This document shows, piece by piece, positions 1 to 64,000 of a stretch of DNA of 64,000 bases (position 1 is the stretch's first letter; the number at the start of each line of letters is the position of its first letter). The stretch comes from Polytrichum commune (taxonomy: Eukaryota; Streptophyta; Polytrichopsida; Polytrichales; Polytrichaceae). The stretch covers positions 42,056,527-42,120,526 of the forward strand of contig OX485808.1 in the NCBI GenBank assembly GCA_950295325.1, in the 5' to 3' direction. The notes below the pieces were generated by a model, which had not been told where the DNA came from, did not search any database, and saw nothing but the letters and a program-made list of their open reading frames with translations. A program made the position numbers and the translations under genes.

Positions 1-365
1 TGTAACACTAAGTGATGAGAGTGATGAGTGTTTTTTAACACTTGTATACTCATCACATCGAGTCAACAAGTCACAACTTCAGCGAGGTGACGAGCACTAG
101 TAAAGAATCAACGGCCAGAACTAAGGTTTCAAGAGGGAAGTCCTTAAGAGCATGTGTAGCTAAGGCCGTGGGATGGACCCTTGAGGCGGCCAATGCTATA
201 CCCACTCAAGAAAATTGCATTAATAAAACATCATGACTTAAGAGAAGTTGGGGGTTCATTGAGATGGGACTTATATCTTATGTTGTTACTTTTGGTGTGA
301 CACATGTGAGTCTCAAAACCATCACCCGGACTAGGACGCTTAAGGGTGGTGGGTTTGGCCTCACA
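1..365 (-). mobile_element. LTR-type element, family A (terminal part, cut by window start)
   Basis: Reading the minus strand from 365, the sequence starts TGTGAGGCC and continues with a motif, CCCTTAAGCGTCCTAGTCC, that recurs at 6508 and 6730; a variant is at 49470. It stops exactly where the right copy of the segmental duplication (about 57728) continues uninterrupted, so it is an insertion in the left copy. The other end lies outside the window, so its target duplication cannot be checked. It has no coding capacity; small ORFs inside it are noise. Confidence 0.6.
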
Positions 366-640
366 TGATGATGTGGTTGACAATGAATCCATAATTGAAG
401 AAGCTGACAATGTGCAAATGGGTGATGTGGTGGTAGATAGAGTAGGATTCAAGGATGTTGAAAATGCATGAGCAACCTTGAAACAATTTCTGAAACAAAG
501 ACCTATTGAAGTCACACCCCTTGTCCATAGCATTCAAACACTTCAAAAAGAAATAGGATCTTGACGTGCACAAGAATCTCATCAAACCACTATAGACTCA
601 TTCTTCTATTACGCTCGCATGTATGAAGACATTCGTATCT
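366..640 (+). pseudogene. Tigger/pogo-like transposase C-terminal remnant (left copy)
   Basis: One frame reads an acidic stretch (DNESIIEEADNVQMGDVVV), then ATLKQFLKQRPIEVTPLVHS and HQTTIDSFF, a tail resembling the C-terminus of DDE transposases of the Tigger/pogo class. Two in-frame TGA codons interrupt it, at about 469-471 and 562-564, where tryptophan would be expected. The same two stops are in the copy at 57600-57980, so they predate the duplication. The N-terminal part was replaced by the LTR-type insertion ending at 365. The family assignment rests on remembered tail similarity and is tentative. Confidence 0.4.
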
Positions 641-1281
641 TATGTATTTTCATCCTTTATTTATATAAGTGTTGATGTTTTCAATTCCAAAGTCACATAA
701 GGGCCACTTCACACACAAGATTGAAAGCCCCTGATCATTGCAATTTAAGATCTTTCATTGGTTAAAAAAAAAAGGCAGAGACCTTCTAAGTTCACTTCAA
801 ACTAGAAGGTGAAGGCCTAAAGGCCTAAAACAATTCTAATAAATGAAAAATCTACATGGAAACCTACATGCCATACTATGGATAAGGTTTTATGGTATGC
901 TAGAATTTGTATTAGGCCCACCTTGAAGAGGTAGGCTTGACACAAATTTTGGCAAACTATGATAGTAAACAATTGTCATTGGCTGCTAGGATTATTTTAA
1001 CATATTTTCCAACAAATAATTTTTTATGACATATAATTAAAAGACATGACAGAGGGTTGTCTCTCCTAGCTACCCACAACTCCAAGTTTTGAAGCTTGCT
1101 AGTATATGTGCTTGTAGTAGATAATTTCTTTAAAAAAAAATATTGATGATTTTTTATGATTGATTGTCCTCAATGACAAGTTTCTTGCAAGATGGTAGTG
1201 GTTTCAAAACCCAACAATGGAGCCAAAATTCTCTTTGGTCGACACTGACTCCATCATAATTCGGATTGTATGGACACTCCT

Positions 1282-1476
1282 TGGCAAGTACAAAATTGAG
1301 TAATTTTAAGTTTTTTGATGATGCATATTAGACATGGTTGGATCCCAAATACCACCAAATGTCGAAGGTAGTGGCTCGGGGAGGTGACTATCGAAATCGT
1401 AGAAACCAAGTGAGATAATTTTTTTCAAAAAGGATCAATTGAAATCGTTGAGGGTAAAAATTATAAATTAGTTCGA
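1282..1476 (+). repeat. About 200-bp direct repeat inside the Harbinger element, copy 1
   Basis: The block beginning GGCAAGTA and ending at an AT-rich TTATAAATTA stretch recurs at about 2930-3140 with few changes. The two copies bracket about 1.45 kb of GC-richer noncoding DNA holding the TATA box at 2525. The same pair occurs at about 58648-58837 and 60297-60508 in the right duplicate. Confidence 0.75.
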
Positions 1477-2524
1477 TCTACCATAGCATTGAAAATATGC
1501 CCCCTACATGATTACATGTGAAATAGCGATGGCTCCAATGCATGCAGCCTCAAGCTGCTCACAACTCCATTCTAATCCAATTCTAACACCCATTGATAAT
1601 ATAGAATGGAACCCCACAACCATGAGCCCAAGCACTAGACTCTGTGCCAATTGAATTGTGACTTGCTCTATTGACCTAGCAGAGACGGCCCTTGTGCGAT
1701 CGGCACTGCCATGTCCCACCCGCTTCTCATTGGGACCCATTTAGTCCGATGGCCATGTTTGGTTGCATTGTCTTGATCACCACTTAGGGCCCCTTAGGGC
1801 CGCTTTACACCGAGAGGCCGGCCCATTTCCCCTCGAGGCTGGTTGCATGAAATTTCAGCTCCTTTCGGGTTGGAGGCCGGCCTCAACTACACATTATAAT
1901 AATGTTATAATGGGGGCCAATTTTTCAATATGTAAAGGCCTAAGGGCCAAGAAGCTAGGCCGATTCAATAAACCTAGCATAATCCAACGGATCTAGCATA
2001 ACCTAGAATAGAGCCGTTCCTAATTCCACATAACCCAATGGATATGGTTCGGTGAAAAAAATCATATTTTATTTTCAAGAAGTTTTCTTTATTGAAATGT
2101 GACATTGACCTCGAGACCAAGAATCGGCCCTCCATTTGGGTGCACCCAATTCAACGAGCTCGGGCCATGTCATACCATACTTTTTATTATTATTAAAGAA
2201 TTCATACCACCCAATTGGCCCGGGCTCTAGGTGTACAGGGGTTGGGGCCGATTTCAGCCTTTTGGCCAATCACAAGTGAGGATTTCAAGCCTCTTAAACA
2301 ACGAAGTGGCATGGCCGAATGTGCTCACCGTCCTCACACCCACTCCACATGTCTCATTCCCTCTTGGTTTCGCGCAACCTTACTCAGATGTCACTTCCTG
2401 CGCACCCTCATTGGGAGCTTCTCAATGGCTCGATTCGTGAGGGTCCTTTTCTAGTCAAATTTAATCGACATACACACATAGTTATACTGCTTCTTCATCT
2501 AGGTCTCATACTTATTACACCACT

Positions 2525-2532
2525 CTATAAAA
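2525..2532 (+). promoter_or_regulatory. TATA-box-like motif inside the Harbinger element
   Basis: TATAAAAG follows a pyrimidine-rich stretch and is followed by a purine-rich GCACGGGGAGGG segment. It lies between the two ~200-bp direct repeats and is conserved at about 59895 in the right copy. No ORF of note lies downstream. It may be the promoter of a nested LTR-like insertion. Confidence 0.35.
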
Positions 2533-2929
2533 GCACGGGGAGGGAATGACCTACAGATGCAAGTTGCAAAGTCCGGGCACGAACTGGCTGGTTCAGGTAG
2601 AGCATGAACAACGTCGTTCCAATATCAGACATAAAACAACACCCTACGTGTGCCATGCTGCCCAAGAATGGCCTTCTTCTAGGTCTACCTGCACGGTTAA
2701 TACCCGCAACAGTGGCCAATGACCGCCATTACCCAACACATACCCGGCCTTATTGTACATACCTGGACACACCCCCCTGAAGTCATGCACACGTCATACC
2801 CGCCTCATGCCGAAGATTCCGTACCTGGTCATACACGTCCTGATACCCGCGCAACTGATACCCCCTGCGCACCCCCGGGTATAGAACCACCGAGAGGCTC
2901 TACAACCCCACAAGAAGGCCCCTCTTTGG

Positions 2930-3140
2930 CAAGTAGGAAATTGAGTAATTTTAAGTTTTTTGATGATGCATATTAGACATGGTTGGATCTCAAATACCAC
3001 CAAATGTCAAAGGTAGTGGCTCGGGGAGGTGACTATCATAATCTTAGAATCTTAGAAACCAAGTGAGATGAAAAAAAAGAAAAAAAGAAAAAGGATCAAT
3101 TTAATTCGTTGAGGGTAAAAATTATAAATTTAATTATTGT
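2930..3140 (+). repeat. About 200-bp direct repeat inside the Harbinger element, copy 2
   Basis: Second copy of the block at 1282-1476, with a purine-rich expansion near 3068-3095. See copy 1. Confidence 0.75.
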
Positions 3141-5153
3141 ATTAGGTGACGTGATCTTCCTCGATCACTAGACTCCATGCATCCGGCCGGCCTCCTCCAC
3201 CCGAATGTTGGATGTGCACACCTCGCCCTCGCTAATCTCCAATCCTTACTACTCACCTAACTTACCTGTGGCCTGATGTGCCATGGTTTAATTTTTAATT
3301 TTAATTTTTTTTGTTTGGATTAGAATGCCTTGCATCGTCCATGGCAGCAGGGCGGGTGGGCTTCCGCCCGCTTGCTACTTGTCAAACTCCTCCTCCTCCC
3401 TCTAATGAGACCCTTCCTTCCTAGCTCCCGGAGACCCCTCCAAGCTTCTCCCCTCTTATTTCGCGTTGTCCGGTGTCCTTGGGGCGGCCCAGCAAAAAAA
3501 CGGGCTTCACCCTTTATGCTTGACCTTTTCTTCACTTTTTAACTCCGCCGTTCGACGTAGCCAATCTTATTGTAACTTCACTTATCTTTGGTTTCTCTCT
3601 CATCTTTGAGTGGTTCTCACCTTCTTAATTTGCTTCTCGCTTCCAAGAGTATGTTATATTAAGATCGATCAGCATGTGAGCGTAATTTTTGGGCTCACAT
3701 AGCTTTATATCTACAAATAGGGCGGGAAAAAATATTGGGAGGTGCAAAAAATATCCCCCCATTAAATACCCCATTATCGCACGTGGTTACAAAACGTAAA
3801 GGGGTGTGATCGCCCCGAGGGTAGTGGAAATCCAACTATGGGAGGAAAGATGGAAGAAACTCGTATAAATAAAGAAGATCATGTTAAATTTTATTTTAAA
3901 ATAATGATATTAAATTATAAAAAAATTGAAAACGACATCAATTTCAAAATTGAAAGGAGCACCCAAGAAGAAGACAAAGAATGATTCAACTGAATTGGGC
4001 GATTCACAAGGAGGTCACTATGAGATGGCAAGCTTAAAAGATTGAAACCCTCATTGAGATCCGCGGTGAGATGGAAGAAGAATTTACAAAATCAACAAGA
4101 AAACAAGGTATGCAATAGTTTGTTTAAAATGAAGATTGAAAAATTCCAAAATATCATAATCATATTGGGCCGATTGGATTTTTGAAAAAATCTTGGCCTT
4201 TTCCTTGGGCCCCCTTTTTCCCCCATTTTGTATCTAACTTTTGAGGTATGAATGGGGAATCAAATATTAGACCTCATGGCTTGAGGTTGACGCCTTTATG
4301 ACAACTTAAACCACCAAATTATTTCTTTCAAGTTGATAGAATTTGAGACAATATTCTTACTTTATTTTTTAGTGGTTGTACGTTGGCATGAAGAAATGCT
4401 CGGATTAAACTCATATAGTTCAAATTTTCTGTAATTTTGGAAGGACATGGCTGGTTTGTAAGAAGAAATACAAGATACTTCTAATTGAATACAAAAATGA
4501 TAAATATTCAAATGAAATTCTAGGTCGTCATAGACGTGAACATTAATACTATACATAGATGGATATATGGAATGGACATTGTGCAAGTGTGGTTAATCAA
4601 ATACCAGTAAGTTTTCAAGAGAATGATTAGCATCAAAACATCTAAAATATGCACTAGAATTTATATGAGAAGAATCGACTTCCAACTATTATTGAAAAAT
4701 TTATAGATAAAATAGAAGAATTATTTAAACAAGTAAAAAATTTCTAATTGTATATCACATTCTATATAACAAAAATATATTAAAAATATATTGATGCTTA
4801 TATGATACTTAAACTATAGTCGATTATTCATTCATATCATATTTAGTGTCCATATCATGAAATTTCATGTTTGATTTTTTTCCAAAATTTCATTTGTCAT
4901 AATGATGTGGCTTTTGTTTCATATATTCTTGTAGCCTTTAACAACAAATCTTCATCTTCTTGTTTTTCTATAAAACAATTTTAGTCTCTTTGTCAACCTC
5001 TTCACTTTTTTAGGACTATTTTTGGTACTAATAACACCTCTTATTTCATCTATAGTTGTTATTTCAGTCCTCATTTATGGCCTTCTTTCAATAACCTTTC
5101 TCTTCTTTTCTTAATAATTCTCTTTTGGCTTCGTCTATCCATTCCCTGTTAAA

Positions 5154-5982
5154 CTAATTCTTGCTAATTGTACACATATTGTGTAACACGACAAATGTAG
5201 CAATTATATCATTCATATGTTGCATAGATACATCAATCATTTTCATAATAATTCTCTTTCTTCCCTTTAGAATCCCGAACACACATTCTACGCACATGCG
5301 AATAGAAATTTGAATAAAATTTTGATTAGTTTTACAACTGTTTAAACCCATTGGATAACCTCTGAATGGGCTATAAATCAATGACCTCATTGGACATCCA
5401 CAATTTCCGATCAACTTATAACGTGAAAGAATTTTTTTCAAAGAAAAAAAATTAAAAAAATCTATGCAATTCTTCCACCTTTTGTTAGTTGAAATAATGT
5501 CTAATTGTGCATGTCTCATGCATATCCAAATTAGTAATCCCAAAATACATATTTGTATCAATAATACCTTATACTAAAGCCAAGTGAAGTGACTTTCAAC
5601 AATAATGATTTTCTCCTCCAATTACAAGTGCAAGAATTGGAATGTGAAATTTGTCAATTGCTCAAATAATATGAAGTATCCCATGAAGTATTTCAAATTC
5701 TTGTGCTAAAATCCCAAACCGAGTTGGACTTGGAAATTGCACAAAAATGTATTACAAATGAATTTTTACCAATCTACAAAAATTTCTTACAATTTCATAG
5801 ATTGCACTTTGAGCCATCCCATATACCTCTCCTACTTCACACAAGGTATTTCTAGTCCCCATCCTTTGTAATGACATTACAACTTTGTTCTCAATTGAAA
5901 TTGCATCTCTCATATGTGTATCCTTCCTTTGCAAATACGGACCTATCTTGTCGCAAAGAAATTCGTGTATTATGAGATACAC
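5154..5982 (-). pseudogene. PIF/Harbinger transposase relic (HARBI1-like, DDE_Tnp_4)
   Basis: From 5982 leftward the frames read an N-terminal helix-turn-helix region (residues such as VGEVYGMAQSAIYEIVRNFC), then in shifted frames FEILHGILHIIWAIDKFHIP, where the first catalytic Asp is expected, and GIIDTNMYFGITN. An open segment of 135 codons (5561-5154) follows, with the C-terminal signature VECVFGILKGRKRIIMK and IATFVVLHNMC, typical of the DDE_Tnp_4 superfamily. At least two frame changes and a stop occur between 5561 and 5752, so no functional enzyme can be made. The right copy (62457-63351) shares the breaks. Family assignment is supported by the TAA target duplication and terminal repeats. 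Confidence 0.8.
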
Positions 5983-7274
5983 GAGTTATTTGTTTGAACA
6001 TTTTTTTTTAAAGAACCCAATAATAATTTATCAGTGAACCTTACATTTTTCTCAAATTGCTAAAAATCATAGCATTCTCCCATTCTCTTTGAGTGCCAAT
6101 GCTTGCAAAACAAACACATGCTACACAATAATGTACAAACAACAATATAAAGCCAATGCAACAAGAACCCTTTTTTTTCTCTCAAAGATGATCTATTATG
6201 CTCTTCTTTCTTGCTTCACCAATGTAAAACTAAATAATTTAAATTAAAAATTAAAATGAGATTGATTATATATATCGAGTGGGATAGGGCTACCCCTTTT
6301 TTCCACCAATAAAATATACAATGGTCCCTCAACAATGTCCATTCTCACTTGACACTATGCTTGAAGGCCCGTGAATACACAAAATGGCTATTCCAACACC
6401 CATGATACGACCTTTGGATGAGAATCAAGGGCCCTCGCTAGTACATGGTCACAACCCTTGGCTCGGTTGTGAAGTGGCCCTAAATGTCATTCATATAAGT
6501 GTTCCATTGTGAGGCCAAATCTACCACCCTTAAGCTTCCTAGTCCGGGTAATAGGTTTGGAGATCACATGTGTAACATAACAACTTGTGGTAACATGGGA
6601 TGTACGTTCTACCTTGATGAATTTATAACTTAATTCAAATCATGACATTTTATTAGTGTGAACCTCGTGCATAGACACATCTTTGGCTTTTTCCAGAGTC
6701 CACCCCACTGCTTTTGTCACGCATGCTGTGAGGCCAAATCCACCACCCTTAAGCGTCCTAGTCCGGGTGATGACTTTGAGAATCACATTTATCTATTACA
6801 ACATTGAACCATGTACAAGGTAATTTTCATGTTCGAATGAACACGTATTGTTTCCCTTATTGTGCTTTATTAATGTTGGCCTCTTGGCTTGTGCTAGAGT
6901 TGGTTTTTTCAAGAGTCCAACCCGTGGCTTTAGCCACACATGCCCTTAAGGACATTCCCCTCGCTCGTTTAATCTTCACTTCTTTTTTCTTGTCATTGCA
7001 AGAATCTTCCACATTCTCCATTAATAATGCAAATGAGTTATTTTGACCGGGAGGTTCAAGTGTTGAAAAACACTTTTCTCAACGGCTAAACACACTCATA
7101 CAAACCCACACGTGGCACAAACTAGCCTAATGGGTCTAACTACTTAGCCACCCCTAAAATGGCCTAATGTAATCTAGTTTTTTATATGCTAATACCCACA
7201 AATTGGGCTTAGCCTTGCTAACCCCTAGATATCATAATGGTGGTTTGTTGCTAAGCCTAGCAACTACAATCTGG

Positions 7275-7517
7275 CCACGGCCTCGGTGTTGTCTAAGTCT
7301 ACCAGCAGCCCAGCTGCAAGTTAGCCACGGTCTCGGTGTTGTCTCAGTCCACCAGCAGCCCAGCTGCAATCTGGCCACGGCCTCGGTCTGTCTAAGTCTA
7401 CCAGCAGCCCAGCTGCAAGTTAGCCACGGTCTCGGTCTGTCTAAGTCTACCAGCAGCCCAGCTGCAAGTTAGCCACGGTCTCGGTGCTGTCTCAGTCCAC
7501 CAGCAGCCAGCTGCAGT
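7275..7517 (+). repeat. Tandem repeat, about 50-bp unit, about 5 copies
   Basis: Units start CCACGG(C/T)CTCGGT and contain CCAGCAGCCCAGCTGCAA. Five units are recognisable, each 49-50 bp, with a shortened last unit. An apparent 89-codon ORF here is only the translated repeat. Confidence 0.85.
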
Positions 7518-8722
7518 CTAAGTCCACGGAGTTCCAATACCCGAATGGGTAACCCACCTACTAGTTGCATCTTAATACAAACCCCTTCATTCACTAATCA
7601 AATGTTTTCTAAGTTTTTCTTCTTCTTTCCTTTTCCTTGCTCCTAAGTAATAAACTAATCTAACACACTAATTTCACTAACTAATAACTAATCAACACGT
7701 GCAATCTTAAACTCTAAGAGCTCACTCACTTGGGAGGCATTGAGAGAGAGAGCTTAACTAATTAACTTCACTAAAAACTAATAACCCACACACGTGGCTC
7801 AAGCTCTTAAGAGCTCGCTCCCTTGAGAGTGCTTGATGGAGAGAGAGAAAAATGAGAGAGAAAACACCTTAAGTAGCAAAGAGGGGAAGAGGGAGAGAAG
7901 GAGAGAGAGGTGAGGATAGGGTGAGAGGATTAGCACCTCCAATCACAATCCCTTAACCTTCACCTTCAAAGTAGGGACTAATCCCCTTCCACCAAGCCTC
8001 CTTCTTCCTAAACTACCAAGGTGGATCCAAAAGTGGGCATTTAACCCGCGGAGCTCACCTTGCTTCACCTTACCCCCTACTCACATTATCAAGGCATACT
8101 CTTATTGAATTCAACCTTGAAATAATCACACCATACATTCTAAAGCCTAAACTTAAATCCAAACCACACTTCACTCTTTTTATATGTTGTGAATAATCAT
8201 AACACATCAAAGTCAAACTAAAATTGGTTTCGAAGAGTTAATCACCACATTTGGGCACCATTTTGGGCTCACACATGCCTTCAATGATTTCCCCCTTGCA
8301 ACTTTGGTTCTGGCTGTCGATTCTTCACTAGTGCATGACACCTCGCTGAGGCTATGATGTGTTGATTCCATGAGGTACATAAGTTTTAATACAAATGTTG
8401 AAAAACACTTATATAACTTAACATTACCTCCTCTTCCACAAGTCCCTCACAAATCCTTCCCAACTTCATCTCATAATGCAACCACTAAACCAACTAGCCT
8501 AACCCAACTAGCCTAACCCTCTAGCCTAACTAATTAGTCTAATTAACCATCCTCACTAACTAGTAGTAACTTAGCTTGTCAATCTAGCTTAGAGTCGGGA
8601 GTGCACAACTAGTTGGAACTAGATTCCTCCTCAACCCATTCGCTAAATCTAACTGGTTCTACTTAACCCAGCCGCTAGGCCTAACTAGCCTCCCTCTTCA
8701 ACCCAACCGCTAAGCCTAACTA

Positions 8723-8890
8723 CCTCCAACTTCAAACCAGCAGCTAAGTCCGACTGCCTCCAACTTCAAACCAGCAGCTAAGCCAACTGCCTCCAACTTC
8801 AAACCAGCAGCTAAGCCGACTCCCTCCAACTTCAAACCAGCAACTAAACCGACTGCCTCCAACTGCAAACCAGCAGCTAGCCTAAGTGGC
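8723..8890 (+). repeat. Tandem repeat, about 32-bp unit, about 5 copies
   Basis: Units read CCTCCAACTTCAAACCAGCA followed by GCTAAG-type spacer. Located in the second half of the family A composite element. Confidence 0.8.
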
Positions 8891-9805
8891 CTCCGCCTTC
8901 AAGCCTACAAGGTTGAATGCTTTAAATCTAACATGAATCTAGATGCTACAATTCTAAATGTCATAATTCTAAACACTATAAATTTAAATGATATAAGTCT
9001 AAATTCTATAAGTTGAACACAACGAGCTAAGCTCTAAATGCCTCAAACCAAAGACTACTCCTAACAAGTGTCAACTAACTTCAAGGCTAATTAGTCTTGG
9101 TTCTTCACCTTGAGACCTTACACACACACGTGCTCCTTTTTTGCTTCTCATACACCCACACTCATAACACGTGAGGTGCCAAGGAGCACAAAGGAAGAAA
9201 AAAAATGAGAGGGGAGAGTGAGGATTATATAGTAAGGTGAAAGAGAGTAGGTGAGCACCCCCAAGACTCAAGATAAACCTTTTGATCATTTCCTACTTTG
9301 TAGGCTCTCATCCTATCCTTTAAGTCTTCAAGGGAGTAGGTGAGCATCCCCAAGGCTCAAGATAAACCTTTTGATCTTTTCTTACGTTATAAGCTCTCAT
9401 CCTATCATTTAAGCCTTCAACTCTTAAACCAACAACATAGATCCTAATTCAAACATTTAACTCAAGAAACCACCCTTGGTTCACCACATACTATGCTCAC
9501 CTAATTAAGGAACTTTTTTCACACCCTAAACTTCTAATCAATCTAAGGTCTAAACATAACTTCACTCAAGCCTCACTCTTTTTATATTTTTGTGAATAAT
9601 CATAAAACATCAAAACATAACGTCTAATAGTTTCAAAGGGTTAAGAACACACGTGGGCACCATTTTGGGCTCACATCCATTTACCATTTCTAAGTGTTGA
9701 AGTGTTAACATCACATAAGTCTTATAAGTTTCTTTGCTTCAAATTGTTAACGAATATCGAGGGTGGACTTTAAAAAAAAATCTTGACTTTAATTGGCCTT
9801 CAAGT

Positions 9806-10254
9806 TCCCTTAGCCTGATCTCCCCTTCAAATAACTTACCCAAAAAGCCTAGATTACCAATACCATTACATTGTATATGATATTTAGTGTCACATCCACT
9901 ATTTGCAAAGGGCTTGAATTAAATGGCCACACGACTCAAATTGTCACGCTCACTAATTGCTGATGTGATTTCATTTGTCAAGATAAGTAATTTCTTTAAG
10001 TGAAAAATATTTATATTATGACATTTAGAGTAGCACATTGTGATATGTTAGATGATAGTCTTGTGTTTGAGTATGCAAGAGGAAATTATTTTGAGCATAC
10101 TAATGGCAAGTGTCATTTGTGTACACTTTAGTCAATTTGTCGACCATTTGTTTAACATAGGCATGCACCTTGCCAAGATAGTAGTAAGCTCTATTGAATG
10201 CCAAGTGTCATGAGGTGACAATTATGTGGAGTTGTTAATCATCGATGTAACTTA
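9806..10254. other. Unassigned intergenic stretch
   Basis: AT-rich sequence after the visible end of the duplication. No ORF, RNA gene or repeat is recognised on either strand. Confidence 0.5.
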
Positions 10255-11790
10255 GCATAGCCCTGGGCTAGATCACATCTACCTAGGGTAAGGCCCCGCT
10301 TCGGGCCTGTGTTCTTCACTGGCCGGATGAAGCCTATGCTCCCTGCCCACTCCGCCCGACTTTGAAAAATAAAACTATCCTTACATTCTTGAAGGCCGCT
10401 TGTCCACATAACCCATTATGAGTGCACTTCATCTTCAAGGTCCAAACTCCAATATGTATGTTCATTTCCATTGAGTATATAAGCAATTGATTGGGATTTC
10501 ATTTTTGAAGTAAAATTGTCAATTAAGCATGTAATTAACTCGGAAGTCCAAAATATTACAAAATCCTCATTAGCATTGAGGTTATAATTTTTGTGACCTA
10601 CCATTGCAAGAGTCTTTGTCATTCTAAATGAGTGCTTGTACTTCATAGCATTTGTTAATTGCAATTTTCTATCGTATATAAGTCCTTTTGGGCCCACTGC
10701 AATTTGTGATTTGGAACGCCCCAAAGCTGCTCATTAATTTATTGTTGAAGGTACTACATTCAAGGGCGCTTCACACTATGGCCGAAGGTCAAGAGGCCGT
10801 CAATTTCAACCAATCAAATTGCAAGAAACCAAGAGTTCAACCTCTCGACCCTTCACACTATGGCCAAACTCCAAAGGTTGTCGCAATTTTAATTGCTTAC
10901 TTTTTGAAGAAGGCGACGGACTCTCGAAGGAAGTTTGAGTCGGATGGGAATGGAAACTTGGAAACCCAAACTATGGTTGAGAGGTTGTCGGTTAATTTTT
11001 CATTAAAAAATCAATCATTTACAAAATCTTGGCCGTTAGATTGGAGGGGTTATTTTGAGCAAGGAATAAAGTGGGATGCTCCTTTGGGTTTGGACTTTGG
11101 GTTTGGCCTTTGGAAACTTCACACTATACCCAGCCGAAGGCTCCACTTACTATATTTTATTGACTATTTTCAACCCATTTCTTTGGACTCTCAACAAAGA
11201 TTGGCCACTCAATCCCACAGCCTCTCGACTTGGATGGCCATAGTGTGAAGCGGCCCTCATTGTGTTGGGTTTCTTTATATAAAGAGATGAGGCTGACAAG
11301 CTAAGAAATTTTACCGAAGAACATGGGCATTCGCATTCTGGCCATAAGTCTATGAATATTTTATACTTCTAATTATAGCCCTCCAAACATGTGCACATAG
11401 TTGCAATGACATTTAAGAATGACAAACACCCTTTCAATGGTAAGTCACAAAAATGATAACCTCGGTGCTAATGAGTGTTTTGTGATATTTTTTTACTTCC
11501 GGGTTAACTACATGCTTTATTGACGGTTCCACTTCAAAAATGAAATCCCAATCAAATGCTTATTTATTCAATGTAGGTGAACATATATATTGGATTTTGG
11601 ACCTTGAAGATGAAGTGCACTCAATATGGGTTATATGGACAAGCGAGCTTCAAGAATGTAAGAGCAATTTTATTTTTTGAAGTTGGGCGGAGTGGTTAGG
11701 AAACATGGGCTTCATCCAAGCAGTGAAGGAGGCGTGCCCGAGGCGGGGTCCAACCTTGGACACATGTGATCTAGCCTGGGGCGCATGCTC
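10255..11790. mobile_element. Foldback element with about 390-bp inverted arms
   Basis: 10255-10645 is an imperfect inverted copy of about 11400-11790. Shared landmarks are CTGGGCTAGATCACAT at the outer ends, GCACTTCATCTTCAAGG, and the block around AAAATGAAATCCCAATCAA. The arms are roughly 80% identical by eye. The loop carries a separate small element (10764-11256). No clear target duplication was seen. The ORFs here (10416-10724 minus, 10688-11248 plus) are translations of arm and loop sequence and match no family I recognise. Confidence 0.75.
10764..11256. mobile_element. PIF/Harbinger-type MITE nested in the foldback element
   Basis: Terminal inverted repeats GGGCGCTTCACACTATGGCC and GGCCATAGTGTGAAGCGGCCC resemble the GGGCCACTTCACA ends of the 5.8-kb Harbinger element. 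TCA stands on each side, with one extra A on the left. Internal copies of the CACTATGGCC motif lie near the left end. About 490 bp, no transposase. Confidence 0.55.
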
Positions 11791-11873
11791 CAAGGCTCCA
11801 TGCTATTTTAAAGCCAATAATAAATCCTCGATTTAGTACAAGCTTCTCGATACCTCGCATGGGTGGTTGGCAC

Positions 11874-12801
11874 CAGTGTGTATGTTTGACAAATTTCATG
11901 TGACGTTCAACCTCAAATCCAAAGTGTCACGTGACGTTTTCAAAAACAAAAATGAATGTCAATTGACATCTACATTTTATTCCAAAATGTTACCTCAATT
12001 TTTGGCTTACACAATATTTTAGAAAACTAATATTTTGAATAATAAAAAACAAACTTGATTTGTAACAAAAAAAAATTATCAATCGAGTGTAAGTATCCTT
12101 CAGTCTCGCATGTTTCTCCGAATGTTGAAGATGGTAGCCCAATCCATTGCATCCACTTCAAGCCCACAAAGAGAAACCTGCATAAGAGCATCAAGGGTCT
12201 TCAAGTTCAACCTATTGCGCAAGTGGCTTTTGATTGCATTTTGTTTGGAAAATCCTCTCTCACAGATAGCTATACTTGATGGAATGAGTATAATTTTTTG
12301 CCAAAGTTGCATAAGTTTAGGCCAATTTGTGTGCCATTCCAAATTGCTACCACATATGCGCCAAGCCTCAAATATCGTTTTGTTCTCACACTCATGTCGA
12401 AGTGTTTCCGTAAATTCTAAGAGTTCTCCCTTACACATGTCACTCTCTTCTTCAGTGTATTGAAACATTTGCCTCGCCATGTTCCTAGTTAGTCTCGCTC
12501 TCCGATCACTGTCTTAGCTCCCAGTTACAAAGGAAATTGCAAGAGCAAAGTTGAACTTAAGTATGTGAGTGAGTGTAGGAAGTTCTCCTACTGTTATGGG
12601 TTATGTTTTCCGGATACTTGAGCTGCACTTTATAGTACTCAAGTAATACGTGTCATTTCAATTTCTAGTGTGTCAATTGACGTGTGGTTTTCTTTTTCAC
12701 AAGTCACAGTACGTATCAATTGACGTGCATTTTTTTTTTGTGCAAGTTTTCGCGTGTCAAAAGAGAAAAACTTGCAAAAACTTTGTCAAACGTATACACT
12801 G
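11874..12801 (-). mobile_element. hAT-family transposon, 928 bp, non-autonomous
   Basis: Termini CAGTGTGTATGTTTGAC and, inverted, CAGTGTATACGTTTGAC are flanked by a perfect 8-bp direct repeat, GTTGGCAC (11866-11873 and 12802-12809), the hallmark target duplication of hAT elements. It contains a C-terminal transposase fragment on the minus strand. A diverged sibling lies at about 55531-56579. Confidence 0.9.
12100..12480 (-). pseudogene. hAT transposase C-terminal fragment
   Basis: A 126-codon reading frame ends in the dimerisation region of hAT transposases: a short IPSSIAICERGFSKQNAIKS motif followed by RNRLNLKTLDALMQVSLCG. This matches the conserved CERGFS and LM-rich block of hAT proteins. 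Only the last part of a normal 600-800-residue enzyme is present; the zinc finger and the first catalytic residues are missing, so the element must be mobilised in trans. A homologous but more broken fragment is in the second copy near 55740-56060. Confidence 0.8.
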
Positions 12802-12809
12802 GTTGGCAC

Positions 12810-13440
12810 TTGCCACCTATTCTTTTAGTATCGTTATTTGAGTAGCACTTCATGATCCTCCTCCCGCCACCACATGACTCTTTCCCCAAAAAATGCAAAA
12901 ATTACCGACATTTCTCATGAGGAGCTTGCTCTCACTAATTTTGATTTTGAAGGATTTATCCTTGCCATGTGGAATCTATGAGATCCATCATTCTATTACT
13001 TTCATATTAAACAATTAACCATGTCATAAAGAATAAAGCGTTAATTGTTTAAAACAATCTTAATTTCATCAAGATTGTAATAAGAGGAGGTTGTCGTTTT
13101 AGGTTTATAGAGTTGGGGTTTTATATTAACTAGCGCACTTCAATTAAGTGATTTTTTCCCCATAATTATTTATAATTGCAAGGATCTTCCAAATATGTAC
13201 AACTTAGATCCATGTGGCTAAGGAAGGCAATCCTTCTTCACTAATTGTTTTTCTTAATATGACATAAATATTGAGTGGTATGTGTTCTAGTGTGGCTTCA
13301 AGACACTTTCCAAATAAAAAGGAAAGAAATGAAATTGTTTTAGAGTCTAGGAATCCGAAAGGCTAATGGGACTAAAACCTATAAGGTGGCATCAAATTGG
13401 CTAATATCCCTACAGTGGCAAAGTGCAATGGCCTCCATGA
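12810..13440. other. Unassigned intergenic stretch
   Basis: AT-rich sequence between the hAT element and the LINE relic, with no recognisable gene or repeat. Confidence 0.45.
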
Positions 13441-13797
13441 GATAGAGGCTAATATTAACTTGTTGGTTTAATTGAAAGAAAGACTCGAGATATCCTAATA
13501 TTAACTTCTCAAATAATGATTCAAACTTATCTTTAATGGGGTTGTATAGGGGACACTTTAGTATAAAGTGTGCCTCATATTATAAGAGCAAGATTGACAT
13601 AATTTATTATCTCTAGAGAAAGGGATAGTGGACCACCGTCCAATTTTGATGACAAGTTTGTGATTTGAGGCGCGGTAAGCGACAAAGATATTTTGTTGTG
13701 ATGATGTCAATGGTTGCCTCAAGTACAATTCACATTTATATTTTAAAAAATCCTTGAGATGTGGATAATCTACCACTAATATGATATTTAGTTTCAT
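13440..13797 (-). pseudogene. LINE-type reverse transcriptase zinc-binding tail (relic)
   Basis: Read leftward from 13797, the frame gives YRASNHKLVIKIGRW and then RDNKLCQSCSYNMRHTL. After a one-base shift it continues HFILKCPLYNPIKDKFES. The order R-x-S-x-H-x-L-x-I-x-x-GRW, C-x2-C, H-F-x-L-x-C-P-x-Y matches the zinc-binding segment after the reverse transcriptase of non-LTR retrotransposons. No polymerase domain is nearby, so this is a truncated fragment. Confidence 0.55.
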
Positions 13798-14146
13798 ATG
13801 GTATATTTATGTTACTATGGACACTTTTTGGATGACACTTCTCATGAATAAGTGAAGAGATGTTGTCATGGATGATGGATGAGTTCATCCATTGGCCAAA
13901 CCCTACCCTCTCTAGTCAACAACTTGTGATGAAACATCATCACGGATGATTGAAATTTGGATGAAAAACTACTTGGTAAGCAACGATAATCACAATACTG
14001 CAAATCTACACTCCCAGAAAAATATAACTACATGGAATGACAAATAATGTTGAGTTAACAGTTAGTGTTGGTCACACTATACTGCGGTTTACTATTAGTA
14101 TTGAGCACACAATTAGAATTGGTGACACTAAATATAATATTCAGTG
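13773..14146. mobile_element. TA-flanked MITE (CACTAAATAT family), 374 bp
   Basis: Terminal repeats are a variant of CACTAAATATGATATTTAGT, flanked by TA at 13771-13772 and 14147-14148. The body includes inverted ATCATCCATGA-type motifs shared with copies at 46760-47430 and 54135-54500. Confidence 0.6.
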
Positions 14147-14161
14147 TAGTTTCTTCCCCAA

Positions 14162-14378
14162 GAAATGGAAAGAGTGCCACTTTTTAGCACGAAAAGTCTC
14201 ACTGATATTATCAAATGCGAATTTTAAAGAATTAAGAAGAGATTGGATTTCTTGATCATTTTCCTGGTTTGCAGTGATACAGGAAAAGAGTGCCACTTTT
14301 TAGGGAGAAAAGTCTCATTGATATTATCAAATGTGAATTTTAAAGAATTTAGAAGAGATTGGATTTCTTCATCAATCT
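14162..14378 (+). repeat. Local tandem duplication, about 115-bp unit, two copies
   Basis: GAAAGAGTGCCACTTTTTAG and following sequence to AGAAGAGATTGGATTTCTT occurs at 14168 and again at about 14286 with a few changes. Confidence 0.75.
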
Positions 14379-14379
14379 A

Positions 14380-16470
14380 CCATATTTATTTTAGAATCAA
14401 AAGTCAACAAAACTAGGGAACATGTATGACCATTTAACGAGTATGAGACTCTTCACTTGATAATGAATAGGACATTCCTATAATCTAAAAGAATTGAAAA
14501 AAGTGGGTACACCCTCAATTTGAATTTGCTAACTATTTTCTCCTAATCACATATTTAATATCCTATGAGAAATGAGTTAGTTGGACAAAAAATTCACCAT
14601 TTAAGACCCATCTACCTTATAGCTTCTCAAATTCGGATTTGCTATATGTTAATGCAAACATGATTAATAGGAATAATGTTAATCCAATAAATCATAAGAA
14701 TAGTGGTAGAGTGAGTTTAGGTTAAGATATGGATATTTGTGCAATAAAGAGTGTGAAACATGAGCATTCAATGTTTATTTATTTATAAGCAACATTGTAC
14801 ATGTATATTTTTTACCTTACCCAAACTATAATGATTATTGTAATACCTTGCCAAGACAAACTTGGTACCATTAGGATTTTCCAAAACCTTGCCCAGATGA
14901 ACCTTGAACTATACTGGAACTCCTCAATTTCAACTACGAGTAAAGTGTGGCTCAGAATTTTTTTTTTTTTTTTTGGTTCAAATCGAAAAGATTCAATTGC
15001 TAAAGGTAACCAAAACAAACCACTGCGAGAAAAACGCCCCCCATGGACCCACGGGGCAGCAAGTAATAATACCCATATTGGCTCTAATCTTCCACATAAC
15101 ACTCTTAGTGGTAGTAAGGCCTTTGACACACCACGTCTTATCAAAACCATTCACAACATCAGGTTGTGTGGCTCAAAGTATGTTCAACATAAAGCAAATT
15201 ACAATATCTAAATGTGAACCAAAGATCTTTAACCTAGGCCTTTTTGTGATAAGACCCTTCACCAGTTAATATAATTTGTGCTTGTTCAATTCCTTCATTT
15301 AAGGTTCTCAATAGGAGGAGAATCCCAAGCAGTGCCTGGGAAGATTTTGGGCATACTCGGTCAAGATCCTAGTGATTATGAATCCAACCGGTTCAATGCT
15401 GACATATTCCGGTTTTGCTTTCATTCATTTGAGGTATATTCTAAAAATTCCTCTAAAATGATCGGTGATTTTCCTGAAGTCTCCAACTTCAATCGGTTAT
15501 TTCTCAAACTCAACCAATTCATATGTAACTAACCGCTGGTTCTCAATAGTTTGCAATTCTAATATACAAACGGATAATTGGTCGTGATGGTAGTTTATCA
15601 TCACACCGTTCTATGAATTTATGGAAAGGTATGGCAACCAATTAAGAAGATGTGTCAAGTGTAAAGAGTTGGGACAATGCATGCCTATATTGGTAGCCTT
15701 ACAAGCATACAACTTTCTCATTCTTGTTATGAGAGTTATGGCAACTACATGACACTACGTGAATCATGTGGTTTACCATTGTACTATGTATGTGATTTAG
15801 TATGGTAGTAAAATATGTATGGTATGTCAACCCGAACTCAATCTGCCCAAAACATTTTAAATTAATTTTGCTTCAAACTCATTAGCTAATTCTCTTTTCC
15901 TTAGAATGAATAAAACAATGTGAGGGTGTTGGTTGGATAACCACAAAGTTAGGAATATGTAGTAACGTATTCAACCTTCCAAGTGTTGGCATGTGGAAGA
16001 CTATAATATAACAATGCAAGTGACAATAGTGGCCATTATTAAGACACATATTTTAGCAAGACTTTGTTACTATGGATAAATGATGAATTTAGCCAATTTC
16101 TCATGACAATTTTAGAAAATAATTAATGATAAGTATTCATAATTTTTCATTTCCACTCAGTGTAATTTTTTGGGAGGCTATATAGTGACAACATATATGG
16201 ATGCTTACTTTCATTCTTTTAGTAAACTCTATATCTTCAGCCAAATTTTTCATTGATACCAAGGGTCCATGTATTGCAAGGAGTAAATAGGGAGATTCAC
16301 ACAATTTTAAGGACATTTAAACATCAAAATAGCCTTTTGATAGCCTTACATAATGTTAAATTTTTCCCTTCTAGTACTAGTACATGGCCTTCAAAAAATT
16401 CTCTTGGGCACATCAACTCTTTTCTTCTTCATGTTTACATAATTTACAAAAATACAAGACATTTGTGAGT
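14380..16470. other. Unassigned stretch
   Basis: Contains a T17 run near 14959 and several short ORFs (for example 14795-15211 and 15278-15532) with no recognisable domains or conserved neighbours. I see no supportable gene. Confidence 0.45.
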
Positions 16471-16479
16471 AGGTCAATC

Positions 16480-17565
16480 AACCAAAAGACTTGGGATTTT
16501 TGGACATTGTTGACTTCTTGGTAAGTTCACTATAATTTAGAATAGCCTTCATGAATTGTCATGTTGCATCAACAAGAGTGAACATATTGCACTATCATTG
16601 CATGGGTTGATAATGAATAATGTGGGCCACACTACATCAAGTATATATTGTGGCTATATCTCACTAGATAGCTTTACAATCTACAAATATGGTAGATGGT
16701 GAATCCACATTCATAAATTTTATATCATTATTCTTGAAAAGAATTGGTGATAAGACCGCACAATTACCATAGTCTGAGACCCTATCCTAAAGCTAGGAAG
16801 AACATGACTAGGTCAGACAAGCACGCTCCCATTCATGTCAATTCATAAAACAACATCTATTTTTATTTTTATTTTATACTATTCCCACATTGTGAGGCTA
16901 TTTGTATCAAGATTCAAGAACTTTAATAAGCTCTAATTGGTAGGATTATCCTATGATGGATTTTTTTGTTACATGGATTGAAAATTAATTTATCAAATGA
17001 AATCTACAAATTATAGACAAAGATTTAATCAAACCATGCACACCCAAGAACCAACACTATGTATTGCAAGTCATATAATTCATAGCCCCAAAATGTTTGA
17101 CTGAGGTGCATAGTGTTGTTTTGAGGTTCAATGTTGGGTTTGAGTAATACCCCATATGGCAACCTTGATTGTTATATGTATCCTCAACATGTACGAGGGA
17201 GTACATATTCACAACACCTATCATCAAGGAGAGTGAAAATGAATGCTTGGATAAAACCCCCGGGGTTTAACACCTAATTAACACCTTAATCAGAGTCAAA
17301 GTGTTGAATTACTCAACATGAATTATAGTTAAATTTAGAAAAATCATAGGTTTACTAATAAATCTAAATATCAAAGGTTTAACCCTAAAGGCTTCTCTAT
17401 ATATAGTATATACCTATAGGGGTAGATATGTATTGCACCACCAATGATGGGTGTTGGGAAGTGAAATCCTACATGAGGCTAGAGATTTGTAATGTCTACA
17501 TAAACTCATTCCCAAGGAAGGTGAAAACGAAATGACTTATTCTACAACCTAGAAACTACAATAAC
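16480..17565. repeat. Dispersed repeat, partner of 52840-53740 in inverted orientation
   Basis: Blocks at 16490-16530, 16600-16790 and 17410-17560 are found as reverse complements, in reversed order, at 53720-53640, 53600-53440 and 53010-52840. Shared landmarks include ACCATCTACCATA-type and GTGTTGGGAAGTGAAATC-type stretches. Probably two insertions of one non-autonomous transposon; ends not determined. Confidence 0.65.
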
Positions 17566-17572
17566 TATTGTA

Positions 17573-17758
17573 TTGAGTGTCACATACTATTTGGAGGCAC
17601 ACATGCTATATATTTATTAATGTACATTTATTTATCAAGTAAAGAAGTTTATGTTTTACAATTTCCAAACAACCACTTTGACCTTTGTTGGCAAAAAAAA
17701 AAGATATACAATACCTAGTTATAGCATTGTGTAATTCCAAATAGTAAGTGACACTCAA
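17573..17758. mobile_element. TA-flanked MITE, about 186 bp
   Basis: Ends TTGAGTGTCAC and GTGACACTCAA sit between TA dinucleotides. About 45 bp of subterminal inverted repeat includes ACTATTTGGA. Related to the element at 57378-57592. Confidence 0.65.
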
Positions 17759-17765
17759 TACACTA

Positions 17766-18220
17766 CACTAAATATGATATTTAGTGTTAGATAGACTACA
17801 TACGAACGCATACACTAAACATCACTAACCCTATGAAAGTAAGTAACATTAACCGTGAATTCAAACACTAAATTTCAACTATAGTAATATGTGGAAGTTA
17901 CATGCACGAATTTAGTGTTAGATATGAGAAAAAATTAACAATGATAAAAGAAGAATTCCAACATATCTTCTAGCATTCCAACCTATCATCTTGATATTTT
18001 TTGATGACTCATCTTGATAATTCTGATGACTCCCCGTGGAGTAGGTAAAAACCTAGAAGCTATTGAAGAGGATTGTTTCGTAGGAGAGGAGGTGGCAGTA
18101 GGGAAGGTGGCGGCGCATTCATGTCTAACACTAAATGTCAAAAATTTGAAATTTAGTGTTGAACATGATAGGGTGGTAACAACACTAAATACAATCAAAC
18201 ACTAAATATCATATTTAGTG
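17766..18220. mobile_element. TA-flanked MITE, 455 bp
   Basis: Begins CACTAAATATGATATTTAG and ends with the inverse, between TA at 17764-17765 and 18221-18222. The middle holds an extra stretch absent from the 228-bp sibling at 56755-56982. The ORF at 18014-18205 is part of this repeat. Confidence 0.7.
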
Positions 18221-18234
18221 TATTTAGTGTATTT

Positions 18235-20780
18235 TTTTCATAAAAATTTACTTTAGAAATAGCATCCAAGATTCTAACCCTCAACTTATAGGGGAATTAT
18301 TTTTACTATAGCCCTTCGAGTCATCATGGACGAGTTCAAATACATAGATGCATTGAATCCCAAACTACGCACTACTTGAATCTAGACCTAGAAACAAAAA
18401 CTAAAATAGACTTAAATTGAGTACTTCCTTGTTGTTAAAAATGACGTACTAGGTGCTTTTGACACATCTACCTAAACATAATCTCCTAAAAGCAGGACTA
18501 GATGGGACCCCCATATAGATTTGACCAAGGCCACATGGTCCAAGTCCAACCTCGCGCCGCATTCAATGCTTCCCACATGTCTAAGGTAGAAGCGTCCAAG
18601 TCCAAGCACTTAGTGATCTATTTTTGGGTCTCAAAGTGGGTGGTCGCGTACTTCAAAACGATTACCAATGTATCATTATAAGAATAAAAAAACACAATCC
18701 TTGCAATCATTCGCGAAGCCGCTTGATACGCGTGGGCCGTAGTACTCCGCGTCTTCTCTCACACAATACCGCTTCTACCGCCTTCTCTGTCCACTTGTCG
18801 TTTGGTTCACCATGATGTTTTGTGGGTTGATGTAGGGTTTTGGTTGAAGGCGACACCAAATGTCTCTGTGTGCTTCAAAAAGCAACACTTGAAGGAGGTA
18901 TGGAGATCTAACGTTTTCACTTGACTGTGGGTATGGAGTCTCTTAGGTTTTCAATTGAAGTTGAAGATTTCAGTCGGAGTCGGAGTCCTCATCCAAGTAT
19001 GTGTTGGTTGGATGGAGTGTGTTAGATTGGGGCTGCGTGACGCTTTGATGTGTGTGTTCCAACAATATATGTGGCCTTCCTGACCTAGTCTGTTAGTTTT
19101 TCAGATCTGATTTTGTGTCTTCGTAGAGTACATGAAGTGACATGTGAGGTTGTTGTTTTGGTAGACAGTTTCTTAAGTTTTGGCCCGTTGCTCTTGAGAC
19201 TTCGGACATAATTTATGTGTCACATTTGGGCGCATCTGGCACCAAAGGAACTCTATGCCGGCTCAAAATGTGCTCTTTCGCAAGATTTGTCTCTCTCCCT
19301 ATTCGGCCACGAAGCTTTACTTGGGTTATTGATATCTGTAACCATGAGATTGGAGGAGATCTGAGGAATCCGTTACTTTAAACTTGTACATCGCCACGAA
19401 GTTGTCTTGAATTTAGCACTGCTTTTAAAGTTTCCATGTTTTTGTTAATAATGATAAAACCCTTTCATGTGGTAGACTTTGTGAGTCCTATTTTTTCCCT
19501 CTTGAGTTGCAAGTGCAAGTGTGGTCATCCCTTGGCATGCTTGTAAGGCTGCGACATGGTTCTGAGGTCTTGCAAATCACTGCTAAAGCTTCAACCTTTC
19601 AATCATCAAGCTTTGAACCATTGTACTCCTTTCGAGTTATTTATTATCGGTGTCGTCATTCAAGCTACAACCTGGTCGTGTAGTTCGCCCTACCATTCTT
19701 GCGAACCTTGTAGGTGATGGAGTGAAGCAAGAAATTTTGTCAGCTGCCTCATTAAATTCAATACTTGATATGGCGGTACAATCTTCATGTAAATTTCTAA
19801 AGATGCTCCAGATTTACAGGACATTATATGTGGTTAGACGAACGGAGCTTCATCAAGCCATCTGTATCTTTAGTCTTACGTTTCTCAGGTTTCTGGATAG
19901 AAGATCCTCACAAGATTGCTCCAGAGATGCTCTATATATATATATATGTACATACGTAAATGATTGGCTTGCACTACTACATGCTAACTACCTCGGTTTT
20001 TGAGTGTAAAATAACAACCAAATCCTTCTCTTGGTTTTCTGCCATAACTAAATGTCGCTGAATTTGTTGTTGGTATGTGTAGAATCACCAACCCTCTCCA
20101 AGAGCTTCAATTTTGGTGGATTTGTAGAAACTCAATCACCAAATTTTGGCACTGCATCAAAGTGGAAGTTAGCACGCTGTGAAAATGGTACCCCTTAGGT
20201 ATCTTCCAATGTCAACATTCTTGAAAGTGTTCCATGATTTCAAGCTGAGTCTATTTTTACTTTACGGTGTTATGCCATTGAAATGTTGTCAAACTATCCT
20301 CGAGTCCATGCGAGTCTAAAATGAGATATGAAAGTGGGAATGGTAGTAATACAACTAAAATAAATACAACTAACGAGTCGATGAGTTGAAAGGTTCATAA
20401 GTGTTCACAAAAAGGGGATATCCTATTTACTCATAGTTCTTGCAATTTAGAATCAATAGATCAAATAAAACTTGAATTGCTCTGTCTCCTTCAATTATGT
20501 TCTGTATTGAATATAGGCTGATGTCTACATTTTGAACACATAGTTGAATCTCATCATTACACATGTTTTCGGTGTCTGCTTGTGATTACAAACCTTGTCA
20601 TATGTTACAAATGAAGATGGATGTCATTCTTGACAAATAGAAATTGATCTACAAATGATCACATGTGTATGAAAGAGACTTATATCATAAAGTGACTAGA
20701 ACATGTGGTGTGTTTTCATTGGGCTTGTTCATTATATGCATTCGTCACCTCTTCTAGTCTCCTAATTTTGGACTGTACCG
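18235..20780. other. Unassigned low-repeat stretch
   Basis: Moderately GC-richer near 18540-18800. Contains short ORFs (18624-18815, 19650-20003) and an (AT)n tract at about 19932-19947. No domain, splice-supported gene model or repeat family could be recognised. It could hold untranslated or promoter sequence of a host gene. Confidence 0.4.
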
Positions 20781-20932
20781 AGGTTTGGGATTTTGAAGGT
20801 AATCCAAGTGCATCAACTTGAAAAAATAATTACGTTGGGGATTCTACGACAAAACCAACATAGTTCATGGTATTTGCGCACATTGACAAGGTGGAGCATG
20901 GACATTGCTAAAAAAAATTCCTGCTCACAAGC

Positions 20933-20942
20933 GCTTTGGAAG
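20933..20942 (+). repeat. Target site duplication of the 15.4-kb MULE (left)
   Basis: GCTTTGGAAG here recurs at 36376-36385, immediately outside both terminal inverted repeats. Ten bases (or 11 counting the shared preceding C) is within the 9-11-bp range of Mutator-like elements. Confidence 0.85.
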
Positions 20943-21030
20943 GAGGGAAGCTATCTTATGAGCGATGAGCAGTGAGCGGTGAGCGGTGAGCAGTAACACA
21001 TGAGCAATGAGTAGTAACATATGAGCAATG
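20943..21030 (+). repeat. MULE terminal inverted repeat, left
   Basis: Contains GCTATCTT followed by repeated (A/G)TGAGC(A/G)(A/G) units and AGTAACA spacers. Mirrors 36305-36375. Confidence 0.85.
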
Positions 21031-21164
21031 AATCCAAATTTAGTAAAGACACACGGGTTTAGGGTACACAACCAAGTTTTTGACAAATTAATTGCATATT
21101 TTCAATTGTAAATTGCCAATATTTTAAATGAAGCAGAAGTCAAAGGGCCCTATTTCCATGGATC

Positions 21165-21330
21165 ATTTAAAACACTTTCAATCCATTGCTGGTTTTTATT
21201 ATAATAATCCAAACCAATACATGTCATTTATTGACATCCTTATACATGTAGTTACAACCAACACTTGCACAACTACTCACATTCCACAACACCAGCAAGT
21301 TGAAGTAGGTGCATAACCTCATTATACGTA
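21165..21330 (-). pseudogene. Truncated copy of the MULE transposase 3' end
   Basis: About 165 bp match 23130-23295, which spans the stop codon and last codons of the transposase gene plus its 3' flank. Shared landmarks are ACATGTCATTTATTGACAT, CACTTGCA, ACTACTCACATTC and CCAGCAAGTT. The copy lies about 1.97 kb away in the same orientation, just inside the left terminal repeat. It suggests the left end derives from a second element copy or from a rearranged repair event. Confidence 0.75.
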
Positions 21331-21454
21331 CATGTAGGTGCCATAATTGTGAGCCACTCAAACCACTCACGGGTTGAATTAAGGCCCAGAATCTACAAAA
21401 GAAAGGAAATTAGATATTAGAAATAGTCAATATGTAGGTAACTACTAGGTTTTG

Positions 21455-21655
21455 AGACATCCGCCTATGGATGCGAGTTGTGTAAGAGACTGGTATTAGG
21501 TCTGGATCAACCCGGGTTCGAATCCGGTTGGTTACATTGACTGGTGCTATCCCAAATTGAGCTAGTGATAAAGCAGGAATAATCTATAGGCGGATACCAA
21601 GAAGACGTTACTACGCGGATGTGCGTAGAATCTTCTCAATTTTATTTTATTTTTA
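21455..21655 (+). mobile_element. tRNA-derived SINE candidate
   Basis: GGGTTCGAATCC at about 21510-21521 fits the RNA polymerase III B box (GGTTCGANNCC). A weaker A-box-like GCGAGTTGTG lies about 35 bp upstream, and the element ends in a T-rich tail (TTTTATTTTATTTTTAG). CATCCGCCTAT near the start is repeated inverted (ATAGGCGGAT) near 21588. No gene overlaps it. Confidence 0.5.
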
Positions 21656-21694
21656 GAAACTTTTTATTTTTTATCCTTGTGAATCAATCAAACT

Positions 21695-23075
21695 TGTGAG
21701 CTAGGATCACCCCCACCCTTAACTGCGTCGTAATGCAGGTGGGGGATCACCCTTTCACAGTTTGTAACATGCCCACCTCCAATGGTGGTCCTTTCCACCT
21801 CTAGGTGACCCTTAATAATGAATAACCGTTTACTTTATTACTAATACTCATGTGTGTCATAACACGAACGTGAGAATCAACACATTAAGTCACACATTAG
21901 TTTTTCACCTAAATTCCTAGCTTAACTATCACCCTTCACTACTTCACTAATATTACTGCCTTAGCTTAACTTGGTTAATCCAGCTTAGTTCTCAGTTGGC
22001 CGTTGTCCTTTCATGCCCTTGGGCCTAATCACAACCAGCTCCTGGCCTCTTAGACCAACCCCGTTACCGGCCCTGTTACCGGCCATGTTACCAGTCGTGG
22101 CTAGGCTGATCCCTTGCACCCTTCCTACCACACGCGGCTCTCGCCTATCTGGTCTGAGCACCCTTCCCCTGTGCTCACAACTGTTGAGACCCCAGCCACA
22201 GCTCTCGGCCATGCAGCCATCAATTCGCATTTGTGCAACCTCCTCTCTGTGCTGATTCACCATTTAAATGAGGCTTGTGGCCTGGGCTCTTCCCCGCTCA
22301 ATTTTGATCATTCTTCACATTAGTCATGTTGTAGTGCCCTCAGAACCATTTGGTTCAAACAATGTTGGTCGCAAAGTGTGGAATTCACCTTCTCTTTTCC
22401 AGCTCACCCCTGCATTGCGGCATTGTGCCAAGTTCTTTTTGGAAAGCCGAGGCCTCCAGGCATTCAAATTCAAACAATGCCTATCCCAGCTGCGCCCTCG
22501 GCAACCTCTATCATTTGCTCCAGCTTAGCCTCCAGCCTCCAGCCTCCTTCCCCTCCTTGGCATAGCACTTCCTCCTCATTCTCGGCGGCACCCACCTAGC
22601 TCCCTACTAACTCCTCCAGCATCCATCACCAGCCTCGCATTCGGCAGCGCCTTACTCCTCGGCGGTAGCGTCCCCCTCCCCCTGTTAGCTTGTTTGTTTG
22701 AGAGAGAGCTCAGTTGTGAGAGTGGCGGCCTCAATCGCGCCTGTCCGAGTCCCTGGATCCGCACTTTACTAGGGTGCAGTGGCACCTGCCTAATTCGAAC
22801 AGTTCCCAAGCATTTTCAAGTCACATAAACCCCAGGCTTACAAGGCCTAAGGTCTAAGCCTAAGAACCACCTTAATCACCTCCTAGTCAATTCCCTTACA
22901 CCTGCTCTCATTATTCAAACACTGAGTACTAACCTCCTATCCCTAGGGTTAATTCTAACACAACTCCAATCCTCCACACTTTTTATGTTTTAATTAATTG
23001 ATGAAAACTCCAAACCTAAGTTTTAATGTGTTTTTCAGCTTGAGAACACATGTGGCCACAGAGTTTGGGCTCACA
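21695..23075 (+). mobile_element. Solo LTR-type element, family A, 1381 bp
   Basis: Starts TGTGAGCTAGG, shares the CCACCCTTAA motif of the family near its start and ends AGTTTGGGCTCACA. Flanks are AAACT (21690-21694) and AAACC (23076-23080), a 5-bp duplication with one mismatch. It is inserted just downstream of the transposase gene inside the MULE. The ORFs in it on both strands have no domain content. Confidence 0.7.
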
Positions 23076-23233
23076 AAACCGCTCACGGTTGGGTCGTAAT
23101 CTAAATAGAAATGAAGTTACTAAATCATTGAAATACTTTCAGTCCATTGCTAATTTTTATTATAATAATTCAAACCAAAACATGTCATTTATTGACATTC
23201 AAATATATGTTGCTTAATAGAACACTTGCAATA

Positions 23234-26200
23234 CTACTCACATTCTAGAATACCAGCAAGTTCAAGTAGTCGCATGACCTCATTATAGGTATATGTAGGT
23301 GCATGAATGAATTTGTCACTCTCGTAATCCACCTTGCACAAAAATCTAAACACATAATAAAGATGTTTACAATACACCCATTTTCCTTTCTTTCCCAATG
23401 CATGAGAGGACATTTTCGTGAAGTCCGGGCATGTGCAATGCAGAATGTCACCAATTGTGACACGGTATGTAATATCCTCTTTGGAGACAATGTTGATTAT
23501 CACTCCAAAACCTGGATATGGAATGGCAGTCACCCCAACTACAAAATAACCATCCATGAGTCCGGCGCTCTCCCATTTGTTTTTGTGATCCGCTGTCGGT
23601 GCGGTCGGATTGCGACGAACTGTCTTTCCAAACCTGAATGTAGGGTGGGCATCCGGGTTGGGTGGCATACGAAAATGCGAGCGAGGGATGGGAAGGGTTG
23701 CAATTGTAGAAAGCCTACGACGGGGGGATAATGCTTCCCTTTGCTGTAGTTGAAATCCGGCGTCCTCAAGTGCCAACACCTCCTCTCTTGATAGATTGGT
23801 GCCTATCTTCACCGGCCAAGTGTTAGGCACTATAGGCCAATCCAACACATATTTCTTCTTATTACCACTCACACAACGCTTGATGTCGTCAGGGCAGAAC
23901 CAAAATTCATACTCCATATTGTTGGGAGAGCGAAATTCTTTCTTGAACCCTTTGTATGTTGGAGCAGGTGTGCCATGTTTTCCAGTACCGACTTTGGCAT
24001 TGCACATCGTCCCTGTAATGGCCTGTAATGCCCAACATCGTCTAGCTGAGTTGGGTGGCAATCTTGCAATGTGCCAATTGGAAGCAAGACAATCAGTCTC
24101 TAACACAGATGTAGTATGAGTCACACCTTGTTGTGCATAATTCAACGATTCCTCTATGCGTTGACGAGTTGCACGAGTGTTAGGGCGAGGAATTGAAAAA
24201 TTCACTTTGTCGGGTCGATGAGAATCGCAATCAGCACCCGGGGGCATGTTGAGTTTTCGTTTGGTGGACCCAAATGGCTTGGACCCTTCCAATGCACAAT
24301 CTCTAGTATTGACGTCTTCTGCCCCCGGGAAAGACTTCATGGCATCAGCCAAATTTTTTGGATCTCAACACCTGGCAGCCGCCTTAAGTTTTAAGGATGC
24401 CGAATCAGGACCTTTACCATGAGACCCCCCTTTCAACCATGCACGGTAATTCGCGATTTGCATGAAGGCACGGATCATGTCATCAACAGTAGCTTCATAC
24501 AGGCAAGTCATCTTGTTGCCGGATTGTTGGAGCCATTTGTTATGAACAGTCTCGGCAAGGTTGCATGTTGGCATTTCTGCACGCTCATCTATTGTCATAT
24601 CCTACGAACAACATACAAATACGGGGTTAAGAAAAACAAGACACAAATTTATAAAAATGGAAAAAATACGGGAAGTTCAATGACATTGAATAATGCAGTG
24701 TGGTATGCACTTACAAGTAGCATATGACCACCCCATTGTCTATAACGGAAGTGCCAAAATCCCAACCACTCCGAAAGGCCAAGGATGCCTTCTTCTGTGG
24801 CAGCTCCAGATGACAACCACCAAGAACGAATCACGTGATACTTAGTCTCGGCATCGTCCATTGTTACCGCGTCCTTGTAATCCTTGCATATTTGCTTGTG
24901 TTGAAACTGCAAGGATGGTTTGATATAATTTTGTGTCACCTTATCCAAGCTTGCAGACCAGTGGAAAAGGCATGTGCGTTCACGTGCGACCATGGGCAGG
25001 CTTGGATCGCCGTCCCCATAAACCATCCGCACCGCATTCCAATTGGCTTGAGCACTGTCTGCCATGAACCCTTTGAAGTTTGTTTTTGGAACACCATTCT
25101 CGGCCATAACAACATTCAGATTTTCCCAAAAGAGAGTTTGTGCTGCACCATCTTCAGATTGCATGTCACAACACGCAATGGTCAACACCTTACAGTATCG
25201 ACTGTCGTACACATGGCAAGCCATTGTCGTCCAATCCTTCAAACGTTTGACATGGTCAAACATGATCCAAGAATTCTCCATATCTCCCCCGACTTGCATC
25301 CTCTTTACAAGCTCCACACCACTGCCCGGAAGGTCTACGGACATCTTAAAAACAAAAACCTTGTCTTTCGATTGCCCTGGGAACCGACTATCATGGACGA
25401 ACTTGAAAGCATAATGGTCTTTGAGTGCCATAATACTATCCATAGTTCCCATTCCACTACGCACAAAACGTTTTGATCCAGATACAAAATTACGACAATT
25501 TGGGGAGGCTAGAGTGCTGAATTTGTCCATGACCACCTCTAAGGAAGAACCAACCAAGTGATGGCTTTCTCCAATTGTGGGAGATCTAAGAAGGTAATCG
25601 GCCAAGAATTGTTTGCTCGCAGCCATGACTATGGCGGAATTTGTGGCTGTGGGTGTTTTCAACACTTCATTGGCAACGCACTGGTATGCCATGTCTAATG
25701 ATTCACGACATGTACCATTGGATACAGGGTGATCATGTACACCAAGATGAATGCAAGCTCTGGACATCCCAGCAGAGGCGGAATGAATGTATATAATGCG
25801 AGCAGGGCACAAAGCAATGCACACAGGTGTTGAACGACATACCTTACACTGGATAGTAGACCTAGTAGGGGCAACATTACCCACAAGAAATGGCAGAGGG
25901 GTTGAACTGGCCCATTCAGTGTTGTTGCGCAGACCCCCATTGCGATGCATGTAATCACAGTAGTCATTAGGACATTGGAGATGACCTGCACAAGTAGAAC
26001 GCCGAAAGGATAATCCAAAATCATTTTGGATATTCGTGGTTTTGGTGATGCACCAAGGATGACCGTCGCATATTTTATCCATACCATCCATGGAGCGGCC
26101 ATACGTATTTGGAACTCCAAGTGCCACAGGGGGCAAGACAAATAAAACGTCGCCGTCAATAGAAGATGGCAAGTATTTGACATCACGGACATCTATATTG

Positions 26201-26718
26201 TCAAAATCAATGAATGCAAGATCAGACTTTGACATTTTCCTAGACTTTGTGAACTTCAAGGCATCAACGATAGTCAACCCTGTAGATGACGGTGAAGGGT
26301 GCAATGGAGGGCGCTGAGAAGGTGTCATACGGTGAACCAATGTGTTGCACATAGGACTAAATGGGGATTTGGGAAGTTGTGAAGGAGTGGAGTTTTTACT
26401 TTCAAATGGAAATGACGATATGTCTGAAAGATGAACAGCAGCACAAATATCATCTTCTGAATCAGACAACACCAATACACTATCATCATTGGACTCCAAC
26501 TTAACAGTTGCAACAATGGGCATTTGAACTGTGGATGTACCGGATTCATTGGTCAATAAGACAGTTAGAGCTTGCATCTGCGATTCAGAAAGACCTATGA
26601 CCCTAAATGAACCAGGCCCTAAAATCCACACAAATCCATCTTCAGTTCTGGTCTTTTGAACCAAAATCGTTTCATACACCTCTCCATCCGCAGAGTACAT
26701 CTCTTGTTCTAAATACAT
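23234..26718 (-). CDS. MULE transposase with SWIM zinc finger (one nonsense codon)
   Basis: Two exons are clear: 26718-24715 (668 codons, ATG start) and 24601-23234 (455 codons). They are joined by a 113-bp intron with GTAAGT donor and GTAG acceptor, in phase 0. The first half has a Cys/His-rich block (around residues 240-320, for example CPNDYCDYMH). The MULE core follows: ACCDMQSEDG, GFMADSAQANWNAVR and RTCLFHW (about residues 510-590), containing candidate catalytic Asp residues. Near the C-terminus TCPDF...VYCKHLYYVF is a SWIM zinc finger (C-x-C...C-x-H). An in-frame TGA at 24367-24365 (after ...AAARC) would truncate the protein before the SWIM domain. All other codons are open, so inactivation looks recent, or the codon is a sequencing error. 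It lies between the matching terminal repeats, so it is the likely mobility enzyme. Confidence 0.85.
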
Positions 26719-27901
26719 GGTTCTTAGTTAGAGACTGAATCTCAAACTAAGCAAATCTTCCGAGACACACACAAAACCATCATCCTGAAGTGGTAGCAGG
26801 AAATGAACAAAGGATCCGGGAGCTCTAATGGTAGCCATGGAGAAAGAAAGCAATAGATGCACGTCACAATAATATTGGATGGGCGGAGATTATTATACTA
26901 AATGGTATGTACTAAAAAATGGGGTGTAGATCAAAACTTTGAATACTATAGCATCCAATAATACACAAATAGACAACTCACACTGACAGTCGAAGAATAG
27001 ATTAGGCCAAACATAGAACCCTAAACCAAACCCAATAAACTATCTCATTTGGAAACAAAACCATAGCGAACCCCAATGCACAAGTGAGATGTGGATCTTA
27101 AGTCCATGACACCATAAGTCATGTCCATTATAACATTGGGAAGAATATATGAAGAAGAGATTTAACTAATGTATATAACTTAATAAAAATATAAACTATT
27201 TAGAATACATATCTATATATCTATATATCTATGTCTATATGTCTATATCTATATATCTATATGTCTATATGTTTAAATGTTTATATGTCTATATCTATAT
27301 CTATATGTCTATATATCTATATGTTTCAATGTTTATATGTCTATATCTATATCTATATGTCTATATATCTATATATCTATGAATTCCTAAATGAAAACGG
27401 AAGAAACACGGGCACGGACATCATTGAAAAATATGTTATATAATGAACAAATACATATGAATCGATAATAACAATTTGGCGAATAATTTCACTTTTTATA
27501 TGATGTTGGGGAAGTGAAGGATTTAAACCCTATAACCTTCTTAGAATGTTCCCCAATCATGTGCAAAAAAATGATTTCGGAAAATTTCCAAAATGTACCG
27601 TATAGGAAGATTTCCCAAAAATCTACGATGTCATCAATTTCAGAGTTTTTAGAAATTCATAAGAATTTGAAATTTAATGAAAAAAATCTAATTTTTTGTA
27701 TATCACTACATATGATGTGTGTAACTATGAGAAAAAAAAATTTCAAGCTAATTAATTTTAATATGTAGGAGATATACCTATCTAAAGTTTTCTAAAATCT
27801 ATGGGTTTTGTATTTTTTTTTTCCCCACCCCCCCAACCTTTCATTCCCCTCTGAACCTAAACCTAATCCCCTTCACGTTCACGGCCGCCACGGCCGAGGC
27901 G
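26719..27901. promoter_or_regulatory. Divergent intergenic region between transposase and cargo genes
   Basis: Separates the leftward transposase from the rightward cargo. It holds a TCTATATG microsatellite (27207-27382), an AT-rich stretch, and a GC-rich block (CACGGCCGCCACGGCCGAGG) just before the TATA box. No supportable coding region; 27514-27768 is an AT-rich ORF without domain features. Confidence 0.5.
27207..27382 (+). repeat. TATCTATATG microsatellite
   Basis: Imperfect repetition of TCTATATGTCTATATCTATA-type units. The 70-codon ORF over it is spurious. Confidence 0.9.
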
Positions 27902-27909
27902 TATAAATA
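27902..27909 (+). promoter_or_regulatory. TATA box for the rightward cargo transcript
   Basis: TATAAATA follows a GC-rich block and precedes ACAACAAAAC by about 25 bp, a plausible transcription start near 27935. A short reading frame of 32 codons starts at the first ATG (about 27952). Downstream come the palindromic repeats and then the kinase-like gene. Confidence 0.5.
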
Positions 27910-28010
27910 AGGATGAGAAGGCGTTTTTACAACAAAACTTACATGAGCGAGCTTCGGTTTAGCACTGCGTATGAGAGCAAGTTTGTAGAGAAGTTGCTGG
28001 TTGGACCTGC

Positions 28011-28569
28011 TTGTGGGCTAGCGCACAAGCCTACATAAGGACTACTTCTGTTCATTTTTCCTTTCAATCATTTCAGTTACATAAGATTTGTTTAATTCTG
28101 CTGCTAAGAGTTGTTTGTGCGCTGGCGCACAAACATCTTAGGACTCTTTTTATTTACTTTGTTCTTTAGATCTATCATTTGCATACGACTTGTTGCAATC
28201 TTCTGCTGAAAGTTGTTTGTACACTAGCGCACAAATATCCTTTAGGACTATTTCTGTTTACTTTGTTCTTTAGATCTATCATTTGCATACGATTTGTTGC
28301 GCCCTTCTGCTGGAAGTTGTTTGTGCGCTGGCGCACAATCCTTTCTTAGTGCTTCAATTCATTTTTTTGCTTTAGTTCTTATATTTAGTTTAGGCTTCAT
28401 TTTATTTTCTCTAGTTTGCACTTCATCTGCTTTGGTGTTGCATTCTGCTTGTGCGTTGGTGCACAACCATTATTCAGGTATTTTTTCATTTATTTTTTCT
28501 TTACTTCTATCAATGCTTTTAAGTTTGTTATGCCCTGCTCCTGCTTTCTGGTTGTGCGCCAGCGCACAA
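28011..28569 (+). repeat. Six 18-bp hairpin palindromes at about 103-bp intervals
   Basis: TTGTGCGCTGGCGCACAA or close variants occur at 28011, 28115, 28217, 28321, 28449 and 28552. The four best-spaced intervals are 102-104 bp and one is 128 bp. The DNA between them is also repeated (CTGCTG...AAGTTG, TTCTTTAGATCTATCATTTG). They lie just downstream of the TATA box, so they would be in the leader or first intron of the cargo transcript. The 18-bp core is a near-perfect inverted repeat that can form a hairpin or bind a dimeric protein. Confidence 0.85.
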
Positions 28570-29323
28570 CCATCAATGAGGAGTAGTTCGATTTATGTAT
28601 TAGGGTTTATCTACTAATATTTGCTTGAATCTTGTTCTTAATTGCTTTTAAAAATTTCACAACTTCTGTTTTGCTTTGTTGTTGAGAATTGTTGTTTATA
28701 ATTGGATTTTGTTTTAATTGATGTTCTGAACTTCATGTGTAGCAGTACACCTCCGATCTAGTTGTGTGTCAAGTTCCAAGGCATCAACTTTCATTCCAGG
28801 TATTTTTTCACTCCATTATATTTTGGGTTTTTTATTTTTTGGTTTTATTTTGTCTTGCTTTGTTTTTGTTCTAAATTCCGAATCATTTCAGCTGGGGTGG
28901 ATGGATGCTTTATGTTTCCTCACGTCGTAGGTGTTAGGACGTGTAATTACATCGTACCCATCATTTCCAGCTGGTATGGTCCACATGATTATAATTTTCA
29001 TGTGCATATCCTGGATTTGATTTTTTACATTCAACTTCAAATGGCCCTAGCAGACGTGGATGGATGTTTCATACATTCTCACGTCCTAGGTGTTCATATA
29101 TGTATTTCTATAATATATTTTTCTTCTATCCGTGTACCAATCCATTTTTTCATTTACTTTTAAGATGTGTATCTAAATCCTATATTTCATTTCTACAACA
29201 TGAAGTATACAACCCAGACTATATGGTAATTTCATGTGGTTTTATTGACTCTTATATGCAGGTATTCATTGTTCGTTGATGTTATCCTCAACAGACTATT
29301 CAAGGTGATTATTGCTTCCAACT
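28570..29323 (+). other. Leader/intron-like region upstream of the kinase-like gene
   Basis: T-rich sequence with repeated exon-like pieces: GTGGATGGATG(C/T)TT and TCACGTC(G/C)TAGGTGTT occur at about 28897 and 29057, the second a duplication of the first. Candidate acceptor and donor sites (TTCCAG, TAGGTGT) suggest spliced untranslated exons. The ORF at 28762-29163 has no recognisable domain. Confidence 0.35.
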
Positions 29324-30812
29324 ATGGAACCTCTTCTCAATAAGCCTAATCAAATGGTCACTTTGAGTGTACAAAGCTTCCTTGTAGAATGGTGGGGTGA
29401 CATGTCTTGGGACTCAATCCATCAAAATTTTGTGTCGATGAGTATGTCCGGTCCTATCTTTTTGCGTGAGCGTGTGAAGATCATAATTGATGATTGTATT
29501 TCGCGACGTTTTCCATCATGCAAATAAATGTCCAATTATAATACTTGGAAAGACAACGTCTCTTCTAATTTTGTTTGACAAATGTCCGATGTGGTTTCAA
29601 AGGTGCATTGGAAAGTCACGCATGGTTGGACATTGGAAAAATTAGAAGCGTAAAAATTTAACTCCGATCGGTGGGAAGTGGAGATTCCACAACTCTCAAG
29701 ACGTAGAAAAACTCATGTCAAAAATTTAAACCGTGTCGATCGACACGTCATTCCTGGAGGTGGTGCTTTTCTTTTTACTTGGAGAGATGTTGTTATTGAG
29801 AAGCATGAACGACTAGGCCGTGGTTCATATGGAGTGGTGTGGAAATGTTTCATTAAGGACAATTCAGATACTGATCCATTCGTACCATATGCCATTAAAT
29901 TTTTTTTGGATCATAATGGAAATCCTCATCATGCAAGCATGAAGGAGTTCTATTCAGTGGCATCCATAGATCATGGTGGTGTTATCAAACCGTTTGCTTT
30001 CCAAACGACACCCGCACCTGCTATTTTCTTGCCTTATTGGAATGGTGGGACATTGGGAGATATGTTCAAAACTGTGAAAGACCATGGAACTAATGAGTAT
30101 GATGTTTTTCAACGTCTCACAATATTCAAGAAAAATCATCCAGAACAAATCTCTAAGAATCAAGAATTGGAGCGGTTAAGGCTTTTCTTGTTAAACCGTT
30201 GTAACCTTGCGATCACCTTCATTCAAATCATGGCCGATCTACTCACCATTCACAATGTTTTTCATTGTGATTTATCTTTTACAAACATCTTATTCCATTT
30301 TGGTGAGATGGATGACAAAAATAAAATTTACATAGGCATTGGTGATCGGCAACAATATCGTCGGATAGACGACATTCAAATCATTTCTTGCAATCTGAAT
30401 CTTTGAGACATTCTAGGCTCCAAGAACGTTGGTGGGTAGATCCTGAGTTGTTCTTTACCAAAGACCACAATACTCGTCCGTGCCACACTGACAAGACAGA
30501 GTCATATTCTGTATCAAAGATTGCAGAGGCTATTTGGGGTTTATATGTCGATCCAATATATCTCAAAGTCATTCACTCTCGTTCTTATAATCTTTTGCTA
30601 CATTGTATTCGTCGAATGTCATGCACTTCGACCACGGAGCTTCGCATGACCTTACTGATGTCATGAATCGATTGTCTCACGAACCAGATTTTCATACTTT
30701 TCCCTTCAACAAACACATCCGCCAACGTTATCTTTCTCTACCAGAACGGAATAGGGTTCATAGTCGTCAAATTGATTGTGATGATGAAATCCCTTCCAAA
30801 CGTCAGAAATAG
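29324..30812 (+). pseudogene. Protein-kinase-like gene, degenerate (MULE cargo)
   Basis: From the ATG at 29324 one frame runs to 30406 but is broken by TAA 29525, TGA 29576 and TAA 29651. The kinase fold is visible: RLGRGSYGVVWK (glycine loop), YAIKFF (catalytic Lys), a hinge region near LPYWNGGTLGDMF, and a catalytic-loop variant FHCDLSFTNILFHF in which HRD reads HCD. IGIGD stands where DFG is expected, so the magnesium motif is altered. After frame changes near 30385 and 30600 it continues with RWWVDPELFF and SVSKIAEAIWGLYVD, the activation-segment end and helix F. The last frame ends at 30812, with AATAAA at 30831. No close family is recognised. It is either a relic, or an unusual pseudokinase with unrecognised introns. 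Confidence 0.6.
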
Positions 30813-30944
30813 ATTATATATTTTTATATTAATAAAGTATTGGATTTGTAAAAAATCCATTATGTATTGTTTTGAAATATATATACTATGAAGTTATTTC
30901 TATCATTTTTTGTTTGCATTTTCATTTATGTTTTTTGTTTGCAG

Positions 30945-33900
30945 AAAACATTTTTCCTAAAGGAAAACAAAAAGACCCATCCTCCAATGCGTTACAACCT
31001 CTCTCGCCAAGAATACAAAATATTCATCAACAAGGCGTTAAATCAACAACTAGGAAAAGAAGACAAGGTGAAAACTCCACCCTTACGCGAAGGTCTCATC
31101 GCAACAAGGGACTTCAACCTCATGTTGTTCTTGAAACAGTGGAAGAAGATTGTGCATCTTCCATGCATTCAAACGATCAACCACAAGTCCATTCTAAAGA
31201 AAATACAATGACAATGTCGCAAAAATTGGAGTCACTTTTGGGACAACATCAAAATATCACTGAAGATGTTGCAACAAAAATTGTGGATAATATTATGGAT
31301 TTAGTTGCAGAACAAGTTATTGAGGAATCCACTTTAGAGAAATCGCATCAAGAAAATCAAGACAATCTGCAATATAATGATACACAAGACTCTCAAGAGA
31401 ATCACCACTTTCAGGAGACACAAACTTCTCCAGGAAATCAACACTTTCAAGAGACACCAGATTCTCAACATACTGAACAATTCCAAGAACAACAACTTTC
31501 TCTTGTGAATCAACGATCACAGCATAAATAGCATTCTTTGACATTGTCTCAAGGGACAATATCTACATCTCAATTTATTGGTGGACCTTCTGAAGGTGTA
31601 ACTAATCGTCGCAAAAAAGAGAAGGTAAATTTTATTTTCATTTGTATTAAACGGTTTGAATTTTTTTAATTTATATATATTCTCTATTATTATTAGGTTT
31701 ATATTCTTACATACATGAATATTGTGCAGAGTGAAAAAATGATATTCATGAAGGATTATGGACACCTCCGCCTACATTGGAGAACCCAACTAAACATGAA
31801 GGGAAATCCATCAAGTACACGAGAATGAAACTCTTGGAACGAAAACAAAAAATAAACTCGACATTGAGTGATATATGTGTCATGAAATATCCTGTGCCTA
31901 TCCCTTTGTGTCGAATGATTGGCATGGAGGTGGTTAGGCCCGCATTGGACGATGATGTATCAATTTTGTCACGTTTGTTTCTCAATGGTTATATTCTTGG
32001 GTCTGCATCATTTTATGTCTCGGTAGAGCATGAAGAGGGATACACGATTGATGTCAATGATGACATTGTGAATGAATGGGATGAAATTTGGAAACAAAAA
32101 AATGAAGAATTTGAAGCCTATTTGACAGAGCATGATTTGCATGCATTCAAAAATAAAATGTTTCACATTTGGAATGGAAATCATCGCTTTAAAGCATGGT
32201 ACAATACCAAAGAGATGAAGTTGGGTGGTGTTGAATATCATATAAGCCCTACATCGATAATCCTTGATGGACGAAAAAAAAATCACTCTGTTATCACATG
32301 TCTCTGCGATGATATCAACATGTAAGTATTTTATTCATTTCTATTTTGATTACCTTATATTGTTAATTTTCTTTACATGTTTCATCTTTAAGTTTTTCAT
32401 ATTTTTATATTTATGTTTATATTTTGAAATGATTCAGATCAACAGAGAAAAATGTTGTCAAACCTCGATTCATTCACACACTCTTCAAAGTGACAAAATA
32501 TGGAAGTCAACCGCTGGAATGGTGGGAAGGAAGGATTAGTCCTGAGCAAATGGCTTTGTGCAAAAAGAAAAAATCAGTAAATTCCAAAAAGTGGTATAAT
32601 GTCACACAAGAGATCCTGGTCGAACATATTTACAAGGTAAATTTTGTATTTCCTTATTTCTTTAACTATGTCAATTCATATTTATGGATTTCTAGATTTT
32701 CTTTCTTTATGATCATCAATACTTTGTATTGTACAGAGTGAAATTGAGGACGAGGTTGCAAAAGCAACTGAAAACTATATCAACTTGGAGGTTGCAGATC
32801 ACATCGGATTGCAACAAATAATTGCAACAGCGTCACAATCCATCAAAACTAAAAAACGGTCAACACTGGTTAAAATTTTGGCCATCGCTGATCCCGAAAA
32901 TGGCACAGAGTTTTTTGATGAAATCAAAAAACACTATGACAAAAATGGAGACAATGTGCAAATGACCCTTGATCGCCTCCATCGTCTTTGTCAATCTCAG
33001 GTTGATTCCAAAGAGAAAACGAATTGGCTAAAGCTCTGGAATGCTAATGATGACACAAAACATGCTGCATCGTTTCCTTTAGAAATTGGAGGAAATGATG
33101 CATTGGATCCATGGCTGACAAGAAGAACATTTTGGTGGCAGGTATTTATATATAAAGTTTACTATTTGATATGTGATATATTTATGTATCAAATATATAA
33201 TATATATGTATGTTTGATATATGTATTATGATACATAACTATTTGTATATTTGTACATTAATTATTTTTATGTATGTTATATAGCTCAAAGAGGAGGCAT
33301 GCAAAAAAATTGACTACTACATCAATCATGATGATGCAACACAACGATTGGTGTTGGACAATATGACTTCGGATGTTCCGGATGTTCTCTCATATATTAG
33401 AACATGGGAGGAAAAAATTGGGAACATGGCCTTTTTAGTGGAAATACCCACTAAGGTGAATGCAAAGACTGTGTGGAGGAACAATATATGGAAAGATCAA
33501 CCAGGTTATGCTGCAATCATGTGTCGTATAATTTATCGATACATTAAATTCATTTTGATTGCAAATGGAAAACTTCGAGGTCGTCCATCATGGTGGTCTT
33601 CTTGGACACTTGCAGAAGGAATGCTTTGGAATATTGAACAAAGAAAATGGCCATCTGCACATCGCGAAGGGGGAGGTTGGTATTTGGACCTTCCCAACGG
33701 TTCTTTACTAGAAGAAGAAACACAATTGTTTCAAGATTGCAATGCAAGAGTTGAAGAACAAAGAAGTGTTGGTATTAATGTGGGTGAAATGCCAACATTT
33801 GAAACCGAACAACCATCGGAGTCCTCCAAACAACCATCGCAGTCTTCCAAACCACATATTCAATTGAGGAAAAAAAGAAAAATAATCGATACAAAAAACG

Positions 33901-35703
33901 ACGAACAAGATATTGTCCCAAATCCAAAGCCACCAAGTGGTCGAGTGTCGTCAAGATCACAAATTGCAACTGTACCAAAACCGGGAAGAAATCTTGATTT
34001 TATTCCCAAGGTAGGCCTTGTTAAAGGTGATTGGTATGATTGTCATGTTTTTTATGAAAAACACAAAAAAACATCTCCTGATTTCAAAAAATTGATGTCA
34101 TGGATGAAAGATGTTTCTTTGGGTAAAGTAAACAACGTGAATGGAATTGTTACCAAAGCATGTGTGGACCTAATTATCGTTGATATTCCAGATGGGATGC
34201 CAATCCATGGTATTGACGAAGGGCGTACTATTCCTTCTTGGATGCAATTGAAGACATATGAATGGTGGGAGACATACGGGGGGGTCACACCCCCTTACAT
34301 TTCATAGCCACGTGTGATAAAAGTTTGCTACCCTATATTACATGCCATAGATAATTTTTAAAATTATGATATTTTTTTCTACATACACATAACCATTGAT
34401 AATATCTTTTGTATATTTTTTTGAAATTTTTAGTCATCTTCATTTTTTGTAGTAATTTGTTTAGTTCAATGTTGCGTCATTCTAGTTAGAAACGGTATGT
34501 TTTATAAAAAAAACAAATCATCAAATTTGGTTACAAATTTTTACTATGTAATAGATACCATGTATATCTACTCATGAAAAAAAATCATAAACTTTCGAAC
34601 CATTTTGGTGATGCTTTATGTAAAAAGTAGATTTTGTTTTATCGCACGTGGTGTTCAACTTGACAATGAAGTGCACCCCCCGTGGGGAGACATTGTTTGA
34701 TTTTTTGGAATCAATACTTTCAGACAATGGCTGCACGCGTATCATGTGCAATGCCAAGATGCCAAGACTGCAAGAAAAAATTGTGAGTTATGCACTAGGG
34801 ACCAGAGATCGTCCAAAACATTTTTGTTTAAGGGAGCATGTCAAAACATTCACAATTGTGAACTATTTACCACAAAATGCTCCTAACGGTATCCAAACTG
34901 CTCTTTCCAACATTCTTCTCTTGAAGAAACCATCTAGTTCATTTGCCCTCTCGGATGCTGCTAGCTACATAGATCCATTTGTGGACATCAAACAATTGGA
35001 TGTTCTGTTCAATCAAATAACGAACACAAACATGTGTTTGAACCAATGTGGACAACCTTGGAGGGGAGCTAAAGAAAAAAGCCCTTTGGTTATGCAACAA
35101 CTCATTGAAGCATGTTCTCCATTACATGGTCGTATATTGGATTTGTCCGTGGGGACAGGTGCAAGTTTTCACGCTGCAAAAGAAAGTGAAAGACATATTT
35201 TTGGTTTTGAAGCAGACGAAGAAATACACATGGGATTATTGGATGCTTTATTCCAGAGTTTGAATGTTGAAGCATCCAATGTATTTCAAGCACCCTCAGA
35301 ACCTTCCTCAAGTATTGGTCCAAATTTTGAGGATGTAGTTCCAAAGCAAGGGCGCAAATTTGTGGCCATCGATGTATCTGATTCTGAATAGTGAGTAAGT
35401 CTTCAAGCTATTGTAAATTTCATACAATGAATTTGCATGTGTACATTTATTTTTCAATATATTACTTAAACTCATATTAATATTGTTTTTTTTTGCATGA
35501 TTAGCATTGGATTGAAAGATTGGTTTGCAAAAGTACCAGCAACTCCAAATTTTGTACAAGACCTACCAATATATGCAAAGTCAATGGCACAACACATGGC
35601 ACAACAACAAGAAGTTTCACTAGAGTCATCAAGCCAATCAACGGATCTTCATCCTAGACGATTAGTAGAAATGTTCATGGACATAGAGGCCCATGAAGAA
35701 TGA
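30945..35703 (+). CDS. ParB-like / DNA N6-N4-methyltransferase-like protein, multi-exon (MULE cargo, probably damaged)
   Basis: Proposed exons: 30945-31624, 31730-32321, 32438-32636, 32737-33141, 33285-about 34283, about 34631-35390, 35505-35703. All introns are GT-AG and the last, second and third junctions keep frame. Exon 1 is Gln-rich with a basic TTRKRRQG segment and has an in-frame TAG at 31529. Exon 2 carries MFHIWNGNHRFKAW, like the GxxR box of ParB/sulfiredoxin-fold domains. Exon 5 ends with VDLIIVDIPDGMP, at the place of methyltransferase motif IV (normally DPPY). Exon 6 carries KSPLVMQQLIEACSPLHGR and ILDLSVGTGAS...GFEAD, motifs X, I and II. The order IV-X-I is that of beta-class N6/N4 DNA methyltransferases. 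One-base shifts are needed at 31730 and at the exon 5/6 junction. No start codon is certain; an upstream exon must exist. Confidence 0.55.
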
Positions 35704-36304
35704 AACTTTACATATATATTATGAAGATGTATGTTGAGAGTTCTCCAATGCCAAGTTTTCAATTGGGTTCTAATAATTAAAATCATTATATATCTAATGT
35801 TTTGACTCTTCAATGTTTGTTGTTGTACATATAGTCTTCAATTTTCCACAAATATATATATATTCAATACCACGGTCATGAACATGCACCTGTAATTAGG
35901 TTTGGTTGTGATGAAATTCTTTGTGGTATTTTGTACAAGTTGCATATTATGCACCCACTATATTTGAGTGCACACAGGAATGCACCCAAATCCATGCACC
36001 CATGCACCAATTCATTGTTAAATTCATTGTTGATTATTTTGCTACAATTGATGATATTATTGAACCGCAAAATAAAACATGTGGATGCAATAATTTATCT
36101 ATAGTTGAAATAAAGATGTATTTATATATGATAAATGTATATATGCCCATAGTCATGTGGGATTTTTTTTTCTCATTGCTCACTTCTCACAATGTTGCTT
36201 ATCATCCCCACACCTCTCCCTATCAAACCCTAAAATCAAAAACTTTTATGCCAAAATTCCACGGTTATAGGATACTAGTGGCCCTATTACCAAATATTTC
36301 ACGT

Positions 36305-36375
36305 TCCTCACCGCTCACAAGTTACCACTCATTGCTCACCGCTCATTGTTCACCGCTCACAAGATAGCACTCCCC
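36305..36375 (-). repeat. MULE terminal inverted repeat, right
   Basis: Inverse of the left terminal repeat (20943 onward): CACCGCTCACAAGATAGC near the outer end with CTCATTGCTCACCGCTCATT units inside. Confidence 0.85.
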
Positions 36376-36385
36376 GCTTTGGAAG
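36376..36385 (+). repeat. Target site duplication of the 15.4-kb MULE (right)
   Basis: GCTTTGGAAG, identical to 20933-20942. Confidence 0.85.
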
Positions 36386-37981
36386 TAGGGAGGACATTAT
36401 GAAGTGCCTTTTAGCTCAAGACGTCTTGTGGGAATTTGTTGCGCATTCAAAGGGCGATCCTAGTAAATTGAAGTTGTCTTCATATCTAGGTATGCTATCT
36501 CCTTTTATGAAGTTGAACATTTTCTCGGGTAGTTGTCACGTTCCTTGGTATAAGGATGTTGCAAAATGTGGTGAGATTGTTATCCTTGTCTTGTCATGTA
36601 GATGATGACACAAATTGATTTGATCAAACACAAGGAATGGGAATGTTGTATATTTTTTTCATTTTGAGAATTGCCACTGTCAATACCTAGCTTAGGTTAG
36701 TAATTGTATGAGTGTTGGACTTGAATGAACCATGTCAACCTCTATTCATGTTCTATGTTTGGACTTGGTTGATATGAAGTTGCACAAAATATCCGATGCC
36801 AATGTTCAATGGTTAGTTTGTAACATTATGGAATTTTGTCCATCTCCTATGGTATGGATGGGAAAAAAATTATCATCTCACATAGTGAGTTGCTACATGT
36901 AATGAGATTGTACCATCCATCCATAATCACAACACATGAAAATTTAGATAACGAAATCTCCAATCCAAAAATCATTAAGCATGGTATTGAGTTTTTCACA
37001 TCTTGTTTGTTGAGGCACATGTCTGTAAATAACCATCATGAACTTAGATTTGTTTTGTTTTCCTTAGATGTAGATATTATCATAATGGAGGTATTTTGTG
37101 AAAGTCCAAAAATGTCAGATCATGTTAAATTATTTATGTGTTAGCTTGTTCTTGATGTGATTAATTTTTGCAGAATACAAATGTTGTGAAAAACAAAGTT
37201 GGCACTTGGTAAATTTGCAAGGTGCCATTGTACTATAATAACATTGATCTAGTTGAAGTGAACATTATAATAGTTTTTGTATAATGTGCGGTTTTTGTAG
37301 AATTAACGACCAAACCAAATTGTGTAATATAAAAATATACAAATAAGTAAACAAATAAGCCAAGATCAAGAGAGAAAGAAAATCGATTTTAGAAAGCACA
37401 AGAAAGAGGGTAACTTAGTGTACACAACCATGATAGTCATAAGATTAAAGTGCGTTGGATGTCCTGTAGGTTGTTTGAAGTACATGTATCATCAATTAAC
37501 TTTCTTGAAACTAGAGTAAACCTTTATATCAAACCATTTGAATGCTTTTGGGTCATACAATTGGATGCCGAGGGAGGAAAATTGATTGCAAAGATAATTA
37601 TCATTAATGAAGAACAAAAGTTTGATGTGAAATGCATCATGAAAAATTAAACACATATGACTTACAATGATGTCATGGGGTGAACAAAAGTGTATCACAG
37701 CCGTAAATTAATAAATTCATTACAATAATTTCAGTTCCTATTAACCAAATTTTACACTCTAATAGAGATTAGCATCTACACCTTGTTATGAATTGTCATG
37801 TCTTCATTCATCAATTAGTGTCAATGTTGGAAATTTTCCATTAGAATTTAATGTTTCTTGTGGGATTTATAGGTTTAAATTCTAGTGAGCGTGCTCATCA
37901 ACAATTATAGACAATCTTCAAGCGGAGAATACCTTGAGTATTGCGATTTAGATTATTTACAACTATATCATACCTCTCAAA
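36386..37981. other. Flank between the MULE and the NLR gene
   Basis: Contains short ORFs (36399-36605, 36836-37144, 37450-37650) without recognised domains. The first becomes longer when the MULE is mentally removed, because the frame continues from left of 20933. A promoter for the NLR gene is expected here, but I cannot point to a convincing TATA box. Confidence 0.4.
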
Positions 37982-39287
37982 ATGGCAAATGTTTTGCGGC
38001 TAGCAATGGGTATTGTGGAATTTCCCGATATATTATCGAGGGAAGAAGTATTGAATAGAAAGCAATGTGAGAATTTGCTTTCCAACTTTCGAAAGGGTGT
38101 GGAAATATTGCACAACATCACCAATGGTCCAGCTCAAGTATTTCATGAAGCAGAAAAGATTTATTTAAAATTGTGAGCAAAGGAAGGGTACTCATTGAAG
38201 AATGTTGCAATGAAAATTGGGTTGATGCTATTGTGATGCAATTGAACAACAAAGAGTGGTTCAGAGAATTACTTTCAGACTTCAAATCTTGTTTCCACAC
38301 ATTGTGTGAGAGATCTTGCCATTATAATGCCCATGAAAAGGAAAGAATTCGTGCTATTAAAGATAATACGACATTCTACCCCACATCCACTAATGAAGTT
38401 GAAAAGGATCGGACTTTGATATGTAAAAGACTTTCCAAGCATTTGGACTCGTGCAACACTAAGGATTGCAAAGATTGCAAACTTGTGCGATACCTTGAAG
38501 AATATCTAAGTAGTCTACAACACGTTGAAGGTCCTGAATTGGATGGAATTGTTTTTCCTTATAATTATCCTCACCCGGATTATGAAGATCCCCCGCAGAT
38601 TTTGGCAGAATGTAATGGAGGAGTTGTATACTTGACAAATTGGTGTGGTGTGAGGTGTGCAACAAAGGTGATCCGCATTCGGGAACCTGAGGAGAAAGAT
38701 CAATTTTGGAAAGAAGCAAGTATTTTGGGAGGTTTGAATCATCCAAATATCATCAAGTTTTTTTGTTGTGGCTTTCATGAGGGCAACAACCAATTTGAGC
38801 TTGTAATGGAATTCGGAGAGACAACCCTAGCACAACATTTAAGTGAACATGGTCCTTTGCAGGAGATGGATGCCATGGACATTATGTTACAAATTGCAAA
38901 TGGAATGTGCTACCTTCACGATATGAAGGTAGCACATCGTGACCTAAAGCCCCAAAATGTTGTTATGACTCGAAATGATTCACAATTGGTTGATCTCAAA
39001 TGCATTGATGTGAAATTATTGGATTTTGGTATTTCAAAGGTGGAAGTGAACCATTCTCGAGAATTGTCCACGGGGCAAAACATAGGGACTTCTGGATACA
39101 TGGCGCCTGAGGCCATGGCGAATGAATTGTGGGAGGTGGATGCTTTGAAAGCCGATGTGTTTAGTTTTGGCATGATGTGTTCCGATATTCTTTCAGGAGA
39201 GAAACCTTGTTTTGAAAGGCTCGTGATTATCGTGAGTATATAAATAACTCCGAGAGGCCAAAGCTCCCTACAACCTATTCAAAGGTA

Positions 39288-40517
39288 TTGAGATCATTAG
39301 TCCATGAATGTTGGTCTTTAAATCCATCCAAAAGGCCCACGTTTCTTGATATTCATAAAAGGCTTACAAGATTGAAAACCGAAATGCTCAAGGGTTCGCT
39401 TGACAAAACGAGATCCTTTTGGCGATTTTTTCAATTATTCAATTTTGACAATTCAACATCAATTTCAAGCAACATGAGGGTACCGTCGAATTTGATTGGA
39501 GTCCAAGAAAAAATGTCCCAATTGGAAAAGCTACTAGAAATGGTTGGCAGTCTAGGAATTGTGGGTATGGGAGGAATTGGCAAATCAACATTGGCTAAAG
39601 CTTTGAGTGACCATATCTCCCACCACTTTGATGCAATATGTTTTGTAATTGACTTGAAGGATGAAACATGTACATTTGCACTAAAGCACAAGTCAAGAGA
39701 CATGCAAGACTCACCTCCTCAAGCAGAAACATTGAGAAAAACACGTGATATATTGGAACATGTTCGAAAAATGAAGAAAATACTACTCGTGGTGGACAAT
39801 GTGAGCAAACAAAGTCAACTATGTCAACTGTTGGGAGATAGAATGTTGAAAGATGTTGGCATGAGGTTGATTGTAAGTTCTCATGATTGGGAGTCTTTGA
39901 ATCAACATGTACCCATGGCTGGCAAAGTAGACATGCAAACCCTCGAAGGGAACCAACCAATGAGGCTATTTTCAAGGCATGCCTTTGGGACGAACCAATG
40001 TTTACCATATTTGGAAGATGTAGTTGAAAAGATTGTGAAAGCATGTTGCGGACTTCCTTTGAATTTGGTGGTGATGGGCACATGCATGCAAGGGGAGACA
40101 CAATTGAGAATATGGGAGCGAACGTTGCATAGATTGTTGAGGGCGAGACACGATGGAAGTCCATATGAGATACGTTGGATGACATTGAGGATAAGCTTTG
40201 ATGAGCTAAGTATTGAAGAAAAAAACATGTTTCTAGACATAAGTTGTTTCTTTTGCAAAGATTTGTCTATATCAAAAGAAACATTTCTTAGAATGTTCGA
40301 TGGGAATGGCCGAGAAATCTTGGAAAGACTTCAACACAAATCATTGGTAAAAGTGGACAAATGGGATCGTCTTGACATGCATGATCAATTGCGTGATATG
40401 GGTCGTATGATCACAAAAACAGATGTTCCGGGAACTCAACTTTTGGATTTACAGTACACCGCTTTTGCCAACCATTGTAAACAGAAGGTATGCAATTCAA
40501 GTTCGAATGTGCTTTAG
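39288..40517 (+). CDS. NB-ARC segment of the NLR (longest open exon)
   Basis: A 409-codon open stretch covers the kinase C-lobe end (HECWSLNPSKRPTF, subdomain XI) and the full NB-ARC domain. The P-loop is near 39564-39590, kinase-2 near 39780-39803, GLPL near 40053, and MHD near 40378. The real exon probably ends at the GTATGC donor near 40488, so the last dozen codons are intronic. It is listed separately because it is the best-preserved block of the receptor. The ADP-binding and MHD motifs show no substitution expected to abolish nucleotide binding. Confidence 0.8.
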   Translation: MRSLVHECWSLNPSKRPTFLDIHKRLTRLKTEMLKGSLDKTRSFWRFFQLFNFDNSTSISSNMRVPSNLIGVQEKMSQLEKLLEMVGSLGIVGMGGIGKSTLAKALSDHISHHFDAICFVIDLKDETCTFALKHKSRDMQDSPPQAETLRKTRDILEHVRKMKKILLVVDNVSKQSQLCQLLGDRMLKDVGMRLIVSSHDWESLNQHVPMAGKVDMQTLEGNQPMRLFSRHAFGTNQCLPYLEDVVEKIVKACCGLPLNLVVMGTCMQGETQLRIWERTLHRLLRARHDGSPYEIRWMTLRISFDELSIEEKNMFLDISCFFCKDLSISKETFLRMFDGNGREILERLQHKSLVKVDKWDRLDMHDQLRDMGRMITKTDVPGTQLLDLQYTAFANHCKQKVCNSSSNVL

Positions 40518-40955
40518 AAATATCAACTTCCTTGAGAAATATGTTTATTAGGTAGGATAAGTTGTATCTTGGTTCTATATATTGTGGTTGGTTATTCATT
40601 TTGTCATTTGAAACGAAAAACAAATCAAACTTATCCACATTTGTTAATGCATGTAGGGCACAAAACTTGTTCAAGGCCTATCATTCAAAGAATTGCAACG
40701 CATATCTAAATATGAAGCAGATGTTGACTTCGAACCCATGGAAGAGCATCACTTAATGTAAAATGGTTGAGGATGCACTTTTCATCCCCAATTACTATCT
40801 CTTTAATGAAAGAAAATGATTTCATAGAGAGGTTTTCGGATCATTCCCAACGTTATCTCCGAAACTTGCGCATATTCGAAGTGTCCAATTGCAACTTATC
40901 AGGATCATTGTCAAATGAAAATTTGGAGGCGTTGATCTAGAAGGAAATAAACATT

Positions 40956-41398
40956 TTGAATTGTGAAAATATGGATAACTTCCTCAATGAGGTTGTTAGA
41001 TTCTCCACATTGGAGTCATTGAGAATCTCAAGATGCAACAAATTTGAAAACATACCTGAGGGTTTGACCACCCTCTCCACTTTGGAAGAGTTAATTTTCT
41101 TGACATGTCCGTCTTTGAATAAAATACCACAAGGATTTGATGCGTTGAGGAATTTGAAGAAACTTATCATGTGGAATTGTGAGGCTTTGGAAGAGTTCCG
41201 TTCTAGATTGAGCAACTTGTGTGCATTGGAGGAGTTGAATTTCTCACTTTGTCGGTCTTTGAAGAGGATACCGGAAGGATTTTGTGGGTTGACGAGTCCC
41301 AAGAAACTAAGCATGCAAGCATGTGAGGCTTTTGAGGAGTTCCCTAACGGATTGTGGAGCTTGGGTGCAGTGGAGGAGTTGAAATTTCTCAAGATGCT
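40956..41398 (+). CDS. LRR segment before the LTR insertion
   Basis: Reads imperfect leucine-rich repeats of about 24 residues (LEELIFLTCPSLNKIPQGFD, ALEEFRSRL, LEELNFSLCRSLKRIPEGF). It is interrupted within ...AVEELKFLKM by the solo LTR. It joins in frame upstream to sequence containing the TAG at 40938. Confidence 0.7.
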
Positions 41399-42370
41399 TG
41401 TCGCGCACCTCTCCATGAGGAGTGCCCAAAACACCATGGGCACAAGGGGGACCCCGGAGTGACACCCGGGACTTGTGGCGCCGTTGGTGAGAGGGCCCAA
41501 GTGATCCTAGTGCGGGCGAGGCCCCCAGGCGTTGGGAACGCCTCCCACCCATGGAGACTAGGATGCACAAGGGTAAGGCCATGAGCTATGCGTACCTCAT
41601 GGCGTGATGATTCTAGAATGCTCAAGATCACCTCAATCAGAGTTGTGAGCTAAGAGTTATGGCAATTTGAGTGGGGCGCTGTCCCGGGACAGCGCCCTGG
41701 TACAGCAGTGCCTGGGAGTGATTCCCGGGACTGCCAAGCTTCAAACAGGCATAACTTCCTCAATACTTGCCCGAATGGGCAAGTGAGGAGTCCATCAACA
41801 TCTACGTGAAGCATAGATGAAGATAAAGTGGTTAGGTGTTAGCATCAGACATCATACAAGGAAGTTATGATGGTCTGAAGCTGCTGGGGGCTTCTAGGCC
41901 CAGCGGCTAAGGGAAAGTGTCCACTTGGCCCCAACTCTTTGTAGAGAGACAAGAGGTTCCTTGACGGTGGGGTAGGGGCCCCGTGTAGAGTCCTAGAGGC
42001 TTATATGGGTGAGGTGGTGTGGCCTCACCCACCCGAGGCCGAACGGCACGGCCTCCATGGGCATTGGCCCATTGTGAGGCCATAGTTGCCTAATATGATT
42101 CGGGTTGTTGTAGTGTTGCTCCGGCAACGCGATGATCAACATAAGATTGGACTTCCATGGATGGAAGTCCACATCTAGGAATGGGTTACCGATTAAGGGG
42201 TGAGTCCCGAAAGCAAAGTAGGAGGGTTGGTTCCCTCCTATGAACTATAAGGTCCGGGGTAGGAGGAGCTAACCATTAGCATGGCGGAATGCGAATGGTT
42301 AGCGCTCGTAACCTTTGCTAGAATTGAAAATCGGCAAGATTGTCAAGGGTTGCGAGCAAGGGTTGCGACA
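41399..42370. mobile_element. Solo LTR, family B, inserted in the LRR exon
   Basis: Begins TGTCGCGCACC and ends GGTTGCGACA: TG...CA termini with a 6-bp inverted TGTCGC/GCGACA. The flanks are ATGCT (41394-41398) and ATGCT (42371-42375), a 5-bp target duplication. Removing the 972 bp plus one ATGCT restores the continuous LRR pattern CTCAAGATGCTGGTCTTTGA. A related, truncated copy lies at 49515-50200. No coding capacity; ORFs inside are noise. Confidence 0.9.
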
Positions 42371-43462
42371 ATGCTGGTCTTTGAGGAAGATATCGGAAGG
42401 ATTTGGTGGGTTGAGGAGTCTCAAAAACCTTGATATGTGGGAATGTGAGGCTTTGGAGGAGTTCCCTGACGGATTGTGGAGCTTGGGTGCAGTGGAGGAG
42501 TTGAATTTCTCGAGATGCTGGTCTTTGAGGAAGATATCGGAAGGATTTGGTGGGTTGAGGAGTCTCAAAAATCTTGACATGTGGGAATGTGAGGCTTTGG
42601 AGGAGTTCCCTCCCGGATTGACCAACATGTGTGCATTGGAAGAGTTGAATTTCCCGCTATGTAGGTCTTTGAGGGAGATATCGGAAGGATTTGGTGGGTT
42701 GACGAGTCTCAAGAAATTTTACATGTGGGAATATGAGGCTTTGGAAGAGTTCCCTACTGGAATAATAAACTTGTCTGCATTGGAGGAATTGAATTTCCGG
42801 CTATGTGGGTCTTTGAAGGAGATACTGGAAGGATTTGGTGAGTTGACGAGTCTCAATATAGTTGACATGTGGAAGTGTGAGGCTTTGGAGGAGTTCCCTT
42901 CCGGTTTGACAAACTTTGTGCATTGGAGGACTGGATTTCTCGAAATGCCGGTGTTCGAAGAAGATACTGGAAGGATTTGGTGGGTTGACGAGTCTCAAGA
43001 AACTCTACATGTGGGAATGTGAGGCTTTGAAGGAGTTCCCTCCTGGATTGAGCAACATGTGTGCATTGGAGGAGTTGAATTTCCCGCTATGTCGGTCTTT
43101 GAGGGAGATACCAGAAGGATTTGGTGGGTTGACGAGTCTCAAAAAACTTCACATGCAAGCATGTAAGGCTTTGGAGGAGTTCCCTACGGGATTGACAAAC
43201 TTGTGTGCATTGGAGGAGTTGAATTTCTCGAGATGCCAGTCTTTGAGGAAGATATCGGAAGGATTAGGTGGGTTGAGGAGTCTGAAGAAACTTATCATGA
43301 AAGTATGTGAGGTTTTGGAGGAGATTCTTCAAGGATTGAGCAACATGTTTGCATCGGACTAGTTGAATTTGTGTGGATGTGGTTCTTTGAGGAAGATACG
43401 GGAAATATTTTATGGATTGATAAATCTCAGCAATTTAGTGAGCCCTTCAACTCGGACTCTTT
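42371..43462 (+). pseudogene. LRR segment after the LTR insertion, homogenised repeats
   Basis: Seven or so nearly identical 144-bp units encode two 24-residue LRRs each, of type SLRKISEGFGGLRSLKNLDM and ALEEFP(D/P/S)GL. Frame changes by a net loss of two bases near 42915-42935, where AACTTGTGTGCA is expected. TAG at 43360 replaces a GAG codon, and LRR-like coding continues to a TAG near 43462. Confidence 0.75.
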
Positions 43463-43529
43463 AGCTCCACAATTTGGTTCTCCAAGAATTTACAATGACC
43501 TAAATTCCTTAAACCCTTAACGTTTCATC

Positions 43530-43641
43530 CATCATCCATGACATTTTTTGTACACTTCTTGATAAAAAATATCATGAAAAAAGTTACCACAGTGACATTT
43601 TATACTTTAATACCATATGACACAAAGTATCATATTTAGTG
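43530..43641. mobile_element. Truncated MITE of the CACTAAATAT family
   Basis: Contains ATCCATCATCCATGAC and ends ATCATATTTAGTG followed by TA, like the right half of the 54135-54500 copy. Confidence 0.5.
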
Positions 43642-43842
43642 TAGTTATATTGTGTCATTGGTAGAGAGTTTCAAGGCCAAAGCACGCGAGAGGCAATTAT
43701 TCTTCATTAATTTTTCCACTAGAACCCACAGATTGTTTGTCTCCGCTCCACGTTTTGCACTAATAGGAGGGAAGATTGTTTATGCCAAATTGATTGTACA
43801 GCTACAACTTACAGAAGTGCACTAAATATTGTAGCAAGTGTT

Positions 43843-46681
43843 TGTGGTACTTTTGGGCCACCCCCTTTCGAGGGAGCCTAAAAGTATCACACAAGCCCTT
43901 CGGTGAAGGTGGCCTGCATTTGCAGGCGCCCAAGCCGAACCCGGATGATAGGTGTATAACGTGAGTAGTTAGATTTTTAAGGGAGATTAAATATGCGTCG
44001 TAGTACCTCCGGAGGTTAGGCCTTAGTTTTTTACTAGTGTGGCTTTAAACTCCACTAACCAATTTCATATCTAGTTCTAACCTTAACCTACAACCTATTC
44101 TACGCGCAGACGCACCAGCCTTGAAACCAAGGCAATCCTAATTTGTGAATTGGGATGGTTCTGATACACCCAACCGGGTGTGACTCATACCACCCTAACT
44201 CAACGAACGGAATAACGACAATTTGATGGACCATTCAATTCTTCCTATTTCTTTATTTAGTTCTATTTAGTTTTCTAAGCGGGGGAATTTGGCCTAAGTC
44301 CCACCCTTCACACAAATTCCTTCTTAATTACTTACTTTTGTTTGCACGTCCTAACTTACTACATTAACATATTAGGCATCACCCCTTACCTCGGGTCTCT
44401 TGCCAACAAGGGTTTACGATTTATTTTGTATGTTTTGATTGTTAAATGTGTTTACACTGGATAGACCACGAAATGCAACTCAATGGGACCAGGGTGACGG
44501 GCGACCTGTAGGTTCAACCTGTTGCGCAATCTTCATAAATTGGGGCCATTACTCCCAATCTATGGGGCCAACAACATAATAGTGGATTCGCGGGTCATTA
44601 ACCCCACCTTTCCACCAACAACATTCAGAGTGGTCGTGTCGGTGATTAATCCGACTTACCACACACGAAACTTGCTAATAAATGAAGCTACTACCACAAA
44701 ACATACCAAGGGCCCCGAAAACAATGGAATTGGGTACTCCCTTGGCGGTCAAGTGGTCAAGCCACTTGACCTTACGAGATAGGTGAGTGGGTTTAGATAT
44801 GCGTACCTTAGCCGTGCTCCCTCCAATCCTAAATGGAAGGCTTAAGGTTAGTTAATTTACCTCAATTTTCCTCGGTTGATTTGGGCTTGATGTAGGCCGA
44901 GCCGCTACCTCCTTCCTTGCTCCACTTTCCGAGCGTCGACCTTGCCTCCTTCTTTGTAACTAGTTTGGTAGTAAGCGTACCTTAGTTAACAATTAAAATA
45001 TAAAGTGTTATTCTGCCCTGTAATTTAATCCTAAGCATAATATTTATACTTAGTGCACCAAATTATCTTTCCAATGATCTAAAAATCACTCTAATCGGAT
45101 AAGAAATGCAAAAGTTATGAGGGTTGGAAGTGTGAGGTCGATTCAACCGACCCTTCCAACCCACCTATCTACCTTCTAACTTCAAAAATTCATAGCACAT
45201 TCCTTACTACTTGGATCTAGGCTTTCCTTATACCATTGGAAAGCTATGAACAAGCTCTAACTAGAAAAATTATGACATCAGCAGGTTAAGCTAATAGAAA
45301 TTCAGCGGACTCCTTGTAACACAGCAGTCAATCAAGAAGGCTTAAACTATGTATCTCGCCTTCAACAATTCATATCTAATTCAAATCTTAGTCAAATCAA
45401 ACGTTCTATATGACCCTGGAGAGATATTAAAAAGATGTATTTGATAAAAATATGTGATTAGAAAGGTAAGCCGAAGTGAACCCAGCAGGTCCTCTGTAAT
45501 GCAGCAGTCAACCAAAAGTTCTCAAACTATGTGTCCCATCTTGCACAATTCATATCTAATTCAAATCATGCTCAAATCAAATGTTCTAAGCCATTTTGGA
45601 AAGCTACACAAAAGTTCTACTTGGGAAAAATATAATTTCTTGGAATTAAAATTCCTATTGGGCTCGCAGGTCTGATCCAGCAGCCGCTACCCACAAGACC
45701 ACCCAGTTTTTCTACTCCATCTTTGAAAATCCATAACTAATTGTCATCTCAACCAAATCACAAATGGGAAACGGCTATGGATAGCTATATGAAATCTCTC
45801 TAAGAGAAAAATGATAAGTATCTTGTTCTAGCTTTTGAACTAAGCCTTCAGGGCATTGGCAGATGAGGTCTATAATGCCTCTACTCAAAACTCTACCATC
45901 CAACCTACCTCTACAAAAAAAGGAATAATTTTGTTGGTGTGTTAATAAACACACAACCTAACTAGGAGAGAGAGAGTAGAGGAGGTTCTCAAGCCTTTCT
46001 TTTAGACCATTGAGAATACATGCTAAAGGATTTTTTCCTAACTACATTGAAGCAGGGCTTCGCCCAAAAACTAGAGAAAGAGAGAGAGCTACAAGGTGGA
46101 AGGAGGGGTTTTTAAACCCTCTCACAAAAGGGTTGGACCCCTCCTCCACCGGATCCATTTTTCAAACCCTTTCCCGAAATTTTGGCTCGGGGGTTTTCCC
46201 GGTTGAGGTTGCCACCCTCTCGCCGAGGTGGCTCCGACAGAAAACCTTTAGAAATCTTTCTAATTTTTCCGCCATCGAGTTGGCAAGGGGGCAAGTGGGC
46301 AAGTATCCCCCTTGCTCTCTTTCTTTTTTGTCTTCAAAATTCTTCACGCCGATTTTATCTTCTTACGTAAAACACCTCCAATAGTCTTGTGTGCCTCACA
46401 CTAACTAATAAACTAACACTTGCTTAGCTAGCATCTACTAACATTTGCTTAATAACTAGCATCTACTAATATTTGCTTAGCTAGTTGTTTTTACTAGCTA
46501 GCACATTTTTTCTACTTTGCTATCTTCTAGCACTACTTAGTTTCATTTTGACCTTCCTTCTTCTAGGCTAAATGCTAAATGAACTAATTTTTCCTAAATT
46601 CCCTATCAATTCTAACTTTTAATGCTAACATTCTAACTAAAAGTGATCCCGCAGAGTGGTGGACCACTCAAAGGGTTCACA
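43843..46681. mobile_element. LTR-type element, family C, 2839 bp, no coding
   Basis: Begins TGTGGTACTTTTGG and ends AAAGGGTTCACA, flanked by GTGTT on both sides (43838-43842 and 46682-46686). This is a TG...CA element with 5-bp target duplication. The interior holds diverged tandem repeats between about 45090 and 45800 and a GC-rich patch near 46130-46310. No gag or pol is seen, so it is a long solo LTR or a non-autonomous retroelement. Confidence 0.75.
45090..45800 (+). repeat. Diverged tandem repeats, about 180 bp unit, about 4 copies
   Basis: Each unit contains an AATTCATATCTAATTCAAAT-like block, a GCAGCAGTCAA block and an AAAGCTA(T/C) block. Units start near 45120, 45300, 45480 and 45680. 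Part of the family C element. Confidence 0.6.
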
Positions 46682-46759
46682 GTGTTACCGATTCTATTTG
46701 TCTTGATCAATAAGTAAGTTAGTGTGTTTGGAGGAGCATTGGCTGTATAAATTGCAAAT

Positions 46760-47430
46760 TGCCCATGTAGTGTCACTAGCACTATTTGTGAACCTAACAT
46801 TATTTATCAGGGCATTATGGATTTACAAATTGTTGCCCTTTTTGGTCACTTGCTTATGAATGTTCATCCAAATTCCAATCATCCATGACAAAATTTGACT
46901 ATGAAAGTGTTAGGATGCAGAATCCACCAAACTGACAGTAAGTTGGGATGACAAAACTTGTAATCTCATTCACAAGAAGTGTCATTAGAAAAATTACCAC
47001 ATAAAACATTAAATACCATATAACAATAAATACAAATATTTAGTGCTAGTTCACACAGGGTCCCAAGTCCCAACATGGAGGCAAAGTCCCAACTTTTCAA
47101 CCTCATGAAACTATTAAATATGGTTAACTACCATAGAAGTCAAATCTTGAATTTTTTATGCAAGAAAATTGTGGAACTTGTATTGAGAGTTGGGTCTAGT
47201 TTTTTGCTCGACCCAACTCTCAACATAAGTCCCAAGCCTCACCTCCAAAAGAGTGTTGTCATGTAAGCATTTGTGCCATACTTAAGACTTGAGACTTGGG
47301 GCTTGGGACCTTGTGTAAAGTGGTGAGTCCCAACTTTCATGCTCCCAACAGTTGAGATTGCACATATTGACCTCAAGCGACTTGAGATTTAGGACTTGGG
47401 ACCCGTGTTAACCGGCCCTTAGTGTAGTGA
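46760..47430. mobile_element. MITE of the CACTAAATAT family carrying a nested palindromic insert
   Basis: The body matches 54135-54500 (GGGCATTATGG, CATCCATGACAA, AAGTGTCAT). Its right terminus appears split by 47052-47420, which has inverted ends (CAGGGTCCCAAGTCCC and GACTTGGGACCC). TTAGTG-type sequence lies on both sides of the insert. Left end not precisely determined. Confidence 0.45.
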
Positions 47431-47439
47431 TGTTTAAAG

Positions 47440-47812
47440 GAAAAAAAATATTAAAGTTTGTGGTTGGAGGTGGGTCAAAACTCCAAACTCCAAACTCCAC
47501 ACGTTAACTCAATAACTATGGCGGTTGAATGTTCAACCTTTCTATGATTTAGTCATATTCATTCGCTTTTCAAATATCCATTCATTACTGTGGTTATCGG
47601 AATGAAAGCTACAACCATTTGCATTTCTAGGTTGCATTGCTGCCTAGTTACATTAGCTTTTGATTTTCATAACTTTATGTTTGCCTTAGCTTCTGTTGCA
47701 TAAGAATTTGGTGATCTTAGCTTTCATTACCTCAACTTTTGGCTAAATTATTTTATTTTATCTTAAATTTGCTTCATTAGGTCGGGTTGTATTAGATATG
47801 CTACCTTAGTTG
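47440..47812. other. Unassigned intergenic stretch
   Basis: AT-rich DNA with no gene or repeat I can recognise. Confidence 0.45.
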
Positions 47813-47817
47813 CTGGT

Positions 47818-49470
47818 TGTGAGCCCAAAAACAGTGCCCACATCGGCCTTAACCCTTGGGGTTCATTAAACTTAGCCTTTAAATTCTGCATCAATGATTC
47901 AAGAAACATAAACAGAGTGGGAACCATGTGTTTGGAATTAAGTTACGTTAGGGGGTGGCGTGAGCACTTAGTGATATTAGGAGTACTTGTAGTGCCCAGA
48001 ATTTAAATGAAGGCCTCCTTAGACGTTATGACCGGCCTAGAAGCTGGGTTTAATCAACTAGGTTGGGCTTAGTTGGCAACCGTAAGTAAGGAAGGGGGGG
48101 TCATTCTATTATGGATTAGGCCCTGGATCCTCGGATCCAGGGGAGCTCGCGAAGGCCTAACGGGGAGGTCCAGGGAAAGAACACACAGATAGAGAGAAGA
48201 CGGCAGAGCACACATAGGGGAGACAGTTGCGGCAGCAGCCTGGGTTGATAGATTGACGAGGTTAAGATGGAGAGGGCATTGGAGTTCGGAATTAAGGTGT
48301 ACGGCAGCTGCTCTGAATTGGGCATAATTCAGAAGGAAGCAAGAAAAATAGAATGTTGGGGGTGGAATCCTTCAGTTGATGAAGCAAGTTGTTCAAGAGT
48401 ATAAGGATGTTGGCCGACCAGACTGGTGTGAGTGCGGGCAGCAACAGAGGTTGAAGCGGAGCGGGAGTATAATCAGAGGCTGGCATTCAAGGTCGGAAGT
48501 GGAATCTGATAAAGAACAAGGAAGTTGATTCTCAATACCGGCCTCCAAGGAGTGTTGTGCGGAGTGTCATTGGGTTCTGATTCCGTGTTGCACAGGGTTG
48601 CTCGATTCAAATACTGGTGGTGTTTATTAAGGGAAGTGGTTAATTGATCAGGAGGCTGGCTTCGAGTGCGCATTCAGGGGTGAATGCCAGAAACTGGAGA
48701 GGATCGGGATCAGCATAATTTTTACTGAATGAGCTGAGATTGCTTTCGGCTGAGTATCGAGCGGGATGCGGGTAGAGGAAATTGAGGGGCAGCGGGGGCC
48801 AGTGCAGTAGGCTGAGGTGTTGCGATTCAAGGGCAGGAGGCTGAGGCAAGTGCATGCCAAGATCCCAACTTCAGGCAGGGCCTCAAGGCTGAGCAACACC
48901 AGCAACACCTCGAGATGACGGGCTCAGCTCAGGGGACTTACTAAATCAAGCTGGAGTGGCAGCGGAACACCTTGCTGGTTGGATCGAATGCTGATCAGTC
49001 AGTGCAATGGCCGAGGGCTGCCACACAGACCAGGGGGTTAAGCTGTGGTGAACCGAAGCAGGGGAATGACAGAGCAGCTGGCTGGTTAGGGGATTCACTA
49101 ATGAGGACTGTTAGTAGTAGTGTAGGTGAGTGAGTAAAGAGGTAGAGGTAGGAGTAGGCCATTACGGTGGCAAGCTAAAGGATTCAAAAGGATAATGCCT
49201 TGACCTTAGCTTAGTTTGTTTGGATTAGGGATTTGGGTGAATGTAGAACATTAATGTGGCATCAAGGGGGAATTGGTGAGTGGGGATGAGGTTAAGGGCA
49301 TTTTCTTAATGCCGTCTGTGGTGTGATTTAAATAAAATCGGGAAATTGACATTCATATAGGGAGTTATGACAATGTGTTAATTGGGTAGCATGATTTAAG
49401 TCAAGTATATGTGGAACCTGGAGCTCTCACCCGGACTATGACGCATAAGGGTGGGGGTTTAGGCCTCACA
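47818..49470 (-). mobile_element. Solo LTR-type element, family A, 1653 bp
   Basis: On the plus strand it begins TGTGAGCCCAAAAA and ends TAGGCCTCACA, the reverse of the family orientation. The perfect 5-bp duplication CTGGT flanks it (47813-47817 and 49471-49475). The terminal motif CCCTTATGCGTCATAGTCC on the minus strand corresponds to that of the copies at 1-365 and 6508. The five overlapping ORFs inside on the minus strand have no domain signal. Confidence 0.85.
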
Positions 49471-49514
49471 CTGGTTGTTGAGGGTTATGTGGCATTTGAG
49501 GCTTATAGGCATGA

Positions 49515-50200
49515 TGTCGCGCACCTCTCCATGAGGGGTGCCCGCAAGACCATGGGCACAAAAGGGGACCCCAAAGTGCCACCTGGTACTTGTGGGGCCA
49601 TTGGTGGGACAACCCATGTGATCCTAATGTGGTTGAGGGCCCGGGACATTGAGAACGCCTCCCACTCACGCAGACAAGAAGTCATTAGGGTAAGGCCATG
49701 ATTTATGAGTAGCTTATGATGTCCAAATTCTAAAATGCTCAAACACGCCTTAATTAGAGGTGTGAGCTAGGAGATATGGCAATTTAAGTGGGGCGTTCTC
49801 ATGGGACAATGCCCAAGCACATCAATGACCTGGGAATGGCGTTTGGGACTGCCTAGGTTTGAACAACCATAACTTCCTCAATACTTGCCCAAATGGGGCA
49901 AATGAGGAGTCCATCAGCATCTACACAAAGAATAAATATTGATAGAATGGCCGCTTGATAGCATCAAAGATCATGGAAAGAAGTTATGATGGTTTGAAGC
50001 TACTAGGGACTTCTAGCCCCAACGGCTAAGGGAAAATGTCTACTTGGCCCCAACCTTTAGGAGAGAGACAAAAGGTTTCTTGACAATGGGGTAGGGGCCC
50101 TGCCCAAATTCCTAAAGGCTTATATGGATGAGGCAGCATGGTTCACTGAATCCACCCGAGGCCAAAGGGGACGGCCTTTATGGGCATTGGCCCAACGTGG
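49515..50200. mobile_element. Solo LTR family B, truncated copy
   Basis: Starts TGTCGCGCACCTCTCCATGA like 41399 and follows it collinearly, with perhaps 75-80% identity, to GGGCATTGGCCCA (about 50195). There it gives way to LINE sequence. The last 270 bp of the full family B copy are missing. Confidence 0.75.
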
Positions 50201-50940
50201 AGCATAGTGTTCCATGAGTTTTTTGACTTCTCGAGGGGGTATTTTGAGTTTTCTTGGGATTGGAGTGATTATTTCTGTATAACAAGGGTATCCTTGTTGT
50301 GATGGTAAGAAGGGGTTAAACATTCCATCCCATAGTTTTTAATGTCTGAATGAGTGTCAGATTTTTATTTTTATTTTTATTTTTCCTCCTATGGCACTAT
50401 TTGGGAATTTATCATGGAAGCAGGTGAATTCTATGAGTTATATGTTGTTTGATGAGTTAGGGGGATGGGTGTATGGCTATCTATGGGGGGGCCCTAGTAT
50501 ACAAAATATGGGCTATGCATGTGCATATGTTGCGGAGGCATGTGCATTGTATTAACTATTCCGGGATTGTGATGTCTTGGGGGCGGTTTGTATTCGTTGT
50601 CGGTATTTACTAGGGTATAGCATTATGTGTGCTTGTTGGATTGGAGTGTGGGGCTATTTGGTGTAATGCTTTGTTTTGTCAAGCTATTATGAAGGTTTTT
50701 TATGTGTGGATGGGTACAAGTGGAGAATAGGTGTGGCCACATGTCAATTTTGTGGTTTGGGCAAAGTGTACAGTTGGGGTTGAAATATGTTATTGGCCAA
50801 ATGATCTTCTTTTGGTGGTTTCCCATGTATTAGACGTATCAAAAAATTTAAAGTTTGTGTAATTTGTGCATTAGATATGTTTGGGGCTTTCCAGAAGTGG
50901 TTTGAGAGTTTTTGATTGATTTGCTCATTGAACACCACTT
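50160..50940 (-). pseudogene. LINE tail with zinc-knuckle motif (relic)
   Basis: The minus strand reads TLCPNHKIDMWPHLFSTCTH, a C-x-x...H-x-x-x-C pattern of the zinc-binding domain after reverse transcriptase and RNase H in plant LINEs. It is preceded in another frame by LSNHFWKAPNISNAQITQTL and followed by a C-terminal part with LKIPPREVKKLMEHYA. Several frame changes occur. It belongs with the RNase H relic at 51600-52000, from which a tRNA-like and CACTA-like insert now separates it. Confidence 0.55.
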
Positions 50941-51064
50941 GTCAATGTATCTGAATTTGGATTTTGCAATTTGTAGTTCTTGTTTGCAATGGTATTTGTT
51001 TATATATGTTTGAAGTTTGTGGATTTCTCCGTGATGTTCAGTTGTTGAGACCCCATTGAACCAA

Positions 51065-51600
51065 CACTAGTAGAAATTTTGTATCCGGATCAACAAAAAA
51101 CCAACAGAAAAACATTGGTCGCGGTTGTTACTTAGGACGCGTTGACCTAGACACGATGACCTAGACACGATGTAACACAGTTTTGTTGATTTTTTCTGTT
51201 GATATGGTTAAAAAAAAATTTAAGTTTTTTTAACCGCCCGGATTTTTCGGGCAAGAAAAATATTTTTTGGATTGCCCGGATTTCTATGGCAGCCTAACTC
51301 TATCACCACGGTTTGCAATCGGGTTTGAACTCGAGACCTCACGCCTAACACTTAACACTCTAACCAACTCACCATACTTAGAATTTGATGAACAAATTCG
51401 AAGTTTGCTCCTACAAGAATGAAACCAAACCGAATCCGCCATTATACCAACCTATGTAATTCATACCTAAATTTGCCTCGCATCCAATTGACTATTTCCT
51501 ACCTCCTGCATTCATCCAACCCTGAAATAGATCACCCTATTTGACTATTTTTTGTCGGTCCCTATATACATCATAATCCATTCAACCCCACCCATCCACC
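51065..51600. mobile_element. Insert splitting the LINE relic (CACTA-like end and tRNA-like segment)
   Basis: Begins near CACTAGTAGAAATTTT, like the termini of plant CACTA elements, with internal AACAAAAAACCAACAGAAAA. On the minus strand 51385-51300 resembles a tRNA-derived sequence: an internal GAGTTCAAACCC fits a B box and GTGAGTTGGTTAGAG an A box. I could not find the opposite terminus. Confidence 0.35.
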
Positions 51601-52000
51601 GCACTTATACCTAAGTGTGTGCAATAAGGTATGGTGTGTGCAATGTGTATGTGGGGTTTGGTGTGTTGCGGGTGGTTCCTTCATTGACTAGTTGGTCCAT
51701 GATTTCATTACCTGAGATTCTAGTATGTGCTCTAATTTTTTGTATTGTTATGTTGTGTTTGGTCCATACAATTTTGTCAACTATGGCTGAGTTAAGTAGT
51801 TTGTCAGGGTGGTTGTGCTAGGACGAGGGGTAGGGATGTGATTATTAATGAGATGTATGTTGTTGAGGTTGTCAATATATATGTATGTGTGTTTGCGATC
51901 ATTCTTTTGTTGCCTATCGGGTTTTATTTTTCTTATTCTTATGGTGATATCTTTGGTATCCATTTTGAAGTATGCAACATAATTACAATAAGTATGCAAC
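51600..52000 (-). pseudogene. LINE RNase H domain relic
   Basis: Minus-strand frames read YIYIDNLNNIHLINNHIP (usual TDSLN, first catalytic Asp) and, after a frame change near 51790, WTKHNITIQKIRAHTRISGN then EIMDQLVNEG. The AHxxIxGNExxDxLAxEG pattern is typical of the RNase H of plant LINEs. Frameshifted and truncated. Confidence 0.6.
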
Positions 52001-52024
52001 ATAAGTATGCAATAGATCACTAAA

Positions 52025-52835
52025 TTTACAGAGTTACTTTGCTTGGTAAAACATTACATTCTCATTAAATGTTTATAGCATTGCGTAACTCTAAGTAGTA
52101 ACACGTACTAATTGGGATAATCAATGTAATTTCTAGGCCCAGGGGTGGACTCTTCACACCATGTACGAACTAACGTGAGTGTAAGAAGAGGTATTATTTT
52201 GAGGCATTGGTGTACATAGTATACATAACGGAGAGGTATTGTTTATTTATAACATTTACATCTAAATAGGCTATTAATTTGTTTTAAAGTAATGTAGATG
52301 TACAAAACGGGGCCCTAAGGTGTAGAGAAAAAAATTTGACCGTAGATGTCTTTGTTTTCATTCACTTCACGTTTTCATTCATTGTTGTCATATAATCATA
52401 GTCCTTAATGACTACCATCCTTGTTCTTGTTAGGGATTTCAATTGGGTCCTATATTTTTACAAACTTGATGCTCTTGGAGCTCTCATGGGCTTCCTTGAG
52501 TTTTTCTCTACAGATTGTGACTAAGTTATTGTTTTCTTTTTGTCTTTGTTTGTTTGATATAATTGTTGTGTTACATGCTATGGATGAAAAAAACTTTCAA
52601 CGACTCTCTCATTGGAAAGTGGAAGTGGATTTTGTATGTGATGAAGTCCTATTTAATTCATGATTTACAGGTTGTATATGTATTGGAGGCATTTATTACA
52701 TCAAATTGAAAAGCCTAGTATAGATACATGAGTCCATTTTCTAGCATGCCGTTAGTATGCATACATTTTTTCCCCTATAACTTCTCTTATATCGGGGTTT
52801 AATATCATAGTGATTCATGCACGTCATTGAGGTTT
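52025..52835. other. Unassigned intergenic stretch
   Basis: One ORF (52421-52663) has a hydrophobic stretch but no recognisable family; nothing else seen. Confidence 0.4.
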
Positions 52836-52839
52836 CCAA

Positions 52840-53740
52840 TTGAAGAATCCACCCCCCGGGTTTCTAGGTTGTAGAATAGGTCACTACGTTTCACCTTCCC
52901 ATTAATGAATTTACGTAGACATTACAAATCCCCTGATCCCATGCATGATTTCACTTCCCAATACCCACCATCAAATGTGCAATACAAATCTACCCCTATA
53001 GGTTTAACCTACATATGCATATATATACCTATGATATAGTAAAAGTCAATCTTTGTAGACTAATTTAGGTATTTGGCCCTAGATTAGGTGATAATTTGGT
53101 CTTTCTCTAAATCCTTGGGGGTTTTATGTAAGAATTATTCACTCTCCTTGATGGTAGGTGTTGTGAACATGTATTTCCTCATGCATGTTGAGGATACATG
53201 CAACATTGGAAGGTACCATATAGAGTATTACTCAAAACCAACATTGAACCTAAAACCAAAAATATGCCCCACTAAATGTATGACCAATAATACATAATAT
53301 CCGTTTGTGTTGGATTTGGGTAAGCCTACGTTAGATTAAATCTTTCTCTGCAATTCATGAATTTCATTTGATAAAAATCATATTTCAATCCATGAACCAA
53401 GAAAGTCCATCATAGGCTAGTCCCACCAAAGAGAACTTATCGGAGTTCTCGAATCTTGATCCAAATGCCCTCACACTATGGTAATTGTGTGGTCTTATCA
53501 CTAGTTACTTAAAACAATGTATATGATATTTTTTTTTTAAATGATGATTCACCATCTACCATACTCATAGCTTGTAAACTTGCCTAGTGGAAGAGACCCA
53601 CATAGCAAAAGTGTGGCCCACATTATTCACTGTCAACTCACGTAAATGATTTTGCATCAGTGAACACTTGTTGATATGACATGACACTTCATAAAGGTTG
53701 TTCTAAATAATCTTGAACATCCCAAGAAGTCAAAAGTGTC
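52840..53740. repeat. Dispersed repeat, inverted partner of 16480-17565
   Basis: Reverse-complement similarity in at least three collinear blocks; see the entry at 16480. This copy appears shorter, with several deletions. Confidence 0.65.
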
Positions 53741-54134
53741 TTGCTATTTTCCTTTTGCAAGAAACTTTGACATTCAATAATGCAATGCACCAAATCATTT
53801 GGACATTAGAGTTGATGTGGCGAAGAATTCTTTTCAATGCCATATACTTGTACCGCCATTTGCCCTTCATGCAAACTCTGACAATACATTATGTAAGGCT
53901 ATTCTCAAGTTTACATGTCCCTAAAATTTGTGTGAATTTCCTACATACTCCTTGCGGTATAGTAAACAATTATAGTGTTGGGTATTTCCAAATAATAAGT
54001 AACAATAAATATCATATTAATGTACCTTCTTTCAAAGATGAGCACTTTGATCGGGCAAAGACAAGTCGGCCTGTACAAAATCTTGCCCAAGGACAAGCCC
54101 CTAGGTTCCCACATAGTTGACTGGAGATATGAAC

Positions 54135-54500
54135 AATAAATATGATATTTATTATCACCAACTCTAATTGTCTTGCTCATTACTAATTGTAAACCGTGCT
54201 ATATTGTCACCAATACTGTATGTTAACCTGACACTATTTGTCATTACTTGTAAATTTTTGGGGCATTATAGAAATGTTGCAATTACTATCACTTTCCAAG
54301 TGATTTTTGTCCCAATTTCACTCATCCATGACAATATTTCATCACAAGTTGCTGACAAGAGAAGGTACGTTTTTGGCCAATGGATGTACTCATCCATCAT
54401 CCATGAAAGTATTTGTTCACTTATTCATAAGAGGTGTCATCCCAAAAACACAACACAATGACATAAAATGTCATATAACACTAAATACCATATTTAGTGT
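54135..54500. mobile_element. MITE of the CACTAAATAT family, about 366 bp
   Basis: The left end AATAAATATGATATTTATT and right end ACTAAATACCATATTTAGTG are imperfect inverses. The body shares CATCCATCATCCATGA with 13773-14146. Confidence 0.55.
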
Positions 54501-54504
54501 GATT

Positions 54505-55525
54505 CTTCCAAATACTCCACTATGATTGGGTGGACTATAGTGGTTTGATGCATCATAAATAGAGTGTTGGAAACGTCGGCCATTCTAGCATTATTTTGTC
54601 CTTAGGCAACTATTTTTTTTGGAGGTCGCATGGGATCTGGGTTAAACCATTATGTTAAATCCACTCAATCATGATTAGGATGGGTCAACATTAGGGTCCG
54701 GATCCAATAAACTTGGGTTCCAAAACACCTCTAAATGGACTTTACTTTCAGACGCAAAATTGAAAGCAAACTTGAAGATTGGTTTCTCAAAACAAACAAG
54801 CACCTAATCTTTAATGCCAAAAAAATGTCTATTCTCTACACACAAAAATACAAAAATACAAAAATACAAAAATACAAAAATACAAAAATAAATAAAATAA
54901 AAATTACAAAATACAAAGAAAACCTTAAATCCTTTCAATAGAATACACACATTGTTGTTTTATAACAATCTGCTCAAAATGGACAATGAATTCATAGCAT
55001 GATGTGCTTGAAAGGAAAGATCTTCTCTATTCTACACTAGCAACGTCACATGAGATTATCATATTGGAACATGCGGTTAGTTTTGTGAACATGACTCACA
55101 ACGTGATGAGGCATGTGTTGATTTTGGGATCCTTTTGTTCATGAAATTTACGAGACTGCGACTTTCATCTTGTATGTAAATCTCACAATAACGTTCACAT
55201 TTTATACGCATCTCAGCGTAATTCTGCCATTCTAGTAGGCAGTTTGACAGTCCATTTTGAGGGTCTAAAATTCGATTCCAGTCTGATTGTCAAGTTCCAG
55301 CTTCGAGTGTGGAATGGGCTCCGACAACATAACATTATTCAACATTGCAACTGAATTGGATGGGCCCAAATATCTTGCGGGTTTGAGCGCGAATAAACCA
55401 AGCATGCACGCTTTCTTTCTTTCTATTTTGGTACAATTTCATGTTGAATCCATTAGCCGCTCACTATCATGTGTGATGACCACCTAGTCTGGGTCCTAAC
55501 CTAAGGCCCCCGCCTTTATCCACCT
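54505..55525. other. Unassigned stretch with an ACAAAAAT microsatellite
   Basis: 54839-54893 repeats ACAAAAATAC five times. The remainder shows no gene, RNA or element ends. Confidence 0.5.
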
Positions 55526-55530
55526 CATGT

Positions 55531-56579
55531 CACTGTGTATGTTTGACAAATTTCATTTGTCGTTCAACTTCAAATCTAAAGTGTCACGTGACATTTTCAA
55601 ATACAGAATTGAATGTCAATTGACATATACATTTTATTCTTAATGTCACCTCAGCTTTGGGTTACACAATATTTTAGAAATTTTAGTATTTTGAAGAATC
55701 AAAATACAATCTTGATTTGTGTCAAAATACTATCAATGGAGTGTAAGTATCCTTCAGTCTCGCATGTTTCTCCAAATGTTGAAGATGCTAGCCCAATCCA
55801 TTGCGTCCACTTCAAGGCCACAAAGAAAGACCCGCATAAGAGCATCAAAGGTCTTCAAGTTCAACTTATTGCACAAGTGGCTTTTGATTGCATTTTGTTT
55901 GAAAAATCCTCTCACAAATAGCTATACTTGATGGAATGAGTATAATTTTTTGCCAAAGTTGCATAAGTTTAGGTCAATTTGTGTGTCTTACCAAATTGCT
56001 ACCACATATGCCAAACCTCAAATATTGTTTTGTTCTCAAACTCATGTCAAAGTGTTTTTGTAAAGTGTCAATCTCAGACGCATCATAATTAACTCAATAT
56101 TTAACCAACCAAAGCATCATTCTTTGAGATCTGGTAGAGCAAATTGTTCAATCACACACCAACACAAAATTGTCTTGGAAATACATCCGCAAGAGACCAG
56201 GATGGTCTTATCGGCCTTGTACTTAGCCTCCACCACCTCTCTGATCACCGTCTTGGTTGTAGAGTCTTCCCGGTTACAAAGGAAATTACAAGAACAAGGC
56301 TAAACTTAAGTATGTAAGTGAATGTAGGAAGTTATCCTACTGTTATGGGTTATGTTTTATGGATACTTGAACTGCAATTTATAATACTTAAGTTGCCTAG
56401 TAATATGTGTCATTTCAATTTCTAGCATGTCAATTGACGTGTGTTTTTTTTCTTCACAAGTCACAATTTGTGTCAACTTCTAATTTGTACATGTCAATTG
56501 ACGTGCATTTTTATTTTGTGTGAGTTTTTGCGTGTCAAAAGTGAAAAACTTGCAAAAACTTTGTCAAACATACTCACTA
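55531..56579 (-). mobile_element. hAT element, second diverged copy
   Basis: Left end CACTGTGTATGTTTGAC and right end, inverted, AGTGAGTATGTTTGAC match the hAT copy at 11874-12801. Internal similarity covers the transposase fragment (55740-56060) and the GTCAATTGACGTG repeats near the right end. About 190 bp at 56065-56260 are absent from the first copy. No 8-bp duplication remains visible. Confidence 0.75.
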
Positions 56580-56754
56580 GTTGTTGTTGTCATGTCGGAT
56601 GAAGAATGGAGGACAAAAGAAGACCTAAAGTCAACCCTAGTACATTGCCACCAATTAGAGTCCACCCTTGAGAAGTGTTACCCCGATAAGTGTTAAAATC
56701 ACATATGTGCTAAGGAAAATTGTATTCTTTAAAAAATGTCCAAAAAATACACTA

Positions 56755-56982
56755 CACTAAATAAGATATTTAGTGTTTGATACATTAAATATGCACGCAT
56801 TTAGTAAATATCAATAACCCTATGAAAGTAAGTAATATTATATGTAATCTCAAACACTAAATATCAACTATGGTAATATGTTAGTAAGGATATAGAAGGG
56901 AAAACAACAACAACATAGTGTTGGGCAGGGTAGGGTGGTAACAACATTAGATATAATCAAACACTAAATATCCTATTTAGTG
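56755..56982. mobile_element. TA-flanked MITE, 228 bp
   Basis: Termini CACTAAATAAGATATTTAGTG and its inverse between TA dinucleotides (56753-56754, 56983-56984). Shorter sibling of 17766-18220. Confidence 0.75.
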
Positions 56983-57377
56983 TAGTGAGTGTTGATTGCT
57001 CAACTTTAAGATAATTTATAAAGGTTATGCTCCCATCTTTAATGATTTCACCTCGAGAAGTGTTAATTTGGATGAAAGCAAGGCTATGAAATTTTATAAC
57101 TTGGATGAAATCACTATACATAGCTCAAAATATCATCACACATGATGCATTGCGCATTCCACATCATGCATGCAATTAATTTTTAATGTATAATAAGTTC
57201 AAAAATATGCTCGGAGTTAGATACGCTCATTGCTCATTGGGACCTACATACACATATTATTTCGAGGTTTTTTTTGACGATGTGGAAGCAAAGGAGGCAA
57301 CCATGGGAGACAGAGAAGCTCAAAAAGTTATACAAAAGGAAGAGTTGGAAGAAGTTACTACCTTACTAGAACAACTA

Positions 57378-57592
57378 CACTAAATATGATATTTAGGGTC
57401 ATTTACTATTTGGATTTCCATAATGCTATATCTTTTTGCTTTTAATGTAAAATTTCACCAAATAAAGGTGTTAATGTTCCATAATGTCCAAACAACTAAT
57501 TCAACATTATTGGTAAAATATGAGATATATAGTAAATAGATATAGCATGCGTTATTCCAAATAGTTAGTGACATTAAATATCATATTTAGTG
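57378..57592. mobile_element. TA-flanked MITE, 215 bp
   Basis: Inverted repeats of about 55 bp start CACTAAATATGATATTTA and include ACTATTTGGA and GCTATATCT. They are flanked by TA (57376-57377, 57593-57594). Related to 17573-17758. Confidence 0.8.
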
Positions 57593-57599
57593 TAGCATT

Positions 57600-57980
57600 G
57601 GTATGTACAAAGAGTGAAAGTGGACCCACTATGAAGTCAGATGAGTTCATCAATTATAAACTAGAATTTGATCTAAACAATCCCTACATGCCTATCGAGG
57701 AAGAGATTATAGCTATGCTTGATGGAAGAGATGATGTGGTCGACAATGAATCCATTATTGAAGAAGTTGACAATGTGCAAATGGGTGATGTGGTGGTAGA
57801 TAGAGTAGGATTCAAGGATGTTGAAAATGCATGAGCAACCTTGAAACAATTTCTGAAACAAAGACCTATTGAAGTCACACCCCTTGTCCATAGCATTCAA
57901 ACACTTCAAAAGGAAATAGGATCTTGACGTGCACAAGAATCTCATCAAACCACTATAGACTCATTCTTCTATTACGCTCG
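57600..57980 (+). pseudogene. Tigger/pogo-like transposase C-terminal remnant (right copy)
   Basis: Reads EFDLNNPYMPIEEEIIAMLD, then an acidic segment, ATLKQFLKQRPIEVTPLVHS and HQTTIDSFF. TGA codons at about 57832 and 57925 stand where tryptophan is expected. This copy retains about 125 bp more on its 5' side than the left one, because no LTR element cut it. A TA-flanked MITE sits directly upstream. Confidence 0.4.
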
Positions 57981-58063
57981 CATGTATGAAGACATTCGTA
58001 TCTTATGTATTTTCTTTCTTTATTTATATAAGTGTTGATGTTTTCAATTCCAAAGTCACATAA

Positions 58064-61000
58064 GGGCCACTTCACACACAAGATTGAAAGCCCCTGATCA
58101 TTGCCATTTAAGATCTTTCATTGGTTAAAAAAAAAGGCAGAGACCTTCTAAGTTCACTTCAGACTAGAAGGTGAAGGCCTAAAGGCCTAAAACAATTCTA
58201 ATAAATGAAAAATCTACATGGAAACCTACATAACATACTATGGATAAGGTTTTATGGTATGCTAGAATTTGTATTAGGCCCACCTTGAAGAGGTAGGCTT
58301 GACACAAATTTTGGCAAACTATGATAGTAAACAATTGTCATTGGTTGCTAGGATTATTTTAACATATTTTCCAACAAATAATTTTTGATGACATACAATT
58401 AAAAGATACGACAAAGGGTTGTCTCTCCTAGCTACTCACAACTCCAAGTTTTTGAAGCTTGCTAGTATATGTGCTTGTAGTAGACGATTTAAAAAATATA
58501 TATATATATTGATGATTTTTTATGATTGATTGTCCTCAATGACAAGTTTCTTGCAAGATGGTAGTGGTTCCAAAACCCAACAATGGAGCCAAAATTCTCT
58601 TTGGTCGACACTGACTCCATCATAATTCGGATTGTATGGACCCTCCTTGGCAAGTAGGAAATTGAGTAATTTTTAAGTTTTTTGATGATGCATATTAGAC
58701 ATGGTTGGATCCCAAATACCACCAAATGTCGAAGGTAGTGGCTTGGGGAGGTGACTATCGGAATCTTAGAAACCAAGTGAGATAATTTTTAAAAAAAAGA
58801 TCAATTGAAATCGTTGAGGGTAAAAATTATAAATTAGTTTGATCTACCATAGCATTGAAAATATGCCCCCTACATGATTACATGTGAAATAGAGATAACT
58901 CCAATGCATGCAGCCTCAAGCTGCTCACAACTCCATTCTAATCCAATTCTAACACCCATTGATAATATAGAATGGAACCCCACAACCATGAGCCCAAGCA
59001 CTAGACTCTGTGCCAATTGAATTGTGACTTGCTCTATTGACCTAGCAGAGATTGACCTAGCAGAGACAGCCCTTGTGCGATCGGCACTGCCATGTCCCAC
59101 CCGCTTCTCACTGGGACCCATTTAGTCCGATGGCCATGTCTGGCTGCATTGTCTTGATCACCCCTTAGGGCCATTTTACACCGAGAGGCCGGCCCATTTC
59201 CCCTCAAGGCCGGTTGCATGAAATTTCAACCCCTTTCGGATTGAAGGCCGGCCTCAACTACACATTATAATAACGTTATAATGGGGGCCAATTTTTCCAT
59301 ATGTAAAGGCCTAAGGGCCGAGAAGCTAGGCCGATTCAATAAACCTAGCATAATCCAACGGATCTAGCATAACCTAGCATAGAGCCGTTCCTAATTCCAC
59401 ATAACCCAATGGATATGGTTCGGTGAAAAAAATCATATTTTATTTTCAAGAAGTTTTCTTTATTGAAATGTGACATTGACCTCGAGACCAAGAATCGGCC
59501 CTCCATTTGGGTGCACCCAATTCAACGAGTTCGGGCCGTGTCATACCATACCCTTTTTTTTATTAAAGAATTCATACCACCCAATTGGCCCGGGCTCCAG
59601 GTGTACAGGGATTGGGGCCGATTTCAGCCTTTTGGCCAATCACAAGTGAGGATTTCAAGCCTCTTAATCAACGAAGTGGCCTAGCCGAATGTGCTCACCG
59701 TCCTCACACCCACTCCACATGTCTCATTCTCTCTTGGTTTCGCGCAGCCTTACTCAGATGTCACTTCCTGCGCACCCTCATTGGGAGCTTCTGAATAGCT
59801 CGATTCGTGAGGGTCCTTTTCTAGTCAAATTTAATCGACGTACACACATAGTTATACTGCTTCTTCATCTAGGTCTCATACTTATTACACCACTCTATAA
59901 AAGCACGGGGAGGGAATGACCTACAGATGCAAGTTGCAAAGTCCGAGCACGAACTGGCTGGTTCAGGTAGAGCATGAACAACGTCATTCCAATATCAGAC
60001 ATAAAACAACACCCTACGTGTGCCATGCTGCCCAAGCATGGCCTTCTTCTAGGTCTACCTGCACGGTTAATACCCGCCAATAGTGGCCAATGACCGCCAG
60101 TACCCAACACATACCCGGCCTTGTTGTACATACCCGGACACACCCCCGTGAAGTCATGTGCCGTCATACCCGCCCCTTGCCGAAGATTCCGTACCTGGTC
60201 ATACACGTCCTAATACCCACGCATCTGATACCCCTGCGCACCCCCGGGTATAGAACCACCGAGAGGCTCTACAACCCCACAAGAAGCCCCCTCTTTGGCA
60301 AGTAGGAAATTGAGTAATTCTAAGTTTTTTGATGATGCATATTAGACATGGTTGGATCTCAAATACCACCAAATGTCAAAGGTAGTGGCTCGGGGAGGTG
60401 ACTATCATAATCTTAGAATCTTAGAAACCAAGTGAGATGAAAAAGAAAAAAGAAAAAAAAGGATCAATTTAATTCGTTGGGGGTAAAAATTATAAATTTA
60501 ATTATTGTATTAGGTGACGTGATCTTCCTCGATCACTAGACTCCATGCATCCGGCCGGCCTCCTCCACCCGAATGTTGGATGTGCACACCTCGCCCTCGC
60601 TAATCTCCAATCCTTACTACTCACCTAACTTACATGTGGCCTGATGTGCCATGGTTTAATTTTTAATTTTAATTTTTTTTGTTTGGATTAGAACGCCTTG
60701 CATCGTCCATGGCAGCAGGGCGGGTGGGCTTCCGCCCGCTTGCTACTTGTCAAACTCCTCCTCCTCCCTCTAATGAGACCCTTCCTTCCTAGCTCCCGGA
60801 GACCCCTCCAAGCTTCTCCCCTCTTATTTCGCGTTGTCCGGTGTCCTTGGGGCGGCCCAGCAAAAAAACGGGCTTCACCCTTTATGCTTGGCCTTTTCTT
60901 CACTTTTTAACTCCGCCGTTCGACGTAGCCAATCTTATTGTAACTTCACTTATCTTTGGTTTCTCTCTCATCTTTGAGTGGTTCTCACCTTCTTAATTTG

Positions 61001-63848
61001 CTTCTCGCTTCCAAGAGTATGTTATGTTAAGATCGATCAGCATGTGAGCATAATTTTTGGGCTCACATAGCTTTATATCTACAAATAGGGCGGGAAAAAA
61101 TATTGGGAGGTGCAAAAAATATCCCCCCATTAAATACCCCATTATCGCACGTGGTTACAAAACGTAAAGGGGTGTGATCGCCCCGAGGGTAGTGGAAATC
61201 CAACTATGGGAGGAAAGATGGAAGAAACTCGTATAAATAAAGAAGATCATGTTAAATTTTATTTTAAAATAATGATATTAAATTATAAAAAAATTGAAAA
61301 CGACATCAATTTCAAAATTGAAAGGAGCACCCAAGAAGAAGACAAAGAATGATTCAACTGAATTGGGCGATTCACAAGGAGGTCACTATGAGATGGCAAG
61401 CTTAAAAGATTGAAACCCTCATTGAGATCCGCGGTGAGATGGAAGAAGAATTTACAAAATCAACAAGAAAACAAGGTATGCAATAGTTTGTTTAAAATGA
61501 AGATTGAAAAATTCCAAAATATCATAATCATATTGGGCCGATTGGATTTTTGAAAAAATCTTGGCCTTTTCCTTGGGCCCCCTTTTTCCCCCATTTTGTA
61601 TCTAACTTTTGAGGTATGAATGGGGAATCAAATATTAGACCTCATGGCTTGAGGTTGACGCCTTTATGACAACTTAAACCACCAAATTATTTCTTTCAAG
61701 TTGATAGAATTTGAGACAATATTCTTACTTTATTTTTTAGTGGTTGTACGTTGGCATGAAGAAATGCTCGGATTAAACTCATATAGTTCAAATTTTCTGT
61801 AATTTTGGAAGGATACGGCTGGTTTGTAAGAAGAAATACAAGATACTTCTAATTGAATACAAAAATGATAAATATTCAAATGAAATTATAGGTCGTCATA
61901 GACGTGAACATTAATACTATACATAGATGGATATATGGAATGGACATTGTGCAAGTGTGGTTAATCAAATACCAGTAAGTTTTCAAGAGAATGATTAGCA
62001 TCAAAACATCTAAAATATGCACTAGAATTTATATGAGAAGAATCGACTTCCAACTATTATTGAAAAAATTCTAGATAAAATAGAAGAATTATTTAAACAA
62101 GTAAAAAAATTCTAATTGTATATCATATTCTATATAACAAAAATATATTAAAAATGTATTGATGCTTATATGATACTTAAACTATAGTCGATCATTCATT
62201 CATATCATATTTAGTGTCCATATCATGAAATTTCATGTTTGATTTTTTTCCAAAATTTCATTTGTCATAATGATGTGGCTTTTGTTTCATATATTCTTGT
62301 AGCCTTTAACAACAAATCTTCAACTTCTTGTTTTTCTATAAAACAATTTTAGTCTCTTTGTCAACCTCTTCACTTTTTTAGGACTATTTTTGGTACTAAT
62401 AACACCTCTTATTTCATCTAAAGTTGTTATTTCAGTCCTCATTTTATGGCCTTCTTTCAATAACTTTTCTTTTCTTTTCTTAATAATTCTCTTTTGGCTT
62501 CGTCTATCCATTCCCTGTTAAACTTATTCTTGCTAATTGTACACATATTGTGTAACACGACAAATGTAGCAATTATATCATTCATATGTTGCATAGATAC
62601 ATCAATCATTTTCATAATAATTCTCTTTCTTCCCTTTAGAATCCCGAACACACATTCTACGCACATGCGAATAGAAATTTGAATAAAATTTTGATTAGTT
62701 TTACAACTGTTTAAACCCATTGGATAACCTCTGAATGGGCTATAAATCAATGACCTCATTGGACATCCACAATTTCCGATCAACTTATAAGGTGAAAGAA
62801 TTTTTTTCAAAGAAAAAAAATTAAAAAAATCTATGCAATTCTTCCACCTTTTGTTAGTTGAAATAATGTCTAATTGTGCATGTCTCATGCATATCCAAAT
62901 TAGTAATCCCAAAATACATATTTGTATCAATAATACCTTATACTAAAGCCAAGTGAAGTGACTTTCGACAATAATGATTTTCTCCTCCAATTACAAGTGC
63001 AAGAATTGGAATGTGAAATTTGTCAATTGCTCAAATAATATGAAGTATCCCATGAAGTATTTCAAATTCTTGTGCTAAAATCCCAAACCGAGTTGGACTT
63101 GGAAATTGCACAAAAATGTATTACAAATGAACTTTTACCAATCTACAAAAATTTCTTACAATTTCATAGATTGCACTTTGAGCCATCCCATATACCTCTC
63201 CTACTTCACACAAGGTATTTCTAGTCCCCATCCTTTGTAATGACATTACAACTTTGTTCTCAATTGAAATTGCATCTCTCATATGTGTATCCTTCCTTTG
63301 CAAATACGGACCTATCTTGTCACAAAGAAACTCGTGTATTATGAGATACACGAGTTATTTGCTTGAACTTTTTTTTTAAAGAACCCAATAATAATTTATC
63401 AGTGAACCTTACATTTCTCTCAAATTGCTAAAAATCATAGCATTCTCCCATGCTCTTTGAGTGCCAACGCTTGCAAAACAAGCACATGCTACACAATCAT
63501 GTACAAACAACAATATAAAGCCAATGCAACAAGAACCCTCTTTTTTCTCTCAAAGATGATCTATTATGCTCTTCTTTCTTGCTTCACCAATGTAAAACTA
63601 AATAATTTAAATTTAAATTTAAAATGAGATTGATTATATATATCGAGTGGGATAGGGCTACCCCTCTTTTCCACCAATAAAATATGCAATGGTCCCTCAA
63701 CAAGGTCCATTCTCACTTCACACTATGCTTGAGGGCCCGTGAATACACAAAATGGCTATTCCAACACCCATGATACGACCTTTGGATGAGAATCAAGGGC
63801 CCTCGCCAATACATGGTCACAACCCTTGGCTCGGTTGTGAAGTGGCCC
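58064..63848 (-). mobile_element. PIF/Harbinger-like DNA transposon, degraded (right copy)
   Basis: GGGCCACTTCACA at 58064 and TGTGAAGTGGCCC ending at 63848, flanked by TAA (58061-58063, 63849-63851). 5785 bp, collinear with 701-6480 and at the same genomic site within the duplication. Confidence 0.85.
62457..63351 (-). pseudogene. PIF/Harbinger transposase relic (right copy)
   Basis: Same arrangement as 5154-5982: an N-terminal helix-turn-helix part (63351-63121) and a C-terminal open stretch (62930-62457) with VECVFGILKGRKRIIMK and VVLHNMC. Here the C-terminal frame stays open 22 codons longer, ending NREWIDEAKRELLRKEKKS, because the left copy has a stop. The central part is shifted and broken in both copies, so this enzyme is also non-functional. 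Confidence 0.8.
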
Positions 63849-64000
63849 TAAATGTCATTCATATAAGTGTTCCATCTACCCCATGTAAGTGTTGAAGTGT
63901 TAACATCACATAAGTCTTATAAGTTTCTTTGCTCCAAATTGTTAACGAATATCGAGGGTGGACTTTAAAAAAAATTCTTGACTTTAATTGGCCTTCAAGT

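Follow-up and report, generated by a model that had tools for sequence, protein, structure and literature searches.

A methyltransferase-like gene as the recurring second gene of a Mutator-like transposon lineage in the moss Polytrichum commune

A 15.4-kb segment within a 64,000-nucleotide stretch of Polytrichum commune DNA (the window) raises the question of whether the additional genes of a Mutator-like element (MULE) are passengers or working parts of the transposon. A first-pass annotation had described the segment as an autonomous-type MULE that stably carries kinase-like and methyltransferase-like accessory genes. We analyzed this element, which is copy A1 of subfamily A, together with its relatives in the same genome. 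Its features are listed in Table 1.

Table 1. Features of element A1, given as positions in the 64,000-nt window
Feature	Position	Strand	Remarks
Whole element, subfamily A copy A1	20943..36375	.	15,433 bp
Left target-site duplication GCTTTGGAAG	20933..20942	.	single copy in paralogous empty sites
Right target-site duplication GCTTTGGAAG	36376..36385	.	
Left terminal inverted repeat, begins GAGGGAAGCTATCTTATGAGC	20943..21011	+	longest-inverted-pair search
Right terminal inverted repeat, finishes GCTCACAAGATAGCACTCCCC	36307..36375	-	longest-inverted-pair search
Transposase second exon, SWIM motif CxC...CxH	23234..24601	-	boundaries set from sister copies
Transposase main exon, 692-aa open frame	24649..26727	-	D ... 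D ... C-x2-H by eye
AT-rich tandem array	27209..27381	.	
Intergenic array, 104-bp units	28011..28572	.	
Palindrome TGTTTGTGCGCTGGCGCACAAACA	28112-28135		in intergenic array of A1
Palindrome core, further site	28321-28338		in intergenic array of A1
Palindrome TGGTTGTGCGCCAGCGCACAACCA	28549-28572		in intergenic array of A1
Kinase gene	29324..30812 (about)	+	PF07714
Second gene, several exons	30947..35703	+	approximate start and exon boundaries, placed by eye using GT-AG and homologues
DGNHR exon of second gene	31735..32325	+	GNHR at 32176-32187; D reads N in A1
Middle region and methyltransferase-like exon	33285..35391	+	motif-IV position DIPDG at 34182-34195
MITE-like insertion, ~0.4 kb	34276..34685	.	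breaks methyltransferase-like exon of A1
Methyltransferase-like ORF, motif X/I	34624..35391	+	PF01555 profile match
Probable last exon of second gene	35505..35703	+	by eye

In a search of positions 20700-36700, the longest inverted pair was 20950-21011 with 36307-36368, which spans 62 nt with 79% complementarity, and copies of GCTTTGGAAG directly flank A1 outside both terminal inverted repeats (TIRs). The TIRs of about 60-70 bp and the 10-bp direct repeat previously claimed were thus confirmed. A query made of the joined flanks and one target-site duplication (TSD) gave 23 matches in the genome, two of which were A1's own flanks; 17 of the 21 others span nearly the full query at 76-86% identity. 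All four paralogous empty sites examined carry a single copy of the 10-mer (two identical, two with one change) and read through it, as the first-pass annotation had anticipated for an unoccupied site. Among 14 elements read at both ends, a perfect 10-bp TSD flanks 11 (A1, A2, A3, A4, B1, B2, C1, C2, F1, G1 and H1); A5 and E1 have a 10-bp TSD with one mismatch, and that of E2 is best read as 9 bp with one mismatch. The exact outermost 21-mers occur 188 times (left end) and 222 times (right end) genome-wide, compared with no occurrence of the reversed-pattern controls. These counts are not due to chance: A1 is one of a large family, and the further elements with the same termini, for which the first-pass annotation had proposed a search, do exist. 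The same terminal ends are found in subfamilies A, B and C and related ends in H, in a comparison of these four subfamilies. MULEs are defined as making target duplications of 8-11 bp in the portion of a MULE survey used here (PMC6446971); A1 and its relatives show duplications of this kind together with TIRs. The 58 PF00504 matches in the genome mark the host as a green plant. A kinase-NB-ARC-LRR gene adjoins A1; such genes form the PNL class, which the excerpt cited describes in the moss Physcomitrella (PMC3352924), and its presence fits a moss host.

The coding layout agrees with that proposed earlier, with a SWIM-type transposase on the minus strand and the kinase and second gene on the plus strand. 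Together with the TIRs, the 10-bp TSD and a SWIM-like CxC...CxH motif, this layout supports the assignment to MULE-type elements. The SWIM model gave E=0.056-0.076 in three exons (0.056 in A1), under the curated cut-off. A Pfam MULE domain was not detected in the A1 and B1 main exons (E<=1) or in that of H1 (E<=0.1), in which region the D, D and C-x2-H residues judged by eye are conserved; an AlphaFold model of the transposase from five sequences reached a pLDDT of 33.9, too poor for use. Transposases of the subfamilies read are as little as ~43% identical, and dN/dS values of 0.10-0.27 between A, B and C (0.15-0.27 between subfamilies for the main exon) show the substitution signature of purifying selection on the predicted protein.

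A1 itself is decayed and not autonomous. Its SWIM exon contains a premature stop at ~24365-24367 within a 455-codon frame that is open in copy A2; its kinase has three in-frame stops, a 1-bp deletion and a 7-bp deletion at the DWG motif, which is gone; and the MITE-like insertion in its methyltransferase-like exon is not present in A2-A5. With all three genes interrupted, the description as autonomous-type does not hold for this copy, and all five A copies that were read from end to end carry one or more broken genes. An intact kinase frame of 503 aa is found in sister copy A5 (L008:1065-2573), with the glycine loop (GHGSYG), AIK, HCDLxxxN, DWG and PE motifs expected of a kinase. The kinase matched PF07714 at 29.2 bits, over the cut-off of 23.1, and PF00069 under its cut-off. 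It was found only in subfamily A among the five subfamilies read and looks like an add-on of that subfamily. Within subfamily A it was also the sole region in which silent changes were significantly in excess (p=0.0035); the six non-kinase regions were all non-significant, including the methyltransferase-like exon (p=0.59). As to its origin, neither the methylation-associated defence kinase MAD6 (a weak NCBIfam match, E=0.0047; 15.5 bits, where the cut-off is 460) nor a mobile 708-aa kinase repeat (~25-31% identity) could be shown to be its source.

The methyltransferase-like gene is distributed differently from the kinase. A homologous second gene, divergent from the transposase, occurs in every one of the five subfamilies read (A, B, C, D and H). 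Hand merging of 150 rows left 138 methyltransferase-like loci, of which at least 60 have a transposase on the opposite strand within 25 kb upstream, and none has one on the same strand among the matches listed; random placement gave a mean of 0.9 and a maximum of 4 for the opposite-strand count in 200 draws. Furthermore, on contigs C1, C2 and C3:1-25.4 Mb, for which both lists of ends are complete, 67 of 91 exact left ends could be paired with an exact right end. The methyltransferase-like exon is present in forty of these 67 paired-end elements; another 23 do not exceed 10 kb (the three read are all deletion derivatives), and in the remaining 4, which are longer, the exon was not seen or not looked for. 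Copies with these termini therefore do not consistently lack the gene, an absence that the first-pass annotation had named as evidence against its proposal. The idea of stably carried accessory genes thus stands in so far as extra genes are stably present, but the methyltransferase-like gene, found in five of the five subfamilies read, is a core second gene of this MULE lineage and not captured cargo, whereas the kinase was found in A only and looks like an addition.

That both genes are passive cargo of host origin, as in Pack-MULEs or cargo-bearing transposons, is accordingly a reading we consider improbable. MULEs do take up host gene fragments, as described in the section cited of PMC6446971; the kinase was found in A only, and kinases distantly related to it abound in the genome; and 57 of the 138 loci have neither a transposase nor an end among the matches listed, so that these mostly unread loci could include a host copy. 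Passive capture is at odds, however, with the recurrence and divergent orientation of the second gene described above, and no stand-alone host copy was present among the loci read. It is also at odds with selection on the DGNHR exon of the second gene: separate comparisons of C1 with E1, E2 and F1 gave dN/dS values of 0.27-0.28, which shows purifying selection between lineages as judged from codon changes, with a value of 0.72 in the closest pair, C1-C2. Pack-MULEs likewise have MULE termini around non-transposase coding sequence (PMC6446971, in part), but they lack a transposase and contain host fragments, whereas a transposase is present here and the second gene recurs in each subfamily read.

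The second gene encodes, in order, a "DGNHR" domain, a middle region and an amino-methyltransferase-like domain. The DGNHR motif may be ParB/sulfiredoxin-like, a lead that applies at the level of the short motif only: no ParB profile of Pfam, PHROG or NCBIfam matched the domain. No relative turned up in viral contigs, comparison with phages gave only a tail-fibre match at E=3, and an AlphaFold model of the exon from eight sequences had a pLDDT of 36.6, likewise too poor for use. In the methyltransferase-like part, PF01555 matched the A1 ORF at E=5e-5 and 23.7 bits, under the cut-off of 26.7, and the sister A exon L024 at 29.9 bits, over it; the motif X and motif I region of a beta-class amino DNA methyltransferase is thus recognizable in L024. 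The B exon matched the same profile under the cut-off (E=0.071) and phage DNA methyltransferase PHROGs at E=1.3e-5.

These matches could mean that the product of the second gene is a functional DNA methylase of the adenine-N6 or cytosine-N4 type, which would mark the element's palindromes or TIRs and so control transposase binding or hide the element from silencing. Palindromic sites suit methylases of these classes, and the acidic motif-II residue is retained in the aligned rows, except for A copy L004, which has K there. The catalytic region argues in the other direction. Motif IV of beta-class amino DNA methyltransferases is usually D/N/S-P-P-Y/F/W, a form found in none of the five subfamilies; the corresponding position reads x-x-P-D/E-G in all of them (DIPDG, QFPDG, DYPDG, DIPEG and EYPDG), and DIPYG in one A copy, which makes methylation activity doubtful. 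In addition, one motif-I glycine present in A is absent from B, C and D, and the exons of C and H had no Pfam methylase match. We therefore consider an active methylase unlikely.

Between the two divergent genes, subfamilies A, B and C each contain a subfamily-specific array with palindromes of 18-40 bp. Palindromes number 2 in A1, 8 in A5, 16 in B1 and 8 in C1, compared with shuffle means of 0-0.05. The A core occurs at 37 sites in 408 Mb, all 37 of them inside 11 subfamily-A loci, and at up to 2 mismatches the A, B and C cores are each confined to their own subfamily among A1, A5, B1, C1, D1, D2 and H1. This arrangement resembles that of VANC, a MULE-encoded protein which, in the part of PMC5735166 cited, binds short motifs spread by tandem repeat formation in the non-coding parts of its own family; A, B and C likewise have an array of a self-family motif in non-coding DNA. 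No array was seen in D2 or H1. Each has a single perfect palindrome, which lies apart from any array, and the A, B and C cores are missing from both even when 2 mismatches are allowed. The second gene of H1 shares 67% identity with that of C, yet C's palindrome is absent from H1; array and gene are therefore not always together, which lowers our confidence in a VANC-like explanation. Compensatory changes are weak: they exceed 300 shuffles at three positions, namely at distance 12 in B-I (23 against 21), at distance 14 in C (33 against 31) and at distance 3 in A (47 against 45, from a loosely chosen site set), and at no other position.

An explanation that assigns the arrays to host proteins, as promoters, insulators or replication hairpins, and makes the second gene a mudrB-like helper of integration or transposase assembly, accommodates the case of H1 with its C-like second gene. 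The arrays lie at a bidirectional promoter-like position, and the deletion derivatives E1, E2 and F1, in which little is left of either the transposase main exon or the methyltransferase part, retain 1-2 perfect palindromes; maize mudrB is apparently required for integration, according to the passage cited of PMC6446971. Yet A, B and C share a transposase while having entirely different palindromes, which change together with the second gene; a common host factor would not be expected to give this pattern, and we regard this explanation as rather unlikely.

The two halves of the elements have different histories. In the left (transposase) half, identity is 87% for A-B, 87% for A-C and 92% for B-C, and 46-47% from A, B and C to H. 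In the right half, C and H are 67% identical and the other five pairs 36-41%; the same holds for the DGNHR exon (C-H 67%; A to B, C and H 39-42%), and a right-half tree groups C with H at a bootstrap of 99. Subfamily C thus sides with B in its transposase and with H in its second gene, showing that halves recombined between element lineages. It may instead have been the left halves that moved, gene conversion having homogenized TIR and transposase among old two-gene elements. This version, which is compatible with the other readings, predicts the same identity pattern and fits the transposase dS of only 0.17-0.18 between B and C; left-half and right-half exchange are inseparable with the lineages read, the halves having recombined either way, and we consider it less likely than not by a clear margin, though not remote.

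Taken as a whole, the data are best accommodated, in our tentative judgment and at somewhat less than even confidence, by a MULE lineage with two core genes in which the second-gene protein is VANC-like, binds the palindromes, regulates its own element and forms part of an exchangeable right-hand cassette. The SWIM-type transposase would bind and cut the shared TIRs and insert the element with 10-bp duplications. The DGNHR and DNA-methyltransferase-like protein would bind the intergenic palindromes as a dimer and regulate or protect the promoters of its own element, the role that VANC plays in VANDAL elements, with sequence-specific anti-silencing achieved through modification or through an altered, non-methylating active site. 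Palindrome array and second gene, plus the kinase in A, would make up the exchangeable cassette, so that protein and cis sites travel together. By analogy, the second gene may thus serve as a self-recognition or anti-silencing factor. A more specific form of this reading, which is doubtful though worth stating, sees a methyltransferase-like protein with an altered active site as the self-recognition factor, encoded in a swappable cis-trans cassette with its own array, and the kinase of A as possibly acting on host silencing or on the transposase. Each subfamily would then answer only to its own protein, because the cassette would pass from one transposon to another, in a manner similar to the exchange of specificity modules in bacterial modification systems.

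Known systems share parts of this organization. VANDAL/VANC of Arabidopsis (Hiun/VANDAL21) is also a MULE with an extra gene (PMC13317346, in part); VANC and the moss second gene are set side by side by description, the moss protein being DGNHR plus methyltransferase-like. The moss repeats differ in holding 18-40 bp palindromes, and the moss elements keep TIRs and 10-bp TSDs; VANDALs are called non-TIR in one excerpt (PMC13317346) and tabulated with 46-174 bp TIRs and a 9-bp TSD in another (PMC6446971). Maize MuDR, with mudrA and mudrB, similarly combines a transposase and a second gene in a complete MULE; mudrB, whose function is given as unknown in the portion cited of PMC6446971, is likened to the moss gene by layout, not sequence. 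Phytophthora MULEs with a SET domain (PMC6446971) and HarbingerS (PMC12730594) are likewise DNA transposons with a chromatin-modifying enzyme, but the enzyme is a SET histone methyltransferase and the hosts are oomycetes; palindrome arrays are not mentioned in the extracts used. Fungal TET/JBP transposons, including IS3EU with an alpha-kinase, also unite transposase, kinase and DNA-modifying enzyme, have transposase and kinase in opposite orientations, and show movement of the modifying gene between lineages (PMC12730594, in part); they differ in transposase superfamily, 6-bp TSD, dioxygenase, alpha-kinase rather than Pkinase, and fungal hosts. In Mariner elements of large viruses a transposon-encoded methyltransferase lies next to the transposase, as here, but these are mariner elements of viral hosts with an endonuclease partner (PMC3627910, in part). 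The earlier analogy with fungal giant transposons is unnecessary, closer parallels being the MULEs that have a second gene (mudrB, VANC). Consistent with the earlier statement that no named plant MULE with this gene set is known, none turned up in literature searches; Table 1 of the MULE survey, in its accessible portion, gives SET, FAR1, PMD and some unknown second ORFs, but includes neither a DNA-methyltransferase-like nor a kinase second gene and lists no host among the bryophytes (PMC6446971).

Several MULEs have second genes, few of them with a known job, and VANC is the best understood of those compared here, as far as the cited extracts go. The recurrence of a methyltransferase-like partner, together with unique palindromes as its candidate targets, makes transposon self-recognition directly testable in a moss, and the putative regulatory half of a transposon can recombine between lineages independently of the transposase.

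The first-pass annotation described a Mutator-like element (MULE) bounded by terminal inverted repeats and a 10-bp direct repeat, and our analysis of its ends confirmed this. An inverted pair of 62 nt, 79% complementary and the longest in the region, lies at the ends of the element, here called A1, and GCTTTGGAAG flanks it on both sides. Searches with the outer ends, as the annotation had proposed, returned at least 40 scored genome matches each for the first 101 bp (98-100% identity) and the last 119 bp (89-100%); the exact end 21-mers occurred 188 and 222 times genome-wide, compared to 0 for the control pattern read backwards. Among 14 elements with both ends read, the 10-bp duplication was perfect in 11, had one mismatch in 2, and read as 9 bp with one mismatch in 1. 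A query joining both flanks with a single target copy gave 21 genome matches besides the window, 17 of which span nearly the full query, and all four fetched matches carried a single 10-mer without insertion (two exact, two with one change). Thus, the predicted read-through of one 10-mer was found, but at places that are paralogous rather than allelic, since the target site is a repeat. Because 9 of the 21 matches share its chromosome, a cluster of PNL (kinase-NB-ARC-LRR) genes, a class described from a moss (PMC3352924), may contain or adjoin the element. The PNL-type gene in the window may be broken, as its frames overlap.

In A1, the transposase exons are followed by the kinase and a multi-exon second gene (DGNHR exon, middle region, methyltransferase-like exon) in the opposite direction. 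Pfam matched the kinase as well as the C-terminal portion of the amino DNA methylase PF01555, the latter with 29.9 bits in a sister exon (L024; cut-off 26.7) and 23.7 bits in the window copy; no MULE domain was found in the Pfam search of the element's genes. The window copy is damaged: its SWIM exon has a premature stop, its kinase has three stops and two deletions, of 7 bp at the DWG motif and of 1 bp, and its methyltransferase-like exon has a 0.4-kb MITE-like insertion. All five fully read A copies have at least one broken gene, and intact frames of single exons are present in other copies.

Features of the window, members of the MULE lineage and neighbouring loci
Feature	Position or sequence	Size	Remarks
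Whole element A1	20943-36375	15,433 bp	both ends and flanking duplication
Transposase main exon	24649-26727, minus		part of transposase with SWIM-motif exon
PNL-type gene	38149-43398		144-bp LRR tandem repeats
Subfamily A		14.8-15.6 kb	five copies, with kinase
Subfamily B		11.7-11.9 kb	two copies
Subfamily C		12.7-13.1 kb	two copies
E1, E2		6.0 and 6.5 kb	internal deletions of C
F1		9.2 kb	internal deletion of C plus an insertion
G1			B with an insertion
A palindrome	TGTTTGTGCGC..GCGCACAAACA
B palindromes	AAACCCTGTGCGTTAACGCACAGGGTTT and GTTTGGGTCG..CGACCCAAAC
C palindrome	AATAAGGGTGGCCGTTAACGGCCACCCTTATT
B intron array	B1 2330-2580 (L010); B2 2330-2579 (L011)		GTTTGGGTCG palindromes
H1 transposase frame	H1 3073-5742, minus (L033/L034)	890 aa	N-terminal domain duplicated
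Frames adjoining D-family element	L035:84-2346	233 and 540 aa	possibly another transposon
Dispersed kinase repeat	L018:681-2804; L028:3887-6088 (G000:C2)	708-aa frame
Two elements, same orientation	G000:C1:9396519-9424450	11.7 and 14.9 kb	1.35 kb apart
Light-harvesting protein cluster	G000:C5:1751760-1846160		14 frames, equal scores

A, B and C are three subfamilies with common ends; families D and H are more distant. The ends of H are related to these and its 10-bp duplication is perfect; no element ends were found in the D family. The N-terminal domain that is duplicated in the H1 transposase also occurred at other loci in the transposase search, in frames of up to about 2,500 aa. Both the kinase and the methyltransferase-like gene had been annotated as accessory cargo. 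The kinase looks like such an addition in A; none was found in B1, B2, G1, C1, C2, D1, D2 or H1, and close kinase matches genome-wide are A or A-like loci or fragments. The element's kinase (L008:1065-2573) has a weak NCBIfam match, far below cut-off (E=0.0047), to MAD6, a kinase belonging to a methylation-associated defence system of bacteria. A separate dispersed repeat, with a left boundary common to the three copies compared, encodes a 708-aa kinase about 25-31% related to that of the element and accounts for many genome matches to it with nearly equal scores; a neighbouring 734-aa frame has a RING finger match below cut-off.

The methyltransferase-like gene was recovered in other elements with the same ends, but its accessory status did not hold, as the second gene was found in all five families read (A-D and H). 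Where end lists were complete (genome contigs C1, C2 and C3:1-25.4 Mb), 67 of 91 exact left ends had a partner right end no more than 30 kb away, and 40 of these 67 elements contain the methyltransferase-like exon (25 by genome search and 15 more, including G1, by reading). Another 23 are at most 10 kb long, and the three of them that were read are all deletion derivatives; the other four are a C deletion derivative (L052), one in which the exon was not found in the last 1.8 kb (L053), and two pairs of 26-28 kb. Among 138 methyltransferase-like loci (150 match rows merged by hand), at least 60 have an opposite-strand transposase match no more than 25 kb upstream, compared to at most 4 after random placement (200 draws), and none has one upstream on the same strand among the transposase matches listed; 57 have neither transposase nor element end among the matches listed. 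The second gene belongs to the core of the lineage.

Between subfamilies, transposase dN/dS was 0.15-0.27 in the main exon and 0.10-0.11 in the SWIM exon, whereas close pairs were less constrained (main exon, B1-G1 0.70 and B1-B2 0.45). In the DGNHR exon, dN/dS was 0.27-0.28 for C1 against each of E1, E2 and F1; the closest pair, C1-C2, gave 0.72. Most changes inside subfamily A look neutral, as expected after insertion, and only the kinase showed an excess of silent changes there (30 silent, 38 replacing, p=0.0035).

Motif IV, the catalytic motif of amino DNA methyltransferases, usually reads D/N/S-P-P-Y/F/W. The second protein differs at this position, with DIPDG in A (DIPYG in one copy), QFPDG in B, DYPDG in C, DIPEG in D and EYPDG in H, while the acidic motif-II residue is retained in the aligned rows. 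The DGNHR motif, which we take to resemble ParB-like domains, received support for this identity from none of the tools tried.

Perfect inverted repeats (arm of at least 9, loop of at most 2, G+C of at least 35%) were sought in an unbiased scan, which detected 2 palindromes in A1, 8 in A5, 16 in B1 and 8 in C1, compared to shuffle means of 0 to 0.05, as well as one each in D2 and H1 and 3 in the remaining 48.6 kb of the window. Those of A, B and C sit in intergenic arrays, and in B also within the transposase intron as a second cis array. Their sequences are subfamily-specific: at up to 2 mismatches, the A, B and C cores were not found outside their own subfamily in seven elements, and D1, D2 and H1 contained none of them. 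All 37 sites of the A core in 408 Mb fall into 11 loci, every one with a close kinase match. The C core has 70 sites, 13 of which were compared with the end pairs where end lists were complete: a pair encloses 10 of them, 2 adjoin just one end, and the last has no end nearby among the ends listed. Covariation of the palindrome arms was weak.

The two halves of the element have different relationships. Over gap-free columns, the transposase halves of A, B and C are 87-92% identical mutually and 46-47% identical to H, while the second genes of C and H are 67% identical and the other five pairs 36-41%. Correspondingly, the right-half tree joined C and H (bootstrap 99), and the left-half tree placed A, B and C close together and H far away, with low support (52) for the branching inside A/B/C. 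At the DNA level, the resemblance of A1 to B1 and C1 ends before the intergenic arrays and returns only near the right end, for about 180 bp. Together, the similarity break, identities and trees show that the left part has recombined, in either direction, with a right part comprising the array, the second gene and, in A, the kinase.

Transposons with DNA- or chromatin-modifying enzymes are known elsewhere, as indicated by parts of PMC12730594 and PMC3627910. A MULE with this kind of second gene is absent from the portions of the 2019 MULE survey (PMC6446971) that cover second genes and SET, FAR1 and PMD motifs: none is methyltransferase-like or a kinase as here, the words methyltransferase and kinase gave 0 matches, and no bryophyte host is tabulated. 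The second gene could alternatively encode an active methylase or a mudrB-like helper, or be passive cargo. Given the array position, the fact that A, B and C, with one transposase in common, differ in both array and second gene, and the precedent of VANC, the anti-silencing protein of VANDAL MULEs, we consider it most likely that the array is a recognition target of the second protein encoded beside it. A strict pairing of array and gene is disfavoured by H1, whose second gene resembles that of C but which lacks the C palindrome. Such self-recognition would allow the second protein to control or protect the element that encodes it.
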